In this document: positions 1-64,000 of the stretch, piece after piece
Numbering within the stretch: position 1 is the stretch's first letter
How the letters are laid out: each line of letters starts with the position of its first letter
Source of the DNA: Pseudarthrobacter equi
GTDB taxonomy: Bacteria; Actinomycetota; Actinomycetes; Actinomycetales; Micrococcaceae
Direction: 5' to 3'
Assembly: GCF_900105535.1 (NCBI RefSeq)
Contig: NZ_LT629779.1
Coordinates: 2,232,001-2,296,000 of the forward strand
Length of the DNA stretch: 64,000 nt
The notes under the pieces: generated by a model
Told to the model about the DNA's origin: nothing
Databases searched by the model: none
Seen by the model: only the letters and a program-made list of their open reading frames with translations
Position numbers and translations under genes: made by a program

Positions 1-83
1 GAGCGCTGCCATGAGGAGCCGGAGCCGGGTGGGAGAGATCCGTCCTGTGTTGCTGTTGCTGCGGCTGTGGTTGCGTACTTGGG
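1..83. other. Window-edge sequence without a supported gene
   Basis: This is the sequence 3' of the first minus-strand gene. The open frames here are short and lack coding character. I see no hairpin with a T-run, so the end of the operon is not visible as a terminator. Confidence 0.4.
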
Positions 84-977
84 TCACGGCGTCCCGGCGA
101 TCTCGGCCTCCAGGCTGTGCAGAAGCGCATGCTGCCGGCGGACCTGCTCAATGGATCGGTAAGGCAGCCGATCGCCTTCGTATTCACTGGACAGGTAACC
201 GGACCATCCGTTCTCCTTCAGGGTCTGAAGGATCTCGCGCCAAGGAATCTGGCCGTCAACCAGGTCATCGTCGATGTCGAAGAATTTCGCCTGAATGAAC
301 GACACGTAGGGGAGAACATCCGCCAGGTCCGACATGGGAACGGCAAGGGGTTTACGCCATCCTTCTTCCTGGGCTTCTTCGCTGAGGCCGTCATGCTTGG
401 CGGTGGTGATCGCCCTTTGGAAGATACCGGTGTCGATGAGCAGGCGGAAGTTCTTCGATCCGGTTCGCTCGATGAACGCGATGTACTCGTCCACCACCGG
501 GTGCTTGATGGGAGTGGGCGCATGGATTTCCGGGCAAATAATGAGGTTCAGTTCGGCCGCGAGATCGAGGTTGCGCTCAATCACTTCCTCCCAGATCGGG
601 TGGGGGCGCAGGTCCATGGACACTACACCGATCTTGGGGCGGATTGAGGTGAATCCAAGACGATGGGCCAGCCGAAGATCGCGGGCCAGCATTACAGCGC
701 CCTCATCTGCGGTGAGGTCGCGGTCACGCCACATGCTCGAGTCGATCCACGACCCGTAATTGGTAGGCTCCAGCTGGTATTTTTCGAGCAGCCCGAACCA
801 TTGGTCAATCCACGCGGCGGACGGTTCCGGGTAGTTGGGCACGTGACCTTCGCCCAGGATCTCAATCCCGGTGGCGCCGATGTCAGCTATGTGTGCCATG
901 GCGTCTTCGAGGGTGAGGACGGTGTTGATATCACCGGTGTAGCTGTAGAGGGAGACGCCGTACTTGAGGTTGCTCAT
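84..977 (-). CDS. C-glycoside deglycosidase alpha subunit-like TIM-barrel protein
   Basis: The 297-aa protein belongs to the sugar phosphate isomerase/epimerase (xylose isomerase-like, AP endonuclease 2) TIM-barrel family. Residues placed like the family's metal ligands are visible: Glu150 in CPEIHAP, Asp182 in LIDTG, Gln229 in IQAKF and Glu265 or Glu267 in SSEYEG. On its own it would be called only an isomerase. However, its ATG overlaps by 4 bp the stop of a DUF6379-type gene, and a GMC oxidase lies just upstream. That trio matches the C-glycoside deglycosidases (CarBC, AgCGD, DfgAB), where this subunit carries the Mn-dependent C-C cleaving site acting on 3-oxo-C-glycosides. The family is clear; the C-glycoside role is inferred from the gene trio. 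It is the last gene of an operon that begins at the ABC binding protein near 8239. Confidence 0.8.
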   Translation of the reverse strand: MSNLKYGVSLYSYTGDINTVLTLEDAMAHIADIGATGIEILGEGHVPNYPEPSAAWIDQWFGLLEKYQLEPTNYGSWIDSSMWRDRDLTADEGAVMLARDLRLAHRLGFTSIRPKIGVVSMDLRPHPIWEEVIERNLDLAAELNLIICPEIHAPTPIKHPVVDEYIAFIERTGSKNFRLLIDTGIFQRAITTAKHDGLSEEAQEEGWRKPLAVPMSDLADVLPYVSFIQAKFFDIDDDLVDGQIPWREILQTLKENGWSGYLSSEYEGDRLPYRSIEQVRRQHALLHSLEAEIAGTP

Positions 978-1378
978 GCGAGGACCGTGACCTTTCGCTG
1001 GGACGTGAAAATTGACGGTTGGAATTCAGCCGGAATGTAGGGTGCGTGCAGCGCAATATCAACGCGGACATCGTGGACACCTACCGCCAGGCCGCCTGGG
1101 AGCGGCACCATGACGGTGGCCACTTCATCGAGCTGCCAGCGGACATCGGTGGACTGGCGCAGTTCCTGGATGCTGAAAGTGCGTCCCTGGAGCGTCCAGC
1201 GCGGTACTTCCCGGCTCCATGCCTGACCATCTACGGTGACAGCGACCCCGTCGATGAGGCTTGCCCAGACACCTCGGTAGTTCGGCATGCGCAGGGCTAT
1301 CTCGAAGCCGACAGTTTCGGTTCCCTCGTGGACGTTGCGAAAGCCCCGGCTTTGGATCAGTTCTCGTTCGAGGACCAT
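974..1378 (-). CDS. C-glycoside deglycosidase beta subunit-like (DUF6379)
   Basis: The 134-aa protein resembles the DUF6379 family, the small beta-sandwich subunit of bacterial C-glycoside deglycosidases. It is rich in beta-strand-like stretches and has no signal peptide, so it is probably cytosolic. The start has a GAGGA ribosome site 6-7 nt upstream, which overlaps the stop of the GMC oxidase gene. Its own stop overlaps the ATG of the alpha-subunit gene. That coupling suggests equimolar synthesis of a heteromeric enzyme. The assignment rests on sequence character recalled for the family and on the flanking alpha subunit and oxidase; no catalytic residue can be read from this subunit alone. 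Confidence 0.7.
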   Translation of the reverse strand: MVLERELIQSRGFRNVHEGTETVGFEIALRMPNYRGVWASLIDGVAVTVDGQAWSREVPRWTLQGRTFSIQELRQSTDVRWQLDEVATVMVPLPGGLAVGVHDVRVDIALHAPYIPAEFQPSIFTSQRKVTVLA

Positions 1379-1385
1379 GTTTTCC

Positions 1386-2939
1386 TCACTTCTCTGTGGA
1401 CGTGGAGTTGATTGATTCGGCGATCTGGCGGGCCCCGGCGACGGCCAGGGCCACCCCGGTCAACGTGGGGTTGCAGGCTGTAGGGGTAGGGATGACACCG
1501 TTGCCGGCAACGAACAACCCCCTGACGTCCCACACCTGTCCGGCGGGATCACATACAGCGGTTCCGTCATTGGATGTCCCCATCCGAAGGGTGCCTTGGT
1601 AGTGGAGTGAGGCGCCGGCAGGGAAAGTGAGCGGTTGATCGCCCAGTGGCTCGCCCAAGGACCGGGCGGCGGCAACCACCGATTGGCGTGCTGCGGACAG
1701 TGTCTGCTCGTCGCGTTCGGTGAAGGTGTAGTGGATATTCATGGCTGGCAACCCGTAGGCGTCCGTGGTGTTTTCGGAGAAGACAACGCGGTCTGAGGCT
1801 TGGAGGTCCTTGGCGCAGAACCACCCCAGGCCCACGATCGAACCAGGGATGACATCCCCTGAGATGGGCACCGGTGATGCGTCCAGTTGCATGACCTGCC
1901 CATGAAAAGGCTGCTCATCGGTGAAGGGCACCCAGCTGACCCCGCTTTGGGCGGTGATGGTGGTGTCGCTTGATGAGGCAGCGGGAACATCATCCATGGC
2001 ACCGGTCAACCGGACAGCGTGGACAATCTGAGGCTGGTCGTTTAGGTACCGGCCGAGTGCTTCGGGGCGGATACCGGATGCGAACAGCAGCTGCGGACCG
2101 CGGAGGGCATCGGCGGCAACTACGACGTACCTGGCCGCAATTTCATGCTCGTCTCCTGACTTGGCGTCGCGCACCCGCACACCGCTGACCTCGTCTCCGT
2201 CGGTCAGTACCCGCACAACCACGCTTTCGTCGAACAGGCGGGCCCGGGGGTTGTTCCGCGTCTCGTCACCGAACACCACGTCAGCTCCAGACCAGATGAA
2301 GCGACCGTCGTCAGTGCGGCGGACCGCCAGCGGCATGGGCTGAACACGCCGGTCATGTGCGCGTCCGTCGTCGAGCGCCGCCGACAAACGCGAGCGGACG
2401 AGGTCGGCCAGGGGAGCACCAGCCAAGGCCTCTGAGCTGACCGAGAGGAGGCGTTCGGCCTCGCTCAGAAGCTCGTCCATGTTCGGAAGGAACGCAATAC
2501 GTTCGCTTCCGCCAGGACGCGGGCACGCGCCGGTCCAGTGCGCAGCCATACCGCCAACATTGCTGGAGAATGCAAGGCCCGGCAGTCCGGTCTCGCCGGG
2601 CTGCTGCCAACCGTCGTCGAGGAGGAAGGTCCCGGGCCGCACCGGGCGTGCGACGTCGCGTGCGTACTCTGCGAGGTTCCCGCCGCTTGGCACGGCGCTT
2701 ACTTTTCCCTCGGAACGGCGCTGGGCAACTTCGCGGTCCTGCACGCTTGCGATGTTCTTCACGTGGGATCCGGGGGGATCACTGATGGTCGGTCCGGCCT
2801 CGAAGATGGCAATGCTGGCCTGGGGGCTGAGCTCTGAAAGTATCCGGGCATAGGTGGCTCCGGCAGGGCCGCTGCCGATGATTGCGACGTCAACGACAGC
2901 TGGATAAGGGCGCGCTGAAGGTACTGCTGTGGTGATCAT
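1386..2939 (-). CDS. GMC-family FAD sugar/C-glycoside 3-oxidase
   Basis: This is a GMC oxidoreductase. The Rossmann motif GSGPAGATYARIL near the N-terminus binds FAD. The C-terminal domain carries the catalytic pair His (in SLHYQGTLRMG) and Asn (in CNPTLTG), roughly 45 residues apart as expected for pyranose oxidase-like members. There is no signal peptide. I chose the ATG at 2939 (517 aa) because GGAG lies 7 nt upstream; a GTG at 2975 would add 12 residues but has a poor ribosome site. Relatives in Microbacterium and Arthrobacter (CarA type) oxidise the sugar of C-glycosides at C3, which is the step required before the deglycosidase encoded by the next two genes. A generic sugar 3-dehydrogenase role is the main alternative. 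Confidence 0.85.
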   Translation of the reverse strand: MITTAVPSARPYPAVVDVAIIGSGPAGATYARILSELSPQASIAIFEAGPTISDPPGSHVKNIASVQDREVAQRRSEGKVSAVPSGGNLAEYARDVARPVRPGTFLLDDGWQQPGETGLPGLAFSSNVGGMAAHWTGACPRPGGSERIAFLPNMDELLSEAERLLSVSSEALAGAPLADLVRSRLSAALDDGRAHDRRVQPMPLAVRRTDDGRFIWSGADVVFGDETRNNPRARLFDESVVVRVLTDGDEVSGVRVRDAKSGDEHEIAARYVVVAADALRGPQLLFASGIRPEALGRYLNDQPQIVHAVRLTGAMDDVPAASSSDTTITAQSGVSWVPFTDEQPFHGQVMQLDASPVPISGDVIPGSIVGLGWFCAKDLQASDRVVFSENTTDAYGLPAMNIHYTFTERDEQTLSAARQSVVAAARSLGEPLGDQPLTFPAGASLHYQGTLRMGTSNDGTAVCDPAGQVWDVRGLFVAGNGVIPTPTACNPTLTGVALAVAGARQIAESINSTSTEK

Positions 2940-2990
2940 GCTGTTCTCCGGGAGTCTGTAGAAGGAGGGCTTCACGCCCTGATGGTTTGC

Positions 2991-3878
2991 TCAGCGGGCA
3001 GCTGTGGACAGTGCGGCTTGAGCGTCAAGGAAAAGTCGTCGTTCCCGGCGCCGGTTGGCCTGCCGGGCCGGGTTGGCGATAGGTGAGGCCAGGAGGAGGG
3101 CCTTCGTGTATGCATGTTGCGGCTCGGCGATAACCCGCTCCGTGATGCCTGTCTCCACGATTTCTCCCCGCCGCATCACTGCGACGCGCTCGCTGATGTG
3201 CCGCACCACATCCAGATCGTGAGTGACAAAAAGGAGCGAAACCCCGGTCTGCTCTTGAATGTCGGAGAAAAGTTGAAGAACCCGTGCCTGGGTGGACAAG
3301 TCCAATGCACTGACGGGCTCATCACACACTATGAGCTTGGGATTCCGGCACAACGAACGGGCGATTGCGATGCGTTGCCGTTGGCCACCGGAGAACTCGC
3401 GAGGATAGCGGGTGCTGGCGTTGGAGGGCAGGTTCACAACATCCAGAAGCTCCCGGACCCGTCGTTGTGCATCAACCTTGGACGTCCCGGAAACCTGCAT
3501 CGGCTCGGACAAAATGTCGCTGATGGTCATTGAAGGATTCAGGGAGGTGTAGGGATCTTGAAAAACCACCTGAACGTCGCTGCTGAGTGCCCGGCGTTCC
3601 TTCTTGCTGAGCCTGGTGATTGACCTGCCGTCGAAACGGATGTCGCCGCCGGTCACCGGGGCAAGACCCAGCACGGCTCGGCCAATGGTTGACTTACCGG
3701 AACCGGACTCACCCACAAGCCCCAGGGTTTCCCCGGGTTTGATATCCAGGCTCACGCCTTGCAACGCCCGGAATGTCCGTTTTCTGCCGAATCCGCCAAT
3801 CCTGTAATCAACGGTCAGGTCGGTGATCCGCAGGAGGGGTTCTGCTTCCGGCAAGGCGGTCTGGTTGACGGAAGTCAT
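2991..3878 (-). CDS. Oligopeptide/glycoside-type ABC transporter ATPase (DppF/OppF type)
   Basis: The 295-aa ATPase has a Walker A motif (GESGSGKST), an ABC signature (SGGQRQRIAIARS), Walker B (LIVCDEPVSALD) and an H-loop (VTHDLDVV). It is the second nucleotide-binding subunit of the importer encoded upstream. Its ATG overlaps the stop of the permease-ATPase fusion by 4 bp. The C-terminus is shorter than in typical DppF, which often carries a longer oligopeptide C-terminal extension. Substrate specificity cannot be read from the ATPase. The neighbours suggest uptake of a plant glycoside rather than a peptide. Confidence 0.92.
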   Translation of the reverse strand: MTSVNQTALPEAEPLLRITDLTVDYRIGGFGRKRTFRALQGVSLDIKPGETLGLVGESGSGKSTIGRAVLGLAPVTGGDIRFDGRSITRLSKKERRALSSDVQVVFQDPYTSLNPSMTISDILSEPMQVSGTSKVDAQRRVRELLDVVNLPSNASTRYPREFSGGQRQRIAIARSLCRNPKLIVCDEPVSALDLSTQARVLQLFSDIQEQTGVSLLFVTHDLDVVRHISERVAVMRRGEIVETGITERVIAEPQHAYTKALLLASPIANPARQANRRRERRLFLDAQAALSTAAR

Positions 3879-5710
3879 CGTGCACCTTCTGTCTCGGTGG
3901 TCATGTCGGCCTCGACAGGGTGGTCGGCCGGCGTTTTCGAGGTCGAATCGAGGGCAGAGTCCAAGAGGAGCCGTGTGTACTCTTCCCGGGGGTTGGTGAA
4001 CAACTCAGTGACCTCAGCTACTTCCACAATTTCTCCGTTGCGCATCACGGCCACTTGATCGCACAGATCCGCGACGACGCCGAAGTTGTGGGTCACCAGG
4101 ACCACACCCATGCCGCGTTCCGCCTGAAGGCTGCGAATGAGATCCAGCACGTCGGCCTGAACCGTGACGTCCAGAGCGGTGGTGGGTTCGTCGGCAATGA
4201 GCAGTTCCGGATTGCAGGAAACGGCTCCGGCAATGAGTACGCGCTGCGCCATTCCGCCTGAGACCTGATGCGGGTAGGACTTGAAGACCCGCTCCGGATC
4301 AGGAATGCCTACGCGGGCGAGGAGTTTGAGGGCTTCCTCTTTTGCGGTCTTTGCCGAGATTCCCAAGTGGTGTCGCATTGGCTCCGTGAGTTGGGACCCG
4401 ATGCGGAAGGCGGGATCGAGGTTACTCATGGGCTCCTGGGGGATATAACCGATCCGGGCGCCTCGTAGTCCATTTCGCTCTTTGGGAGTCATCCCGAGCA
4501 GATCCACTCCGGCGAAACTCAAGGTTCCCGCAGTCATGTGGGCTTGCCCGGGCAAGAGTCCCAGGACCGAGAAGGCGGTCTGTGACTTACCCGAGCCTGA
4601 TTCTCCCACCAGGCCAACGATCTGGCCGCGCTCCACCCTCAAGGAAATGCCTTTGACGACGTCGGACTTCTCACCGTTGGGGCGGGGGTAGGAAACCCGG
4701 AGATCGTCGATGACCAGAAGTGCGTCTCCTGGATCCACAGGCGCCTTCTTCATAGGCCGTGCAGGTTCAGGAGTTGAACTGGCGTGCTCGGCAGCTTTTA
4801 CTTTCCTGGCGGGGCCGGCAGATGATCCGTAGTTCGCCAGGGCGTCGCGGAAGCCGTTTCCCACCAAGGTGCAGGCCATGACCGTCAACACCAGTGCAGC
4901 GCTTGGCCAGATGAGCAGCCCGGGCGCGTTGAAGATGTTTTGCGATGCGTCATTGAGCATCAGGCCCCAGCTGGCTTTGTCGGAAGAACCAAGACCGAGG
5001 AAGGCGATGCCTGCCTCGATTCCAATGCCGGCACCTGCCAGCAGTGCGGCTTGAATGATGGTGGGCGTGATGACTACAGGAAGGATGTGGCGGACCATGA
5101 TGCGGATATCGCTCAAGCCGGAGACCCGGGCTGCGTCCACGTACAACTCTTCCCGCACCGCCCGGACCGAGCCGCGGATGAGCAGGAACACCGAGGGGGC
5201 GATCAATATGCCGAAGACCACCAGTGCAAGTGAGGTGCTGCGTCCTACACGGGCCAAAACCACAAGGAGCACAACTATTGCCGGCAGTGACAGCAGGGCG
5301 CCGCTGATCCACATGCTGACGCCGTCGATCCAGCCCTGGCGGTAACCCGCCAGGAGCCCGGTCGGTACTCCAATCAGCAGGCTCACCGCAATGACAATCG
5401 CGGCACTGGAAAGGCTGGTTTGGGCGCCGTAGACGAGGTTCGCCAGCACGTCGCGGCCCACTCCATCTGCGCCCAGCGGATGTTCAGCCGTGAAAGGCGG
5501 TGCGAGGACATCGGCGAGGCGGGTGGCAGTGGGGTCGTAAGAGGAGATCAAGGGTGCGAGGACCGCCACCACAACGAGCAACGCGAGGAACACGAGCGAG
5601 ATCACTGCCGCCGGTTCACGAAGGAACTTCTTGATCAGTTTGTCGCCTTGGGGTGCGGAGCTAACCACTTCAAGCGACTTGCGGGTGCCGGTGACAAGGT
5701 TATCGGTCAT
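3875..5710 (-). CDS. ABC transporter permease-ATPase fusion (DppC-DppD)
   Basis: The 611-aa protein joins two normally separate subunits. Residues ~1-300 are a DppC-like permease with about six hydrophobic segments and the cytoplasmic EAA-type loop (VDAARVSGLSDIRIMVRH). After a charged, proline-rich linker (~300-330) comes a DppD-like ATPase with Walker A GESGSGKSQ, signature SGGMAQRVLIAGA and Walker B LLIADEPTTALD. Such fusions occur repeatedly in actinobacterial oligopeptide-family importers, so this is not an assembly artefact. The ATG overlaps the stop of the DppB-like gene and the stop overlaps the next ATPase start, giving tight translational coupling. Confidence 0.92.
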   Translation of the reverse strand: MTDNLVTGTRKSLEVVSSAPQGDKLIKKFLREPAAVISLVFLALLVVVAVLAPLISSYDPTATRLADVLAPPFTAEHPLGADGVGRDVLANLVYGAQTSLSSAAIVIAVSLLIGVPTGLLAGYRQGWIDGVSMWISGALLSLPAIVVLLVVLARVGRSTSLALVVFGILIAPSVFLLIRGSVRAVREELYVDAARVSGLSDIRIMVRHILPVVITPTIIQAALLAGAGIGIEAGIAFLGLGSSDKASWGLMLNDASQNIFNAPGLLIWPSAALVLTVMACTLVGNGFRDALANYGSSAGPARKVKAAEHASSTPEPARPMKKAPVDPGDALLVIDDLRVSYPRPNGEKSDVVKGISLRVERGQIVGLVGESGSGKSQTAFSVLGLLPGQAHMTAGTLSFAGVDLLGMTPKERNGLRGARIGYIPQEPMSNLDPAFRIGSQLTEPMRHHLGISAKTAKEEALKLLARVGIPDPERVFKSYPHQVSGGMAQRVLIAGAVSCNPELLIADEPTTALDVTVQADVLDLIRSLQAERGMGVVLVTHNFGVVADLCDQVAVMRNGEIVEVAEVTELFTNPREEYTRLLLDSALDSTSKTPADHPVEADMTTETEGAR

Positions 5711-6648
5711 GAGACACGAACTTTCGGATTGATCCAGCCTTGCGCCAGATCGACGAGGAGATTCACGACGACGACGAGCACCACCGTGACAAGGACGATT
5801 CCGAGCACCACGGGCAGGTCGCCACGGCCGGCTGAGGTATTGGCCTGGGTGCCGATTCCGGGGATATTGAAGACTTTCTCAACGATCACTGAGCTGGAGA
5901 TGGCCACGATGAACATCAGGGATACCGTTGTGAGGCTTGGTCCGGCGGCGCTGCGCAAGGCATGCTTCACCACGACGCTTCGCTCGGGGAGGCCACGGCT
6001 GCGCAGTGTTCGAACAAAGTCCTGCTGCATCACATCGATCATGGACCCCCGGACCTGCAAAGCGATGGAGGCCAGGGAGCCTAATGCCAACGCAATGACC
6101 GGGAGTGAGATGGATGCGAGCCACTTGCCGGGAGAAGCCGCGAAAGCAGTGAATCCGGTAGCCGGAAACATGCGCAGTTGGACTGCGAAAACCAAAGCCA
6201 GGACCAGGGCTACCAGGAAGCCGGGAATTGCCTGGACCAGGGTGGATACCACCTGCAGGCCGCGGTCGAGTCGTCCTCGCCGCAAGGCAGCTGTCACACC
6301 GATCAAGGTTCCAAAACAGGCAGCGAGGATCAGTGATCCGATCACCATGGAAAGGGTGGGCGGAAGGGTTTGGGAGAGTAGTTCTCCTACTGGCTGGTTG
6401 GTGAACCAGGACCGGCCCAAATCTCCACGAACGGCTGATCCGAGCCACTGGAAGTATTGGGTGATCAACGGTTCATCAAGGCCCAGTTGTTGGCGCTTGG
6501 TTTCCACCTGTTCGGCTGAGGCTACGGGACCCAGAACCTGACGGACGGGGTCTTGCCCCGTGAGGTTCAGGAGGAAGAACGTCGCAGTGGAGATAACGAA
6601 CATGAGCACCAGTCCTGAGGCCAGGCGGCGAAGGATAAACATCAACAT
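5707..6648 (-). CDS. Oligopeptide-family ABC transporter permease (DppB type)
   Basis: The 313-aa integral membrane protein begins with the typical N-terminal helix followed by an extracellular loop ending in a DPVRQVLGP-like segment. It has about six membrane spans and the cytoplasmic motif TLRSRGLPERSVVVKHALR. An AAGGAG ribosome site lies 6-7 nt before the ATG at 6648; a second ATG two codons in is possible. With the DppC half of the next protein it would form the membrane channel of the importer. A stable stem-loop separates it from the binding-protein gene upstream. Confidence 0.93.
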   Translation of the reverse strand: MLMFILRRLASGLVLMFVISTATFFLLNLTGQDPVRQVLGPVASAEQVETKRQQLGLDEPLITQYFQWLGSAVRGDLGRSWFTNQPVGELLSQTLPPTLSMVIGSLILAACFGTLIGVTAALRRGRLDRGLQVVSTLVQAIPGFLVALVLALVFAVQLRMFPATGFTAFAASPGKWLASISLPVIALALGSLASIALQVRGSMIDVMQQDFVRTLRSRGLPERSVVVKHALRSAAGPSLTTVSLMFIVAISSSVIVEKVFNIPGIGTQANTSAGRGDLPVVLGIVLVTVVLVVVVNLLVDLAQGWINPKVRVS

Positions 6649-6691
6649 GGCAGCTCCTTGGGCTTCGGGAAGATGACGGATGCGTAGGGGA

Positions 6692-6715
6692 GGCCGGCCC
6701 TGGGATGGACCGGCC
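6692..6715 (-). promoter_or_regulatory. Intercistronic stem-loop between binding-protein and permease genes
   Basis: GGCCGG at 6692-6697 pairs with CCGGCC at 6710-6715, with further CC/GG pairing inside. It lies between the stop of the binding-protein gene (6722) and the start of the permease (6648). Stem-loops here commonly stabilise the upstream mRNA so that the binding protein is made in excess. There is no T-run, so full termination is less likely. Confidence 0.5.
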
Positions 6716-6721
6716 GCCCAT

Positions 6722-8239
6722 CTACTTCTGCGCGGGAGCCAGGCCCCAGAGAGGCGGCAGAGTGGAGTAGCGCTGCGGAGTAACAGTGATGTCGGCGCTG
6801 CTGGCGAAGACGTTGTCAGACTGGATGTAGGGAGCGAACCAGGCTTGATCCACCAGATAGGTGTTCAGCTGACGGAACGTTTCGGTTTGGGCCTCACCGG
6901 TTTCGCCTTGGGCCTTGTTGATCAGGTCAACCACAGTGGGGTCGGAGACGTGGAACGGGTTCCAGAGTGATTCGGGAGTGAGCGCGATCTGGGCGAAATC
7001 CCAGGGGCGCGGGCTGTTGAGTCCGAAAATCGCTGCGGGATACTTTCCTGCCAACAGATCCGAGATGAAGGTCTGGCCGTTCACCGGCTGGTACTGCGGT
7101 GTAATGCCGATAGCCGTCAGGGCTTCAGTCACGGCCGCTTGCTGGTCCGGATAGATGGGTGATACATCCGGCATGGGCAGGATGAAGCCGTTTGCATAAC
7201 CGGCGTCGGAGAGAAGCTTCTTCGCGCCGTCCACATCGAAGGGGTACTTCTTGTCCAACTCAGGGATGTAGGCGTCGCTGGTGGAACTGAAGACCTGGCT
7301 GGTGGCCTTACCCTTACCGCCGAAGACTTGCGCGTGGATGGCATCGCGATCCAATGCCATGTTGATTGCCTGGCGTACCTTGGGCTCGGCGAGCGCAGGA
7401 ACCAGGGAACCCTTGCGGTCGAACAAGTAGAGGCCGCTGGTGGTGTAGGCGGGGTTGGACTGGATGTTCAGGCCTGCGGACTTGAGGCTGTTTGAATCCT
7501 TGTCGGTGACCACTGCGAAGTCTGTTTCACCGGCCCGCAATGCGTTGAGGATTGCGTTGTTGTCGTTGAAGACCGTGACTTCGACGGTGTCGAACGGGAA
7601 GTCTTTGGCGTTCCAGTAGTCCGGATTTCTGGTGTAGGCGTACTTGATGCCGGTCTGGGACTTTGCGGCATCAAGGATATAGGGGCCGGAACCTACGGGA
7701 GTGGTGTCCAGTTCCGGGGTTCCCAAGGCCTTCGGGCTGGCAAGGACGCCGGCGGTTCCCCCCAAGTTCGGCACAAGGGACGGGTCCGGAGCGGAGAGCG
7801 TTACCGTGAGATTGGTGGCGTCGGTGACAGCTACCTCTGTGATGAAGCGCAGTTGCCCGCCGGCTTCACCAGTACCCTTGCGGGCGGAATCAAGATTGGC
7901 TTTCACCGCGGCGGCATCCAGGGGCGTCCCATCGGTAAATTTGACGCCATCCCTGATCGTGAGCGAAAGCTTGGTCCGGGCGTCGTCGTAAGACCATTTG
8001 GTCACGATATTCTCGGCGGGTTCGCCCTCGTTGGTGTTCCGGAAGAGGGAATCGTAGACCGGCTGAAGGAACTGGGTGGTGGGGCCGGTACCGAAATTGC
8101 CGGGTGCGAAAGACTCAGGTGTTCCGATAGCTGCGATATCCAATTCCGTGGAGGCGGCGGAACCGCCAGGGGAGGATCCGTTGCAGGCGGTAAGCGCCAT
8201 GACGGCTGTGACGGCGGCGATGCCGACTAATTTGCGCAT
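6722..8239 (-). CDS. ABC transporter substrate-binding lipoprotein (SBP family 5)
   Basis: The 505-aa family 5 solute-binding protein (peptide, nickel and glycoside class) starts with a lipoprotein signal, MRKLVGIAAVTAV then a lipobox ending LTAC, so the mature protein should be tethered outside the membrane. The ATG at 8239 has AGGAG upstream; an earlier in-frame TTG at 8254 is less convincing. Characteristic segments include TNEGEPAENIVTKW, DGVKFTDGTPLDA and GSGPYIL. Family 5 proteins bind peptides but also oligosaccharides and aryl glycosides. The downstream C-glycoside enzymes suggest the latter. First gene of the operon. Confidence 0.92.
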   Translation of the reverse strand: MRKLVGIAAVTAVMALTACNGSSPGGSAASTELDIAAIGTPESFAPGNFGTGPTTQFLQPVYDSLFRNTNEGEPAENIVTKWSYDDARTKLSLTIRDGVKFTDGTPLDAAAVKANLDSARKGTGEAGGQLRFITEVAVTDATNLTVTLSAPDPSLVPNLGGTAGVLASPKALGTPELDTTPVGSGPYILDAAKSQTGIKYAYTRNPDYWNAKDFPFDTVEVTVFNDNNAILNALRAGETDFAVVTDKDSNSLKSAGLNIQSNPAYTTSGLYLFDRKGSLVPALAEPKVRQAINMALDRDAIHAQVFGGKGKATSQVFSSTSDAYIPELDKKYPFDVDGAKKLLSDAGYANGFILPMPDVSPIYPDQQAAVTEALTAIGITPQYQPVNGQTFISDLLAGKYPAAIFGLNSPRPWDFAQIALTPESLWNPFHVSDPTVVDLINKAQGETGEAQTETFRQLNTYLVDQAWFAPYIQSDNVFASSADITVTPQRYSTLPPLWGLAPAQK

Positions 8240-8555
8240 GTTTCTCCTAGACAAGGCGTCGAATGCTCAGCTTCGAGTGATCCGACTGTTCTCCGGCGAC
8301 AACGCTACGGAGATGGATAAGTACTGCGATGAATGGTGGCTTACATGCCTTTGAAAGGCGCCTGGCTTCACAGGAAATCCTTTGGATTCCTTGAATGCAT
8401 TACTGGCGCAGGGCCGCGGGATGCAGGTGGTGTGCTCCATCTCGGTCTCCCTCGCCATTGAGGTTTATGGTGCTGGTTGAGCGTTTTGTGGCGCCTGTTA
8501 CAACGATAATCCGGTGACCGGAAGAAGTCAACAACTTCTTCCGGTCTTCGGAATA
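8240..8555. promoter_or_regulatory. Upstream region of the glycoside-import operon
   Basis: This ~315-bp stretch between the binding-protein gene and the 3' end of the ROK gene has no supported gene. It must hold the operon promoter on the minus strand. I see a perfect small palindrome GCCTTTGAAAGGC at 8347-8359, a short inverted repeat around 8376-8388 (AATCC / GGATT), and the large palindrome at 8516-8546 described separately. I could not place -35 and -10 boxes with confidence. Confidence 0.5.
8516..8546. promoter_or_regulatory. Perfect 13-bp inverted repeat, candidate ROK operator or terminator
   Basis: GACCGGAAGAAGT (8516-8528) is followed by a 5-nt loop and its exact complement ACTTCTTCCGGTC (8534-8546). 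It lies 10 bp beyond the ROK gene stop, so it could be a U-tract-less terminator. The right arm and its flank recur in related form (about 17 of 20 matches) at 9952-9971 in the ROK/GH3 divergent promoter, which argues for a shared operator. Confidence 0.5.
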
Positions 8556-9815
8556 TCAGGCCGAAACACCTTCTTTGGTTTGACTCAGGGGTTGCATCAG
8601 CCGCTCCAGGAGCCCGGGCAGGTTGTCTTTGGAGAAGAGCTCGCCCAGAACAAGCTGGGCGGCACCGACGACGCCGCCTACCTGCTCGTCAAGGGCAGAT
8701 AACTCCACGAGCAGGTCCGGTGCGCCCGTGGAGGGCAGCCGTTCAAGGACGGCTTGCTGTATGGGCTTGAGCACGATGTCTTTGGCACGGGCAATGCCAC
8801 CGCCGACTACCAGCATGTGAGGAGCGAAGAAACTGACCAAGGTTGCCAGGCTGCTTCCAAGGAGTGCCGCTGTTCGGTGGAGCAGCTCCTTTGCGGCGGC
8901 GTCTTGGTGCTCAGCGGCCAGTGTCACGTCGTAGGCGCGAACACGTCCGGTCTCCTTGAGGACTTGTGCGAGGTAGGGGCTGCGTCCCGTTTCAGCCAAC
9001 ATCAAGCCGTCCCGCTCAATCGCCCATCCACTGGTGACCGCCTCAAGGCAGCCTGTGCGCCCGCACCTGCAGGCAACCACTCCGGCCTCCGGGACGGCCA
9101 CATGGCCAATGGAACCCGCCAGGCCATGGGAGCCCCGGTAGAGCCTGCCATCGGCGATGAGGGCAGCTCCAACCCCGGCGCCGGCCCCGAAATAGAGCAA
9201 GTGCTTTGCCTTGGCAGCCCGCGGATTGCTCTCTATTTCAGCGAGCGCCAGAAGATTAACGCGATTGTCCACCCATGCCGGAACCGGCCAGCGAGCCGCG
9301 AACTCTTCCCGTACGGGGTAGTCCTCCCAACCCGGCATGACCGGTACGCCAACGGGAGTGCCGGTATCGAAATTGACCGGACCGGAGAGCCCCACGCCGA
9401 TCCCCAGCAGGTTGTTGCCCCCTTGCTCCCTGATGACGTCATCGACGATCCCATTGACCTGGCCCAGGATCCGCTCGGGCCCTTCGCTGATCTCGCACAG
9501 CTCCCGGTGGCGGGTGCCCAGCAGGGAGCCGGCCAGATCGGAAGCACTGACCACCATTTCATTGGACGCAATGTCCACGCCTATGACGTAGCCGGCCTGG
9601 GCGTTGAGGGACAGCAGCTTGGCGGTCCGCCCGCCCGTAGAGGGAGCGCGGCCGGGGGAATGGATAAGCCCGATTTGTTCGAGTTCTGCAACCCGCTCGG
9701 CAACAACACTGCGCCCCAGCCCTACGTGATCGGTCAGGCTGGCCTGCGTAATGCCGTCCTGCCAACGGATTGTTTCCAGTACGGACGCGAGTCCGGTATA
9801 CCGCTCTATGGCCAT
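8556..9815 (-). CDS. ROK-family transcriptional repressor
   Basis: The 419-aa regulator has an N-terminal winged helix-turn-helix (ITQASLTDHVGLGRSVVAERVAELEQIGLI) and a C-terminal ROK sugar-kinase fold. The ROK zinc signature CRCGRTGCLEAV and glycine-rich ATP/sugar motifs (GVDIASNEM, GIGVGLSGPV, FGAGAGVGAALI) are visible. It lies between the glycoside import/C-glycoside operon (same strand, downstream) and the GH3-GH106-GH43 genes (divergent), which makes it the obvious local regulator. ROK repressors usually release DNA on binding the pathway sugar. Related palindromes flank it at 8516-8546 and 9941-9958. Confidence 0.9.
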   Translation of the reverse strand: MAIERYTGLASVLETIRWQDGITQASLTDHVGLGRSVVAERVAELEQIGLIHSPGRAPSTGGRTAKLLSLNAQAGYVIGVDIASNEMVVSASDLAGSLLGTRHRELCEISEGPERILGQVNGIVDDVIREQGGNNLLGIGVGLSGPVNFDTGTPVGVPVMPGWEDYPVREEFAARWPVPAWVDNRVNLLALAEIESNPRAAKAKHLLYFGAGAGVGAALIADGRLYRGSHGLAGSIGHVAVPEAGVVACRCGRTGCLEAVTSGWAIERDGLMLAETGRSPYLAQVLKETGRVRAYDVTLAAEHQDAAAKELLHRTAALLGSSLATLVSFFAPHMLVVGGGIARAKDIVLKPIQQAVLERLPSTGAPDLLVELSALDEQVGGVVGAAQLVLGELFSKDNLPGLLERLMQPLSQTKEGVSA

Positions 9816-10008
9816 TGAATCTCTTCCTGGGTGCTCGCGCCCACTGCGTCAGCGCTGTGGTGATGGATCCTGTCCGTTTTGTGGAACCATCCGGGCACTC
9901 ACAGGTGCCATCATGCTCCAACTCCACGTCACCAAACAAGAAAAGTCTAGCAACTTTTGCCGGTCATCGGATAAACTCTTCCAAATTCCCACCTAGCAAG
10001 GAGATTTT
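9816..10008. promoter_or_regulatory. Divergent promoter region ROK / GH3 with inverted repeat
   Basis: The 193-bp divergent spacer contains AAAAGT (9941-9946), a 6-nt spacer, and ACTTTT (9953-9958), followed by GCCGGTCATCGGA. This closely resembles the right half of the 8516-8546 palindrome. AAGGAG at 9997-10002 is the ribosome site of the GH3 gene, so the palindrome lies about 50-70 bp upstream of its start, a position suited to repression. Confidence 0.55.
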
Positions 10009-11868
10009 ATGCGACGGCCCACGAGCACGAATGACGACGGCGTCCAGTACCGCGACCTGAACGGCAACGGAGTGATGGACCCCTACGAAGATCCGCGCCT
10101 GGACTCCGCGAGCCGCGCGAAGGATCTGCTCGAACGCTTGTCGATAGAAGAAAAAGTCGGGCTGCTATTCAACACGGTGATGGTTGTTGGCGAGCCGGGT
10201 GACCACGATACTGCGAGTCCGTTCGGGCCGGAGACTCCTCGCGACTTTGTAGTAGGCCAGTCTATTAACCACTTCAATATTGGCCGCTTCCCTTCGGCAG
10301 AGCACATGGCGCGTTGGCAGAACTGCATGCAGGAACTCGCCGAGCTTGCTCCCCACGGGATTCCCATCACCTTTGCCACCGATCCCCGCCATGGTTTCGC
10401 GCAGAACGATGGCATGGTCTTCGCAACCGGCTCGTTCTCACAGTGGCCCGAGCCCATGGGCCTCGCAGCCATCGGCGATCCTGCGTTAGTGAGTGAATTC
10501 GCCGAGACCGCAAGGAGCGAGTATGTCGCCGTCGGACTTCGTGCAGCTATTCACCCGCAGATCGACTTGGCCTCTGATCCGCGCTGGGCGCGTCAATTGC
10601 AGAGCTTCAGTTCAAACTCAGCGGTGACGTCAGAGTACGGGTCGCTGTTGATCGAAGGTCTACAGGGCCAGAAGCTGTCATCCACGAGCGTCGCCTGCAC
10701 GGCAAAGCACTTCCCGGGAGGCGGGGCGCAAGAAGACGGGGAGGATCCCCACTTCCCACAAGGCAAAGCTCAGGTTTATCCAGGGGGCAACTTCGAAGAG
10801 CACCTGGCACCGTTCCGAGCAGCTATCGCCGCCGGAACCAGCGCGATCATGCCTTACTACTCACTGGCGAAAGACCTGCTCATTGACGGCGTAGCCGTGG
10901 AGGAAGTGGGCTTCGCCTACAACAAATACCTGATCTCGACACTCCTACGCGAAGATCTTGGGTTCACTGGGGTTGTACTTACTGACTGGCAGCTCGTCAC
11001 AGACCTTGAAGTCTTTGGCTTGCCGTTCCCTGCCAAGGCGTGGGGTGTGGAGCACCTCAGCCGCATTGAGCGTGTTGAGAAGCTCTTCGACGCCGGCGCA
11101 GATCAATTCGGGGGCGAGTCCTGCACGGATTTGGTCCTTGAGTTGCTGGCCAGCGGACGGCTCTCCCAGAAGCGCGTGGACGCGTCAGCGCTGAAAGTCT
11201 TGCAGGTCAAGTTCGAACTCGGCCTGTTCGACAATCCGTACGTCGACGAGAACGCGGTTGCAACCATTGTGGGTTCCGAGTCTTTCCGGGCTGCTGGGCA
11301 CCGCGCCCAAGCGGAGGCCGTCACCGTTCTGAAAAACACTGGTGTATTGCCGCTGCGAGCGGACACCCGGGTATACGTCGAAGGCGTCAACCCGGAAGTC
11401 GTCGATGATCGGGTCACCCTTGTGGATGACAAGAAGGACGCCGACGTAGCTCTTGTGCGCCTCACTGTCCCCTACGAGCCGCGCAACGAGTATTTCCTGG
11501 ACGCTATGACGCATCAGGGTAGCCTCGACTTCCCGGACGAGGAGGTCGCACGGGTGCGAGCACTTGCAGCAGAACTCCCCGTGATCCTCGACGTCTACCT
11601 TGAACGAGCAGGGATCCTGACCCCGTTCGATGAGCTCGCAGAGGCCGTCACCGTGAACTTCGGCGCTTCTGACGCTGCCTTGCTCGACGCGTTAACAGGA
11701 ACTATTCCTCCCCGAGGTCGCCTGCCGATCGAGCTGCCTCGCTCCATGGCCGCCGTCGAAGCATCACATCCTGACGTCCCCAACGACACCAAAGATCCGC
11801 TCTACCGCTACGGCGCCGGCCTCAGCCTGCCGTCAACTTCGCGGAGGGAATCCAGGATGCTGACGTGA
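10009..11868 (+). CDS. Glycoside hydrolase family 3 beta-glucosidase-like enzyme
   Basis: The 619-aa GH3 enzyme has no signal peptide, so it should act on imported glycosides. The TIM-barrel domain shows the KHFPGGG motif (~233-239) and the nucleophile Asp326 in GVVLTDW. The second alpha/beta domain begins near residue 390 (AQAEAVTVLKNTGVLPL), and the acid/base Glu lies in it but cannot be assigned by eye. A strong AAGGAG precedes the ATG. The opening residues DLNGNGVMDPYEDP are typical of a GH3 subgroup in soil bacteria. It is divergent from the ROK gene and its stop overlaps the GTG of the GH106 remnant (GTGA), so the two were co-translated before the latter decayed. Beta-glucosidase or beta-xylosidase activity is possible. 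Confidence 0.92.
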   Translation: MRRPTSTNDDGVQYRDLNGNGVMDPYEDPRLDSASRAKDLLERLSIEEKVGLLFNTVMVVGEPGDHDTASPFGPETPRDFVVGQSINHFNIGRFPSAEHMARWQNCMQELAELAPHGIPITFATDPRHGFAQNDGMVFATGSFSQWPEPMGLAAIGDPALVSEFAETARSEYVAVGLRAAIHPQIDLASDPRWARQLQSFSSNSAVTSEYGSLLIEGLQGQKLSSTSVACTAKHFPGGGAQEDGEDPHFPQGKAQVYPGGNFEEHLAPFRAAIAAGTSAIMPYYSLAKDLLIDGVAVEEVGFAYNKYLISTLLREDLGFTGVVLTDWQLVTDLEVFGLPFPAKAWGVEHLSRIERVEKLFDAGADQFGGESCTDLVLELLASGRLSQKRVDASALKVLQVKFELGLFDNPYVDENAVATIVGSESFRAAGHRAQAEAVTVLKNTGVLPLRADTRVYVEGVNPEVVDDRVTLVDDKKDADVALVRLTVPYEPRNEYFLDAMTHQGSLDFPDEEVARVRALAAELPVILDVYLERAGILTPFDELAEAVTVNFGASDAALLDALTGTIPPRGRLPIELPRSMAAVEASHPDVPNDTKDPLYRYGAGLSLPSTSRRESRMLT

Positions 11869-12715
11869 CCGGGATGGACAGGAAATCGAGCGAAGTTCTC
11901 TGGAGTGAGTTCGTTGATCCACCGGATTCGGCACGGCCGCGTGCGTGGTGGCACTGGATGGACGGCAACGTGCACCTCGAGGGCATTCGGGCGGATCTTC
12001 GTTGGCTCCACTCTGTGGGCGTCCGAGGAGTTCAGGCCTTCGACGGTGCGTTAGCTAATCCGCTTGTAGTGGAGGAAGCTGTGATTCCCGGCAGCGAGCA
12101 GTGGCGCGAAGCTATTGCCATTGCTGTCGCGACGGCCCGCGACCTCGGCTTGGACTTCACTGTTGCCACTTCTGCGGGGTGGAGCGCCTCGGGAGCACCG
12201 TGGGTTGAAAAGGCCGATGCCATGCGCAAGCTGGTGTGGTCGCAGACTGTGGTCGAAGGTGGCGAACTGACCCAGCTCAACAAGCTCCCTAACGTCGCAG
12301 GACCCTATCAAGACATCCCCACATGGGGTGTCGAGCCGCGGGAAGGCTCAGGCGATGTCAAAGACCTCGTCGCACTGGCCATCCCTTTCCACGGCACTCA
12401 CGATGCTTTGGAGCCCGCGTTGGTCCGGTCCAGTTCACCGATGTAGCCGATATGGCGCGCGTCAAAATCAATGGCGGGGACGCTGGAGTTCTCTGGAAAG
12501 CTCCCTACCGGGTGTCCACCAGCGCACTGAGGTCAGGAACGAACCGGATCGAAGTAAGCGTCACCAGTCCGTGGCGCAATCGACTGATTGCTGAGGCCCG
12601 CAGCAGCACCGGGACGCTCTACCCGCCAATGACGGGTGTCTTCACCGACGATGCCGAAATCCTGCCTGCAGGTCTACTTGGGCCAATGAGCCTGGTCTAC
12701 AACCACCGTCCCTGA
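11865..12715 (+). pseudogene. GH106 alpha-L-rhamnosidase gene with large internal deletion
   Basis: The first ~185 codons (11865-~12420) match the start of GH106 enzymes: RPRAWWHWMDGNV, LRWLHSVGVRGVQAF and TVATSAGWSASGAPWV. The last ~95 codons (~12422-12715) match the C-terminal jelly-roll that ends these proteins: ARVKINGGDAGVLWKAPYRV, SPWRNRLI and PAGLLGPMSLVYNH. The two parts are in different reading frames, and the first frame stops at 12446. Full GH106 proteins are about 900-1,100 aa, so roughly 600-800 codons including the catalytic core are missing. No single open frame can make the enzyme. The deletion point is near 12418-12424. Confidence 0.85.
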
Positions 12716-12740
12716 TCTCCGCTAACGAAAGACATGATGC

Positions 12741-14282
12741 ATGAGAAATCAGATAACGCCTCCGGCTGTGAGCCTGGAAGGCCAACGCCGTGCCGACCTC
12801 GGCAATGGAACCTACCTGAACCCGGTGTTCGCCGGGGACCACCCGGACCCGGCAATCCTCCGCGACGGGGATGACTACTACCTGACCTTTTCGTCCTTTG
12901 AGTCCACGCCCGGCCTCATTATCTGGCACTCGCGTGACCTGTTGAATTGGCAACCGCTGGGGCCCGCCCTTTCCACACCCATCGGCTGCGTGTTTGCCGT
13001 CGACATGTGCAAAGTGGACGGCCGGTACTTTATCTACATACCGATCATTCCCACCGCCATCTCGCCGGACCCAACGGCGCCTGTGCTGACCTATGTCATC
13101 CACGCCGAGAGCATGGCGGGACCCTGGAGTGAGCCCATCAACCTGGGCATCGAAGGGCATATCGATCCCGGGCACGTGGTGGGAGAGGACGGCAGCCGCT
13201 ACCTGTTTCTCAGCGGAGTCAGCCGTGTTCGGCTCACCGACGACGGACTGGCTACGAACGGTCCAGTGGAGCACGTCTACGACGGCTGGCGCTATCCCGA
13301 GGACTGGGTGGTTGAAGCCTACGCACTGGAAGGGCCCAAGCTGACACGCCGTGGTGAGTGGTTCTACCTCACGACGGCGGTTGGCGGCACGTCTGGTCCG
13401 CCCACCGGTCACATGGTCACGGTCGCCCGCTCCCGCTCCGTCAATGGCCCGTGGGAGGACTGTCCCCGCAATCCCATCATCAGGACATGGAGTGCCGACG
13501 AGCCTTGGTGGAGCAAGGGCCATGCCACTTTGTTCGAGGGCCCCAACGGCCAGTGGTGGAGCATCTACCACGGCTACGAAAACGGGTTCGCCACCCTTGG
13601 CCGGCAAACGCTTTTGGAACCGATCGAGTGGGACGAGGACGGATGGCCCCGGGCAGTCGGGGGGACCCTTTCTGCGGCACTGCCCGCGCCACTGCCAACT
13701 GTGTCTGCAACCGGCGAACAACCCCACGGATCGCCGTTGTCCGATAATTTCTCCACCGAACGCTTTGGGACACAATGGTCATTTCATGCCCCGTCAAATG
13801 ACGAGTATCTTCGGGCATTCTTTGACGGCGGCCTGGTTCTGCAAGCCCAGGGATCAGGCCCGTCAGACAGCTCGGCGCTGACGTGTATCGTCGGCGACCG
13901 GCGATACGAGATCACGGTGGAGATGGAAATCGGCGACGGCGCCCAAGGCGGGTTGCTGCTGTACTACAGCGACCGCCTGTTCTGCGGCATGGGCCACGAC
14001 GGCGGCAGCATGACCAGCTACCGCGCGGGCAGGGCGATTCCGTACTGGCGTGAACCTGCGCCAGCGGCCCGGACCATGCACCTTCGAATAGTCAACGACA
14101 ACCACATCGTCACGCAGTACTACAGCCTGAACGGAACGGACTGGACCAGGCATGGATTGCGTTTCAACGTGGAGGGTTACAACACAAATACGGCCGACGA
14201 ACTCCTCAGCCTGCGCCCGGCATTGTTCGCAGTCGGGACAGGGGAAGTGCGGTTCACGAACTTCACTTACCGTGCCTTCTAG
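12741..14282 (+). CDS. Glycoside hydrolase family 43 xylosidase/arabinofuranosidase
   Basis: The 513-aa protein has an N-terminal five-bladed propeller and a C-terminal beta-sandwich of the DUF1349/GH43 C-terminal type, the layout of the GH43 beta-xylosidase subfamilies. Likely catalytic residues are Asp36 (base, in GDHPDPAILRD), Asp142 (in GHIDPGH) and Glu197 (acid, in ALEGPK). There is no signal peptide, so it would cut short, imported oligosaccharides or glycosides. It follows the decayed GH106 gene on the same strand. Beta-xylosidase or alpha-L-arabinofuranosidase activity is likely; which one cannot be told from sequence alone. Confidence 0.92.
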   Translation: MRNQITPPAVSLEGQRRADLGNGTYLNPVFAGDHPDPAILRDGDDYYLTFSSFESTPGLIIWHSRDLLNWQPLGPALSTPIGCVFAVDMCKVDGRYFIYIPIIPTAISPDPTAPVLTYVIHAESMAGPWSEPINLGIEGHIDPGHVVGEDGSRYLFLSGVSRVRLTDDGLATNGPVEHVYDGWRYPEDWVVEAYALEGPKLTRRGEWFYLTTAVGGTSGPPTGHMVTVARSRSVNGPWEDCPRNPIIRTWSADEPWWSKGHATLFEGPNGQWWSIYHGYENGFATLGRQTLLEPIEWDEDGWPRAVGGTLSAALPAPLPTVSATGEQPHGSPLSDNFSTERFGTQWSFHAPSNDEYLRAFFDGGLVLQAQGSGPSDSSALTCIVGDRRYEITVEMEIGDGAQGGLLLYYSDRLFCGMGHDGGSMTSYRAGRAIPYWREPAPAARTMHLRIVNDNHIVTQYYSLNGTDWTRHGLRFNVEGYNTNTADELLSLRPALFAVGTGEVRFTNFTYRAF

Positions 14283-14326
14283 GCTGGGCTACAACAAGGC
14301 CAGTAGCGCTGGTGGCTCTCCGAACT

Positions 14327-14484
14327 TCAGGCGAGCGTCCGAACAGCAGGCCGACTGGCAGCGGTGCCGGGCCGGAAGTTCTCCACCACGATGTCAGCGG
14401 TGGCGGCGAGCCTATTGACCGCTTCCAGTCCTTGCGCGGTTTTCAGGTCAACGGCGAAGGATCCTGCTGGGATCCGGCACCACG
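14327..14484 (-). pseudogene. Fragment of CaiB/BaiF family III CoA-transferase
   Basis: Read on the minus strand, this segment encodes about 45 residues containing SFAVDLKTAQGLEAVNRLAA followed by TADIVVENFRPGTA. This is the highly conserved N-terminal segment of family III CoA-transferases, whose full length is near 400 aa. No open frame continues on either side. It ends at a TGA at 14327-14329. It is a fossil, not a functional gene. Confidence 0.7.
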
Positions 14485-14566
14485 AGTTCTTTAAGGGGCC
14501 CTTCTGCCGCTGCCGTGGACGGGTCGGAGCCGGGTTCCGCTGTTGGTGGATGGGGTTGGGTGAGAG

Positions 14567-14908
14567 TCATGCCTGCGTCGCCATTTCTTTGCTGCCCCTT
14601 GAGGCTTCCGTCGCGGAGTTGCGCACGAGGGTGTCAATGTGGAACTTTTTCGGTTTGCTGTTGCTGAGGAACACCCCGCAGTGGTGATTGAGTTCGAGGA
14701 TGACGACCGGGCTCTGGATGCAGTCGTAGAACGGTTCGTCCTCGCTGTATCCACCGATCCATGAGAACCAGGTGTCCTGGTAGTGGGCGCTGATCTCCCC
14801 GCGACGCGCCGCTGCCGGTCCGGCGGGGAGGTATTCGATGAAATCGGCGATGATGACCAGGACGGTGTTGGCGCCATAGGAGCCAACCTCCCGAAGCGGC
14901 ACGGCCAA
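14567..14908 (-). pseudogene. C-terminal remnant of a DUF3500 protein
   Basis: This 113-aa frame contains RRGEISAHYQDTWFSWIGGY, EDEPFYDCIQSPVVILELNH and a CGVFLSN / FHIDTLVRN stretch. These are the hallmark C-terminal segments of DUF3500 proteins, which are normally 350 aa or longer. The N-terminal two thirds are absent: the next gene starts on the other strand at 14945. The usual histidines of the SPV(I/L)xxExDHQ region are partly changed. A short expressed protein is possible but a decayed gene is more likely. Confidence 0.65.
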
Positions 14909-14944
14909 GGGGTAGCGTGTGCCCTAGCCGACGAAGGAGTCACG

Positions 14945-15148
14945 ATGAGCTACAAATATCGAACTGTTCGGGTTCGCGGTACCGAGCTAGTTGGAACAAT
15001 TGCCAGGAAGCACGGGAGTGCGGCTGAAATTTACGAAACCTCCAAAGACCTGAGCACATCAGTCATTCCGGTGTTCTTCGAAGCAACGGGCGAGATCCGT
15101 TTCTTCGACAGGTCAGTGCTGGAGGACGTTGTGGCACCCACCACTTAA
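14945..15148 (+). CDS. Hypothetical 67-aa protein
   Basis: Starting at ATG 14945 with a good GAAGGAG ribosome site 8-10 nt upstream, this encodes a compact 67-aa protein (MSYKYRTVRVRGTELVGTIA to the C-terminal LEDVVAPTT). It has no membrane segment or signal. I do not recognise the family. Third-position GC and the clean ribosome site favour a real gene over a chance frame. It stands alone between a DUF3500 remnant and a long non-coding zone, so context says nothing about its role. Confidence 0.5.
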   Translation: MSYKYRTVRVRGTELVGTIARKHGSAAEIYETSKDLSTSVIPVFFEATGEIRFFDRSVLEDVVAPTT

Positions 15149-15221
15149 TCCGCCGAGGCATGCCATATGCCAGGGCGACCACGGCGGCCGGCGTGTGGGA
15201 CCTATTCCACGGCAAATGAGG

Positions 15222-15401
15222 GTGTGGACACTGTCCGCACTTTCGCCTTCGAAGCGGATCGCATATCGGTTGGACCGGCTCGTATTCCGCATGCTCCCGA
15301 GAGTTCCCAGCGTTGGCAAGGCCCGGAAGACAGTTCTAGTCCCACCTCGGGCACAGTTTTTCCCCTGTTCAGGGGCCTGTTGGCCTCCGAGTGTGCACAA
15401 A
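15222..15401 (+). repeat. Copy 1 of palindrome / tRNA-Leu-tail / hairpin module
   Basis: The order is: a palindrome with arms GTGTGGACA / TGTCCGCAC around one base (15222-15240); about 85 bp; a tRNA 3'-end-like sequence TTCTAGTCCCACCTCGGG plus CACAG (15334-15356); a CCCCT-GTTC-AGGGG hairpin (15362-15375); and GTGTGCACAAA starting exactly 35 bp after the tRNA tail. Copy 2 at 17418-17600 has the same parts at the same spacings. Confidence 0.65.
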
Positions 15402-15414
15402 CTGTTCACTTATG

Positions 15415-15435
15415 GGCCCCTTTGGGGCCTATTTT
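15415..15435 (+). terminator. Terminator-like hairpin
   Basis: GGCCCC (15415-15420), TTT, GGGGCC (15424-15429), then TATTTT. This has the stem plus T-rich tail of an intrinsic terminator on the plus strand, just after the first tRNA-tail module. Confidence 0.5.
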
Positions 15436-16025
15436 GTTGGTGGTCGTCGCCTCCTCCTGGGTTTGGGCAGCGGTGTCGCTGGTTATCTGTTCATGGCGGG
15501 GAGGGTCTTGAACTGCATGACCTTATGCTGGCTGGGCGAACGGAGTCGCCTTGGCTCGCTTGCACTGATTCCGGTCACGACTGTTAAAGGCAAGATTTCC
15601 CGATAAGTACATGACTGTCTTCGTCGTAGCGGGTTCCGTTGAGAGTTGGCAGATGCGCATCGAACGGTTTCTTGCCTGTTGGTGTCAAATATTTCTGGCC
15701 CTGCCCGGGAAGCTGAAACTGGCTCCACGCTGTGACAATGGTGAGCGACGAAAACCGTGCCACGGCGTCCGGACCGCACACCCATCTTCAGCCGTATGAT
15801 CCGAATTGACCCAGCTGTGGCGGCCATTGGTGACGTTCCGCCTGCCCACAACCACGTTGTTCAGCAGTCTCCTAGCGGCGGCGGTCCAGGTGAAGCCGGT
15901 TCCCCAATTCGGGACCAGCGACGTCGATGCCTCCCTAGACTGGGGCATCATCCCCAGCCGTCGCAGGTTCCATCTTTCTGAAGCCAACTCAATGTAATGG
16001 CTCCGCCCCGGCGCTCAGCCGCAGC

Positions 16026-16805
16026 TCAGCCGGTGCTATCGAGGATCAGGCGCGCCGCTTCGGTTGGTTGGTCCCAGTGCGGGAAGTGACCGCAGTTTTC
16101 GAACCAGTGGAGCGTTGCATCCGGGAACAGTTCCGTGGCCCGCGCCGCCTCACTGGGAGCGGTGACCTTGTCCTTCCGCCCCCATCCAATGACCATTTTG
16201 CCCTTGAGTGAACCGGCCGGTGCGCCTTCCTGGCGGGGTCCGTGAATCAGCGCGTTGAGGGCCGGGTCCAGACTGGTCGATGTCTTGAACCCGCCAAGCT
16301 CATGCAGCACCAGATCCTGCGGCAGCTTCCATGGGTGGGCGGAGAACTGAGCCAACAGGGCCGTGCGGCCCACCGGGTTGCCCGTGAGGAAGGGGAGCGC
16401 CGGTTGGATGCGTCGCACCAGTGCGACGGATGCCTTGATGCTTGCACCAAAGATCGCTGCCTGGCGGTCATTCCAGAATCCACCAGGGTCCAGTGCGATC
16501 GTGGTGCCAGTGTGCCCTCGCCGTGCCATTTCCATTGCCATCCGGGCGCCCATGGAGTTGCCTACCACATCAATGTCACCCAGTTCCCGGTCGCGGATAA
16601 AGGCTTCGACAGCATCGGTCAGTGTGGCAATGGTGGTTTCGCCGGTCAGGGGCGCGGATTCGCCGCAACCGGGGAGGTCGACGGCGATGACATCGCGTTC
16701 AGCGGCCAGCGCCGGGATTACCGGGTTCCAGTTACCAATACTGGAACCGAGCCCATGGATCAGGAGGAGTGGCTTACCGGAGCCTTGCCGGGTTGAGTGC
16801 AGCAT
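16026..16805 (-). CDS. Alpha/beta-fold hydrolase
   Basis: The 259-aa hydrolase (start at ATG 16805) shows the oxyanion segment LLLIHGLGSS, the nucleophile elbow GNSMG, an acid region (GRKDKVTAP) and the catalytic His in NCGHFPHWDQP. It is a soluble enzyme of the esterase/haloalkane-dehalogenase/epoxide-hydrolase superfamily; the substrate is unknown. An upstream in-frame start at 16871 would add 22 residues unlike the family. It is the only intact gene between the two tRNA-Leu-tail repeats (15334-15356 and 17531-17553), so it may be cargo of a small inserted segment. Confidence 0.88.
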   Translation of the reverse strand: MLHSTRQGSGKPLLLIHGLGSSIGNWNPVIPALAAERDVIAVDLPGCGESAPLTGETTIATLTDAVEAFIRDRELGDIDVVGNSMGARMAMEMARRGHTGTTIALDPGGFWNDRQAAIFGASIKASVALVRRIQPALPFLTGNPVGRTALLAQFSAHPWKLPQDLVLHELGGFKTSTSLDPALNALIHGPRQEGAPAGSLKGKMVIGWGRKDKVTAPSEAARATELFPDATLHWFENCGHFPHWDQPTEAARLILDSTG

Positions 16806-17495
16806 GACTTCACTGTAAGGGGCGGTGCAACATATCTGGCCAGAGTCATCTGGCGAAAGGCTCGACGGCACAGCGATACGCGGTTAGGCAGCGCATCCAA
16901 CACGCCTCAGGTCGAACACATCTCAGGCAGGAGCGAGGAGTTCATGCGCCACGTTGTCGGGGCCCTGAATTCCAGGATGTAACCGGCGCCGATGCCTTTG
17001 ACTTCCCCATGCGCAATGCCAAGCTCGTTAGGGTTGACCGATCAGGGATGCACCCGACATGCTCGCGCACGTCATCCAGCAGTTGCGGGATCGCCGCGAC
17101 CGCGCGGTCGCCCTCGCGGCGCTGACCGCCGTGCTAGAAACAGCAGGGACCACCGTGGTTGAGAGCACCGGATCCGACGGCGACAGTGAGAACGTCCGGG
17201 TTTCCTCGGGCCGAACCCGCGTAGGTCGTTTTCTGTCCAGTCCGCGCCGGAGCGGATTTCCAGAATGTGGGCCGCCCCGTAGTGCTGTGCTTGTTCGAAG
17301 CCGGTCCGGTTCCGGAGGCCTACTCTTCAAATCGGAGCGAAATCGCGTTCAAGCCACAACTGCACCCGCGGACTGCCGCTTTGGCAGCCTGGTTGCGCCA
17401 AAGTGGTCACCAGTGAGGGTGTGCACAATGTGCACACCCTGGACTTCGGAACGGGTCGTACCGGTGCCGGTCTGGGCCGGATTGCGGAGGTTTGC

Positions 17496-17551
17496 GGGGG
17501 AGTGGCGGATATTCAATTGCTGGAACCCGGTTCGAGTCCCACCTCGGGCAC
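17496..17551 (+). pseudogene. Degenerate tRNA-Leu-like remnant
   Basis: The 3' part (17531-17550) reads as T-loop, 3' T-stem strand, acceptor CTCGGGC and discriminator A, as in tRNA-Leu. The upstream GGGGGAGTGGCGGA (17496-17509) resembles a tRNA-Leu 5' end, but the acceptor bases do not pair and only ~55 nt are present instead of 80 or more. There is no anticodon arm. It is likely a tRNA end copied by integration, not a working tRNA. Confidence 0.45.
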
Positions 17552-17559
17552 AGCATATT

Positions 17560-17579
17560 CCCTCGTCAGAGGGTTTTTT
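17560..17579 (+). terminator. Intrinsic terminator after the tRNA-like tail
   Basis: CCCTC (17560-17564), GTCA loop, GAGGG (17569-17573), then TTTTTT (17574-17579): a textbook short intrinsic terminator on the plus strand. Confidence 0.7.
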
Positions 17580-17615
17580 GCTTTAACGTGTGGACAAAGC
17601 TTGTGCTGAAGCGCT

Positions 17616-17820
17616 TCTGACGCTGTGGGTGCGGGCTTTGGCCTGGCTGCCGCGGAACCTATGGAGGTGTGTGGGGTGGCAGGGTCAGTGCCCTGGCTGG
17701 TGGGCACTCCGCTTGCTGAGCTGGGGTGATGTGCTTCCTCGTTCCGGTTCCGTCAGATGGGCCTTTGATGGCCTACACCTCTTCATGTGCCGGGGGAGCG
17801 GGGACTACATGACTAACCCG
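17616..17820 (+). repeat. ~205-bp direct repeat, left copy
   Basis: This segment begins TCTGACGCTGTGGGTGCGGG and runs to the ATG at 17810-17812. It recurs in the same orientation at 20846-21051 with strong similarity, a few small indels and no shared open frame. The two copies bracket the CHRD / sortase / lipoprotein genes. Confidence 0.75.
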
Positions 17821-17900
17821 TTTTCGGTGATCGGCTATCTGCGTGAGCAGATTGAGGGCGACCCGGGAGCGCCGAGCCGGCGATTGTCCTGCCAAAGAGG

Positions 17901-17919
17901 GTGCGGACATTGTCCACAC
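17901..17919. repeat. Third copy of the GTGNGGACA palindrome
   Basis: GTGCGGACA, one T, TGTCCACAC. It matches the palindromes heading the two tRNA-tail modules but has no tRNA-like tail after it. It lies 80 bp beyond the left direct repeat. Confidence 0.55.
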
Positions 17920-18303
17920 TTACGTCTGCTTTTATCGGGCGCCAGCAGCGGGCATTCGAGCGTCAGGTTGGGATTTGCCGCACGTGGGGACCGGCCTGCG
18001 GTTGCGATCACCGCAGGCCGGTGCCAGCGGGACTGACATCCCTTCCCCTCTGCTCACGGAATCAGTGTGCACGGCGCCTCAAGTGTGCAGGTCAGTGGTC
18101 CGCAACGGAGGGGCCGGCGAGCATCACCGCCATGCCTGGACGCGGAACAGCACCTGGGCAGCTCGGCGTGCGATGGCGTCCACGCCGGCCCGGTCATGTG
18201 TTCCGTGCCACATTGGCACCCATCCGGGGCTGGTGACCGCTGCGAAGTACCTCCTGTCATTTGCTTGGAAACAACCCATCACTTGCATGAGGAGATTTTT
18301 CCG

Positions 18304-19071
18304 ATGAATAAGGCACTTCGCTTCCTCGCAGTTCCCACGCTCGCTCTCGGGGCTTTGGCCCTCTCCGGGGTCCCGGCCATGGCCCACGACGGTTCCGACC
18401 ATTACCAGTCGACCCTGGGTCAGCTGAACGGCAGTAGCGCCTCCGGCTCTGTCACGGTTGACGTCACCGGCAACCAGGCCCACGCCGTGCTGAAGGTCTC
18501 GGGCCTGCCCGCGACGTTCATGGATGCCCCGTATCCGCACGTGCAGCACATCCACGGCGGCGCCCAGGGCGTGTGCCCGGCGCCGTCGGCGGACAAGGAC
18601 GGTGACCAGGTTGTTTCCACCACAGAGGGTGCCCCGTCCTACGGGGCGATTGTCACCACCCTCTCGACCAGCGGGGATACCAGCCCTGCTGCGGGTCTTG
18701 ACCTGAAGGTCGCCGGACAGGGCGCGGCCTACACTGTGGACAGGACCTTCGAACTGAACGCCGAGACCAAGGCCGCCCTCGAGGCCGGCACGGCCGTCGT
18801 CGTCGTTCACGGCCTGGACCCAGCCACCTTGAGCGCCGCCGGTCAGGCGGCCAAGAGCGATCTGGTGCCAAGCCTGCCACTGGCCGCGACATCACCTGCG
18901 CTGTGCGGAACGTTGAAGGCCGGGCAGATGCAGATGCCCACCGGCGGCGCTGACACCGGCATCACCCAGGACACCGGCACCGACGCCACCGCCCTGGCCA
19001 TCGGCGGCGGCCTGACTCTCGTAGCCCTCGCCGGCGGCGCCTACGCAATCCGCCGCCGCACCGCGGCCTAA
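18304..19071 (+). CDS. Secreted CHRD-domain protein with C-terminal membrane anchor
   Basis: The 255-aa protein starts at ATG 18304, preceded by GAGGAGA. It has an N-terminal Sec signal (MNKALRFLAVPTLALGALAL, cleavage near AMA-HDG). The body has CHRD-like features (HVQHIHGGAQG, VVVVHGLDPAT) resembling the domain of chordin and of bacterial surface proteins with a superoxide-dismutase-like fold. The C-terminus carries MPTGGADTG, then a hydrophobic helix and RRRTAA. That is the layout of a sortase sorting signal with an unusual MPTGG in place of LPXTG. The next gene is a sortase, so covalent attachment to the cell surface is a fair inference. The domain's ligand is unknown. Confidence 0.85.
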   Translation: MNKALRFLAVPTLALGALALSGVPAMAHDGSDHYQSTLGQLNGSSASGSVTVDVTGNQAHAVLKVSGLPATFMDAPYPHVQHIHGGAQGVCPAPSADKDGDQVVSTTEGAPSYGAIVTTLSTSGDTSPAAGLDLKVAGQGAAYTVDRTFELNAETKAALEAGTAVVVVHGLDPATLSAAGQAAKSDLVPSLPLAATSPALCGTLKAGQMQMPTGGADTGITQDTGTDATALAIGGGLTLVALAGGAYAIRRRTAA

Positions 19072-19119
19072 GAGTCAGGCACTCCGATCCTGACGCACAG
19101 CAGGTATTCCGGTCACCGT

Positions 19120-19332
19120 GGAGGTCTTGGGGCCCCCACGGCGGCCGGGCTCCTGCTCGCCCTAACCCTCACCGGCTGCGGACCTAGCCCCAGCCCCGAC
19201 ACGGGCGCAGCCGTCCCGTCACCGTCAGCCACATCCGACACCGCATCGCCGGCGGTCCCGCAGTCCGGGGCGGCTACGGCTACCGCGCCGGCCGGGCCGC
19301 CCGCTGCACCCGCGGCGGCGCTTCCCCAGGTC
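19120..19332 (+). other. Lipoprotein-like leader of the sortase, no usable start in frame
   Basis: In the sortase reading frame the sequence before ATG 19333 encodes AAGLLLALTLTGCGPSPSPD and a proline/alanine-rich linker: a good lipobox leader. But between the CHRD stop (19071) and this leader there is no ATG, GTG or TTG in frame. A GTG at 19120 is one frame off, and a run of G and C (19129-19138) lies between them. A one-base indel there, natural or from sequencing, would restore a normal lipoprotein start. Confidence 0.55.
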
Positions 19333-19791
19333 ATGGGCTCCTCGGATCCTGTGACGCTGAGCATTCCCTCGATCGGGGTGCGGACAGACCTGCTGCACCT
19401 TGGCTTGCGAACCAACGGCGCCCTGGAAGTCCCCCAGGACACCGGGCACGGCGCACCCGCCAGCTGGTACAACGGCTCACCAACCCCGGGAGCGCGCGGC
19501 CCGGCCGTGATCCTGGGTCACGTCAACGCCCTCGGCGGCGCCACCGGGGTCTTCGCCGGCCTGCGCGACCTCGAGCCAGGCAGCGAGATCAGCATCAGCC
19601 GCGCTGACGGCAGCACCGCAGAGTTCACCGTTGACCGCGGCGCCCTGTATTCCAAGAACGACTTCCCGACCCTGGAGGTCTACGGCAACACCGACGCCGC
19701 CGAACTCAGGCTCATCACCTGCGACGGATACGACCCCGCCACGGGCCTGTTTGACGATAACTACGTCATCTACGCCACCCTCACACCCTGA
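19333..19791 (+). CDS. Class F sortase
   Basis: The catalytic domain has the sortase His in LGHVNA, the nucleophile Cys in LITCDGYD and the closing DDNYVIYATL beta-strand with an Arg (AELRLI) before it. This pattern is typical of actinobacterial class F sortases. Coordinates give the safe ATG-initiated frame (152 aa); the natural protein probably begins further upstream with a lipoprotein-like leader whose start codon is lost or frameshifted. It sits directly after the CHRD protein, which carries a sortase-like C-terminal signal, so the pair is likely enzyme and substrate. Confidence 0.85.
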   Translation: MGSSDPVTLSIPSIGVRTDLLHLGLRTNGALEVPQDTGHGAPASWYNGSPTPGARGPAVILGHVNALGGATGVFAGLRDLEPGSEISISRADGSTAEFTVDRGALYSKNDFPTLEVYGNTDAAELRLITCDGYDPATGLFDDNYVIYATLTP

Positions 19792-19835
19792 CAACGCACC
19801 GCCACGCACCGCGGCGGTAGAGACGGAGACGAGCC

Positions 19836-20453
19836 ATGAAACACCACGCCACACCGTCGCTCACCCTCCTGACCCTGACCGCCCTGCTGCTTTCCGGCTG
19901 CGCCGCCACCAGCGCAGCAGCACCGGCCCCCGCGCCCTCGTCGTCGCAGACGCAGTCCGGGCCGGCCACGGGTCACCACGGCGGCGGGACGGCCTCGGCA
20001 CACAAGTCGGTCAAGGACGGGCCCAGCGCCGCAGCCCTCATGGTCTGCGGTGACCAGCCCAAGAACGCCCTCACATCGATCCTCGACCTTGACCCGGCAC
20101 CCGACACCGACAACACCTGGGCGAACAACACCTTCACCTGCACCTACCATCTGAACGACGGAGACCTCGTCGTCTCCGTCCAGGAAGCAGATGACCAGGC
20201 GGCCGCCCTGACCTACTTCAACGCCATGCAGGCCCTCGCCGAGAAGGCCACGCCTATCACCGGGCTCGCCAGCCTCGGGTTCCCCGCCTACGAGACGGCC
20301 GACGGGTCGGCAGTCTTCCAGAAGGACAACTTCATCCTCCACGTCAACGCCAGCGCCCTGACGGCCACGCTCGGGCCGGACAACATCACCCGCAACGCCC
20401 TGGCCTACCAACTCTCCACCACCATCCTCGAATGCTGGATCAAACACCCGTAG
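19836..20453 (+). CDS. Hypothetical lipoprotein of the CHRD-sortase cassette
   Basis: The 205-aa protein has a lipoprotein signal (LLTLTALLLSGCAA), a low-complexity Ala/Pro/Ser linker with GHHGGGTASAHK, and a ~140-residue C-terminal domain with two cysteines (VCGDQ and TFTCTYH) plus a third near the end (LECWIKHP). I do not recognise the domain. GAGACGAG precedes the ATG. It lies 44 bp after the sortase on the same strand, and the three genes together are framed by the ~205-bp repeats, suggesting one envelope-related module. Confidence 0.8.
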   Translation: MKHHATPSLTLLTLTALLLSGCAATSAAAPAPAPSSSQTQSGPATGHHGGGTASAHKSVKDGPSAAALMVCGDQPKNALTSILDLDPAPDTDNTWANNTFTCTYHLNDGDLVVSVQEADDQAAALTYFNAMQALAEKATPITGLASLGFPAYETADGSAVFQKDNFILHVNASALTATLGPDNITRNALAYQLSTTILECWIKHP

Positions 20454-21054
20454 GCCGTGGCCCGGGGCCAGAGCGACTCGGGCTGGGGAAGGGAAGCAGC
20501 CCAGAGAGTTGTGCCCTTCGCTTGTCGGATCAACCACCGTGCAGGTCCGCCGTCTGGGTGCCGCGACAACTGAACAATCATGCTGACCAGCGGGTTAAGG
20601 TGGGTCGGCGGCAGCTGGGGTAGGTCCCGGTCTCCACCCGGCACCCACGCCGCCGACCCGGACATCACGCTACGGTCCCGGGCACGTGTCCGGCGCGAGT
20701 AGCCGTTACCTGTTTCCCCACACCCTTGCCGCGCCGCAAGGACCGTGAACACGGCCGACTACCGAACACCGACCAGAATCCAGCCGGACACCTCTCCCAG
20801 GCACATGAAGCACTCTGCTGTGCCGGGAAGCGCACCCCAAGCCCCTCTGACGCTGTGGGTGCGGGCTTTGGCCTGGCTGCCGCGTGGGCCTATGCAGGTG
20901 TGTGGGGTGGCGGGGTCAGTGTCCTGGCTGGTGGGCACTCTGATTGCTGAGCTGGGGTGATGTGGTTCCTCGTTCCGGTTTTGTCGGGTTGGCCGTTGTT
21001 GTCCAACACCTATTCATGCGCCGGTCGAGCGGGAACAACATGATGATCCCGGTT
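20454..21054. other. Spacer with right direct repeat
   Basis: There is no supported gene here. The part 20454-20845 is featureless to me; 20846-21051 is the right copy of the ~205-bp repeat. Confidence 0.5.
20846..21051 (+). repeat. ~205-bp direct repeat, right copy
   Basis: This copy matches 17616-17820 over its length: TCTGACGCTGTGGGTGCGGG, GTGGGCACTC, GCTGAGCTGGGGTGATGTG, CCTCGTTCCGGTT, then GAGCGGG before ATG. The distance between copies is 3,230 bp. Neither copy keeps a common protein frame, so it is a non-coding repeat or mobile-element edge. Confidence 0.75.
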
Positions 21055-21645
21055 TTAGTATCGCGTTGGTTTTTGGAAGGCCATCATGACTGCGATAAGG
21101 GCGCTGACAAACCAGCCGTGGTGGGGCAGCCAGCGGAGAAGGGTTGCGCCGGCAACAGCATGGACAGCGTGGTGCGGGCCCCATGCGAGTTGCCTGCGTT
21201 CAGGCCAGCGGCGCCATATCTCGGGGCAGGTTTGGGTAACGGCACGGCGCCAGACGGTGCCGACGAGGACGAAAGTGACCATTGCGGCCGCGACGAGGGC
21301 CCCACCGCTGGCGAGGATGCGCGTGATCCAGGCTAGCGGCAGCGGGGCCCTCTTTCGCATGGCGCGTTCGACGTTCAACCATCGGAAGATCGAGCCGCAC
21401 CTAGGACGAGGGCGAGCATAAGGAGGAGAACCGCGATGGTTCTGCGTAACTCCCGGGCGAGGGGGTCAGCCATCAAGACTTCGACGGGCTACACCTGCCG
21501 CGCGCAGTGCCAAGGAGGTGCGGATCCAGGCAAGGAAAGTGCGTTCGTTGGCCAGCGTGAACCGCGGATCCGGTTCTGTTCCGCAGCCCAGAATCTGGTT
21601 TGATAGGCGGTTTCGTCCGCCATCTTGTGAGCCCGTAGCTTTCAC
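21055..21645 (-). pseudogene. DUF202 (YidH-like) membrane protein gene with two frameshifts
   Basis: Starting at GTG 21645 the frame reads DPRFTLANERTFLAWIRTSL, the signature of DUF202 proteins, then breaks near 21491-21497. One frame over the protein continues as VEVLMADPLARELRRTIAVL with a membrane helix until near 21392-21398. A second shift leads to IFRWLNVERAMRKRAPLPLA and another helix ending VLVGTVW. All three pieces in order make a normal DUF202 protein of ~115-125 aa. The 3' limit is uncertain; the last helix ends near 21240. The GTG overlaps the stop of the formylglycine-enzyme frame. Confidence 0.75.
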
Positions 21646-22619
21646 ATAGGAGTCCCTTGTTGCCGATGGCTGTTCAAACCAGCGCGATGGTCCGAAAGCC
21701 CAGGTTGCCGGAGGACGATTCGGGTGTGTTGGAAGTGCGTGCGGCAACGCGGTAGCATCACACGCCCGGCTCCGATCGTGGGTCCTTGAGGATTCTCCGC
21801 AGGGGATGCGCGGTAGTACTTGGGTAAGAACCAGTCTGCACACCATTCCCAGACGTTGCCTGCCATGTCGTAAAGTCCGTAGCCGTTGGCCGGGTAACTG
21901 GCCACCGGGGCTGTGCCGATATAGCCGTCGTCGGCGGTGTTCTGTGTTGGAAAGGTGCCTTGCCAGATGTTGCAGTGGTGGTGTGTGGCGGGAACGAGCT
22001 CGTTGCCCCACGAGTACCTTTTCCCTTCGAGGCCGCCGCGAGCGGCGTATTCCCATTCGGCTTCGGAAGGGAGCCGCCGTCCCGCCCAATCGCAGTATGC
22101 TCGGGCATCGTTGTGGGAAACCTGGACAACGGGGTGGTCTGGGTACTCGCTCCAGTGCGATTTTGGGCCTGCAGGGTGGGCCCAATCGGCTCCTCGAACG
22201 TTGAGCCACCAAGGTGAGCCCGTGGCAGCACCGAGAATGTCCGGGCCGGCGGCTTTGACCAGGAGGTGGAAGACGGCTGATGTGCCATATTTTTCCGCTT
22301 CAGTGCGATAGGCAGTGGCATTCACAAAGCCTGCAAACTGTCTGTTGGTCACGGCTGTGACGTCGATGGTAAAGGAAGGCAACGTAACGGTGTGGACGGG
22401 TTCTTCCCCGTCGGATGCGTATCCCTCTCCGAAATGATCGCCCATCTGAAAGTTTCCGCCCGGGAGCCTCACTTCATCGTGTGGCCGCAGCTGGCGCTCG
22501 GAGGAAACCGGTAAGTTGGTTTTGCTTCGTACGGTGGTCATTGTTCTTGACGGCGTGCAGCAGGTCTTCGCGGTCGGATGCTTGACGTGGGCCGAATCTC
22601 CGGAGTTCATGCCCGGCAC
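21642..22619 (-). pseudogene. Formylglycine-generating enzyme (SUMF1) lacking the catalytic Cys segment
   Basis: The first ~280 residues are a good SUMF1/FGE protein (PGGNFQMGD, TNRQFAGFVNAT, ADWAHPAGP, HPVVQVSHNDARAYCDWAG, RRLPSEAEWEYAARGG, NVWEWCADWF). After IGAGRVM the expected RGGSYxCHxSYCxR segment with the two active-site cysteines is gone. The frame shifts to an unrelated tail, while one frame over YRVAARTSNTPESSSGNLGF resumes and ends at TGA 21674-21676. A deletion of about 41 bp explains both. FGE converts the Cys of sulfatases to formylglycine, so this copy should be inactive. It is downstream of the sulfatase operon. Confidence 0.85.
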
Positions 22620-22761
22620 TCTGAAGTGGGGATGGGTGAACTGCCGAATGCTTTGTCGCCGATGGCCGTGTACTCGCCACCGTTGATATTGGTTGAAGGC
22701 TGGTACGTCACGGCGGGTGGTGGGCCGGCGCTATCGATGCCACCTCTTACATTTTGCTCTG

Positions 22762-23709
22762 TCAACAGGGCCATCGAATGTCTCCTGTGGTCACGGGAGT
22801 CCCGCTGTCTATGCTCCGGTTAGCGGCTTCGATGAGGGCCACGATGCTGAGGACTTCGTCTGCTGGCAGGTTTGGTTTGTCAGCGCGGATGGACTCGACG
22901 ATGTTGGTTAGGAGGCCTGTCAGCATCTCAGGGCAGGCCTCGATAGAAAAGCTTTTCGTCCTTTCATTTGTCTTGATAGTCCCGCTTGTTAGGGGGCTCC
23001 AGGCTGACTCGCCCCGGAACGTCGCCTCGCGTCCGTCCTCCCAACTGATCGTTACGTCCGTTGTGCCGGCAGGGTTGGCGGTTTTGTGGGAGTGGACGGT
23101 GACTGTACCTGACGGTCCGGCCGCGGGTCCGAGGGAAGCAACTGCCAGGTCAATGAGGTGGACACCGTACCAGGCCAGGCCTGGGTGTCCGGGTTGAGTC
23201 GGCATGGGACCGGTGAGCGATATTTGTCGGGCGGGGCCGCGGGACTGTACGGCCCGGAACTCTGGTGTGAAGCGTTTGGGGGATCCTGTCAGAACGAGGC
23301 TGCCGGAGGCGCCGGCCAGTTCAAGCATGCGCTTGGCGTCGGCAAGTGACAACGCAAAACGGGTGTCCACATATATGGGCTTGCCGAACTCCACCACCCG
23401 TCTGAAGTACTCCGGGTGGGTGCGGGTGTCGGCGGCAACGATCAGCAGGGCATCGCAGGCTTCGGCCACAGCCTCCGGCGAATCGCACAGCGTAACCCCA
23501 AGCGCGGCCACTTGGGCGGCAAAGTCGTCATTGCGGTCGCGGCTCAACGGAAAGTCCGACGCCGGCACCCCCTTCCAGGCGTGTGTCACCGTTCCGCCGG
23601 GGACCACGCCGTCGAACCCGTTCCCGAAGAGGCGCGTGAACGACGGCGCATGTGGCGAATCCACGCCGATCAGGCCGAACCGGATCGGTGCAGCAGAATC
23701 AGTGCTCAT
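22762..23709 (-). CDS. Gfo/Idh/MocA-family oxidoreductase
   Basis: The 315-aa protein has an N-terminal Rossmann fold (IRFGLIGVDSPHAPSF, a changed GxGxxG) and a C-terminal alpha/beta domain. The motif GKPIYVDTRFALSLADAKRM corresponds to the family EKP region, with Asp in place of the usual Glu and no clear Lys. GVHLIDLAV supplies the conserved His/Asp helix. Start at ATG 23709 overlaps the permease stop. It would oxidise or reduce a sugar or sugar acid delivered by the importer encoded just upstream. Departures from the canonical cofactor motif leave the exact reaction open. Confidence 0.85.
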   Translation of the reverse strand: MSTDSAAPIRFGLIGVDSPHAPSFTRLFGNGFDGVVPGGTVTHAWKGVPASDFPLSRDRNDDFAAQVAALGVTLCDSPEAVAEACDALLIVAADTRTHPEYFRRVVEFGKPIYVDTRFALSLADAKRMLELAGASGSLVLTGSPKRFTPEFRAVQSRGPARQISLTGPMPTQPGHPGLAWYGVHLIDLAVASLGPAAGPSGTVTVHSHKTANPAGTTDVTISWEDGREATFRGESAWSPLTSGTIKTNERTKSFSIEACPEMLTGLLTNIVESIRADKPNLPADEVLSIVALIEAANRSIDSGTPVTTGDIRWPC

Positions 23710-24566
23710 CCCTTGACTCCGCTGTGGGTGATGCTCGCGACGATGTGCTTTTGCAGGAGGGCAAAAATCACCAGGCAGGGGATGAAGCTGACCAAGGTGG
23801 CGGCCATGACGTTGGACGTGGACGCGGTTTCGGTGTTGAGGGTGGCCAGGCCCACGGTCAAGGTGCGGGCGGTGTCCGATTGGCCCACGACGAGTGGCCA
23901 CAGGAGGTCATTCCAATGCCAGAGAAACACGAAGATTGCGAGGGTTGCCAGAACCGGCCGGATCAAGGGCAGCACTATCTGGGCGAAGGTCCGCCATTCC
24001 CCGGCTCCGTCGATGCGGGCGGCGTCGAAGAGTTCCTCGGGCATGTCTTTCACGAATTGCCGGATCAGGAAGATGGCTTGTGCGTTGGCCAGCGTGGGCA
24101 GGATGAGGCCCCAGAGCGTGTTAACTCCGCCCATCTTGGAGATGAGGATGAACGTGGGAATAAGTGTGGCCTGCACCGGAACCATCAGGGTGGCGATGAT
24201 CGCCCACAGCAGGGCGTTGCGTCCCGGGAATCGTTTACGGGCCAGGGCGTAGGCGGCCATGGAAGCGGTGAGCAGGACAACCACTACGGACACTGCGGAG
24301 TACGCGAAGGAGTTCCAGAACCAGAGCGGGAATTCGCCCACGTTGAAGATCCGGACGATGTTGTCGAAGGTCAACGACGACGGCACAGCGTACGGAATGG
24401 TTGGGGCATCGGCGGGGGAGAGCGCCAGGACGACGACGGCGAGCAAGGGCGCCACGGTGAAGAGGGAGATCACCGCGAGGACCCAGGTGAGGGTCCTTTG
24501 CCGGCGCTTCTCGGTGCTGCGCCGTTTGGAGCCCGGAGGGGCGGGTGGGGAGATGACGGCTGTCAC
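23706..24566 (-). CDS. CUT1 sugar ABC transporter permease (MalG type)
   Basis: The 286-aa permease has six predicted membrane segments and the cytoplasmic EAA loop FDAARIDGAGEWRTFAQIVLP. GTG start at 24566 overlaps the stop of its partner permease (GTGA). It is one half of the membrane channel for a carbohydrate importer. No ATPase is encoded in the operon; CUT1 systems in this group typically share one MsiK/UgpC-like ATPase encoded elsewhere. Confidence 0.93.
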   Translation of the reverse strand: MTAVISPPAPPGSKRRSTEKRRQRTLTWVLAVISLFTVAPLLAVVVLALSPADAPTIPYAVPSSLTFDNIVRIFNVGEFPLWFWNSFAYSAVSVVVVLLTASMAAYALARKRFPGRNALLWAIIATLMVPVQATLIPTFILISKMGGVNTLWGLILPTLANAQAIFLIRQFVKDMPEELFDAARIDGAGEWRTFAQIVLPLIRPVLATLAIFVFLWHWNDLLWPLVVGQSDTARTLTVGLATLNTETASTSNVMAATLVSFIPCLVIFALLQKHIVASITHSGVKG

Positions 24567-25498
24567 TTGGAGTCCTTTCCTTCGAAGAAGCGTTGCTGGA
24601 CCAGGGACAGCACCAGCACAATCAGGAACAGCACCACACCCACGGCCGAGGCATAGCCGAAGTCGAAGAATTTGAAGCCTTCGTCGAACAGGAAGTAGAT
24701 GAGGCTGTGGCTGGCCCGGGCGGGTCCGCCGCCGGTCATGACGTAGATAGTGTCGAAGCCCTGAAAGCCGACGATCGTCTCAATGATCAGGACGAAGAAC
24801 ACCACGGGTTTCAGGAGCGGCAACGTCACGTACCAGAACGACTTCCAGGCTCCTGCGCCGTCGATCCGGGCGGCCTCGTGGACTTCGGCTGGCTGCGCCT
24901 TAAGCCCGGCGAGGAAGATCAGCATGGAGTAGCCGAAGCCTTTCCACACCGACACCACTGCCAGGGACAGCAGCACCAGGAGTTGCGGGCCGGACGTGAA
25001 CGGCACCGGACCCAGGCCCATCCCACCGAGTGCCGCGTTCAGGGGACCGTCGGTGGAGAATATCCAGGTCCAGATGATGCCTGCCATGACGAACGAGCTC
25101 AGGTAGGGGATGAACAGGAGTGCCCGGAACGTACCGGTGAAACGGACCAGTTTGTCCAGCAGGACGGCCCCGGCCAGGGAGACGGCGATGATGAACGGAA
25201 CGAAGATCGCCACGTAGATGAACGTGACGCGCAGGCTTTGCCAGAAATTCGGGTCGGCCGCGAGGCGCGTGTAGTTGTCGGCGCCCAGAAACTCGAAATC
25301 ACCGTTCAGGCTGTACTGGGTCAGGCTCATGGCCCCCGCCCCGAAGATGGGCAGGAATTTGAAGAGCCCGAAGATCATCAGCGTGGGTAGGACGAAGAGG
25401 ATGCCGGCCAGGGCCTCCCGGTTGCGGACCTTCTTCAGCGGAGCAGGTGGCGGTGCGGCCGCGCTGGCGGTGGAGCGGGGCTGGGTTTGGATGGACAT
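24563..25498 (-). CDS. CUT1 sugar ABC transporter permease (MalF type)
   Basis: The 311-aa permease has six membrane segments and the EAA loop HEAARIDGAGAWKSFWYVTLP. A 24-bp gap separates it from the binding-protein gene upstream, and it overlaps the MalG-type gene downstream. With that partner it forms the translocation pore. The surrounding sulfatase and oxidoreductase suggest a sulfated or acidic sugar as the imported substrate. Confidence 0.93.
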   Translation of the reverse strand: MSIQTQPRSTASAAAPPPAPLKKVRNREALAGILFVLPTLMIFGLFKFLPIFGAGAMSLTQYSLNGDFEFLGADNYTRLAADPNFWQSLRVTFIYVAIFVPFIIAVSLAGAVLLDKLVRFTGTFRALLFIPYLSSFVMAGIIWTWIFSTDGPLNAALGGMGLGPVPFTSGPQLLVLLSLAVVSVWKGFGYSMLIFLAGLKAQPAEVHEAARIDGAGAWKSFWYVTLPLLKPVVFFVLIIETIVGFQGFDTIYVMTGGGPARASHSLIYFLFDEGFKFFDFGYASAVGVVLFLIVLVLSLVQQRFFEGKDSK

Positions 25499-25522
25499 GG
25501 GAAACCTATCTGCTGGATCGGA

Positions 25523-26812
25523 TCAGCGGGCCGCGCGCTGCAGGATGCCGCGGGCTTCCGTGGCGGCCTTGGCCAGGGCTTCCTTGGGTGTGAGGTCGCC
25601 GCGGAGGGCGGCCTGGATGTTCGGTGCGAGGGCACCCATCACTTGGCGGGCTACCGGTGAGGATTCGCCGGGGTTCGCGGCCTTGAGTGCGGCTGCCATG
25701 GCTTTGGAATCCGCATCGTCACCGAGGACGGCAGCGTCCTCGCGGGTAGGCAGGTTGCCTGCGGCGGCGTTGAGGGCTTTCTGCGAGGCGGCCGAGCTCA
25801 GGTAGTCCATCACCGTGTAAGCGGCTTGCCGGTTTTCCTTCTTGTTGATGGAGGTCAGCGCCAGGAGGCCGGGGTTCCCATACGTTGCCTGGTCCTTGCC
25901 CGTCAGGGGTTCTCCGAGGGCAACGTTCTCTGCTCCCAGGGCGGCCCGCATCTGCTTGAGCTCAGGCAGGGAGGTAGTGGCCCGCATGGCAGCCTTGCCG
26001 GTGGCGATCGGAGCGCCCTCCACCTTGGGGCCATCCGTGGCGGCGTCGATGGGCAGGCCTCCGGCCTTCTTGAGGTCCACCAGGAGTTGCAGAGCGGATT
26101 CGCCCTCTGCCGAATCGAAAGCAATGTCCTTGGCGTCATCGCTGAAGACCTTGCCACCGGCCTGCCACAGCAACGGATAGAAGGACAGGTTCAGGGTCTG
26201 TTCAGGGCTGCCCGCGTAGTCCATGACGGCGACGCCCTGTTTGGCCAGCACAGGTGCGGCCGCCCGGAGGTCGTCCCAGGTCTTCGGCAGTTCCAGACCG
26301 GCGTCCTTGAAGATCTTGGTGTTGTAGGCGGTGGTGTTGATGTTCTGGAACAGGGGCACGCCGAACAGTTGCTCGTCGAAGGCCGCGGCGTCCAGGGTGT
26401 TCGGGTAGAAGGAGTTTTTGTCTTTGGACACGGCGTCGTCCACCGGCAGCAGCCCGCGGACGTTCCGGTAGGTGGCTGCCTGGTCGGGCGTAATGAGCAC
26501 GACGTCGGGTCCTGAGCCGGCGGCCAACGCCGCCGAAATCTGGGCATCGCGCTTGTCGAACGTTTGCAGTTCGATGGTCAGGTCGATTCCCGGGTTGGCT
26601 TTTTCGAAGGCGGCCTCGGTGTCCTGCCAGAACTTCTTGCTGGCCGTCTCGTCCTTGATGACGGGGTACATCCAGAGAGTGACTTTGCCGTTTGCCGGCC
26701 CGGCGTCGCTCGACGATGAGGAAGGGCCGCCGCAGGCGGTCAGGGCCAGGGCTGTTGCGGTAACGACGGCGGCAGCCAAGGCTGCGGGCCGGTGCAGTTT
26801 TCGTGTGAACAT
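25523..26812 (-). CDS. CUT1 ABC transporter sugar-binding lipoprotein
   Basis: The 429-aa family 1 binding protein begins at ATG 26812 with a lipoprotein signal (PAALAAAVVTATALALTACGG). Body motifs include KVTLWMYPVIKDE, FEKANPGIDLTIEL and GSGPDVVLITPD. It captures the substrate outside the membrane for the two permeases downstream. It lies 7 bp from the sulfatase stop, within the same operon. Confidence 0.92.
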   Translation of the reverse strand: MFTRKLHRPAALAAAVVTATALALTACGGPSSSSSDAGPANGKVTLWMYPVIKDETASKKFWQDTEAAFEKANPGIDLTIELQTFDKRDAQISAALAAGSGPDVVLITPDQAATYRNVRGLLPVDDAVSKDKNSFYPNTLDAAAFDEQLFGVPLFQNINTTAYNTKIFKDAGLELPKTWDDLRAAAPVLAKQGVAVMDYAGSPEQTLNLSFYPLLWQAGGKVFSDDAKDIAFDSAEGESALQLLVDLKKAGGLPIDAATDGPKVEGAPIATGKAAMRATTSLPELKQMRAALGAENVALGEPLTGKDQATYGNPGLLALTSINKKENRQAAYTVMDYLSSAASQKALNAAAGNLPTREDAAVLGDDADSKAMAAALKAANPGESSPVARQVMGALAPNIQAALRGDLTPKEALAKAATEARGILQRAAR

Positions 26813-26819
26813 GATCGGT

Positions 26820-28175
26820 TTACTTTCTGCTGGGGGTGAGGCTGGCGTCGTGGAGGTGTTTGAGCGCAATGCTGTGGCGCGCGGCGTGGGTGGGTGCGGG
26901 TTCCAGGAGGGGATCGTCCGTCTCCCGCATCCAGGCGAAGAGCGCGGCGGACAGTTGCCGGAGGATTTCCGCTTGGGCCGGATTGCCGGCCTCGTTGTCC
27001 AGTTCCGCCGGGTCCGCGCCGAGGTCATAGAGTTCCAAGGCCGGGCTGGTGCCGATGGTGGGGCCGCCCAGGTCCACGGGCAGGCTGCGGTGGACCCAGG
27101 ATTGGGTGGGATCCATGGCGCGGGGTGCGTTGGAGAAGTTGACGATCAGCTTGTGCGTGGAGGTCCGCACTGACCGTTTGGGGTCGTAGTAGGTGTGGAA
27201 GGTCAACTGGCTGAAGCAGTGTTGGCGGACGGGTTCGCCGCTTTCCACCGCCGCCCGGAGGCTGGTCCCCGGCAGGTCCGCTGGCACTGTGTGGCCGGAA
27301 ATATCCAGCAACGTCGGCAGCACGTCCACATGGCTGACGATGTCCGCTATCCGTCTCCCTGACCAAGCCGTGTTTCCTGGAACGCGCAGCATCAGCGCAA
27401 CTTCCAGTCCGGCGTCGTACAGGGTGCATTTGGCGCGTGGCAGCGCGAGTCCGTGATCCGTGGTGAACAGCACCACGGTGTTCTCGCGGAGGCCCAGTGC
27501 GTCGAGTTCTGCGAGGATGCGTCCCACGCCTTCGTCCATGTGCTTCACGGCGCCTTGGAGCTCGGCGATCTCCTCGCGGGAACCTGAATCGTCCAGCAGG
27601 TACGGCGGGATGTTGTGTCCACGCGATGCGTCCGGCGCGACGCCGTCGGCCAGGAAGCCCATGACGCCGGGACGGTCGTGCTGTGAGGGGACGCGGTGGG
27701 GTTCGGTGAAGCCGACCTGGAGGTAGAACGGACTGCCGCCGGCGGCCATTCTGTGGAGGGCATCAGTCGCGCGGCTGACGACGACGTCGCGCGCACCGCC
27801 GGTCCTGGCGCGGTCAAACCCGAGCCTGGTGGCGACTTCGTCATCGGGCAGTACGCGTGATTCGTGGTGCACGCCCACCAGTTCAGTCCGGTAGCCCACG
27901 GACTTGAGGCGGTTCGCGATGTGGAGGCGGGGTTCGTTGAGGTCCCAGGCGAAAGGATCGTGGGTGAGGCCGAGGACTCCATTGCTTTGGGGGTAGGTGC
28001 CCGTGAACAGCGAGGCACGGGCCGGGCTGCAGTGCGGTGCAGTGGCGAAGGCCTGCTCAAACAACGCCGATTCGCCGGCCAGGGCATCGAGGTGGGGAGT
28101 GGAGACGCTGCCCACCCCGTAGCTTCCCAGGAAGCGGCCCAGGTCGTGGCAGTGCAGCAGGAGGATGTTGCGCAT
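26820..28175 (-). CDS. Cys-type arylsulfatase (heparan-N-sulfatase-like)
   Basis: The 451-aa sulfatase is without a signal peptide. The signature CSPARASLFTG places the formylglycine-precursor Cys at residue 49, and the metal-binding side includes LHCHD near the N-terminus and FTTDHGLALPR further on. The Cys must be oxidised to formylglycine, yet the only FGE gene in this window has lost its catalytic cysteines. The cytosolic location and ABC importer beside it imply that a sulfated sugar is imported first and desulfated inside. N- versus O-sulfate specificity cannot be decided here. Confidence 0.92.
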   Translation of the reverse strand: MRNILLLHCHDLGRFLGSYGVGSVSTPHLDALAGESALFEQAFATAPHCSPARASLFTGTYPQSNGVLGLTHDPFAWDLNEPRLHIANRLKSVGYRTELVGVHHESRVLPDDEVATRLGFDRARTGGARDVVVSRATDALHRMAAGGSPFYLQVGFTEPHRVPSQHDRPGVMGFLADGVAPDASRGHNIPPYLLDDSGSREEIAELQGAVKHMDEGVGRILAELDALGLRENTVVLFTTDHGLALPRAKCTLYDAGLEVALMLRVPGNTAWSGRRIADIVSHVDVLPTLLDISGHTVPADLPGTSLRAAVESGEPVRQHCFSQLTFHTYYDPKRSVRTSTHKLIVNFSNAPRAMDPTQSWVHRSLPVDLGGPTIGTSPALELYDLGADPAELDNEAGNPAQAEILRQLSAALFAWMRETDDPLLEPAPTHAARHSIALKHLHDASLTPSRK

Positions 28176-28179
28176 GGGA

Positions 28180-29217
28180 CTAGCCCATCCTTTCCAGATC
28201 GGTGCGGGTCAGGGCGTGTTCCAGTGGCTGACCGGCAAGGAAGCGGCGGAGTTCGTCCACCACGATGAGGCCGGCCCTGCGCCGGGAATCCTCCGTGGCG
28301 CCGGCGATGTGCGGGGTGAGGAGGGCGTTGGGGAGGCCGCGCCAGGGATCGTCTGCCGGCAGCGGCTCGTCATCGAACACATCCAGTGCGGCGTCGATCC
28401 GGCCTGAGGACACTTCGGCGAAAAGGGCAGCCATGTCCACGATCGTGGAGCGGGCGGTATTGACGAAGGCGGCGCCATCTTTGAGGAGTGCCAGCTGCTG
28501 TTTGCCGATGAGCCCCCGGGTTTCCGGGGTGTCCGGTGCGTGGATGGCTACCACATCACTCCCGGCCAGCAAGGAGTCCAGCGTGGTTGAGCGTGCGGCC
28601 AGCACATCGTCTGCCGTGAGGTACGGATCGTAGATGCTGACGTCGGCGCCGAGAGCGAGGCAGGCCTCGACATAGCGGCGGCCCGTGCGCGACGCCCCCA
28701 CGACGCCGATGCGTGCGCCGGAAATCTCCCGCGCACGCCTGACGTTGCGGGCTTCGTCCCACGTGGCGCCTGAGCGGAGCCTGACGTCCATGAGTTCGAG
28801 GCGGCGCAGCAGGGCCAGCGTGAAAACAAGGGAGAGTTCGGCAACCGCAGGTGCCATTGCCGCCCCGGACTGCGAGATGGGAATGCCCGCGTCCCAGAAG
28901 TCGTCACTGACCAGGAAGTGTACGGACGAGGCTGCGTGGAGGACGCAGCGGAGTTTTGGGGCCATGGCCAGGCGTTCGGCGTCGAGGCGCGGGAAGCCCC
29001 ACGCCGTGATGGCTACTTCTGCCTCGCCTGCGGCGGCTTCGAAAGCCCCGGGGGACTGCAAAGCCGCTGGTTCGGCGATGGTGATCTGGCCCAGCCCGCT
29101 GAGGGCGCCCAAGGTGTCTGCGGGGAAGAAGGCGTCGAATTCGGCCTCGGGGATGCCCAGGAGAATCCGGAGTGGGGAAGCGTTGGGTGAGCGTACAACG
29201 CCGTCGTTGAGGTTCAT
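28180..29217 (-). CDS. D-isomer-specific 2-hydroxyacid dehydrogenase
   Basis: The 345-aa NAD(P)-dependent dehydrogenase has a Rossmann motif (GARIGVVGASRTGRRYVEA, a GxxGxxG variant) and the catalytic triad Arg (NTARSTIVD), Glu (VFDDEPLP) and His (LLTPHIAG). It probably reduces a keto acid or oxidises a sugar acid formed from the imported carbohydrate. First gene of the sulfatase operon; the start faces the divergent ROK gene across 137 bp. Confidence 0.9.
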   Translation of the reverse strand: MNLNDGVVRSPNASPLRILLGIPEAEFDAFFPADTLGALSGLGQITIAEPAALQSPGAFEAAAGEAEVAITAWGFPRLDAERLAMAPKLRCVLHAASSVHFLVSDDFWDAGIPISQSGAAMAPAVAELSLVFTLALLRRLELMDVRLRSGATWDEARNVRRAREISGARIGVVGASRTGRRYVEACLALGADVSIYDPYLTADDVLAARSTTLDSLLAGSDVVAIHAPDTPETRGLIGKQQLALLKDGAAFVNTARSTIVDMAALFAEVSSGRIDAALDVFDDEPLPADDPWRGLPNALLTPHIAGATEDSRRRAGLIVVDELRRFLAGQPLEHALTRTDLERMG

Positions 29218-29354
29218 GGCGACGACGCTACTGACCTGTAGTTAGTTTTGTCAATGACTAAAATAAGTACAATGGACGGAGACAAGCAGCCATCCGGCGG
29301 CCGATGCCAGAATGGGGGAGTTCCCATGCGGCGTAACCCTAGGAGACCCGTGCC
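29218..29354. promoter_or_regulatory. Divergent promoter with TTAGT-N10-ACTAA operator-like repeat
   Basis: TTAGT (29242-29246) and ACTAA (29257-29261) form an inverted repeat whose flanks TTTG and CAATG extend it imperfectly. It lies 24 bp from the dehydrogenase start. Such AT-rich inverted repeats are typical ROK-family operators, and the ROK gene is on the other side. AGGAG at 29340-29344 is the ROK ribosome site. Confidence 0.5.
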
Positions 29355-30521
29355 ATGAAGCCACGCGCAGGAAGCAAGGCCCTGATCAGGGAAATCAACG
29401 AGGCCTTGGTGCTCGACGTTGTGCGCACCCAGTCGCCGGTTTCGCGGGCAACCATCGCGGGCCACACAGGGCTCAGCCCCGCCAGCATTACGGGCATCAC
29501 CAACAAGCTGCTCCAGCAGCAACTCCTGGTGGAAACGGAGATCGAACGCGGGACCGGCGGCCGGCCCGCGCGCTTGCTGGAGCTCGGCCGGGACGGTGTC
29601 TTCGCCGCCGGGGTGCGGCTGTCCGCCACGGAGGCGCTCGCCGTTGTCGTTGATTTGCGCGGCAGCGTGGTGGCCACCCATACCGAGCCGCTGAATTCCA
29701 CGCAGCCCGATGACGCCGCCGCGGCCGCGGCCAAAGCCGTCGCAGACGCGGCCGGGGAAAACGCCACCAAACTGATTGGCGTGGGCATTGCAGTGTCCGG
29801 CGTGGTGGACCAGGTCGGTGGCCTGGTCCGGCACAGCGGGGCCATGGACTGGGCAGACGTACCGTTCCAGGGGATCATCGAGCAAGCATCCGGCCAGCCG
29901 GCCATCCTTGACAGCTACGTCAACGCCTACGCCCGCGGACTCCTGTTCGACGGTTCTTTCACCGGCCGGGACATGCTCGTCTTTAGCGTCGGCATCAGCC
30001 TGGGGGCCGCCGTCGTGGTTGAGGGGCGCATCCAGCGCGGCTTCAACGGCGCCGCCGGTGGCTTCGCCCACACCCGGGCCATGAACAACGGCGGCCCGGC
30101 CCGGCCCTGCCACTGCGGGGCGGAGGACTGCCTGGAAACCTACGGGAGCCTGTGGGGAATGGAACAGGAACTGTTGCGCGCGGGCCAGCACCGGGAGGTG
30201 ACGCCCGACGTCGATACCCACCTCATTGCCGACGCATCCGCTCAGCTGGGGACCGGAATGGCGAACGTCGCCAAGGTTCTGGCGCCGGAACGCGTGGTGG
30301 TGGGGTTCGCGCCCGAGGCTCAGGTGGGGAGCTTTGCGGAACAGGCGACAACGGCGTTCCTTGGGCAGTTCCGGCATTCGAATACTCCTCCTCCCGGGAT
30401 TGAAGCGGTTGCGGCCGACCATGCCGCTGTAGCCAGGGGAGCGGCGTGCTTGGTCTTGGAAGGATTGTTTTCGGCGCGGGACACACAGCCCGAAGGGTGG
30501 CAGCCGGTCCGGACGGCCTGA
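29355..30521 (+). CDS. ROK-family transcriptional regulator
   Basis: The 388-aa protein has an N-terminal helix-turn-helix (SPVSRATIAGHTGLSPASITGIT) and a ROK sugar-kinase-like C-terminal domain with the zinc motif CHCGAEDCLETYGS. Glycine-rich segments GVGIAVSGVVDQ and VGISLGAAVVVEG follow the family pattern. It is divergent from the dehydrogenase/sulfatase/importer operon and most likely represses it, responding to the imported sugar. It is convergent with the beta-propeller gene, only 27 bp apart. Confidence 0.9.
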   Translation: MKPRAGSKALIREINEALVLDVVRTQSPVSRATIAGHTGLSPASITGITNKLLQQQLLVETEIERGTGGRPARLLELGRDGVFAAGVRLSATEALAVVVDLRGSVVATHTEPLNSTQPDDAAAAAAKAVADAAGENATKLIGVGIAVSGVVDQVGGLVRHSGAMDWADVPFQGIIEQASGQPAILDSYVNAYARGLLFDGSFTGRDMLVFSVGISLGAAVVVEGRIQRGFNGAAGGFAHTRAMNNGGPARPCHCGAEDCLETYGSLWGMEQELLRAGQHREVTPDVDTHLIADASAQLGTGMANVAKVLAPERVVVGFAPEAQVGSFAEQATTAFLGQFRHSNTPPPGIEAVAADHAAVARGAACLVLEGLFSARDTQPEGWQPVRTA

Positions 30522-30548
30522 CCGCGACCCTTCACGGCTATCTGCGCG

Positions 30549-32483
30549 TCAGTTGGCTTTCCGCAGCGTCTGCATCGCTTGCCGGTCGTCGATCCGCACC
30601 AGGTTGGGTCCCTGCAGCGTGTATAGGAGGCCGTCCTCGTCGGCGGTGATGTGTGGACCGCTGTACCAGCCGCCGTTGATGCCGGACGCCACAACGGAAA
30701 CTGCGAACGTCATGGGATCGATGCGGAAAACGGTGGTGTCGGAAACGCCGTACACAATGCCGCGGCTGACCTGCAGGGCGCCGAAGTCGGTGCATACGCT
30801 GCTGAGGTCGCCGCGATGGACCACCTGGCGGGTTTCCAGGTCGATGACGAACAGTCCCGCGGCGCGCCGGGTGGTGCCCGGGCCGTCCAGGGTGGGGAGC
30901 CCGGCGCCGAGATAGGAAACGCCCTCTCGGGTGGCCACAGCGCGCAGGAGCTGTCGGTTGTCGACCGGGTTGATGAAGCACTGCTTGGCGCCGGTAGCGG
31001 GGTCGTAGGTCCAGAACGATCCGCCGCCTTCGGTGTCGGACTGGGCGGCGACCAGCATGAGACTGCTGACGTCGTCCCAGCAGACGTCCAGCGGCCGGTT
31101 TTGCGCGGCGGGGAAGTCAGCAGCCTGGTGGATCGGCTGGCCGCTGAGCGGGCTGTACTTCCAGATGCCCTGGGAGTTGTACTGTCCGGTGTAGAGGACC
31201 CCATCCACGATCACGGCGTCCTTTGCTTCGCCCTGGGACTGCAGATTGACCACTTCTCCGGAGCTCAGTGAGTGGCGGGCGATCACCCCGTTGCCGCCAA
31301 CGTATGCGAATCCTGCCCCGACGGCGATGCCCATGACCGTCTGGGCACTCGCGGAAGCGCCGGCTTCGCCAAGGTCCGTCACTGCCATGCTTGAGGTGCG
31401 GGGATTGATCTCGGCCACGAAGCCGTATCCGGAGGTTGCAAGGAGTGTGTTGTTCAGTGCGTCCACGCCCCAGATCTCGCCCAGGGACGGGCCGTTGAGG
31501 GTCAGTTGGGAGACGGAGTTCGTGGCACGGGAGTAGGCGCACAGTCCCGTTTCGTTGGCGAAGTAGACCTGGTCACCGATGCTGGTGAAGTTTTTGGCTG
31601 TCTTGCCGATGGAAGTCGCCACGGTGTACGAGGTGGGATTGCCCAGGTCCAGTAAGGCAATTTTCGACTGCTGGGTGGAGGCAGCGGAGCTGACCAGGAG
31701 CTTATCGCCAAGGACCGCCAGTTCACGGATGCTGGGATCGGCGAGCATCTCCGGCGGGGTAACCTGCGTGTAGGTCTTCGTGGCCCGGTCGTAAGCCCAG
31801 AGGCAGGCCCGGCCCGCGCTTCCGCCGCCGCCGAGTGTGCTGCCGGCACCAAAGAACACTGTTCTGTTGGTGGCGGCGACGGCCCGTGCAAGCGTCGCTC
31901 CGGTATCGGGGATCCCGAGGCTGAGGACCTGTCCCGTCGCGGGGTCGTACTCCCACAGGGCTGGTTTGGTGGAGCTTCCACCTCCCACGGCGTACAGGTG
32001 GCCATCGGGCGCCACGCTGAGGTCGCGCACGTCACGGTCGCCGATGCGGCCGATCGCCGTCGCCTTCGTGGATGGCGTGGCCAGGTCCCAGCGGTAAAGG
32101 TTTGCCTGGGTGCCGCCGGCGTTCTGCAGAACACCGGCGTAGAGGTAGCGGCCGGTGATGTCGGCTGCCAGGGCCTGGATGCTGTATCCGGTCGCCAATT
32201 CGGTTTCGGCGACGATCTTGCCGGTGGGGACGTGGAAGGCGATGATCCGAACCGGATCGAGGTTGCGGGACCCGATGTAGACGGTTTCTCCCACCAGTAA
32301 GGAACTCATAAGGGAGAACTGCACGACTGCCGGACCCAGATCCACGATGTCGGCGGTGCCGGCCGCCGTCGCCTTATCCGTGGCCGCTGCCGGTCCGGAC
32401 GTGGCCAGGCCCAGCGCGGCAGCCAGGCCGGCTGCGCCGCCAGCCTGAAGGACGGACCGCCTGGTGATGTGGGAATTCTGCAT
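30549..32483 (-). CDS. Tat-exported beta-propeller protein
   Basis: The 644-aa protein starts at ATG 32483 with a twin-arginine signal (HITRRSVLQAGGAAGLAAAL then an AxA site). The rest is a chain of ~45-residue blades with PATGQV and DLETRQVVHRGDL-type turns, as in PQQ-dehydrogenase-like or WD40-like beta-propellers; I cannot name the enzyme class. Tat export suggests a folded, possibly cofactor-bearing extracellular protein. It is last in the importer operon, ~120 bp after a hydroxyacid dehydrogenase, so it may process or sense the substrate outside the cell. Confidence 0.8.
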   Translation of the reverse strand: MQNSHITRRSVLQAGGAAGLAAALGLATSGPAAATDKATAAGTADIVDLGPAVVQFSLMSSLLVGETVYIGSRNLDPVRIIAFHVPTGKIVAETELATGYSIQALAADITGRYLYAGVLQNAGGTQANLYRWDLATPSTKATAIGRIGDRDVRDLSVAPDGHLYAVGGGSSTKPALWEYDPATGQVLSLGIPDTGATLARAVAATNRTVFFGAGSTLGGGGSAGRACLWAYDRATKTYTQVTPPEMLADPSIRELAVLGDKLLVSSAASTQQSKIALLDLGNPTSYTVATSIGKTAKNFTSIGDQVYFANETGLCAYSRATNSVSQLTLNGPSLGEIWGVDALNNTLLATSGYGFVAEINPRTSSMAVTDLGEAGASASAQTVMGIAVGAGFAYVGGNGVIARHSLSSGEVVNLQSQGEAKDAVIVDGVLYTGQYNSQGIWKYSPLSGQPIHQAADFPAAQNRPLDVCWDDVSSLMLVAAQSDTEGGGSFWTYDPATGAKQCFINPVDNRQLLRAVATREGVSYLGAGLPTLDGPGTTRRAAGLFVIDLETRQVVHRGDLSSVCTDFGALQVSRGIVYGVSDTTVFRIDPMTFAVSVVASGINGGWYSGPHITADEDGLLYTLQGPNLVRIDDRQAMQTLRKAN

Positions 32484-32603
32484 TGAACTTCCTTTGCTTC
32501 GAAGGGGGATGAGCGCGAGGGCAAGGTGCCGCCGTCGTGCCTTTTTTACGCACGAAAGTATCGGCGGCACGTGGGGGTACCACGTACGACGGCGGCGCGC
32601 TTG

Positions 32604-33617
32604 TTACGCGGTGAAGGCCAGGTCCGCGGCCTGGACGGGGAAGCGGAGGGGTTCGCCCTGGGACACGCGCTGCGCTTCGGCTACAGCAGTGGCCGCCAGC
32701 CGTTTCAACTCGGTGCCGAGGGACCCGGCGAGGTGCGGGGTCAGCAGGACGTTGGGGTTGGTGTAGTAGCCGGAATCCGCGGGCAGGACCCACGGCGTGG
32801 TGACGTCCAGGACTGCGAACAGTTCGCCCCGCTCCAGCCTTGCCAGCAGCGCGTCCTGGTCCACCAGTTCGCCGCGGGCGGTGTTGATGAAGGTCGATCC
32901 GTTACGCAGGCGGGCAATGAGTCCGGCGTTGACCAGGTTCAGGGTGGAGGGGAGGGAGGGCGCATGCAGCGAGACGACGTCGCTGGTTTCCATCAGTTCC
33001 TCCAATTCAATAGAGGCAACACCAAGGGCCTGGGCGTCCGCCTCCGTCAGGAAAGGGTCTGCCACCACCACTTCGAGTTCAAAGGGTTTGAGCAGGCGGA
33101 TGACGTGCCTGCCGATTTTTGATGCACCGATGATGCCGACCCGCTTGCCGTAGTTGCCCATGTCCGGGAACAGTCCGTCCGGTTCAACTGCTGCCTGCGT
33201 GCGGTGCAGCGTCCGGGCTACTTGGAGGACCCTTTTGTTGGCGAGCAGGATCATGGCCAGGGTGTATTCTGCCACCGGGATAGCGTTGGCGTCCGCCGCG
33301 GTGCTGACCTGTATGCCGCGGGTCCAGCAGGCGCTGTCCACATGGTTTTTGACAGTGCCTCCGGCGTGGAGGATATGCCGCAGGCGGGGGGCGCTGTCCA
33401 GCACGGCAGTGTTCACCGTGGCACAGTTCCAGCCGGTTATGAGGATATCGGTTTCGGCCAGGAGTCCCAACGAGCGGGGGGACGCGAACTCTTCCATGGG
33501 TTCGCTGTCCAGGAGCCGGAGGCCCGGGGGCAGGGATTCAAGGTGCCGGGCGGAGAAGATCCTGGACGCGACGCCGGGGCCCATGGCCAGGGCGACGTTC
33601 AGGGTCTGCGGGTTCAC
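32604..33617 (-). CDS. 2-hydroxyacid dehydrogenase family protein with altered catalytic Glu
   Basis: The 337-aa protein (GTG start 33617, overlapping the permease stop) has the NAD-binding segment KRVGIIGASKIGRHVIRLL. Arg (INTARGELVD) and His (LLTPHLAG) of the usual catalytic triad are present. The Glu normally found in a DVxxPEPLP-like motif is replaced: the sequence reads DVTTPWVLPADS, with Trp where Glu is expected. It may thus catalyse poorly or differently from classical members. It is encoded inside the second CUT1 operon, and a canonical paralogue is in the sulfatase operon. Confidence 0.87.
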   Translation of the reverse strand: MNPQTLNVALAMGPGVASRIFSARHLESLPPGLRLLDSEPMEEFASPRSLGLLAETDILITGWNCATVNTAVLDSAPRLRHILHAGGTVKNHVDSACWTRGIQVSTAADANAIPVAEYTLAMILLANKRVLQVARTLHRTQAAVEPDGLFPDMGNYGKRVGIIGASKIGRHVIRLLKPFELEVVVADPFLTEADAQALGVASIELEELMETSDVVSLHAPSLPSTLNLVNAGLIARLRNGSTFINTARGELVDQDALLARLERGELFAVLDVTTPWVLPADSGYYTNPNVLLTPHLAGSLGTELKRLAATAVAEAQRVSQGEPLRFPVQAADLAFTA

Positions 33618-34540
33618 TTGACGGCTCCTGCGGTGAGACCGGACTTCCAAAAGCGTTGCAGCATGATGAAGGCGAGCAGCAGCGGAATGATGGACAGCAA
33701 TGAACCGGTGATGACCAAGGGGACGAACTCGGGCTGCGGGACCGCGTAGCCCTGCCAGATGGAGATACCGACGCTGACTGGCAGCAGTTGTTGGTCCTGC
33801 AACATGACCAGGGGGAGCATGAAGTTGTTCCACACGCCGACGAACTGGAAGAGGGCGATGGTGATGTATCCGGGCATCATCATGGGCAGGCCGAGGGAGA
33901 AGAAGGAGCGGATGGGCCCCGCGCCATCCATGCGCGCTGCTTCGAGTGTCTCCACGGGGACGTAGGAGGTGGCGTAGACGCGGGCGAGGTAAACCCCGAA
34001 CGGGTTGCAAAGGACGGGGATCAGGATGGCCCAGATGGTGTTGGTCATTCCCACGAGCGATGCCAGCAGGTACATGGGCAGCACCGTTGCCGTGTTGGGG
34101 ATCAGGACGCCAACCAGTACGAATCCGAAGAGCGAGTCCTTACCGCGGAAGCGGAACTTGTCGAAGGCGTAGCCGGCCATGACGGAGATGAGGCTCCCCA
34201 CAACAGCGCCAAAGCCGGCGTAGAGGACAGAGTTCGCCATCCACCGGAAGAACAGGCCGCCGTCCTGGGCGGCCACTGCCGCGATGTTTTCGAAGAGGGC
34301 AAAGTTGCCCAGGGAGTAGGAGCTGGTGCCGTACAGGTCCGCGGCGTTCTTCGTGGAGGCAAAGAGAAGCCAGAGGACCGGGACCACCATGTAGAGGGAG
34401 CCAAGGACCAGCAGTCCGTTGACTGTGAGCTTGCTGCCAAAACCGCCTTGGCGTGCCGTGGATGTCCGGTGCAGGGTACGTTTCGTTGCCGTGGCCTGCG
34501 GCGTCTGGGGTGGGGTCACTGGAAGGGTATTGGTGCTCAT
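33614..34540 (-). CDS. CUT1 sugar ABC transporter permease (MalG type)
   Basis: The 308-aa permease has a ~35-residue hydrophilic N-terminal extension, six membrane spans and the EAA loop LEAARMDGAGPIRSFFSLGLP. Start at ATG 34540 overlaps the stop of the MalF-type permease. It forms the channel with that partner. No ATPase gene is nearby. Confidence 0.93.
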   Translation of the reverse strand: MSTNTLPVTPPQTPQATATKRTLHRTSTARQGGFGSKLTVNGLLVLGSLYMVVPVLWLLFASTKNAADLYGTSSYSLGNFALFENIAAVAAQDGGLFFRWMANSVLYAGFGAVVGSLISVMAGYAFDKFRFRGKDSLFGFVLVGVLIPNTATVLPMYLLASLVGMTNTIWAILIPVLCNPFGVYLARVYATSYVPVETLEAARMDGAGPIRSFFSLGLPMMMPGYITIALFQFVGVWNNFMLPLVMLQDQQLLPVSVGISIWQGYAVPQPEFVPLVITGSLLSIIPLLLAFIMLQRFWKSGLTAGAVK

Positions 34541-35469
34541 GAGTTGTTGATCCTGGAACTGAGTCGGGTGACCACCAGGGACAGGATTGCTGCCAGCCCG
34601 GCGATGATGATGGAGGCGGCGGCGGCTTGGTTGAGGTTGTGCCGGATGAACGCCGCGTCGTAGGCCCAAAGGTTGGGTACCCAGGTACTGGTAATGGACG
34701 GGGTGGCTTTGGCGATGATGGACGGCTCGGTGAAGAGCTGCAGCGTGCCAATGATGGTGAAAAGCATGATCACGCTCAGCGCCGGAAGGATGAGGGGGAA
34801 CTTGATGGACAGGGCGGTCCTCACCTCGCCTGCACCGTCCACCCGTGCCGCTTCCAGTATTTCCCTGGGTACTGCCTGCAGTGCAGTGAACAGGATGATG
34901 ACGTTGTAACCGGTCCATTCCCAGACGCCGATATTGACGATTGCCGGCAACACCATGTGTGCATCGAGGAAGTTGATCTGGATGCCGCCGCCCTGAAGCG
35001 CCTGTACCAGCGGGCTGATGCCGGGTGTATAGAGGTAGGCCCAGATCAGGGCTGCAATGACGCCCGGCACCGCGTGAGGGAGGAAGACGAGCAGCTGGAA
35101 CATTTTGCGGGCACGAGCCACTGTCGCATCCAGGAGCAGCGCAAAGACCACCGCGCCGCCGACCATGGAGGGGATGTAGATCAGGCAGTACAAGCCAAGC
35201 CGTGCCAGGCCGCTGACGAACGATTCGGACTGCAGGACCTGAAGGTAGTTCTCGAGGCCCACAAAGCTGGTCCTCGCTTCACCGAACCCCAGGCCGGATT
35301 TCTGCTGGGCGTAGAAGCTCAGCACTATCGAGTAGACAACCGGTGCCACCATGGCGATGGCGAATACTGCGAAGAACGGGACCAGGAAGAGGGCCGCGGT
35401 TTTCCCACCGGTTCCGGAGGCTGCACTGCCCTTGCGGACCTTGGGGGTGGTGAAGGCCTGAGCGGCCAT
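34537..35469 (-). CDS. CUT1 sugar ABC transporter permease (MalF type)
   Basis: The 310-aa permease has six membrane spans and the EAA loop LEAARVDGAGEVRTALSIKFP. Long periplasmic P2-like segments are absent, as is usual outside enteric MalF. It is preceded by a strong stem-loop in the spacer after the binding-protein gene. Confidence 0.93.
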   Translation of the reverse strand: MAAQAFTTPKVRKGSAASGTGGKTAALFLVPFFAVFAIAMVAPVVYSIVLSFYAQQKSGLGFGEARTSFVGLENYLQVLQSESFVSGLARLGLYCLIYIPSMVGGAVVFALLLDATVARARKMFQLLVFLPHAVPGVIAALIWAYLYTPGISPLVQALQGGGIQINFLDAHMVLPAIVNIGVWEWTGYNVIILFTALQAVPREILEAARVDGAGEVRTALSIKFPLILPALSVIMLFTIIGTLQLFTEPSIIAKATPSITSTWVPNLWAYDAAFIRHNLNQAAAASIIIAGLAAILSLVVTRLSSRINNS

Positions 35470-35485
35470 GATGATCTCCTAACTG

Positions 35486-35515
35486 CCTGGGCTGCCTCCA
35501 CAGAGGCAGCCCAGG
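35486..35515 (-). promoter_or_regulatory. 12-bp stem-loop between binding-protein and permease genes
   Basis: CCTGGGCTGCCT (35486-35497) pairs perfectly with AGGCAGCCCAGG (35504-35515) around a 6-nt loop. It lies between the binding-protein stop (35524) and the permease start (35469). There is no U-tract, so it probably protects the upstream mRNA or attenuates read-through rather than ending transcription. Confidence 0.6.
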
Positions 35516-35523
35516 GGGTGTAA

Positions 35524-36837
35524 CTAGTCTTTGACGGAAAGGCCGTTCTGCCTTAGCCCCGCAACAGTTGCTGTTTGTGCCGTGTCCACTGCCTTCGAGA
35601 TGGTGCCGCCGGTGCCGAGATTGCCGAAGGCGTCCTTGAGAGCTGTATTGGTAAGATCCCAGCTCGGGCCCCACTGCCAGCCCGGGCTGACTGTGGTGTA
35701 GGCCTTGTCGAAGACGGCGTAAATGTCGTTGCCGAAGTAGCTGGCGTCATACGCCCCCTGTGCAACGGGGGTCAGGCCAGGGAAGGCGAGGAAGGCGGAG
35801 CCGGTGTTTCCACGGGCTTTGATGGCCTCCTGGTTCGTGGTGAGGTACTCAATGAACTTTGCGGCGGCTGCGGGGTTCTTGCTGCTCTTGGTGACGTTGA
35901 AGCTCGATCCGCCGTAGAAGGCACCGGCCGGGGTTCCCCAGTTCGGCAATTCCGCGGCGACCCACTGTCCCTTCTGTCCGCTGGCTTCCGTCCGCTTCTG
36001 AATCCCCGTGGCGCTCCAGTTTGCGCCCACCACGCCAACGACGGTCCCGGTGGCCAGGTCCAGGCTCCACTCATCGCTGTAGGCCTGGGATACCTTAACG
36101 AGCTTGTTGTCAATGAGCTTCTGCCAGTAGCTGGCTACCTTCCTGGTAGCCCCGTCATTAACGCCAACCTTCCAGCTGTCGTCCGAGGTGCCGAACCATT
36201 TGGCCCCTGCCTGCCAAGCCAACCCAGCCATGGCCGGTACCTGGTTGGGATTGAAGCTCGCAAGGTAGGAGTCCGGGGAAACTGCCTTTAGCTTCAGGGC
36301 CGCCTCCTCGAATTCCTGCCAGGTCTTGGGAACTCCCACGCCGGCCTTGGCCAGCATGTCCTGGCGGTAGTACATGACCATGGGGGCCGCGTCATAGGGC
36401 AGGCCGTACGTCTTGTCGCCGAACTGGACCATGCTCTTGATTTCGTCGGCCAGCTTGTCCACGGTGGAAGATTTATTGATGAGTCCGTCGAGCGGCTGGA
36501 CCTGGCCGTTGCTGACGAACTGCGGCAGCTGCGGATACTCGATCGTTGAGACGTCAGGGCCGTTACCGGCGGTAATCGCAGTTGAAAGCTTGGCGTAGCC
36601 GCCATTGTCGGCATTGGGGACAGTCTCGAAATTGACGGTGATTTTGCTTTGGCTGGCGTTGAAGGCTGCGGCCACTTTGTCCATGCCGGCCAGTGCCGAC
36701 CAGAAGGTGATCGTGCCCGCCGGATCCTCGACGGCCGATGGCGCCGCGGAAGGTGTGGGACCCGTTCCGCAGGCGGCGAGCAGCAAAGCGCTGCTGGCCA
36801 GGCTGGCCGCCCCGATGAGCAATTTGCGACGCTTCAT
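35524..36837 (-). CDS. CUT1 ABC transporter sugar-binding lipoprotein
   Basis: The 437-aa binding protein starts at ATG 36837 with the lipoprotein signal KRRKLLIGAASLASSALLLA followed by the lipobox Cys. Family segments include GTITFWSALAGMDKVAAAF and NGPDVSTIEYPQLP. It is the first gene of an operon that also encodes two permeases, a hydroxyacid dehydrogenase and the propeller protein. Repeated ATGAACA motifs lie ~80-115 bp upstream. Substrate unknown. Confidence 0.92.
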   Translation of the reverse strand: MKRRKLLIGAASLASSALLLAACGTGPTPSAAPSAVEDPAGTITFWSALAGMDKVAAAFNASQSKITVNFETVPNADNGGYAKLSTAITAGNGPDVSTIEYPQLPQFVSNGQVQPLDGLINKSSTVDKLADEIKSMVQFGDKTYGLPYDAAPMVMYYRQDMLAKAGVGVPKTWQEFEEAALKLKAVSPDSYLASFNPNQVPAMAGLAWQAGAKWFGTSDDSWKVGVNDGATRKVASYWQKLIDNKLVKVSQAYSDEWSLDLATGTVVGVVGANWSATGIQKRTEASGQKGQWVAAELPNWGTPAGAFYGGSSFNVTKSSKNPAAAAKFIEYLTTNQEAIKARGNTGSAFLAFPGLTPVAQGAYDASYFGNDIYAVFDKAYTTVSPGWQWGPSWDLTNTALKDAFGNLGTGGTISKAVDTAQTATVAGLRQNGLSVKD

Positions 36838-36915
36838 TGTTCTCCCTTGAATTCCACGATGCGAAGGTGGGATGTGGCCGGTGCCACAGTGTGTAAAACA
36901 ATGAAACCCGCAAAG

Positions 36916-36950
36916 ATGAACAAAGCCAACGAAATGAACAGTAATGAACA
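36916..36950 (-). promoter_or_regulatory. Three TGTTCAT direct repeats upstream of the importer operon
   Basis: On the plus strand ATGAACA occurs at 36916-36922, 36934-36940 and 36944-36950; on the coding (minus) strand this is TGTTCAT. The last two are spaced exactly 10 bp apart. A related TTGTTCA-AAG-TGAAC palindrome lies between the regulator and isomerase genes at 38184-38198. They are candidates for the DeoR/LacI hybrid regulator's sites. Confidence 0.5.
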
Positions 36951-36993
36951 CGACCGAGTGGTTCGCCGGCCGTTGAGTCGGTATTGCCGATGC

Positions 36994-38148
36994 TCAACTG
37001 GCGGTTGAGTCTCTGACCACCAGGGTGGGGGACAGGATGACCCGCTGGAGGGCCAGGCTCGAAGCCCGTCGGGGGCCCAGCCGGTTAAGGCACATCTGGA
37101 CGGCGTGGTATCCCACATCAAATTTCGGCGGGGCTACGGCGCTCATGGGCACCGCTCCGAAAGAGGCAATTTCGTCGTCGTATGCCACCAGCGCCAAGTC
37201 CCCCGGAACGTGCAGGCCCTGGGCTTCACACAGGTCGGCGAACATAAGGGCATCCTCGTCATTGTGGACGATTGCGGCAGTGGCGCCGGCGGCAATGAAG
37301 CTGGCAACGATGCCGTCCAGTTCCTGGCGGAGCGTTTCGGGATCGGTTGCCGAAAGTGTGATGACCCGGGTCAGTTCAGGATCATGCAGCAATCCCTCGG
37401 CCTGGAGTGCCTTGCGGTAGCCCTCGCTGACGGGTGAGGAAGTTGGGCTGCTCTCGCGCACACAGAGTGCGATGTTGCGGTGGCCCAGGGCTACCAGGTG
37501 GTTGACGGCGAGTTCCGCCCCGCGTACGTGGTCGCTTCGGACCGACTCAAGCCGGCCCTCGTCCAGGACTCCGTCGATGGAACGCTCGATCACGACCACG
37601 GGCACGTCCGCCGAGGCCAGGAGATCCAGAGTCGGTGTATCTACCAGGGATTCACCACTTGGCGTCACCAACAGGCCATCGACGCCGCTCTTCAACAGCC
37701 GCTGAATTTGGCGTTGCTCTTCGGCGGCGGAGTAGTTCGAGACGCCCAGAACCAGCCTGACACCCAGCTCCTGGGCCGCAGACTCGGCGCCCCTGATGAC
37801 GCCGGGAAAATAGTATCTGGCCGTGGGGACGATCATGCCAAGGGTGGCCAGTGGCCGCTGTCGCCCACCTGGCCCGGCGTTCCTTCCGGCGAGGGGAGAG
37901 GCCCCGGAATCTCTGGCTGCGGCAGGGGTGTGTCCATGGACCTGGCTCAATGGGTTACGGCCGGGAGCCGTCGTGGCCACAGCCCCGCCGTGGACACGCT
38001 GCAGCAGGCCCTGTCCTTCGAGAAAGGCGAGGTCGCGCCGCACCGTCATCCCGGAGGTCCCCAGCCGTTTGGCAAATTCTGCTGCATTCAAGGATCCCCG
38101 GAGTGCCAGCTCGCGGAGAATCTGGTTTTGCCTGTCGTCGGTTAGCAC
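36994..38148 (-). CDS. DeoR-type HTH fused to LacI-type sugar-binding domain
   Basis: The 384-aa regulator combines two families. Residues ~1-60 are a DeoR winged helix (LNAAEFAKRLGTSGMTVRRDLAFLEGQGLL, then RVHGGAV). After a Gly/Arg-rich linker, residues ~100-384 are a LacI/GalR periplasmic-binding-protein-like domain (LGMIVPTARYYFPGVIRGAE, GHRNIALCV, ALVAYDDEIAS). LacI effector domains usually follow a LacI headpiece, so this is a hybrid. GTG start at 38148. It lies between the importer operon and the divergent isomerase, and presumably controls both. Confidence 0.9.
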   Translation of the reverse strand: MLTDDRQNQILRELALRGSLNAAEFAKRLGTSGMTVRRDLAFLEGQGLLQRVHGGAVATTAPGRNPLSQVHGHTPAAARDSGASPLAGRNAGPGGRQRPLATLGMIVPTARYYFPGVIRGAESAAQELGVRLVLGVSNYSAAEEQRQIQRLLKSGVDGLLVTPSGESLVDTPTLDLLASADVPVVVIERSIDGVLDEGRLESVRSDHVRGAELAVNHLVALGHRNIALCVRESSPTSSPVSEGYRKALQAEGLLHDPELTRVITLSATDPETLRQELDGIVASFIAAGATAAIVHNDEDALMFADLCEAQGLHVPGDLALVAYDDEIASFGAVPMSAVAPPKFDVGYHAVQMCLNRLGPRRASSLALQRVILSPTLVVRDSTAS

Positions 38149-38254
38149 GGTTCCCCTTCATCTCATGTTTACTTCTGTGCGACTTGTTCAAAGTGAACTA
38201 CAACCAACATACGATGGGCGTCAAGCTGCAATTACCAGAAGAGAGGTTCCCGAC
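38149..38254. promoter_or_regulatory. Divergent promoter, regulator / isomerase
   Basis: This 106-bp spacer holds GTTCA (38186-38190), AAG, TGAAC (38194-38198), an inverted repeat extended by a preceding TT. The half-site matches the TGTTCA repeats before the importer operon at 36916-36950. It is a likely autoregulatory site. Confidence 0.5.
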
Positions 38255-39055
38255 ATGACGCTGAGCCCCGGAATGTGTTCGGTGACGCTGCGCGCCCGGG
38301 ACGTTGACGCCGTCGTTCGCGCCGCTGCTGCGTCAGGGCTCACCGGGATCGAGTGGGGGTCTGATGTGCACGTAGATGACATCGACGCCGCGGCCAAGGC
38401 CCGCAAAGCCACGCGGGCCGCCGGGCTACGCGTCATGTCCCTCGGCTCCTATTACCGCGCCGGGTCCTTTGCCAACTTTGAGGACGTGCTTTCCCTCGCC
38501 GGAGGACTGGGTGCGCCCAGAATCCGGATCTGGGCCGGTGATATGGGTTCGGCCGGCGCGACCGCAGCCCAGTGGGACGCCGTCGTCGACGACACGCGAC
38601 GTATAGCCGGGCTAGCGGAGACCCGCGGACAGACGCTGGCCTTCGAGTACCACGGCTCCACGTTGGCGGATACCCCGGGCAGCACCCTCGAGCTTCTCCG
38701 CCGCGTGGACCGGCCCAATGTCGGCACGTACTGGCAACCCGCCGTGGGCCTCACCGACGAACAGGCCCTTGAATCCTTGCACCAAGTGATCGGGCACCTC
38801 GTGGGCGTCCACGCCTTCTCCTGGTGGCCGAGTACAGAACGGCTGCCGCTGGCCGCGCGAAAGGGCCTATGGGAGGCCGTTACAGACGTTCTGAACGCTA
38901 ACGGAAAAAACGTGGACATTATGCTCGAGTTTGTAGCCGACGATGCTCCTGAGAACGTTCTCACCGACTCCTTGTGCCTGAAAGAAACGATGCGGACTTC
39001 AGGGCGCGTCAGCAGGCTGTCTGAGAATGCACCCACTTTGGATGCGCGTCCTTAG
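38255..39055 (+). CDS. Sugar phosphate isomerase/epimerase-like TIM-barrel protein
   Basis: The 266-aa protein of the xylose isomerase-like superfamily starts at ATG 38255 after AGAAGAGAGG. Glu in LTGIEWGSDVH, Glu in LAFEYHGSTL and Glu in IMLEFVADD sit where metal ligands are found in this fold. There is no signal peptide. It is divergent from the DeoR/LacI hybrid regulator and the importer operon, so it probably acts on the imported sugar or its keto derivative. The exact reaction is not determinable; such proteins include epimerases, isomerases and lyase-like members. Confidence 0.85.
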   Translation: MTLSPGMCSVTLRARDVDAVVRAAAASGLTGIEWGSDVHVDDIDAAAKARKATRAAGLRVMSLGSYYRAGSFANFEDVLSLAGGLGAPRIRIWAGDMGSAGATAAQWDAVVDDTRRIAGLAETRGQTLAFEYHGSTLADTPGSTLELLRRVDRPNVGTYWQPAVGLTDEQALESLHQVIGHLVGVHAFSWWPSTERLPLAARKGLWEAVTDVLNANGKNVDIMLEFVADDAPENVLTDSLCLKETMRTSGRVSRLSENAPTLDARP

Positions 39056-39130
39056 GCCTGAGGCCGACTGACTGCTGCGACCTGCTGGAGGCCTTTCGGA
39101 TTCGGAGGCCGGGCCTTGTATTCTCGGGTC

Positions 39131-39260
39131 GGACGAATTGGCGGTAGCCGAGGAATTCGTGGTCATTGTTGTATCCGCCCAACCCGCCGCGGATGGGGCC
39201 TGCGTTGTGCATCATCCGCTCCTGCAGAAGCCGAAAGACGCTTCTTTCTGCCTCGCACGC
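39131..39260 (-). pseudogene. Possible coding remnant (unidentified)
   Basis: Read on the minus strand, the sequence gives a protein-like stretch containing LQERMMHNAGPIRGGLGGYN followed by NDHEFLGYRQFVRPEN. Its composition looks like real protein rather than chance, but there is no good start, no ribosome site and no flanking domain. I do not recognise the family. It may be the tail of a decayed gene. Confidence 0.25.
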
Positions 39261-39283
39261 GATTGACCCGGTTGTGCGGGTCG

Positions 39284-40012
39284 TCAGGGCTGGGTCTGCA
39301 AAGCTGCGCGGGATGCAGGCGCCTCAACCCGCCCGCGGATAAAGAACAGGGACAGCAGCCCAACGAAGATCACCACGATGTTGCCCAGGCCGGCAATGAT
39401 GGCCAGGGGTCCCGCCGTGGGGTACTCCGTCAGCAAGAAAATACTGGGATCGGTGCTGGCGTGCAGCAGGATCGGCACGATCAACCGCCCTGTAAGGCGG
39501 TATGCGAGATGCATGCAGATACCGAACGCGAAGGTGTACAGCACCTGGAAAGCGGTGGCGAAGAGCGACGGCCCGGAGAGCAGATTGCTGGCGTGCAGTC
39601 CAGCGAACACGGCTGCTGAGGTGACCGCGACAACGATTTCCCGGTAGCGTGCCCTGCGCAGAAGGTTGATGACGAAGCCACGGGTCAGAGTCTCCTCGGC
39701 GAAGCCGACGAACAAGCCAGCCAGCAGCCAGGTGGCCACGATATCCAGACCGGCAGAGTTGTAGTCGATAGTGGCGAATCGGAGGACGTTGAACGCGAGA
39801 ACAGCGACAACGGCAATCCACATCCAGCCGCGGCCACTGATCGGCTGACGGGCAAATATCTCACGCAGCCAACCAACCGACCATCCGAAAAAGGCCAGCA
39901 GGATGCAGCCCACAAGAACCGGCAGGGCTACGGCGAAGAAGATGAAATCCGCGCCGTCCTTGTCAGCGACACCCGCGAGCAGCGGGGCAGTCCCTTTAGC
40001 CGCCACGAACAC
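39284..40012 (-). CDS. CPBP-family intramembrane protease
   Basis: The 242-aa integral membrane protein has six or so hydrophobic segments and the CPBP (Abi, Rce1-like) catalytic motifs EETLTRGF, FAGLHASN and LLHASTD. These supply the glutamates and histidines of a glutamic intramembrane protease. Start is GTG 40012; the family often has one more N-terminal helix, so an upstream start or a slight truncation is possible. Members serve in prenyl-protein processing, bacteriocin immunity or membrane homeostasis. It stands alone here with no bacteriocin genes next to it. Confidence 0.85.
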   Translation of the reverse strand: MFVAAKGTAPLLAGVADKDGADFIFFAVALPVLVGCILLAFFGWSVGWLREIFARQPISGRGWMWIAVVAVLAFNVLRFATIDYNSAGLDIVATWLLAGLFVGFAEETLTRGFVINLLRRARYREIVVAVTSAAVFAGLHASNLLSGPSLFATAFQVLYTFAFGICMHLAYRLTGRLIVPILLHASTDPSIFLLTEYPTAGPLAIIAGLGNIVVIFVGLLSLFFIRGRVEAPASRAALQTQP

Positions 40013-40907
40013 TGAGAAGGGCTAGGACGAGGCTGTGCTCCTCACGCTCGAGGAGTACAGGCTGATCTTGAAGAGCATGTGGGAGCGGTATAGAGCTTTC
40101 ACAGACTACCCACCAGCGGGATCAGCAAGTCCACCAGCGCAGGGTTTAGGCCGCCGGTCTTCGTACCGGCACCGGTTTCTGTGACGCCAACAGTTCGCAA
40201 TGGGTGCTGGCGAGACAATGACCTATCTGATATGTTTTTAGCAGTATTACAGATATATCAGTGCTTGGTTGGGTCCATACGCGGCTCGACCACCAGCTCA
40301 ATGAGGAGTGGATTGGCATGAAAGAACACGCGCGTCGGCTTAATCGTGTGGGCTCAGAGCCCGCCATCAGCGTCGCCCAAGCGGCGGCCGTGTGGAGGGC
40401 CACACATCGTCGAAGCGACGGACCAGGCCATAGCGGACAGCTATAGAGAGTACTGCCCTGGCCCTGGCATTCCGCAGTGGCGCAAGGCCCCCGCAGAAGC
40501 TATCGACGGCAGCCGGCGTATCAGCTACTCCCGGGACGCGTCGCGGTGATGACGGGAAGCAAGACCGTTATTAAGGAATTCCTGAAGGCGGTCATGAACT
40601 CGGGCCAGGAAGTGCTCTACCCGAACCCCGGCTTCCCGATCTACGAATCGCAGACGGAGTGCAAACAATACTGCCAGCGCTCAGCCACGGACCGCCGCCC
40701 GCATCAACTAACTAGAGGCGACTGGCGTTCGCGGACGACGAACCCGGCCTGGTAGTAGCCCCACCCCCCAGGGGACGGCGCGCAGCTACTCAGCCTCCCG
40801 GCGTCGTCCGTCTCGGCGGCGGCTGGCCTTCGATAGCAGGACAGTTTCCTACTGCCTCCCGGCAACAGTATTCACCGGGGCATCACACGTTAAAGAGAGA
40901 GATCATA
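40013..40907. other. Spacer with aminotransferase fossil
   Basis: Apart from the aminotransferase remnant (40318-40690) there is no gene here. AT-rich DNA at 40218-40262 has paired TGATAT / ATATCA elements that might be a regulatory site. The last ~150 bp must contain the pntAB promoter. Confidence 0.45.
40318..40690 (+). pseudogene. Fragmented PLP-dependent aminotransferase
   Basis: A start-like MKEHARRLNRVGSEPAISVA near 40318 is followed, after frame changes, by YCPGPGIPQWRKAPAEAIDG and, from 40549, MTGSKTVIKEFLKAVMNSGQ plus EVLYPNPGFPIYESQ. The last stretch is the well-conserved segment of class I/II aminotransferases around the glycine loop. The remaining ~250 residues, including the PLP lysine, are missing. 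Several frameshifts and truncation make this non-functional. Confidence 0.7.
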
Positions 40908-42461
40908 GTGACACGTATTGGCATTGTCGCCGAGTTAGGCAGCGAGAGCCGGGTGGCGGCGACGCCCACCACGGTGAAGCGGTTGTTGGAGTTGGGCTAC
41001 GAGATTGTGGTCGAGAAGGGTGCGGGGGAGTCCTCAGCGTTCCGTGACGAGGACTACGAATCTGCAGGTGCCTCGGTGGTGGGTGCTGATGAAGCGTGGG
41101 GCAGCGAGGTGGTGCTGCGGATCAATCCACCCTCGGAGGACGAGATTGGCCGTTTGGCTGACGGTGCGACGCTGATTGGAATGTTGGCCCCAAGTTTGCG
41201 GCCGGAACTGGTGGAGGCGCTTGCGGTGCGTCCGATTACGGCGCTGGCGTTGGATGCTGTCCCGCGGATTTCGCGTGCGCAGTCGATGGATGTGCTCAGT
41301 TCGATGGCGAATATCGCCGGGTATCGTGCCGTGATTGAGGCGGCCCACGAGTTTGGCAGGTTCTTTACGGGCCAGGTGACCGCTGCGGGCAAAGTCCCGC
41401 CGGCAAAGGTCCTGGTGGCGGGTGCAGGTGTTGCCGGGCTGGCGGCGATCGGTGCGGCCTCGAGCTTGGGCGCTATTGTGCGCGCGACGGATCCGCGGCC
41501 CGAGGTCGCTGATCAGGTGAAGTCCATTGGCGGGTCCTACCTCAAGGTAGAGGTTGAGGAGGAGATGAAATCCTCGGATGGGTACGCCAAAGCAACGTCG
41601 GAGGCGTACAACCGGCGTGCAGCGGAGATCTACTCCGAACAGGCAGCGGATGTGGACATCATCATCACCACGGCCCTGATTCCGGGCCGGCCGGCGCCGA
41701 AGCTGCTCACGGCCGATGACGTGGCTGGGATGAAGCCGGGCAGCGTGATTGTTGATATGGCTGCCGGCCAGGGCGGGAATGTGGAAGGCTCGGTGGCCGG
41801 GGAGCGGACCGTCACCGAAAACGGTGTAGTCATCCTCGGCTACACGGACCTGCCGGCCCGGTTGCCGGCTCAGGCTTCACAGCTGTATGGAACTAACCTG
41901 TTGAACCTCCTGAAGCTCCTCACCCCGGAGAAGGACGGTCAGCTGAGAATCGACTTCGACGACGTCGTCCAGCGTTCAGTGACTGTGGTTCGGGAGGGTG
42001 AGAAGACCTGGCCGCCGCCCCCGGTGCAGGTCTCCGCTGCCCCCGCCGCCCAGGCCCCGGCCACGGCAGAAGTAACCAATGCGCCGAAGAAGAAGGAAGG
42101 CCTCAGTCCTGCGGGCAAGGCGGTTCTGTTCGCCTCGGGGATCGCTGCCCTCTTTGGCATCAACGCGGTGGCCCCGGCGCCGCTGCCGCAGCACTTCACG
42201 GTGCTGATGCTTTCGGTCGTGGTGGGCTTTTACGTCATCGGGAAAGTCCATCACGCGCTGCACACCCCGCTGATGTCTGTCACTAATGCAATCTCGGGGA
42301 TCATCGTGGTCGGTGCCCTGCTGCAGGTCACCTCGGAGAACCCGGTGGTGCAGGTCCTCGCGGCCGTCGCAGTCTTGCTGGCCAGCATCAACATCTTTGG
42401 CGGTTTCGCAGTGACCCGGCGCATGCTCGCCATGTTCTCGGCCGGGAAGGCACGTTCATGA
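40908..42461 (+). CDS. pntA: NAD(P) transhydrogenase alpha subunit
   Basis: The 517-aa protein is the full-length alpha subunit. Residues ~1-380 are the NAD(H)-binding domain I ([53 protein letters not shown]), and ~400-517 supply the domain II membrane helices. With PntB it couples hydride transfer between NADH and NADP+ to proton entry and so supplies NADPH. GTG start at 40908 with AGAGAGA upstream. The gene overlaps pntB by 4 bp. Some actinobacteria split this subunit into two; here it is fused as in E. coli. Confidence 0.96.
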
Positions 42462-43933
42462 GCCCCGCCACCGAAGCAACTGAAATCATCTCGAGGAGCC
42501 TTACTTTGCCTGACGCTGTCTCTGGTCCGCTGACCGCGGAATCCATCGCCGGGGCGGCCTACGTCGTCGCGGCCCTGCTGTTCATCCTCAGCCTGGCCGG
42601 GCTGAGCAAGCACGAAAGAGCCAAGGCCGGTGTCATCTACGGCATCACCGGCATGGTGATCGCGTTGGCTGCCACGGTCTGGCTGACCCTGCAAGGTGCC
42701 TGGGGAACAAACCATGGCCTGACCGGCCTGGCCCTGCTCGTCGCCGCGGTCCTGGTGGGCGGTGCGATCGGGCTCTGGCGCGCCCGGGTGGTAGAGATGA
42801 CCGGCATGCCCGAGCTCATCGCGCTGCTGCACAGCTTCGTCGGACTGGCCGCGGTGCTCGTTGGCTGGAACGGCCACCTTCAAGCCCCGGACCTGACCGG
42901 AGCCCTTAAGGACGTCCACCACGCCGAAGTGTTCATCGGCGTCTTCATCGGAGCGGTCACCTTCACCGGCTCCATCGTGGCGTTCCTGAAACTGTCGGCC
43001 CGGATGAAATCATCACCGCTGATGCTGCCCGGCAAGAACGCCATCAACCTCGGCGCCCTCGCCGTGTTCGTCGCATTGACCGTCTGGTACGTCAATGACT
43101 CCCAGCTCTGGCTCCTGGTGGTTGTTACGGTGCTTGCCCTCGGACTGGGGTGGCACCTGGTGGCCTCAATCGGCGGCGGCGACATGCCCGTCGTCGTGTC
43201 CATGCTCAACAGCTACTCCGGCTGGGCCGCGGCCGCGGCAGGCTTCCTGCTGAACAATGACCTGCTGATCATCACCGGTGCACTGGTTGGTTCCTCCGGC
43301 GCCTACTTGTCCTACATCATGTGCAAGGCCATGAACCGGTCCTTCATCTCCGTGATCGCCGGCGGCTTCGGCATCGCCGCCCCCGCCAGCAAAGGAGACA
43401 CAGACCAGGGAGAGCACCGTGAAATTACGGCCGAGGCAACAGCCGAAATGCTCACCAACGCCTCGTCAGTCGTGATCACCCCCGGCTACGGCATGGCAGT
43501 CGCCCAGGCCCAATACCCCGTGGCCGAACTCGCACACCAATTGCGCGAACGGGGCGTGAACGTCCGGTTCGGAATCCACCCCGTCGCCGGACGCCTGCCC
43601 GGGCACATGAACGTCCTCCTTGCCGAAGCCAAGGTCCCCTACGACATTGTGTTGGAAATGGACGAAATCAATGACGACCTCGACAGCACCTCCGTGGTCC
43701 TGGTCATCGGCGCCAACGACACCGTCAACCCCGCCGCTGCAGAAGACCCCGGCAGCCCCATCGCCGGAATGCCCGTCCTCAAAGTGTGGGAAGCCGAAAA
43801 TGTCGTCGTGTTCAAACGCTCCATGGCCGCAGGCTACGCCGGAGTCCAGAACCCACTGTTCTACCGTGACAACTCCCAAATGCTCTTCGGCGACGCCAAA
43901 CAACGCGTCGAAGACATCCTCAAAGCCTTCTAG
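42458..43933 (+). CDS. pntB: NAD(P) transhydrogenase beta subunit
   Basis: The 491-aa beta subunit has ~8-9 N-terminal membrane helices (domain II, proton channel) followed by the NADP(H)-binding domain III from ~residue 320 ([54 protein letters not shown]). It is slightly longer than the E. coli protein because of a ~25-residue N-terminal extension; an internal start near LPDAVSG could remove it. ATGA overlap with pntA. Activity supports NADPH supply for biosynthesis and oxygen-stress defence. Confidence 0.96.
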
Positions 43934-44024
43934 TTCCCCAGCCCTCTTCTTCCGCGGGAATGTCCTCGACCGGGATCTGGTCCGGGCACCTGCTCTCACC
44001 ACCTATGGACCGAGATGAGAGACG

Positions 44025-44252
44025 ATGATTCTGCACCGCTTATTTCGCACCAGCAGTCCGATCAACGGAACACCATCGAATGAGCCGGAGCCGGTGCTCA
44101 AGACTGAACAAGCACCGTCGCAGCCAGCGAGTTTTATCGACGAGATTATTGCGTCATCGTGGGTAGGACTTCACTACAGGCATGAGTTTTTGCTCCATCA
44201 CAAGCACGAACTTTTGGAACACCACCATGCGGTGTATCGAACTAAGACCTGA
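44025..44252 (+). CDS. Hypothetical 75-aa His-rich protein
   Basis: This is a small frame downstream of pntB with a weak GATGAGAG element before the ATG. The C-terminus is His-rich (HYRHEFLLHHKHELLEHHH), suggestive of metal binding, but composition alone is poor evidence. There are no neighbours in an operon and no family recognised. It may be a chance frame. Confidence 0.3.
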   Translation: MILHRLFRTSSPINGTPSNEPEPVLKTEQAPSQPASFIDEIIASSWVGLHYRHEFLLHHKHELLEHHHAVYRTKT

Positions 44253-44267
44253 CCTGTCGGCGCCAAA

Positions 44268-44579
44268 TCACTCCGCGGCGGCGACCCCGAGGTCCGAGGC
44301 ATGGCCGCTGATGGTGCGGGCGAGGTCGATGTCGCGGCTGGTAATCCCGCCGACATCGTGGCTTGAGAGAGTGACGCTGACCTCCAGGTAAGTGAGCGTG
44401 AGGTCGGGATGGTGGTTGGCCTCCTCGGCGGAGGCGCCAATGCGGTTGACGAACTCCAGGCCGGTCGAGAACTTTCGGGTCCTGAAGGTGGCGGTGAGGG
44501 CGTCACCGGTCAGGTGCCAGCCGGTGAGTCCGGCTTCGGCAAGCTCGGCGGTGGACAGCTTCCGTTGGGGATCAGTCAT
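44268..44579 (-). CDS. Pterin-4a-carbinolamine dehydratase
   Basis: The 103-aa protein matches the PCD/DCoH family. The active-site pattern EANHHPDLTLTYLEVSVTLS...D is complete, with the paired histidines that dehydrate 4a-hydroxytetrahydrobiopterin. In bacteria the enzyme recycles the pterin cofactor of phenylalanine hydroxylase or acts in other pterin pathways. No hydroxylase gene is present in this window. ATG start at 44579; it is transcribed alone. Confidence 0.92.
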   Translation of the reverse strand: MTDPQRKLSTAELAEAGLTGWHLTGDALTATFRTRKFSTGLEFVNRIGASAEEANHHPDLTLTYLEVSVTLSSHDVGGITSRDIDLARTISGHASDLGVAAAE

Positions 44580-44664
44580 AGTGACATCATGGCTCCGAAA
44601 GCCCCCCGTGGGCTACCGCTGGAGGAACCGCGGGAAGGCGGTGGACGCACCGACTTTATCGAGG

Positions 44665-44695
44665 ACGACGGCGGGAGTCATCCTCCCGCCGTCGT
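44665..44695 (-). terminator. 12-bp perfect stem-loop after flavin reductase gene
   Basis: ACGACGGCGGGA (44665-44676) pairs with TCCCGCCGTCGT (44684-44695) over a 7-nt loop, 40 bp beyond the flavin reductase stop. There is no U-tract, as in many actinobacterial terminators. It could end the MesX-MesD-reductase transcript. Confidence 0.6.
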
Positions 44696-44735
44696 AAGCC
44701 CTACGGCTTTCTCCCCAGAACGGTTAGCGCGGCGC

Positions 44736-45308
44736 TCAGCCCCGAAGCTTGGAATGCTCGCCCAGTCGGTGCCATGAGCGGTTGTGGTAGACCAGAGCGT
44801 CGCCGGGTTCGCCCGCCTGGACGTCACGCATCACGCGGGATTCCAGGGCGTGAACGGCGACGATGGTGGAGGTCCCCACCTCCATGCGGTTGATGACGGC
44901 GCAGCGCACCCAGGCGCGGACATCGTCATACACCGCTTCACCGGTTTCAAGGGCCGACCAGCGGTGCGTCTGGTCAAAGCGGTCGACGCCGGGGGTCGCT
45001 CCAAACTTCGCCAAGCGGACGTCGTGCGCGTCCAGCAGGTGCACCACGACCGTTTCGGCGCGTGAAAGAACCTCGGACGCAGAGGACAGCGCCGAGACCG
45101 AGAAAATCAGCAGCGGAGGTTCCGCACTCACTGAAACCACCGACGATACTGTCAGCGCCACCGGTCCTTCGCCGGCATCAGCCGTGACGACAGCGACACC
45201 TCCCGGATGGCCACGGAACAGTGCTTTGAATTCGTCGGCCGAGAGGGAGGATGGCACGCTTTGCTTCGGAGCCTCGAGCCACGTGTCTGCCGGGTAGGCG
45301 TGAAACAT
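44736..45308 (-). CDS. Flavin reductase family protein (FMN-binding split barrel)
   Basis: The 190-aa protein resembles the NAD(P)H:FMN oxidoreductases that feed two-component monooxygenases: FKALFRGHPGGVAVVTAD, VSSVVSVSAEPPLLIFSVS and RFDQTHRWS are typical segments. It provides reduced flavin to a partner. Here it lies 2 bp after the MesD gene and in line with MesX. MesD function is known to need oxygen and MesX, so a flavin supply role in that reaction is a reasonable guess, not shown by the sequence. Confidence 0.88.
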   Translation of the reverse strand: MFHAYPADTWLEAPKQSVPSSLSADEFKALFRGHPGGVAVVTADAGEGPVALTVSSVVSVSAEPPLLIFSVSALSSASEVLSRAETVVVHLLDAHDVRLAKFGATPGVDRFDQTHRWSALETGEAVYDDVRAWVRCAVINRMEVGTSTIVAVHALESRVMRDVQAGEPGDALVYHNRSWHRLGEHSKLRG

Positions 45309-45310
45309 CG

Positions 45311-46357
45311 TTATGACGCCCTGGGGGCGGAGCGGGCGAGTTCCTCCCGAACGATGCTCGTACCTGCGCTGAGAGCACTCAGCTTGGCCAGTGCGACGTC
45401 CCGGGGAAACGGTGCCATGCCGCAGTTGGAGCTGGGGATGAGCTTGTCCGCATCGACGAACTGCAGGGCCTTGCGGAGGGTGTCGGCGACCTCCTCCGGG
45501 GTCTCGATGGTCTCGCTTGCAACGTCGATTGCCCCGAGCATGACCTTCTTGCCGCGCAGGAGCTCGATGAGGTCCATGGGCACGTGGGAGTTCTGGGATT
45601 CCAGAGAGATGATGTCGATGCTGGACCTCTGAAGCAGCGGGAACGTTTCTTCATACTGCCGCCACTGGGAGCCGAGCGTCGCCTTCCAGTCATTATTTGC
45701 CTTGATCCCGTAGCCGTAGCAGATATGCACGGCGGTCTCCGCGCGCAGCCCTTCCGCTGCTCTCTCAAGCGCAGCCACGCCCCAGTCCTTGACCTCATCG
45801 AGGAAGACATTGAACGCGGGCTCGTCGAACTGGATGATGTCCACGCCGGCCGCCTCCAGTTCTTTTGCCTCCTGGTTGAGGATCGTGGCGAACTCCCAGG
45901 CCAGCTTCTCGCGGCTCTTGTAGTGGTCATCGTAAAGCGTGTCCACCATCGTCATTGGGCCGGGAAGCGTCCATTTGATCGGCTTGTCGGTGGTTGCGCG
46001 GAGGAACTTTGCGTCTTCCACGAATACCGGCCGCTCGCGGTGCACCGGCCCGACGACGGTCGGTACGCTGGCGTCATAGCGATCGCGGATGCGCACAGTC
46101 TTGCGCTGTTCAAAGTCGACCCCGCTGAGATTCTCGATGAAGGTCGTGACGAAGTGCTGGCGGGTTTGCTCGCCGTCGCTGACGATGTCGATGCCGCGCC
46201 GGCTCTGCTCGTGGATTGCGATGCGCAGCGCATCCTCTTTCCCCTCGCGCAGCGCATCTCCCTCCAGCTTCCACGGGGACCAAAGAGTCTCAGGCTGTGC
46301 GAGCCACGATGGTTTCGGCAAGCTACCGACAACGGTGGTGGGCAAGAGTGTGTTCAT
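45311..46357 (-). CDS. mesD: Core methionine synthase, MesD type
   Basis: The 348-aa protein corresponds only to the catalytic C-terminal half of cobalamin-independent methionine synthase; the folate-binding N-terminal half is absent. Zinc/homocysteine-site residues are visible: His and Cys in AVHICYGYG, Glu in ISLESQNSH and Cys in SSNCGMAPFP. Start at ATG 46357. The gene 20 bp upstream is a DUF1852 protein, the known obligate partner of the aerobic, folate- and B12-independent MesD family. It makes methionine from homocysteine using a methyl donor other than methyl-folate. Confidence 0.88.
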   Translation of the reverse strand: MNTLLPTTVVGSLPKPSWLAQPETLWSPWKLEGDALREGKEDALRIAIHEQSRRGIDIVSDGEQTRQHFVTTFIENLSGVDFEQRKTVRIRDRYDASVPTVVGPVHRERPVFVEDAKFLRATTDKPIKWTLPGPMTMVDTLYDDHYKSREKLAWEFATILNQEAKELEAAGVDIIQFDEPAFNVFLDEVKDWGVAALERAAEGLRAETAVHICYGYGIKANNDWKATLGSQWRQYEETFPLLQRSSIDIISLESQNSHVPMDLIELLRGKKVMLGAIDVASETIETPEEVADTLRKALQFVDADKLIPSSNCGMAPFPRDVALAKLSALSAGTSIVREELARSAPRAS

Positions 46358-46377
46358 GATTGACGATTCTCCGTGGG

Positions 46378-47370
46378 TCAGTTGACGAGGGCGGGGTAGT
46401 TGGCGGTCCACTGGTCCAATAGATCCTTGTGGGGCGTGATGAAGTGCTCCTCCGTGTACTTCGCCTGTGTGATCGCAAGCTGGCTGCGCTCGACGCGGTC
46501 GTAAGCGATCTGGGTCCGCGAGTAATCCTGCTCGCCCAGGCTCGGCTGGTAGACGACGGCGGCGGCGGAGTTCGCGTTGTAGACCTCCGGGCGGTAGATC
46601 TTCTGGAACGTCTCCATGGTGCTGATCGTGCCGATCAGCTGCAGGTTGGAGTAGTCATTGAGCAGGTCGCCGCGGAAATAGAAGGCGAGCGGCGCAACGC
46701 TGCCTCGGGGCATGAAGTAGCGGACCTTCAGCCCCATCTTTGCGAAGTACGCGTCCGTCAGCGAGAAGTCGTCCTGCTGGTACTCGACGCCCAGGACCGG
46801 GTGACGGTTCCCCGTGCGCTGGTACGTTTTGCTCGTGGAGACGCTGATACAGACCACTGGCGGCTGCGGGAAGCGTTCCTGGCATTCCGGGGAATCGAGG
46901 AAGTGCTGGAACAGTTTGCCGTGAAGATCGCCGAAGTCCTCGGGAACGGTGGGCTTGCCGGAATCACCTGCTGCGGCCGGCAGTACGACGCTGAAGTCAA
47001 AGTCACGGACGTAGGAGGAGAAATTGTTCCCCACAATCCCCTGGTGGCGGACCCCGTTCAGCAGGTCGACGATCTGGATGTCGAGAACCTCGAACAGGGG
47101 GAACTGCTGATCCGTACCTTCCGCGGTGAACTGTATCTGCACGGAGACGATATTAAGCTCGAGCGTGTAGCGGTCCCGGTCCGGGTTGTCCCAGTCTGCG
47201 AGATCGTTGAAGCGGCGCCGCATCATGGTCAAGGCGTTGCGGAGGTTCTCCTGGCGGTGCTCGCCCCGTGCGAGGTTGGCGAAATTCGTGGTGATCCTGG
47301 AGCCTTCCGACGGGGAATAGTCCTCGTCGAAGCGGGTGGTGGTGATCTTGAAGGTAAAGTCGTCTGCCAT
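46378..47370 (-). CDS. mesX: DUF1852 protein, MesD partner (MesX)
   Basis: The 330-aa DUF1852 protein starts at ATG 47370 (MADDFTFKITTTRFDEDYSP). Conserved-looking segments include NFANLARGEHRQENLRNAL, LNGVRHQGIVGNNFSSYVRD and LIGTISTMETFQKIYRPEVY. There is no signal or membrane segment. Genetic work on MesD (published for other aerobic bacteria) showed that DUF1852 and oxygen are needed for MesD-dependent methionine synthesis, and the two genes are usually adjacent, as here. The biochemical function is unknown. It is divergent from a LysR regulator. Confidence 0.88.
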   Translation of the reverse strand: MADDFTFKITTTRFDEDYSPSEGSRITTNFANLARGEHRQENLRNALTMMRRRFNDLADWDNPDRDRYTLELNIVSVQIQFTAEGTDQQFPLFEVLDIQIVDLLNGVRHQGIVGNNFSSYVRDFDFSVVLPAAAGDSGKPTVPEDFGDLHGKLFQHFLDSPECQERFPQPPVVCISVSTSKTYQRTGNRHPVLGVEYQQDDFSLTDAYFAKMGLKVRYFMPRGSVAPLAFYFRGDLLNDYSNLQLIGTISTMETFQKIYRPEVYNANSAAAVVYQPSLGEQDYSRTQIAYDRVERSQLAITQAKYTEEHFITPHKDLLDQWTANYPALVN

Positions 47371-47493
47371 GCGCTGCCAATCCGTTGTTGATGGGCCGGA
47401 GACGGCCTTCCAGAAGGGGACGTCTCCATGGTGCAACCTTTCAGGGGGTATCGGGTAACTAGGCGCTACTATGCGTTCATATAGACTTTGCCT
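47371..47493. promoter_or_regulatory. Divergent promoter mesX / LysR regulator
   Basis: This 123-bp spacer contains the inverted repeat ATG-CGTT-CAT at 47471-47480, within a T-N11-A type context that LysR proteins favour. It lies about 15 bp from the LysR start and ~100 bp from mesX. Confidence 0.4.
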
Positions 47494-48435
47494 ATGGCAC
47501 AGCTATCCAGCGGACTGACCCTGCAGCAGCTCCGCTACTTTATTGAAGTTGCAGCTGAGGGATCGATCTCCGCGGCTGCCGATCTTCTCTACGTAGCACA
47601 GCCAACAATGTCCGCAGCGATGAAGGACCTTGAGGCCCGGGTGGGCCGTGCGCTCCTGGTTCGCTCCGCCCGCGGGGTCACCCTCACCGCCGACGGGGTA
47701 GAGTTCCTCGGCTATGCGAGGCAGGTCGTGGAGCAGTTCGCTCTCCTCGAGCAGCGCTACCTTGGCAGGCCACCGAGGCGGCGTCTGCTCGGGGTCTCAA
47801 CGCAGCACTACTCGTTCGCGGTGGACGCCTTCGTCCGGATGGTCAAGGCCAGTGAGGTGGCCGAATACGAGTTCTCGCTCCGGGAGTCCCGCACTTGGGA
47901 CATCATTGAGGATGTCCGGACGCTCCGCAGCGAGTTAGGCATCCTCTACCGGAACGATTTCAACCGGAAGATCATCGACAAGCTGCTTCGGGAATCCGGG
48001 CTTGCGTTCACACCGCTTTTCCTCGCCGATCCGCACATTTTCATTTCACGGAACCACCCGCTCGCCTCAAAAGAGCGTGCAACTCTCGCCGATCTCGCCG
48101 GCTTGCCGCGGCTTACCTTCGATCAGGGTGCGAACAACTCCTTTTACTTCGCCGAGGAGATTCTCTCAACCCTGTCCAGCAAACAGGAGATCCGGGTCTC
48201 TGACCGTGCGACAATTTTCAACCTCATGATCGGGCTCCACGGATACACAATCTCGACCGGCATTATCAGCGGGCAGCTCGACCCTGAGATCGTTGCCATC
48301 CCGCTCGACGTTGACGAACGCATCGAGATCGGCTGGATCGGCCACGCTGCGATTCCGCTCACCGACCAAGCGCAGAGCTACCTCAGGGAATTGCGGGCCG
48401 TCGTCGCTGAGTTCGGCGTAGCGCTAATCGACTGA
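47494..48435 (+). CDS. LysR-family transcriptional regulator
   Basis: The 313-aa protein has an N-terminal LysR winged helix (LTLQQLRYFIEVAAEGSISA, TMSAAMKDLEARVGRALLVR) and a substrate-binding-like C-terminal domain of two lobes. ATG 47494 is preferred to the TTG two codons earlier. It is divergent from mesX-mesD-flavin reductase, hence the likely activator or repressor of this methionine route, comparable in position to MetR. The effector is unknown. Confidence 0.9.
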   Translation: MAQLSSGLTLQQLRYFIEVAAEGSISAAADLLYVAQPTMSAAMKDLEARVGRALLVRSARGVTLTADGVEFLGYARQVVEQFALLEQRYLGRPPRRRLLGVSTQHYSFAVDAFVRMVKASEVAEYEFSLRESRTWDIIEDVRTLRSELGILYRNDFNRKIIDKLLRESGLAFTPLFLADPHIFISRNHPLASKERATLADLAGLPRLTFDQGANNSFYFAEEILSTLSSKQEIRVSDRATIFNLMIGLHGYTISTGIISGQLDPEIVAIPLDVDERIEIGWIGHAAIPLTDQAQSYLRELRAVVAEFGVALID

Positions 48436-48634
48436 CTGCAGTCGAGCGGGCGGGTCTTATCCTCCAGTGATTGACGTAGCTGTTGCAGCCAAGCAAGTTT
48501 GCTGTTGTCACTCCGTACTTATTGCATCCTGAGGTTGTTTTGGTGGGCGGTGCTTTCTAGCTCTGCATCACCCAGGCAGAGCACAACGCCATGGTCGGCA
48601 TCTTGAAAGGCTGTCAGTAAGCGGGTTTGAACAA

Positions 48635-49336
48635 GTGGCCAAAGTCAGGTTGGCTACTCAAGAAGACTACGAACCTCCTGTACTGGATCGGGGGCCCAGA
48701 CATGGCAGACCGCCTGAAGTTTCGCCGATGATTGGCTGGAGAACGCGGCCGACCCGTCGTGAAGTGTGGGGGACCGTCCTCATCATCGCAGCGGCTTTCT
48801 GCGCTTGGGCGTACCAAGCCATCTACGACGAATACCGAGCTGGTGCCAGGGAGAAGCTGCTCCTCTACGTTGGCTTCCCTGGGCACTCCATCGCTTCGTG
48901 GTTTCTGGTGGTGGCAATCCTCTGCGGGGCTGTCGGGCTGTCCTCGCTTCTGCCGGCGTTGATCAGGCGCATCCCAAGAAAGGTCCCACGGCGGGTCGTA
49001 GGCTGGGCCGCGGGCGTCGCTGGTGTCGCCTGCGTGCCGTACTTCGGCCTCATGCTTCTTTTCTCCGGCCTTGGCGCGTTGGGGGTCAGCGACACCATGA
49101 AGATCACGGCAGCCGACGGACGGTCAGTTCGTGTCACGCAGGACGGTTTCGACGGTGATGCCGTCGACATCTACACCGAATACGACGCCCACCACTACAA
49201 GTGGATCCGCAGCGCACCCGAACTCTCCGGAGGGCCACGGGTGAAGGACCAGCACTGCCAACTGAACGATGCCATCACCGGCCTGCAACTCACCTGTGGG
49301 GTCCACACCTTGGTTCTGGACTCGACCAGGCAGTGA
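48635..49336 (+). CDS. Hypothetical membrane protein
   Basis: The 233-aa protein has three to four membrane segments (GTVLIIAAAFCAWAYQAIYD, IASWFLVVAILCGAVGLSSL, AAGVAGVACVPYFGLMLLFS) followed by a ~90-residue extracytoplasmic domain with two cysteines. GTG 48635 gives a 31-residue polar N-terminus; ATG 48728 is an equally plausible start. No family recognised. It lies 104 bp upstream of the PspA gene on the same strand. Confidence 0.6.
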   Translation: MAKVRLATQEDYEPPVLDRGPRHGRPPEVSPMIGWRTRPTRREVWGTVLIIAAAFCAWAYQAIYDEYRAGAREKLLLYVGFPGHSIASWFLVVAILCGAVGLSSLLPALIRRIPRKVPRRVVGWAAGVAGVACVPYFGLMLLFSGLGALGVSDTMKITAADGRSVRVTQDGFDGDAVDIYTEYDAHHYKWIRSAPELSGGPRVKDQHCQLNDAITGLQLTCGVHTLVLDSTRQ

Positions 49337-49440
49337 CGGCCGCGCGAAGGGTGACCATGCAGGTATCCCCGTCCCGGCGTTGGCCGCGGCTGTAGCCGGA
49401 CACATAGAATGCGAATGCTGTCCCCGATAGAAAGACCCTC

Positions 49441-50169
49441 GTGAAGCAGAGTATTTTCACCCGCGTCGCCCAGCTCGCCAAGGCTAACCTGAACGCCCTC
49501 TTGGACTCGGCTGAGGATCCCCAGAAGTTGCTTGACCAGATGGTCCGTGACTACTCGAACAACATCCGCGAGGCAGAGGCCGCGGTCGCGCAGACGATCG
49601 GCAACCTCCGGATGGCTGAAGACGACCACAACCGGGCCGTGAACGAAGCCAACTCTTGGGGCAGCAAGGCGATCGCTGCGTCCCGCAAGGCTGACGAGTT
49701 CCGGGCTGCCGGCAACAGCGGTGATGCGGACAAGTTCGATGCCCTTGCCCGGCTGGCTCTTCAGCGGCAGATGGCCGCCGAAACCACCGCCCAGGCCCAA
49801 GCGCCGGGCCTGGCCGCGCAGAACGAGGTCGTCGACAAACTCAAGAGCGGCCTGGACCAGATGCGTGGCAAGCTCAGGGAGCTGACCGCCAAGCGCAACG
49901 AGCTGGTCAACCGGGCGCGGGTCGCCGCCACCCAATCCCAAGTCAACGACGCCCTCAAGGCCCTGGACACCGGGGACCCGACGTCGGCCATTGGCCGATA
50001 CGAGGAGAACATCCGCCGCCAGGAAGCCACCGTCCGCGGCCAGCAGGAAATCGCCGCCTCTTCCCTGGACGCCCAGTTCGCCTCCCTTGAAGACCTCGGC
50101 GAGCAGACCGAAGTGGAAGCCCGCCTCGCCGCACTCAAATCCATGGACCGGAAGGCCGTCGACGGCTAA
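49441..50169 (+). CDS. PspA/IM30 family membrane-stress protein
   Basis: The 242-aa protein is predicted to be almost entirely helical coiled coil, as in phage shock protein A and Vipp1: SIFTRVAQLAKANLNALLDS, DPQKLLDQMVRDYSNNIREA, then long Ala/Gln/Lys/Glu-rich heptads. It would bind the inner leaflet and stabilise damaged membrane. GTG start at 49441. The C-terminal part ends LAALKSMDRKAVDG without an extra domain. The gene is not flanked by other psp genes, but membrane-protein genes lie on both sides. Confidence 0.93.
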   Translation: MKQSIFTRVAQLAKANLNALLDSAEDPQKLLDQMVRDYSNNIREAEAAVAQTIGNLRMAEDDHNRAVNEANSWGSKAIAASRKADEFRAAGNSGDADKFDALARLALQRQMAAETTAQAQAPGLAAQNEVVDKLKSGLDQMRGKLRELTAKRNELVNRARVAATQSQVNDALKALDTGDPTSAIGRYEENIRRQEATVRGQQEIAASSLDAQFASLEDLGEQTEVEARLAALKSMDRKAVDG

Positions 50170-50496
50170 AGGAAACTACCGGGTTGTTCAAAGCGATCAA
50201 GTATGGGGAACTGGCCCGACCGCCGGAAGTCACGTCCAACGAAGACCATTCCGACGATGTAGACTCGTCCGCCGCAGGCCGATAGCCACCGGATCGGACT
50301 CTCGAAGACTGCTGCCTGCTGAAACGGAAAGATGAGCATCGCGGGGGAGTAGACCTGCTGGGTCGCGAGTCCTTTCCAGGGGCAGCACCGAGAGGCATCG
50401 CAGCTTTTGACCTGAGCCTATGGGGGCGTGTGCGGGGCGATACGCTCTGGGCGGATTGCCGACCCGAAAAGTGCAGGACTGTGCGCCACTCGCTGG
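50170..50496. other. Spacer without a supported gene
   Basis: This is the intergenic region between convergent genes. I see no coding frame with family features and no clear terminator hairpin with a T-run. Confidence 0.45.
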
Positions 50497-51123
50497 CTAT
50501 CCCGTCGTGCCGTTCCCGCGAGAATTCAGTTTCAGGCGCAACCTGGCAACGATCGCAGGCAGGCGCTCGAAAGGCTCTGGGGTCGACAACTCGAAGATTG
50601 CCTGGGCGATGAGGTCCCGGTCATTGGCATCGAACCTGATGTCATCCAGTGACTGGACCGTCTGGGCCCATTCCTCGAGGGAGGCATCGTCCAGGTCTCC
50701 GGCGACGTAGCGTGCCAACACGTGCTGGAGGTGGTGGACTGTGAGGATGACGGGCCTGACGCCAGTTCGGCCGCTGCCGGCAATGCTGCTCCGTACGCCG
50801 GTGAGGGGCTGACTAAACGCCACCAGATCCTTCAGGGCCGCTTCACGGCGGCCCATCCGTCTCCGCCGCACGAGGGCTCCGATTATCCGGTACAGGAAAT
50901 AGAGGATGAGGAGGGCTGACATGGCTCCTACTATCGTGGCGGCCGGCCGTCCGATGACAGGACCACTTTCACAGAAGCTTTCCCCGTAGCCGGGCACGTA
51001 ATCGACGCAGCGGCCAACCTCCATGAGGGACCACGGGAGCACGAAGAATGTCACCACAAGAATGCCCACTGCCCAGGGCCACGCTTCGCTCCAGGGCCAC
51101 GACGGCTCTTTGCCCCGTTTCAC
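50497..51123 (-). CDS. Hypothetical membrane protein
   Basis: The 208-aa protein has two N-terminal membrane helices (AWPWAVGILVVTFFVLPWSL and ATIVGAMSALLILYFLYRII) and a soluble C-terminal domain rich in Leu, Asp and Glu that ends RLRLKLNSRGNGTTG. Two cysteines sit in the loop between the helices (CVDYVPGYGESFC). No family recognised. It is the last gene of a four-gene minus-strand operon whose stop and start codons nearly touch. Confidence 0.65.
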   Translation of the reverse strand: MKRGKEPSWPWSEAWPWAVGILVVTFFVLPWSLMEVGRCVDYVPGYGESFCESGPVIGRPAATIVGAMSALLILYFLYRIIGALVRRRRMGRREAALKDLVAFSQPLTGVRSSIAGSGRTGVRPVILTVHHLQHVLARYVAGDLDDASLEEWAQTVQSLDDIRFDANDRDLIAQAIFELSTPEPFERLPAIVARLRLKLNSRGNGTTG

Positions 51124-51125
51124 CC

Positions 51126-51326
51126 TTATACGTCCAAGGTGGGGTTGGCGCCCCTTCTACTGGAGGTCCAGCGGACAATTGCCCAGGTTGCCGCCGAGAG
51201 CAGAACGACGACCATTCGGGTTTCCGTGCCGTTAGGGGCCATCCCGAGTAACTCCAGAACGTAGGAAATTGTAAAGACTGCGACAATCATCCCGGTGATG
51301 GCGCCGAGCCAGGCACGTGCGCTCAT
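51126..51326 (-). CDS. Small membrane protein (66 aa)
   Basis: The sequence has two hydrophobic segments (AWLGAITGMIVAVFTISYVL and MVVVLLSAATWAIVRW). ATG 51326 overlaps the stop of the 54-aa gene upstream, and the next gene starts 3 bp after its stop. That coupling supports a true gene despite its size. Function unknown. Confidence 0.6.
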   Translation of the reverse strand: MSARAWLGAITGMIVAVFTISYVLELLGMAPNGTETRMVVVLLSAATWAIVRWTSSRRGANPTLDV

Positions 51327-51487
51327 CGCTCGTCTCCGCTGGTGAACTCGACCTGGCTCTTCTGCTCCCGCCGCCCGTCCGCTTGGAGGATACCGTCACG
51401 TACAGCGGCGCGGATGACACTGTAGAGGACGTAGAAGAAGACGGCCGCAATGACCACAGTCAGGACCAGGCTGTCGAGGGGCATCAT
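51323..51487 (-). CDS. Small single-pass membrane protein (54 aa)
   Basis: Start at ATG 51487 (or the ATG right after it) with AAGGA upstream. One membrane helix (SLVLTVVIAAVFFYVLYSVI) is followed by a charged tail ending EFTSGDER. It overlaps both neighbours by 4 bp, as expected in a tight operon. A longer in-frame extension upstream overlaps the preceding gene and has no protein character. No family recognised. Confidence 0.6.
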   Translation of the reverse strand: MMPLDSLVLTVVIAAVFFYVLYSVIRAAVRDGILQADGRREQKSQVEFTSGDER

Positions 51488-52194
51488 GCTGATCCTTTCT
51501 CGGGCCAATTCATTTGCACGTTGGTGGCGGCCTCCCGCAGCTTTGTGCCGTCCAGGACGACGGAGGTCTCCGGGAGCCCAAAGTCGAGCCACTGCGCCAG
51601 GAGACGCAGTTCTCCGGCGGGAGGCAGGGGCCATATCCACAGGTTGCCCGTCCCGGTCAGTTCATCCTCCCCACCGCCACCGCCGCCATTGTTCAGGACG
51701 ATCGTTGGAGGCTCTGGTTCCTTCTCATTGCCTCGGAATCCGTAGGGGCTATGAAGCCCACTGCTGGCCTTGGACCCGTCGGGGAGCTCGATGCCGAACA
51801 TCAGGCCCGTCGTTCGGGTCTGGCCGCGGAGAGGGCCGGGGCCGAACTGGAAGAACATGGAGTGCAGCGCAGACCAGTCCTCGTCGTCCTGCTCTCCGCG
51901 CCGGATGAGCCAGGACAAGCTGACGGAGCAGCCCGTGGAGAACACTTCCGCACTGCGAACAGCCATGACAAGGCTCGGACTGCGGTGCAGAAACCTGCCC
52001 AAGTGCACGGCCGCGGGCAGCTCGTAGTAGGTGGGTGGCCCCATCCACGGAGGCGGTTCGTGCCGGGTTGACCGCGGCCGGGGCTCAGAATGGGGAACGG
52101 GGAAGCTCTGGAAAAATGTCAACGGAACCCTCTTTGCTGCACTGGCTGCGACCGACCAGCGGAGCAGCGGTCTGAGCCGCTCTGGATCCCCCAA
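51484..52194 (-). CDS. Hypothetical protein, actinobacterial family
   Basis: The 236-aa soluble-looking protein has PPPWMGPPTYYELPAAVHLG, MFGIELPDGSKASSGLHSPY and a Gly-rich loop (NNGGGGGGEDELTG). Similar hypothetical proteins are common in actinobacteria, but I know no function. The start at 52194 is TTG and uncertain; a later start nearer the PPPWMGPP region is possible. First gene of the operon that leads into the small membrane proteins. Confidence 0.6.
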   Translation of the reverse strand: MGDPERLRPLLRWSVAASAAKRVPLTFFQSFPVPHSEPRPRSTRHEPPPWMGPPTYYELPAAVHLGRFLHRSPSLVMAVRSAEVFSTGCSVSLSWLIRRGEQDDEDWSALHSMFFQFGPGPLRGQTRTTGLMFGIELPDGSKASSGLHSPYGFRGNEKEPEPPTIVLNNGGGGGGEDELTGTGNLWIWPLPPAGELRLLAQWLDFGLPETSVVLDGTKLREAATNVQMNWPEKGSA

Positions 52195-52709
52195 TCCGTC
52201 CTTACCGGCCCAGTCTAGCGGGGGCCCCGCAAGGACCGTCAGGACACGTCCGGTGCCTGCGCGGTGTTCGTCAGAGGACGGGAGCGTGATAGAGAGCTTA
52301 TGGCCTCAACGGTGAGGATGGGGGCTACTCGGCGACCGGACAGGGGGGACGATGCCCTGAACAACTTCCCGAACGGGCCACCCTGCTGCCCGGCTACATC
52401 GAGTCGCTCACCCTGACGGGTTCACCGCCGTCGTGCGCTTCGAAAAGCCGGCACTCCGTTTAGACGCCCTTCACCGGGAGCTTGATAGTCCGTGTCCGGA
52501 AGCGTCAGCCATCTTCTGGTATGAGCCAAGCGTTGCCGAATTTCTGCGCAGGACCCGCTAAAGCACCACGGCTCACTGCTCATAAATGAATGAGGACAAC
52601 CCGGCGTTGTCCCTGTGGGCAGGATGCTCCATCAGCTGACCTTTATACGGCATGAAGAAGAAGGCATCCAGGGCGGCAGACTTTCAGCAGCCGGCCCGGG
52701 GCATGCCCG
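52195..52709. other. Spacer with a possible gene fragment
   Basis: There is no intact gene. A protein-like fragment is noted at 52362-52561; the rest is featureless. Confidence 0.4.
52362..52561 (+). pseudogene. Possible frameshifted gene fragment
   Basis: One frame gives LPERATLLPGYIESLTLTG; a neighbouring frame continues directly as FTAVVRFEKPALRLDALHRE and DSPCPEASAIFWYEPSVAEF up to TAA at 52559-52561. The join suggests a single coding remnant of ~65 residues broken by one frameshift near 52430. It lacks a good start and I do not recognise it. Confidence 0.3.
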
Positions 52710-53507
52710 TTGGTCTTTTCCCGAACGCCCCTCACGGGGGTTCTGCGCCAATCCCCAGACTCGAATCGTGACGCACGTCCTGTGCGTCATGCTTGCCGGG
52801 CGGTTGTTGTAATCTATCTCTTGAATTCCGGCTCAGCAGGGGGGCTGGCTCCCGTCGCGTCGAATGGTCCTTGTTTGTCATCCCATGTTTCCCTGGGCGA
52901 GAGTGCGTCCAGTAACCTTCCGCACCATGCTTTTCTTGACTGCCCCACGGGACTGGTCGAATACTCCTTCGCCGATGACCGGTTTCACTGGTCTGACGGG
53001 CTTTACCGGATCTACGGCTATGAGCGCGGGGACGTCGTTCCGTCAATGGAGATGGCGCTGGCCCATATTGAGCCTGAGGACCGGGAAGCGGTCCAGGCAT
53101 ACTGGGATCATGTGTCGTCCCATGGTGGCCCTTCCTCGATTTACATCTCCATCCGGGACCGTAAAGATCGGCAGCACAAGCTGCTCTTGACAGCGGACTA
53201 TATCCTCGACGGCAGCACACCGGTGGGCGTTTGGGGCGCGGTAGCTGACATTACGCAGTCCATCCATACCGACCGGCACCAGCTCGCCACCGAAGCCGTG
53301 GCCGCATCGGCGCTTAATCGGGACTTCATCGAGCAAGCCAAGGGCATCCTCATGGGAAAAACCGGGATCAGCGCGGACAGAGCATACGAGCTGATGAACC
53401 AAATGAGTCAGGACAAGAACCTGAAGGTACATGCCATCGCCCGGGAAATCATAAACCGGGCAACCAGCCCCGGTGGCGACCCAACAGCTGAGAGAGCAGA
53501 CGAATAG
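52710..53507 (+). CDS. PAS and ANTAR domain RNA-binding regulator
   Basis: The protein carries a PAS-3-type domain (LVEYSFADDRFHWSDGLYRI, IEPEDREAVQAYWDHV) and a C-terminal ANTAR domain (FIEQAKGILMGKTGISADRA, YELMNQMSQDKNLKVHAIAR). ANTAR domains bind paired RNA stem-loops to cause antitermination. PAS-ANTAR proteins are common single-gene signal devices in Arthrobacter. The first ~75 residues from ATG 52710 lack protein character, so the real start is probably further in, shortly before the PAS domain (near 52820-52930), perhaps at a non-ATG codon. Confidence 0.85.
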   Translation: MVFSRTPLTGVLRQSPDSNRDARPVRHACRAVVVIYLLNSGSAGGLAPVASNGPCLSSHVSLGESASSNLPHHAFLDCPTGLVEYSFADDRFHWSDGLYRIYGYERGDVVPSMEMALAHIEPEDREAVQAYWDHVSSHGGPSSIYISIRDRKDRQHKLLLTADYILDGSTPVGVWGAVADITQSIHTDRHQLATEAVAASALNRDFIEQAKGILMGKTGISADRAYELMNQMSQDKNLKVHAIAREIINRATSPGGDPTAERADE

Positions 53508-53807
53508 CCCCTGGGCCGCTTTCAGACGCGTGATGACTGACGGCTCTACTCCGTTGTGAAGTTCAGTCCCAGCGCTATTCCTCATCGGTTGTGCACTTAC
53601 CCTTAGCCGCCATCGCAATTCTCTCAGCTGAAAGTTTGGCACGAGCGATACGCCTGGACAGGTGAGAAGCACAAGACGGGGATCCGCGCCCTGCACACAT
53701 GTCAGTCAAGCCCAGCAGGTTCGCCCTTTACATGCACGGGCCAGCAAACCGCCCGCAGCAAGCGGGAAACCGACCGCCCACCGCAGGCGATGAAGTGGTG
53801 TCGACTT
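53508..53807. other. Spacer without a supported gene
   Basis: This is the region between convergent genes. No conserved frame or clear terminator is seen. Confidence 0.4.
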
Positions 53808-54968
53808 TTATGCGGGCAGTGGGATGTGCGGGTATTCCCGCTGCCGGTGCTGGAACTGCAGCACGTCCTGGTTCAGGACCACGCCGTCGCGGATTTCGAT
53901 CGCACGGCTGATGGTCTCGTTTTCCGTCCACGCTGTAGGGCCGGTGATCACGGTTTCCAGGAAGGGCAGCAGTGCTTCGCTGATCTCCCAGCTGGAGGAT
54001 TTCCAGAGGTATGAGGGGCTGTGGTCCACCGCGTAGTAATCGATGTGGTCACCAACGGTGAACATCGGTTCGGCGAAGGTGGTGGTTTTCGCCCAGCTGA
54101 AGCCCATACCTTCATCGCAGGAAACATCCACGATCAGGCTTCCGGGCCGGAAAGCGTCCAGGTCCTCGGCCCGCAGGTACGTCAGGGGTGCGTTGGGGTT
54201 TTGCAGGGTGCAGTTGACCACGATGTCACTGGCGGCGAGGAAGGGCGCCAGTGGGACCCGCCCTCGTTCAGTGATGACCTCGCTGAGGAAGGGTGCTTTG
54301 GGGTCGTGATCGAACTGGACGATCCGAACGGAATGGATGGGCGAGCCCACGGCGGCGATGCCGCGGTTGGTCAGGACCTGGACGTCATGGATGCCGTGGG
54401 CGTTGAGGGCCGTGACGGCGCCTCGGGCTGTTGCGCCGAAGCCGATGACGACGGCGCTGAGTCGCGGGCCATAGTCTCCAGTGGAGCCGGTCAGGGCCAG
54501 GGAGTGCAGCACGGAGCAGTAGCCCGCCAGTTCGTTGTTCTTGTGGAAGACGTGCAGCCCGAATCCGCCATCGCTGGCCCAGTGGTTCATCGCCTCGAAA
54601 GCAATCAGCGTGAGTTTCTTGTCGATCGCCAGCTGGGTAATGGCCCGGTCTTGGACGCAGTGCGGCCAACCCCAGAGGACCTGACCGTCATGGAGTTCGG
54701 CGAGGTCTTCGGGCTGCGGCTTGGGCAGGAGGACGATGTCGGCCTCCTCCAACAGTTGAGCCCGCGGGGCGATGCGGCCCACGAGTGGTGCCAGGTGGGA
54801 GTCCGGCAGGCCGAAACGCTCGCCGTAACCTTCCTCGAATATCAGGTGCTGCCGGATTTCGGGGTCGATCCGGCTCAGGTGAAGCGGGTGAATCGGCAGG
54901 CGCCGTTCGTCAGGTTTTCGGGTGCCGGACAGGACGCCGAGGCTTAGGTAACCGGTCATGCCGGTCAC
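53808..54968 (-). CDS. N5-(carboxyethyl)ornithine synthase-like, alanine dehydrogenase/PNT family
   Basis: The 386-aa protein combines an AlaDH/PNT-type N-terminal domain (LGVLSGTRKPDERRLPIHPL, EADIVLLPKP) with a Rossmann domain (LSAVVIGFGATARGAVTALN). These proteins are usually annotated as N5-(carboxyethyl)ornithine synthase, which reductively joins pyruvate to ornithine; some relatives are lysine or opine-type dehydrogenases. GTG 54968 overlaps the stop of the upstream 48-aa gene (GTGA); an ATG three codons in is the alternative. No ornithine-pathway genes are adjacent, so the substrate is unproven. Confidence 0.82.
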   Translation of the reverse strand: MTGMTGYLSLGVLSGTRKPDERRLPIHPLHLSRIDPEIRQHLIFEEGYGERFGLPDSHLAPLVGRIAPRAQLLEEADIVLLPKPQPEDLAELHDGQVLWGWPHCVQDRAITQLAIDKKLTLIAFEAMNHWASDGGFGLHVFHKNNELAGYCSVLHSLALTGSTGDYGPRLSAVVIGFGATARGAVTALNAHGIHDVQVLTNRGIAAVGSPIHSVRIVQFDHDPKAPFLSEVITERGRVPLAPFLAASDIVVNCTLQNPNAPLTYLRAEDLDAFRPGSLIVDVSCDEGMGFSWAKTTTFAEPMFTVGDHIDYYAVDHSPSYLWKSSSWEISEALLPFLETVITGPTAWTENETISRAIEIRDGVVLNQDVLQFQHRQREYPHIPLPA

Positions 54969-55111
54969 TTCCTGGTGGGGCTGGTCGACTTGGCGGTGGC
55001 CTTGTCCCCGGATGAGGGGGGTGCCGCCGCGGCCTTTTTGTCGGCGCGCTTTTCCTTGATGGTTTTTGCGGACTTCTTGGATGCTGTTTGGCGGGGGGAT
55101 TTGTCAGCCAT
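54965..55111 (-). CDS. Small basic Lys/Ala-rich protein (48 aa)
   Basis: Starting at ATG 55111 with an AGGAGC site upstream, this encodes a 48-aa very basic protein: MADKSPRQTASKKSAKTIKE, then KRADKKAAAAPPSSGDK and a TPTRK-like end. Similar short MADKSPRQ... proteins are widespread in Micrococcaceae, with no known function. It is likely intrinsically disordered and could bind nucleic acid. Its stop overlaps the GTG of the carboxyethylornithine synthase-like gene, indicating translational coupling. Confidence 0.75.
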   Translation of the reverse strand: MADKSPRQTASKKSAKTIKEKRADKKAAAAPPSSGDKATAKSTSPTRK

Positions 55112-55313
55112 GATTGCTCCTGTAGCGGAACCGAGAGGTTCCTGACTTCGAACGATACAGGTACCGGCCTAACCCGCCCTCGGAGCCGCCGAGCGGATCC
55201 CGAAGTGTGGGCCGATTGTGGAAGGTGTGGCGGCAGGATGGGTCACGAATGCGTCGTCCCTGCAGTGGCTCCCGGGTGGCTGGCCTGCCGGGTAGCGGCC
55301 AGGGACGCATGGC

Positions 55314-56219
55314 TTAGATGACCGCCAGGGCGCCCTTGGAGCTTTCCACAAGAACGGTGGTGGAGGCGGGAAGATGCCTGACCTCGCCGTCGATTTGGCA
55401 GGGAACGGCGTCCCGTGTGGCGAAGGCGTATCGGCTGACGCTTGGTTGGTTCCCGAGTCCCAGGGTAACGGCCCGAAGGGTCATCAGGGCCATCTTCCAG
55501 CGGCCGGAGTGAGGTAGCGTCACGACCTCGAATCGGCCGTCATCGGGGCCGACGGACTCGCTGACTGTCCCATACTTTGCCATCCGCGAAATGTTGGCCA
55601 GTATCAGGCTGTCCAATCGGGCGGTGGCCCCGTCTGCCCGGACGAGCTCGAACGGACTTAGGTGCGTGAGCGTGCGTGCCACGGACACGAGTTCGAGGAT
55701 TTTGCCCTTTCCGCCGCTCTCGATGCCGATTGCCATCAGCGGCGTAAGCCCGAAGCCGATATACGAGTGGGCGTAGTGGACCTGTTCACGCTGACCATCC
55801 CCAAAGGTAATGCGCAGCAGGTCGATGTGACGGACCGGGTCGTTCCGGACAGCCTCCGTCAGTGGCCTGTCAGGCATGCTGCGGTGGTGGTCGTTGGCGT
55901 TACCTGCCGCGACGACGGTGCACACAGCTTTGTTGCCTGGAACGTCCATCACCCCATTGACGACCTCGTTGTACCCGCCGTCGCCGCTGACTGAAACAAT
56001 GAGCGGGGACCCTGTGGCCGCGGCGGACCGTGCGAGGTCCCGTGCGTGCCCCGCAAAGCCGGTGGGCAGCACATCCACCTGCAGATCCGGTATGCCAGCA
56101 GCAAGCTCCCGTTGCAGGTCGGTGATCCTGGCGGTCATGCCGGCCTTGCCCGGGTTGAAGACCAACACGGCCCTGTCAAAGCGGTCTGCAGGTTGCCTGC
56201 CGCGGTAGCTCGCTGTCAT
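55314..56219 (-). CDS. Diacylglycerol kinase-family lipid kinase
   Basis: The 301-aa protein has the DAGK catalytic features: FNPGKAG near the N-terminus, SGDGGYNEVVNG (the usual GGDGTxNEV with Gly-Tyr for Thr-Xaa) and AAGNANDHHRS (GTGND region, changed). The C-terminal sandwich ends with IDGEV. It would phosphorylate a lipid such as diacylglycerol or a sphingoid base at the membrane. Several motif positions differ from well-studied YegS/DgkB enzymes, so substrate and even activity are open. ATG 56219; alone in its transcript or followed by a 78-aa gene upstream. Confidence 0.85.
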   Translation of the reverse strand: MTASYRGRQPADRFDRAVLVFNPGKAGMTARITDLQRELAAGIPDLQVDVLPTGFAGHARDLARSAAATGSPLIVSVSGDGGYNEVVNGVMDVPGNKAVCTVVAAGNANDHHRSMPDRPLTEAVRNDPVRHIDLLRITFGDGQREQVHYAHSYIGFGLTPLMAIGIESGGKGKILELVSVARTLTHLSPFELVRADGATARLDSLILANISRMAKYGTVSESVGPDDGRFEVVTLPHSGRWKMALMTLRAVTLGLGNQPSVSRYAFATRDAVPCQIDGEVRHLPASTTVLVESSKGALAVI

Positions 56220-56231
56220 CGCGATTCGCAG

Positions 56232-56468
56232 CTATCGACTGGCCAAGTCGTCTGCTACGCGGCGAAGGTCCTGGACCCACCCGGTCGAACGGCTGGGCGC
56301 TCCCGAATTGGCTTCAAAGTTGCCAAGCGCTTCGGCAATGCACTCCAGTGCTTCCGAGATATTGGCCTTGACCGCTACATAGCCTTCTTCCGAGCGGGGG
56401 TCGGAAGAAGCCGAAGCCAATAGTTCCGCTCCGGACTTGATGACCAGCGAAGCCTCATATTCGTTCAC
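56232..56468 (-). CDS. Hypothetical 78-aa protein
   Basis: This short soluble helical protein (GTG start 56468) has an Ala/Glu-rich sequence ending WVQDLRRVADDLASR. It lies 12 bp upstream of the lipid kinase gene on the same strand, so it is probably co-transcribed. No family recognised. Confidence 0.5.
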   Translation of the reverse strand: MNEYEASLVIKSGAELLASASSDPRSEEGYVAVKANISEALECIAEALGNFEANSGAPSRSTGWVQDLRRVADDLASR

Positions 56469-56600
56469 CCCTGCACCTCGTGGCTTTCCTCGTGTTGGAC
56501 GTGCCGATACTGCTCGTCAGCACAACCATACAGCTGCGGTACCAGGCCGGGTTGATCGCCCGCATCGCCATGAAATGCCGTGTTCGAAGGGCCCCTGGTG

Positions 56601-56755
56601 AAGCGATGAGCGACCTGATTATCCGGGCGAGTTCCTCGGCGGAGGGTTCGACGGCGTCGGCTGCTTTCAGGAGCGCGGCGGACCGGGCGTCGTGGCCCAG
56701 GGCAGCCCACGCTGGATGGGCGGCGACGGCTGCTTCGTGGGCTCTTTCAGGTAGT
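56601..56755 (-). pseudogene. Aldehyde dehydrogenase N-terminal fragment
   Basis: On the minus strand this region reads RAHEAAVAAHPAWAALGHDA, then RSAALLKAADAVEPSAEELA and RIIR. This is the characteristic segment near the N-terminus of aldehyde dehydrogenases. It is preceded by a stop and fades into unrelated sequence after ~48 residues. It is a fossil of a ~480-aa gene. Confidence 0.6.
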
Positions 56756-56849
56756 CGGGATCGTGGTTAGGGCGTCATCCACGGCACATTGGGGTGGGTC
56801 TGAGTAGGAGTCTGCGCCCGCTGGCGGGATCGCCTGACGCATCGGCTGG

Positions 56850-57401
56850 TCATTTGCTGAACACGATCGAGTCGAAGACGGCGCGTGCCTCTCTTGTCAG
56901 GTCAGGATTGATCGATTCGTGGAATTGGACCACCCAAAGCACTCCGCGCTGGCCGTTCATGTCGACCACCCGGTAGGTTTCGCGTTCAGCGGCGCTCGAG
57001 TACCAGCGTGTGCATTCGTGGGAGAGTGATGAGTGGATGCAGAACTTGCCGCGGTCGCAGGCTGTGATGTCCACGTCGCCCTTGACGGCGTGGTCGAACT
57101 CCACGCCGGAGTAACCGCCCAACATGACCCTGACGGGGGGAGTGCTTGCCGTTGACGTCTGCGCCGTGATCGCGTCAACGAAGACATCAGGCGACGGACC
57201 GACCTCGACGAGCGCGTCCAGCCACGCGCATGAGTCCGTCGGCACATATTTGCCGGGCCACCAACCCACGAAGACCCCCCATTCATCCGGGTGATTCGGG
57301 TCGTCCTTGGCCAGACCTTCGCCGTCGGTGCTGGAGAACCCGTGACAATGAAGAGTTGCACGCGGATCATTGACCCGAGGGCCCCACAGCATCACCATCA
57401 A
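56850..57401 (-). CDS. Hypothetical protein, possibly N-terminally truncated
   Basis: The 183-aa frame resembles the mature region of actinobacterial lipoproteins that contain a GYSGVEFDHAVKGDVDITAC segment and a C-terminal VLWVVQFHESINPDLT...FDSIVF strand-helix end. There are four cysteines. No signal peptide is visible at the present start (MMVMLWGPRVNDPRA), so the 5' part with a signal may have been lost or the start misplaced. Function unknown. Confidence 0.55.
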   Translation of the reverse strand: MMVMLWGPRVNDPRATLHCHGFSSTDGEGLAKDDPNHPDEWGVFVGWWPGKYVPTDSCAWLDALVEVGPSPDVFVDAITAQTSTASTPPVRVMLGGYSGVEFDHAVKGDVDITACDRGKFCIHSSLSHECTRWYSSAAERETYRVVDMNGQRGVLWVVQFHESINPDLTREARAVFDSIVFSK

Positions 57402-57434
57402 AACGATGAGGGCGATGCTGCCGCTGCAAAACCT

Positions 57435-58358
57435 TCAGAGCTGGACACGCTGCCGGAACTGCCGCGGAGTTTCACCCGCGTCGTTGAGAAAATGCCTGTT
57501 GAAGTTGGACAGATTCGAGAAACCGACCTCGTAGCAGATCTCGGAAACAGCCTTGTCACTGTGCTCCAGGAGCCGCCTGGCATGGGCCAGCCGGAGTTTT
57601 CTGACAAGGTCGCTGAAGTTCTGGCCCGTGGCGCGTTTGAAGTACTTCGAAAAGGTCGGCTCTGTCATACCCACCAGTTCCGCGGCCTCGGACATCTTCA
57701 CGCTGCCGGCATGGTTGCTGAAGACGTACTCCAGGACAATGTCCACAACCGCAGCCGCCTGCCCGTCGAGCTGGGGCCGGAACCAATCGTCGGCAAGGTA
57801 GCGTCGTTCATTTTGCGGGGCCCGGGCCAGCACCACAAAGAGTTCCATCAGGTGGCCCAGCCGCGCCAGCCCGGCGCTGGCCCCCATCGCCTCGATCGAA
57901 GCGGCCGCCGCCGCCGCGGAGGGTCCCAGAAATTCGATTCCCCGCTGGGATTGCTCGAGCAGGGGCTTCACCTCGGCCATTTCAGGGACCAGTTCAGCCG
58001 TCTGTTCCACCCATTTTCCGTCGAACTGGATCACTGCGTCCCTGTTCTCCAGCACTTCGCCGGCTTCGAGGTCGCTGACCCAGTCGTGCGGCAGCCCGGA
58101 TCCGACGAGAGACACATGGCCTGCCTCGAACGTGCCGATGTGGTCTCCCACAATGAACTTGCCTGTGCCTTTGCGGATCAGGTGGATTTCGTACTCGGGG
58201 TGGTAGTTCCAGCGTGCCACTGGACTGGGATAGCTGTGCTCCACCCACCGCACCGAGTGTTTGGGATCGGGTGGAACTATCTCACGGTTGGCGCGCATGC
58301 CCAGCAGCCGCTCGGCCAGCCGGGCGGCGGCTCCATCGGCAGTGTTCGCGGCAGTCAT
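57435..58358 (-). CDS. AraC-family transcriptional regulator
   Basis: The 307-aa protein (start ATG 58358) has an N-terminal cupin sensor domain (YPSPVARWNYHPEYEIHLIR, GTFEAGHVSLVGSGLPH) and a C-terminal pair of AraC helix-turn-helix motifs (VKMSEAAELVGMTEPTFSKY, AVSEICYEVGFSNLSNFNRH). It is divergent from the polyol importer and dehydrogenase operon and most likely activates it in response to the polyol or sugar. The promoter lies in the 274-bp spacer. Confidence 0.9.
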   Translation of the reverse strand: MTAANTADGAAARLAERLLGMRANREIVPPDPKHSVRWVEHSYPSPVARWNYHPEYEIHLIRKGTGKFIVGDHIGTFEAGHVSLVGSGLPHDWVSDLEAGEVLENRDAVIQFDGKWVEQTAELVPEMAEVKPLLEQSQRGIEFLGPSAAAAAASIEAMGASAGLARLGHLMELFVVLARAPQNERRYLADDWFRPQLDGQAAAVVDIVLEYVFSNHAGSVKMSEAAELVGMTEPTFSKYFKRATGQNFSDLVRKLRLAHARRLLEHSDKAVSEICYEVGFSNLSNFNRHFLNDAGETPRQFRQRVQL

Positions 58359-58632
58359 GGTGGTTCTCCGTACCATCGGGCGCCTATGCATTCTGGACGC
58401 ATTTTCCAAGGTCCTTCCCCAGAGTAGCGCGATACACGTCAAGCACGGCAGAAAATTAGTATCAGAAAGCGGCAACCAGGACGCTAGTTGTGCCTCGCAT
58501 CACGGGCCTACCCTTGAGGTACTTCAACGGCCCAATCCGATCCCGATGGACCGCCCACGTTTAGCCGACGCCCCTGCGCAGCAGTGAAGGTATTTCGGCT
58601 CCGCACCTCCCCGAAGAACAAAGGAGTCCTTA
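58359..58632. promoter_or_regulatory. Divergent promoter region AraC / polyol importer
   Basis: This 274-bp spacer should contain both promoters and the AraC binding sites. I see no long palindrome. AAGGAG at 58621-58626 is the ribosome site of the binding-protein gene. Confidence 0.45.
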
Positions 58633-59985
58633 ATGCGCCCGAAAACGCGCGCCGTAATCCTGTCAGCCGGAGTCCTCTGCATGGCCATGAGCGTCTCGGC
58701 CTGTGCAGGTGCCGGAGGGGGCAACTCCGCCGGAGACCCGAAAAGCATCAGCGTCCTGATGGTGAACAACCCCCAGATGGAGGACCTGCAGAGGCTCACC
58801 GCAGAAAACTTCACTAAGGAAACCGGAATCCGGGTCAACTACACCATCCTGCCGGAGAACGATGTCCGGGCTAAGATCAGCCAGGAGTTCTCCAGCCAGG
58901 CGGGACAGTACGATGTTGCCTCGCTGTCCAACTACGAGATCCCGTTCTACTCGGCCAATGGATGGCTCGCCCCGCTGGACGACGTCGCTGCCGATCCTGG
59001 CTTTGAGCAGGACGACATCCTGCCCGCCTACACCGCGTCCCTGACCGGTGAGGACGGCAAGCTTTACGGCGAACCGTTCTACGGCGAGTCCTCCTTCCTG
59101 ATGTACCGCAAGGACATCCTGGACGCCAAGGGCCTGACCATGCCTGCCAAGCCCACCTGGGATGAGGTCGCCGCCATCGCCGCTAAGGTGGACGGCGCAA
59201 CTCCTGGCATGAAAGGCATCTGCCTCCGCGGCCAACCGGGCTGGGGCCAGGTCTTCGCACCGCTGACCACCGTGGTGAACACCTTCGGCGGGACCTGGTT
59301 CGACAAGGACTGGAACGCGCAGGTCAACTCCCCGGAGTTCACCGAAGCAGTCGAGTTTTACACCACGCTGGTCCGCGAGCACGGCGAAGCCGGTGCCGCG
59401 CAGGCCGGGTTCACCGAGTGCCTGAACAACATGAGCCAGAGCAAAACCGCAATGTGGTACGACGCAACATCGGCCGCCGGCGCCCTCGAAGCCGAGGACT
59501 CCCCGGTGAAGGGCAAGATCGGCTATGCCCAGGCACCCGTGAAGGAAACCAAGTCCTCCGGCTGGCTCTGGACCTGGTCGTGGGCCATGCAGGCCGCGTC
59601 CAGGAAACAGGACGCTGCAGAAAAATTCATCGCCTGGGCCAGCTCCAAGGACTACGAAGCCCTGGTGGCGGACAAGCTCGGCTGGGCCAAGGTCCCATCC
59701 GGCAAGCGCATCTCCACTTACGAGAACACCGAATTCCAGAAGGCGGCGCCGTTCTTCGAAGCCGAGCGCTTCGCCATCGAGAACGCCGATCCCAAGAACC
59801 CCGGTGCCCAGGAACGCCCCGCCGTCGGCATCCAGTTCGTGGGCATCCCCGAATTCGCAGCCCTGGGCACCAACGTCTCCCAAGGCGTGAGCTCCGCCAT
59901 CGCAGGCCAAGGGTCTGTGGCTGACGCGCTGGCCAAGGGTCAGCAAGCCGCCCAAAAAGTCGGCGACAAGTACAAGCAGCCTTAA
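58633..59985 (+). CDS. Polyol ABC transporter substrate-binding lipoprotein (SmoE/MtlE type)
   Basis: The 450-aa binding protein has a lipoprotein signal (VILSAGVLCMAMSVSACAG). Segments RGQPGWGQVFAPLTTVVNTF, GGTWFDKDWNAQVNSPEFTE and FGIPEF-like ends recall sorbitol/mannitol-binding proteins. It delivers a polyol to the two permeases that follow. The downstream zinc dehydrogenase of the sorbitol/xylitol type supports a polyol substrate, which is an inference. AAGGAG lies 7 bp before the ATG. Confidence 0.92.
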   Translation: MRPKTRAVILSAGVLCMAMSVSACAGAGGGNSAGDPKSISVLMVNNPQMEDLQRLTAENFTKETGIRVNYTILPENDVRAKISQEFSSQAGQYDVASLSNYEIPFYSANGWLAPLDDVAADPGFEQDDILPAYTASLTGEDGKLYGEPFYGESSFLMYRKDILDAKGLTMPAKPTWDEVAAIAAKVDGATPGMKGICLRGQPGWGQVFAPLTTVVNTFGGTWFDKDWNAQVNSPEFTEAVEFYTTLVREHGEAGAAQAGFTECLNNMSQSKTAMWYDATSAAGALEAEDSPVKGKIGYAQAPVKETKSSGWLWTWSWAMQAASRKQDAAEKFIAWASSKDYEALVADKLGWAKVPSGKRISTYENTEFQKAAPFFEAERFAIENADPKNPGAQERPAVGIQFVGIPEFAALGTNVSQGVSSAIAGQGSVADALAKGQQAAQKVGDKYKQP

Positions 59986-60005
59986 CCGAACCGCAGGAGA
60001 ACATC

Positions 60006-60974
60006 ATGACTACCGCAACGGCGCGCATCTCCCGCCCGGGACACACCGCAGCCAAACCATCCCGCAACGCCAGGTCACGTGAACGCGCCCTGGCCTGGGC
60101 ACGGCGTGCACCACTGCTCCCGGCCCTGCTCTTCCTCATCATCGTCACCCAACTCCCATTCGTGGTGACGCTGATCATCTCGTTCTTGAACTGGAACAGC
60201 CTCAGCCCGGACAAGACCGCCTTCGCCGGCCTGGAAAACTACGCCACAGTCCTCACCGATCCCGACCTGCGCCAGGCAATCTTCACCACCATCCTCCTCA
60301 CTGTTTCCGTGGTGCTCATCAGCCTGCTCATCGGACTCGGCCTGGCCCTGCTGCTGGATAAGAAGTTCATGGGCCGCGGCCTGGCCCGCACCCTGCTGAT
60401 CGCCCCTTTCCTGGTGGTCCCCGTGGCCGCGGCCCTGATCTGGAAGCACGCCCTGCTCAACCCCACCTACGGCCTCATCAACGGCATCCTGACCTGGGTC
60501 TGGTCGCTGTTCGGCATCACAGCGGCGCCGCAGCTGGACCTGCTTTCACAGGCACCGATGATGGCTGTGATCCTTTCCCTGGTGTGGCAGTGGACACCCT
60601 TCATGATGCTCATCCTCCTTGCAGGACTGCAGTCCCGCCCCATGGACACTGTGGAAGCAGCCCAGATGGACGGCGCCACACCCTGGGCGATCTTCCGCCA
60701 CCTGACCCTGCCCCACCTGCGCCAGTACCTGGAACTCGGCGGGCTGCTCGGCGCGATCTACATCGTGCAGAACTTCGACGCCGTCTTCACCCTCACTGCC
60801 GGGGGACTGGGCACCGCGAACCTGCCCTACGCCATCTACCAGACGTTCTACTTCGCCAACGAATACGGCCTGGCTTCCGCCGCCGGCGTCGTGGTGGTCA
60901 TCGGCACCATCATCGTGGCCACCTTCGCACTTCGCACCGTCTTTTCACTCTTCAAGAAGGAGGCAGCACGATGA
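60006..60974 (+). CDS. Polyol ABC transporter permease (SmoF type)
   Basis: The 322-aa CUT1 permease has six membrane helices and the EAA loop VEAAQMDGATPWAIFRHLTLP. The N-terminus is a basic cytoplasmic tail (ARSRERALAWARRAPLL). Its stop overlaps the next permease ATG by 4 bp. It lies 20 bp after the binding-protein gene. Confidence 0.93.
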   Translation: MTTATARISRPGHTAAKPSRNARSRERALAWARRAPLLPALLFLIIVTQLPFVVTLIISFLNWNSLSPDKTAFAGLENYATVLTDPDLRQAIFTTILLTVSVVLISLLIGLGLALLLDKKFMGRGLARTLLIAPFLVVPVAAALIWKHALLNPTYGLINGILTWVWSLFGITAAPQLDLLSQAPMMAVILSLVWQWTPFMMLILLAGLQSRPMDTVEAAQMDGATPWAIFRHLTLPHLRQYLELGGLLGAIYIVQNFDAVFTLTAGGLGTANLPYAIYQTFYFANEYGLASAAGVVVVIGTIIVATFALRTVFSLFKKEAAR

Positions 60975-61891
60975 GCACCCTCACCCCCGCCGCACCGCAG
61001 AACACACCACCGGGTCCCACCGCACTCAACACCGGCCGTACCCGCCGTCGGGGCAAGGCACGCATGGACCCCACCCGCAACAACACCGCCGCCGGCATCG
61101 CCGCCTGGCTGCTGGCCCTCCTCTTCGCCGTCCCGGTCCTGTGGATGGTCCTCACCTCGTTCCACTCCGAGACCGACGCCGCCACCAACCCGCCGTCTGT
61201 CGCCGCGAATCTCACCCTGGACGCGTACCGGGAGTTCTTCGGCGAAACCTCCGGCGTCAGCCCGTGGCCGTCGTTGATCAACTCCGCCACTGCCTCGATC
61301 CTGTCCACGGTCCTGGTGCTGCTCCTGGCCTTCCCGGCCGCTTACGCGCTCTCGATCCGGCCGGTGAAGAAGTGGACCGACGTAATGTTCTTCTTCCTCT
61401 CCACCAAAATGATGCCGGTCGTCGCCGCGATCCTGCCGCTCTACCTCTTCGCCAGAACTGTGGGGGCCTTGGACAACATCTGGTTCCTGATCCTGATGTA
61501 CACCTCCATGAACCTGCCCATCGCCGTCTGGATGATGCGCTCGTTCCTCGCCGAAGTGCCGGAAGAAATGCTGGAAGCCGCCCAGATCGACGGCGCCAAC
61601 CTCCTGCTCATCCTCCGCAAGATCATCGCCCCCGTCGCTATGCCCGGAATCGCCGCCACCGCGCTGATCTGCTTCATCTTCAGCTGGAACGAACTGCTCC
61701 TGGCCAGGGTCCTCACGGGCGTTGTCGCAGGCACGGCCCCGGTCTTCCTCACCGGCTTTGTCTCCGGGCAGGGACTCTTCCTCGCCAAAGTCTGCGCGGC
61801 CGCCGTCGTGATCTCCCTGCCTGTGCTCTTCGCAGGCTTCGCCGCCCAGGACAAACTCGTCCAGGGACTCTCCCTCGGCGCTGTCAAATAG
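60971..61891 (+). CDS. Polyol ABC transporter permease (SmoG type)
   Basis: The 306-aa permease starts at ATG 60971 with a Pro/Thr-rich cytoplasmic extension and then six membrane spans. EAA loop: LEAAQIDGANLLLILRKIIAP. STKMMPVVAAILPLYLFART is a strongly conserved SmoG/MtlG segment. It completes the channel with the SmoF-like partner. No ATPase gene follows. Confidence 0.93.
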   Translation: MSTLTPAAPQNTPPGPTALNTGRTRRRGKARMDPTRNNTAAGIAAWLLALLFAVPVLWMVLTSFHSETDAATNPPSVAANLTLDAYREFFGETSGVSPWPSLINSATASILSTVLVLLLAFPAAYALSIRPVKKWTDVMFFFLSTKMMPVVAAILPLYLFARTVGALDNIWFLILMYTSMNLPIAVWMMRSFLAEVPEEMLEAAQIDGANLLLILRKIIAPVAMPGIAATALICFIFSWNELLLARVLTGVVAGTAPVFLTGFVSGQGLFLAKVCAAAVVISLPVLFAGFAAQDKLVQGLSLGAVK

Positions 61892-61934
61892 CCCGCCAGT
61901 TCCCCACCACAAATTTTTTTCAAGGACTACTTCG

Positions 61935-62993
61935 ATGACAACAACAACCGCACAGTCACCTGCCACCGGCTCCGGACTGCCCCCCACGATGCGCGCCAAC
62001 ATCCTCAAAAGCCAAGGCGACATGGCGATGGAAACCCTGCCCCTCCCGCAGCTCGACGCCGACCAGGTCCTGGTGCAGGTTGCCGCCGTCGGCGTGTGCG
62101 GCAGCGATGTCCACTACTACGAGCACGGCCGGATCGGCCCGTATGTGGTGGACCACCCGCTCATCCTCGGCCATGAACTTTCCGGCCGGATCGCCGCCGT
62201 CGGCAATTCCGTTGACCCCGCCCGCATCGGCCAGCGCGTCGCCGTCGAACCCCAACGCCCCTGCCGCACGTGCAAGCAGTGCAAGGCAGGCCGCTACAAC
62301 CTCTGCCCGGACATCGAGTTCTACGCCACCCCGCCGATCGACGGCGCCTTCGCCGAATACGTCACCATCCAGTCCGACTTCGCCTACGACATCCCGGACA
62401 GCGTCAGCGACGAGGCAGCCGCCCTTATCGAACCGCTCTCCGTGGGCCTCTGGGCCTGCGAACGTGCGGAGATCAAGCCCGGCAGTAGGGTCCTGATCAC
62501 CGGCGCCGGCCCCATCGGCATTATCGCCGCCCAAGCCGCCCGGGCCTTCGGTGCCACCGAAATCTACATTTCGGACATTGCCGAAGACCGGCTCGCGTTC
62601 GCCTTGGAACACGGCGCCACGCACGCCATCAACGCGAAGACCGACAGCGTCGAAGGGCTCGACGTCGACGCGTTCATTGACGCGTCCGGCGCACCGCAGG
62701 CGGTCCGTTCCGGGATCAAGGCAGTGGCCCCGGCCGGACGGGTGATCCTGGTGGGGCTGGGTGCCGACGACGTCGAGCTGCCCGTCTCATTCATCCAGAA
62801 CCGGGAGATCTGGCTCTCCGGTGTGTTCCGCTACACCAACACCTGGCCCCTGGCCATCCAGCTGATCGCCGACGGAAAAGTTGACCTGGACATCCTGGTC
62901 ACGGGTAGGTTCACGCTCTCCGAATCCGAGGAGGCACTCAGAGCAGGCAAGCAGCCCGGCCAGCTCAAAGCCGTGGTCTACCCGGGCCGTTAG
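61935..62993 (+). CDS. Zinc-dependent polyol dehydrogenase (sorbitol/xylitol type)
   Basis: The 352-aa medium-chain dehydrogenase has catalytic zinc ligands Cys in GVCGSDVHYY and His-Glu in GHELSG. The structural zinc loop CRTCKQCKAGRYNLC has four cysteines. The Rossmann motif GAGPIGIIAAQAARAFGA binds NAD. It oxidises the imported polyol (sorbitol, xylitol or similar) to a ketose. AAGGA lies 9-10 bp before the ATG. Last gene of the AraC-controlled operon. Confidence 0.93.
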   Translation: MTTTTAQSPATGSGLPPTMRANILKSQGDMAMETLPLPQLDADQVLVQVAAVGVCGSDVHYYEHGRIGPYVVDHPLILGHELSGRIAAVGNSVDPARIGQRVAVEPQRPCRTCKQCKAGRYNLCPDIEFYATPPIDGAFAEYVTIQSDFAYDIPDSVSDEAAALIEPLSVGLWACERAEIKPGSRVLITGAGPIGIIAAQAARAFGATEIYISDIAEDRLAFALEHGATHAINAKTDSVEGLDVDAFIDASGAPQAVRSGIKAVAPAGRVILVGLGADDVELPVSFIQNREIWLSGVFRYTNTWPLAIQLIADGKVDLDILVTGRFTLSESEEALRAGKQPGQLKAVVYPGR

Positions 62994-63067
62994 CGCATCT
63001 CCTGATGCCACTTTGGAATATGACAAGGCGGCGGGCGAAGGCACCCAGAACGGTTCGGATCAACCTT

Positions 63068-63084
63068 GTTCGAGCATGTTCGAG
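63068..63084 (+). promoter_or_regulatory. Two phased GTTCGAG repeats upstream of GH30 gene
   Basis: GTTCGAG occurs at 63068-63074 and 63078-63084, exactly 10 bp apart, ~100 bp before the glycanase start. Same-face half-sites like this suggest a regulator-binding site. No cognate regulator is visible. Confidence 0.4.
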
Positions 63085-63184
63085 TGCATTGTGACCCCCG
63101 CTTCAGGCTCATAGTCTCGGGGTGCCCGGCCTTGCTGAATCGCCCGGCACACAGCACCCGACACCCCGACGATGAGGTCCCTCC

Positions 63185-64000
63185 ATGGCGTTATCAGCAC
63201 ACAGAATCCGAAGGCCGGTAGCCGCCCTGGCAGCAGCCGTGACCGCAGCTGCCGGCTTGGCACTCCTGCCGGCAGTCCCTGCAGCAAAGGCAACAGACTC
63301 AACTGCCGTCACCATTACACCTAACCCGGCCAGCCGCGGTGAAGCTTTTGAAGGCTGGGGCACCAGCCTTGTCTGGTTCGCGAATGCGACTGCGGGGTAC
63401 TCACCGGAGCTGCGCGAAGCGCTGTACCAGAAGGTCTTCGGTGAGGACGGCCTGAACCTCAATATTGCCCGCTACAACGTGGGCGGCGGCAATGCCTCGG
63501 ACGTCAAGGGCTACCTCAACGATGGCAGCGCAGTGGAGGGCTGGTGGAAACCGGTCACTGAAGCTTCACCCGGCCAGCCGGCGTCGAACCTGTACAACCC
63601 GGACGGAAGTGTCGATAAGACCCAAGCCAACAAACTCGCTTTCCTCAAGGCCTGGAACCCGGACGATCCCGCGTCCTACAACCCCGACGCCGATCAAAAC
63701 CAGCGCTGGTGGGTGGAGCGCTTGGCCCAGGACCAGCAGATCACGCACTGGGAAGCGTTCAGCAACTCGCCGCCGTGGTTCATGACCAGGAGCGGCTACG
63801 TGTCCGGTCAGGTCAACACGGCCAAGGGCGAGAATCTGCTGCCCGAAGCGGAAGGCAAGTTCGCCGCCTACATGCGCCACGCCGTCGAACTTCTTGAAAA
63901 AGACAGCGGGATCACAGTGGACACCATCGATCCTTTTAACGAGCCCAACTCCGGCTACTGGGGCACGGACATCAACGCCGCCACCGGAAAGCCACCCACC
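63185..64000 (+). CDS. Secreted GH30 endo-glycanase (endo-beta-1,6-galactanase-like), partial
   Basis: This is the first 272 residues of a gene cut by the window end. The N-terminus is a signal peptide (RPVAALAAAVTAAAGLALLP then AVPAAKA). The catalytic domain begins FEGWGTSLVWFANATAGYSP, continues with LNIARYNVGGGNAS and ASNSPPWFMTRSG-like strands, and reaches the acid/base Glu in DPFNEPNSGYWG, all typical of GH30 endo-beta-1,6-galactanases. The nucleophile Glu would lie beyond the window. It attacks plant cell-wall arabinogalactan outside the cell. Confidence 0.88.
   Translation, partial: MALSAHRIRRPVAALAAAVTAAAGLALLPAVPAAKATDSTAVTITPNPASRGEAFEGWGTSLVWFANATAGYSPELREALYQKVFGEDGLNLNIARYNVGGGNASDVKGYLNDGSAVEGWWKPVTEASPGQPASNLYNPDGSVDKTQANKLAFLKAWNPDDPASYNPDADQNQRWWVERLAQDQQITHWEAFSNSPPWFMTRSGYVSGQVNTAKGENLLPEAEGKFAAYMRHAVELLEKDSGITVDTIDPFNEPNSGYWGTDINAATGKPPT

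Follow-up and report, generated by a model that had tools for sequence, protein, structure and literature searches.

Does a compact gene cluster of Pseudarthrobacter equi both import and cleave plant C-glycosides? In these compounds the sugar is attached through a carbon-carbon bond that resists cleavage. The cluster lies at the beginning of the window, a stretch of 64,000 nucleotides from contig NZ_LT629779.1, where the first-pass annotation had placed seven minus-strand genes at 84..8239. Re-examination of the sequence confirmed this arrangement. We consider, at a probability of about 0.75 and from homology and gene context, that the operon at this locus breaks down plant aryl C-glucosides. 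Its most likely substrates would be C6-glucosyl flavones or xanthones, e.g. isovitexin, isoorientin and mangiferin, possibly with extra O-linked sugars. The features of the locus, including the subunits of a C-glycoside deglycosidase (CGD), are as follows.

6722..8239, minus strand: family 5 solute-binding lipoprotein (SBP); SBP_bac_5, E 2.8e-61 (Pfam); lipobox LTAC, identified by eye
5707..6648, minus strand: OppB-type permease; BPD_transp_1, E 7e-34, and BPD_transp_1_N (Pfam)
3875..5710, minus strand: OppC permease-OppD ATPase fusion (OppCD), 611 aa; OppC_N, BPD_transp_1 and ABC_tran within a single frame (Pfam)
2991..3878, minus strand: OppF-type ATPase; ABC_tran, E 3e-33 (Pfam)
1386..2975, minus strand: predicted GMC glycoside 3-oxidase; GMC_oxred_N/C (Pfam), matches to 7qf8 and 7dve; start codon uncertain
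974..1378, minus strand: CGD beta subunit (CGDB, PF19906); 131.9 bits against a cut-off of 27.6 (Pfam)
84..977, minus strand: CGD alpha subunit (CGDA), a TIM barrel of the short, lid-less form; AP_endonuc_2 (Pfam)
1..87, minus strand: 5' part of the gene for a DHA2-type MFS transporter (L003:8522-10087), which runs on outside the window
8556..9815, minus strand: ROK-family regulator; ROK, E 1e-43, and HTH_24 (Pfam)
8521..8541, no strand: palindrome GAAGAAGT-TGTTG-ACTTCTTC, within a perfect 27-nt inverted repeat (8518-8544); weak
9941..9958, no strand: palindrome AAAAGTTGCTAGACTTTT, similar to that at 8521..8541, in the divergent intergenic region; weak
10009..11868, plus strand: divergent GH3 glycosidase; Glyco_hydro_3, E 3.5e-37 (Pfam)
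11865..12446, plus strand: GH106 alpha-L-rhamnosidase gene reduced to a remnant by internal deletion; Glyco_hydro_106, match confined to profile positions 2-140 of 743
12741..14282, plus strand: divergent GH43 glycosidase; Glyco_hydro_43, E 2e-81 (Pfam)

The SBP gene is followed after 73 nt by oppB, and the OppB/OppCD and OppCD/OppF junctions are overlaps of 4 nt each. Gaps of 15 nt and 7 nt separate OppF from the GMC gene and the latter from CGDB, and the adjoining CGDB and CGDA genes overlap by 4 nt, as do the CGDA and MFS genes. The operon extends beyond position 1 of the window, with the MFS gene followed by five further same-strand genes. The coordinate 8239 given earlier for the SBP gene is right, with an ATG at this position and AGGAGA just upstream; the open reading frame list places the start at an upstream TTG, 8254. 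A promoter and terminator scan of L003 and an Rfam scan of window positions 1-15000 added nothing.

Homology strongly predicts that the GMC protein is a glycoside 3-oxidase. It matches PsG3Ox (7qf8) with an E value of 9e-202 (674 bits) and MtCarA (7dve) with an E value of 1e-194 (651 bits), the similarity to solved relatives starting near residue 20. His458 and Asn502 align with the catalytic His/Asn pair of PsG3Ox (H440 and N484). The insertion-1 region and the ASPVP substrate loop, which belong to the G3Ox/CGOx fold, also align with 7qf8 at the sequence level. The small protein matches CGD beta from 8qrz (E 1.6e-37) and DfgB (E 2e-21). From the DUF6379 naming of relatives, we infer that PF19906 is the former DUF6379; the similarity to DUF6379 deglycosidase subunits on which the first-pass annotation depended is present. 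The neighboring xylose-isomerase-like TIM protein matches CGD alpha subunits; its fold was taken from a 30-sequence prediction (pLDDT 86), a single-sequence fold being discarded as poor (pLDDT 61). For all three enzymes, the matches to solved 3-oxidases or C-deglycosidases span nearly the full length, and the assignment of an oxidase with a two-subunit deglycosidase is borne out.

The proposed check of the metal ligands gave a divided result, with six of the seven published metal or catalytic residues kept and one replaced. The AgCGD2 metal ligands Glu147, Asp179, Lys271 and Glu305 correspond to E150, D182, K231 and E265, and the catalytic His149 and Glu307 to H152 and E267; all six are kept in 126 of 126 aligned near relatives. 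The position of His269 is occupied by Gln229, and by Gln in all 126 aligned sequences, a count valid for near relatives as the proteins retrieved were the best 120 of 1330 hits. Two CGDA proteins of locus L052 have His here. The nearest solved CGD, 8qrz, is titled C-glucosyl deglycosidase and has Gln, so His269 is not a strict hallmark of the CGD family. The replacement could denote an inactive or chemically altered complex, and in PuCGD and MiCGD alanine at metal ligands, including the H269 equivalent, is described as cutting activity dramatically (PMC8563793). We regard this as very improbable given that Gln is universal among the near relatives, that 8qrz was deposited as a wild-type enzyme, and that co-inheritance of the CGD with the oxidase suggests function.

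This co-inheritance was seen in a survey of 206 genomes of the genus: the oxidase (E 1e-60 or better) accompanies CGDB in all 49 genomes that have it and is absent from the other 157. Taking the nearest pair per genome among the CGDB positions listed, the two genes lie within 5 kb of each other in 48 of the 49. Co-occurrence and proximity together indicate a gene association that exceeds chance. The order survey found CGDB in 16 of 396 genomes and the phylum survey in 5 of 396 at E 0.001, 3 of these over the cut-off, with the own genome included in both surveys. Loci L005, L006, L007, L008, L009 and L011 apparently come from the same genomes as L049, L048, L046, L047, L045 and L051, to judge by contigs of equal length, and were counted once.

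Sequence does not decide between specificity for C- and for O-glycosides. The operon might serve plant O-glycosides generally, the oxidase and a CGD-type lyase beta-eliminating 3-keto-O-glucosides and glycosidases doing the remainder. PuCGE, for example, is reported to cleave a 3-keto-O-glucoside, 3-keto-phlorizin (PMC10628242), and CarA oxidases to act on O-glycosides to a lesser extent (PMC10807413). O-coupled flavonoid glucosides are substrates of DfgCD from the dfgABCDE cluster (PMC11170127). Four glycoside hydrolase families are found near the operon (GH3, GH35-like, GH43 and GH106), and the GH3, GH35 and GH43 neighbors would equally suit use of O-glycosides or plant oligosaccharides. A homolog of 1066 aa in L046 aligns with the region of the GH106 remnant over its residues 8-194 and 962-1064. 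Against a general O-glycoside role, the closest oxidases belong to the C-glycoside 3-oxidase group and the nearest solved relatives of the lyase are CGDs, namely 8qrz and then DfgAB, which is described as cleaving 3-oxo-homoorientin (PMC11170127). We thus judge this role quite unlikely.

The remaining genes of the cluster have the composition of a family 5 ABC importer, with an SBP_bac_5 protein, two BPD_transp_1 permeases and two ABC ATPases, one permease being fused to an ATPase. The permease-ATPase fusion had been put forward as part of an importer that would be new to the pathway. At least two other fused homologs of full length, 53% and 41% identical, are encoded in the same genome, and we rejected the fusion as a distinguishing feature. 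OppF matches OppF/GsiA/DppF-like NCBIfam models at scores under their curated cut-offs. Family and PDB searches for an SBP ligand yielded family 5 relatives of a general kind, among them peptide, nickel and heme types, and none was a close relative whose known ligand would be informative.

Family 5 importers mostly carry peptides, nickel or oligosaccharides, and this one could be a mere neighbor with such cargo, next to enzymes that cleave C-glycosides. This alternative overlaps the main reading, the importer alone being disputed. It fits the uninformative nearest SBP structures and the variety of transporters at other CGD loci. Among close CGD relatives, in the 20 kb examined at each, L010 and L011 (CGDA 81%) have an MFS_2 sugar transporter in place of the importer, and L052, which belongs to this genus, carries a CUT1-like importer and no family 5 importer. 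None of the genes of this family 5 importer were found in the 20 kb of L014. The gene order in L012 differs, with a Gfo/Idh gene between OppF and GMC. The single operon with its 4-nt overlaps and tight spacing argues against a chance neighbor. OppCD orthologs (at least 60% identity) occur in 10 of the 206 genomes of the genus, and each of these 10 also has CGDB. Linkage of importer and CGD also persists, at 43-67% identity, in G207 and in Nocardioides insulae, whether the CGD is split or, as in both of these, fused in frame. Among the matches listed in the order survey, three of the 16 genomes with CGDB (G000, G085 and G207) have full-length OppCD next to the CGD. An unrelated cargo is therefore unlikely. 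The earlier proposal of a dedicated importer is favored by this conserved linkage; transport of C-glycosides itself is the part that we infer.

The ROK protein is likely a local repressor. All orthologous loci long enough to show the region upstream of the SBP gene have a ROK gene there, the ROK proteins of L012 (opposite strand) and L043 being only 35-36% identical. The palindrome at 8521..8541 may be a ROK operator or else a hairpin that terminates the ROK gene. The pattern AAGT-N5-ACTT occurs once in the window against 0.36 expected, and a palindrome of the 8521-8541 type is absent from L043; we treat the palindromes as a weak lead only.

The claim of a complete pathway in one operon holds when genes outside the window are included, and not for the window alone. 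The MFS protein scores 207 bits against TIGR00711, under the cut-off of 230.2. A downstream TIM protein is similar to the 2-hydroxy-3-keto-glucal hydratase 8ro4 (E 4.7e-37, 131 bits) and closer to Streptomyces coelicolor 2zds (559 bits). The closest NCBIfam model of a downstream Gfo/Idh protein (L003:2220-3497) is levoglucosan dehydrogenase, at 328 bits and under the cut-off of 650.

No signal peptide is visible by eye in the enzymes, and the substrate must hence enter the cell. In the proposed scheme the lipoprotein SBP would capture the glycoside for import by OppB/OppCD/OppF, and cytoplasmic GH3, GH35-like and GH43 enzymes (with GH106 in relatives) would trim O-linked sugars. By strong homology, the oxidase is predicted to form the 3-keto-glucoside and H2O2, and CGDA/CGDB to cleave the C-C bond by metal-assisted beta-elimination, releasing the aglycone and 2-hydroxy-3-keto-glucal. 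With moderate confidence, the second TIM-barrel enzyme would hydrate the latter to 3-keto-glucose and the Gfo/Idh enzyme reduce this to glucose. The DHA2-type MFS protein may export the aglycone, and the ROK protein may repress the operon.

Known systems share parts of this scheme. The Microbacterium testaceum C-glucosyl deglycosidase (8qrz, 8un2), 60% identical in structural alignment, likewise has a short TIM alpha domain, a CGDB domain and Gln at the His269 position, although both parts lie on one 435-aa chain instead of in separate genes. DfgAB (EuCGD) of Eubacterium cellulosolvens also pairs a short-form alpha subunit, described as having no lid domain (PMC8563793), with a CGDB partner, and the dfg system deglycosylates homoorientin and isovitexin (PMC11170127); DfgAB works with the DgpA homolog DfgE, not a GMC oxidase, and has His in its metal site. 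PsG3Ox (7QF8) of Pseudarthrobacter siccitolerans is the same type of oxidase, with the catalytic His/Asn and insertion-1, and CGD genes adjoin it; its cluster is described with two CGD B/C pairs, the main text containing neither "transporter" nor "permease" (PMC10646112). In other soil actinobacteria, CarA (MtCarA, 7DVE) is a GMC 3-oxidase (PMC10807413) and MiCGD, AgCGD1 and AgCGD2 are two-subunit CGDs (PMC8563793), as here, but AgCGD2 differs from the lid-less Gln form by the lid domain of its alpha subunit and by His269, and the passages available describe no importer. The non-hydrolytic Agrobacterium operon (GlycDH, AtOGE, AtHYD, Gfo) follows the same logic of oxidation, elimination, hydration and reduction (PMC10628242), and the AtHYD-type step has its counterpart in the downstream hydratase homolog; there, AtOGE is an O-glycoside eliminase with no second subunit and GlycDH replaces the GMC oxidase.

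The main texts of the C-glycoside deglycosylation papers examined contain neither "transporter" nor "permease", except PMC11170127, whose available passages mention transporters and tie none to C-deglycosylation genes. A literature search for a C-glycoside deglycosidase with an ABC transporter found no paper. Both searches covered text rather than figures, and few subscription papers. C-glycoside uptake by soil bacteria appears to have no assigned route in the literature. We know of no earlier uptake or aglycone efflux route for C-glycosides.

The cleaving enzymes are thus of known families, and the importer, probable aglycone exporter and sugar salvage appear to make the pathway unusually complete here. 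Whether the locus forms a self-contained module seems to us evenly balanced. Such a module would use SBP-OppB-OppCD-OppF to feed decorated C-glycosides to trimming glycosidases, the 3-oxidase, a lid-less Gln-type CGD, a hydratase and a reductase, with aglycone efflux through the DHA2-type MFS protein. It would be a cassette of Arthrobacter relatives and Nocardioides, with CUT1-like or MFS_2 alternatives elsewhere. If true, this would to our knowledge be the first route by which C-glycosides are taken up, and their aglycones released from the cell. The tightly co-inherited importer-oxidase-lyase cassette is directly testable by genetics and binding. Its SBP is a candidate biosensor for compounds such as mangiferin and isovitexin, and the cassette may provide the whole route from glycoside to glucose.

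The first-pass annotation had described seven same-strand genes at 84..8239, and this description was borne out in families, coordinates, shared strand, overlaps and short gaps. The genes lie in the single 4.46-Mb contig of the genome (window position G000:C1:2232001-2296000), and three of their junctions overlap by 4 nt, the other three leaving gaps of 7, 15 and 73 nt. The operon goes on downstream beyond the window start, in a stretch numbered here as L003 (L003 position minus 10000 gives the window position).

Genes of the operon and its flanks
8239 to 84, minus strand, in this order: SBP_bac_5 lipoprotein, OppB, OppC-OppD fusion (OppCD), OppF, GMC oxidase, beta subunit of a C-glycoside deglycosidase (CGD; CGDB), TIM-barrel protein (alpha subunit, CGDA)
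L003:8522-10087: MFS transporter, 4-nt overlap with the TIM-barrel gene; best NCBIfam match efflux_EmrB, 207 bits, below the cut-off of 230
L003:7489-8676: first Gfo/Idh
L003:5310-7499: downstream GH3
L003:3607-5244: GH35-like; NCBIfam GH35 495 bits, just under the cut-off of 500
L003:2220-3497: second Gfo/Idh, levoglucosan dehydrogenase-like
L003:1216-2217: second TIM-barrel protein, matching 2-hydroxy-3-keto-glucal hydratase 8ro4 (E 4.7e-37)
Upstream of the operon: ROK regulator
Upstream, divergent set: GH3, GH106 remnant, GH43

By its match, the second TIM-barrel protein would be the enzyme expected to convert the CGD product to 3-keto-glucose; the pathway logic for such a hydration is given in the portion of PMC10628242 consulted. 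The GH106 alpha-L-rhamnosidase gene (window 11865-12715) carries an internal deletion; what remains of it matches only residues 8-194 and 962-1064 of a homologue 1066 aa long. ORFs of 1058-1067 aa adjoin the GH3 gene in four related loci (L045-L048), and Pfam assigned the one tested, from L045, to GH106. The ROK gene lies between two similar palindromes of the form AAGT-N5/6-ACTT (8518-8544 and 9941-9958). The former lies within a 27-nt perfect inverted repeat directly after the ROK stop codon, and its core is largely conserved in related loci, L043 excepted.

Oxidase and CGD are inherited together across the genus. CGDB is present in 49 of 206 genomes, which are kin and do not represent 49 independent events; at a threshold fixed ahead of the control (E 1e-60 or better), the oxidase was found in all 49 and in 0 of the 157 others. 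At least one oxidase/CGDB pair lies within 5 kb in 48 of the 49, and within 2 kb in 47, the exception at 5 kb being a fragmented assembly (G508). OppCD at 60% identity or more occurs in 10/206 genomes, all with CGDB. Importer, oxidase and CGD stand side by side in nine of these (the own locus and L043-L050), and in the tenth, G506, the cluster is divided between contigs. The next-best OppCD matches (57-59%) fall in six genomes, with CGDB only in G448 and unlinked there. The nearest named record with the locus is Arthrobacter sp. Leaf137 (CGDA 99%; the search may omit very near records). Among named loci the set is complete in five Arthrobacter, and Nocardioides insulae DSM 17944 retains it (SBP 43%, OppB 52%, OppCD 60%, OppF 66%, GMC 63%, CGDB 52%, CGDA 62-63%). 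The latter differs in that a Gfo/Idh gene separates OppF and GMC and in that the CGD subunits are fused, as they are in genome G207. Another compared locus, L013, is on a short contig that ends before the importer region.

Other CGD loci carry other transporters, which argues against the family 5 importer being indispensable. No family 5 importer was found in the 20 kb examined in each of Agromyces terreus (L010) and Paenarthrobacter aurescens TC1 (L011), where CGDA is 81% and the oxidase 67-68% identical; both have an MFS_2 sugar transporter upstream on the opposite strand. Microbacterium barkeri (L014) has no counterpart of any family 5 importer gene in the same 20-kb scope, and its MFS is 58% identical to that at the window edge. 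A same-genus island, L052 (G451:C53), joins several CGD genes with a GMC oxidase, an importer called CUT1-like from its 39-55% identity to genes of a second CGD locus in the own genome (L004), and homologues of the MFS (65%), the hydratase-like TIM protein (77%) and Gfo/Idh (56%). This grouping suggests deglycosidases of differing specificity within one cluster, and loci like it probably occur elsewhere in the genus. Five or six CGDB matches were counted in 28/206 genomes of the genus, and three or more in 30/206. The divergent L004 locus (L004:5927-16148, G000:C1 about 4.290-4.300 Mb) contains CGDB, a long-form CGDA with Gln as metal ligand, GH3, GH43 and, on the opposite strand, a GMC oxidase. 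It also has an SBP_bac_1 protein and two genes judged by eye to be sugar-permease-like. Thus, the transporter type varies while oxidase and CGD are constant; at least three types occur, the family 5 importer among them.

The Mn2+ ligands of the lid-bearing AgCGD2 are Glu147, Asp179, His269, Lys271 and Glu305, with catalytic His149 and Glu307, according to the consulted part of PMC8563793. The corresponding residues of the window CGDA are E150, D182, Q229, K231 and E265, with H152 and E267. Gln occupies the His269 position in 126 of 126 aligned sequences (the window protein and its paralogue, the 120 top-ranking database hits and four loci) and in 8qrz from Microbacterium testaceum, but not in 8qvc, DfgA, DgpC or two CGDA paralogues of L052. 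As judged by alignment, one published ligand is thus not conserved in a subfamily that contains a deposited C-glucosyl deglycosidase. Residue 229 is constant among the near relatives examined and Gln is also present in some long-form CGDA, so the replacement may mark a metal-site subclass.

In the pathway that we propose, the family 5 ABC system would import the substrate and cytoplasmic glycosidases, in which no signal peptides were seen by eye, would trim O-linked sugars. By homology, the oxidase would oxidize C3 and CGD would catalyze a metal-assisted C-C elimination; with moderate confidence, and again by homology, hydration and then reduction to glucose would follow. The MFS protein may export the aglycone, and ROK might exert control through the palindromes (8521-8541, 9941-9958). 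Nearness to DfgAB of Eubacterium cellulosolvens and to PsG3Ox of Pseudarthrobacter siccitolerans points to a putative preference for a C6-glucosyl flavone or xanthone. In Paenarthrobacter sp. No. 37, which was isolated from soil, puerarin degradation is inducible, as stated in the consulted part of PMC12724307; this fits a regulated operon but is no evidence on the operon studied here.

The main texts of PMC10807413, PMC8563793, PMC10646112, PMC10628242, PMC11673046 and PMC12724307 contain neither of the words transporter and permease. The part of PMC11170127 consulted uses them without a tie to C-deglycosylation genes. No report of a C-glycoside importer was found in the literature searched; figures and most subscription papers lay outside its coverage, and absence is unproven. 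The locus is a variant of a known pathway locus, ordinary in its enzymes and notable for its completeness, and on sequence grounds the family 5 system is a well-supported candidate for the importer of the pathway.
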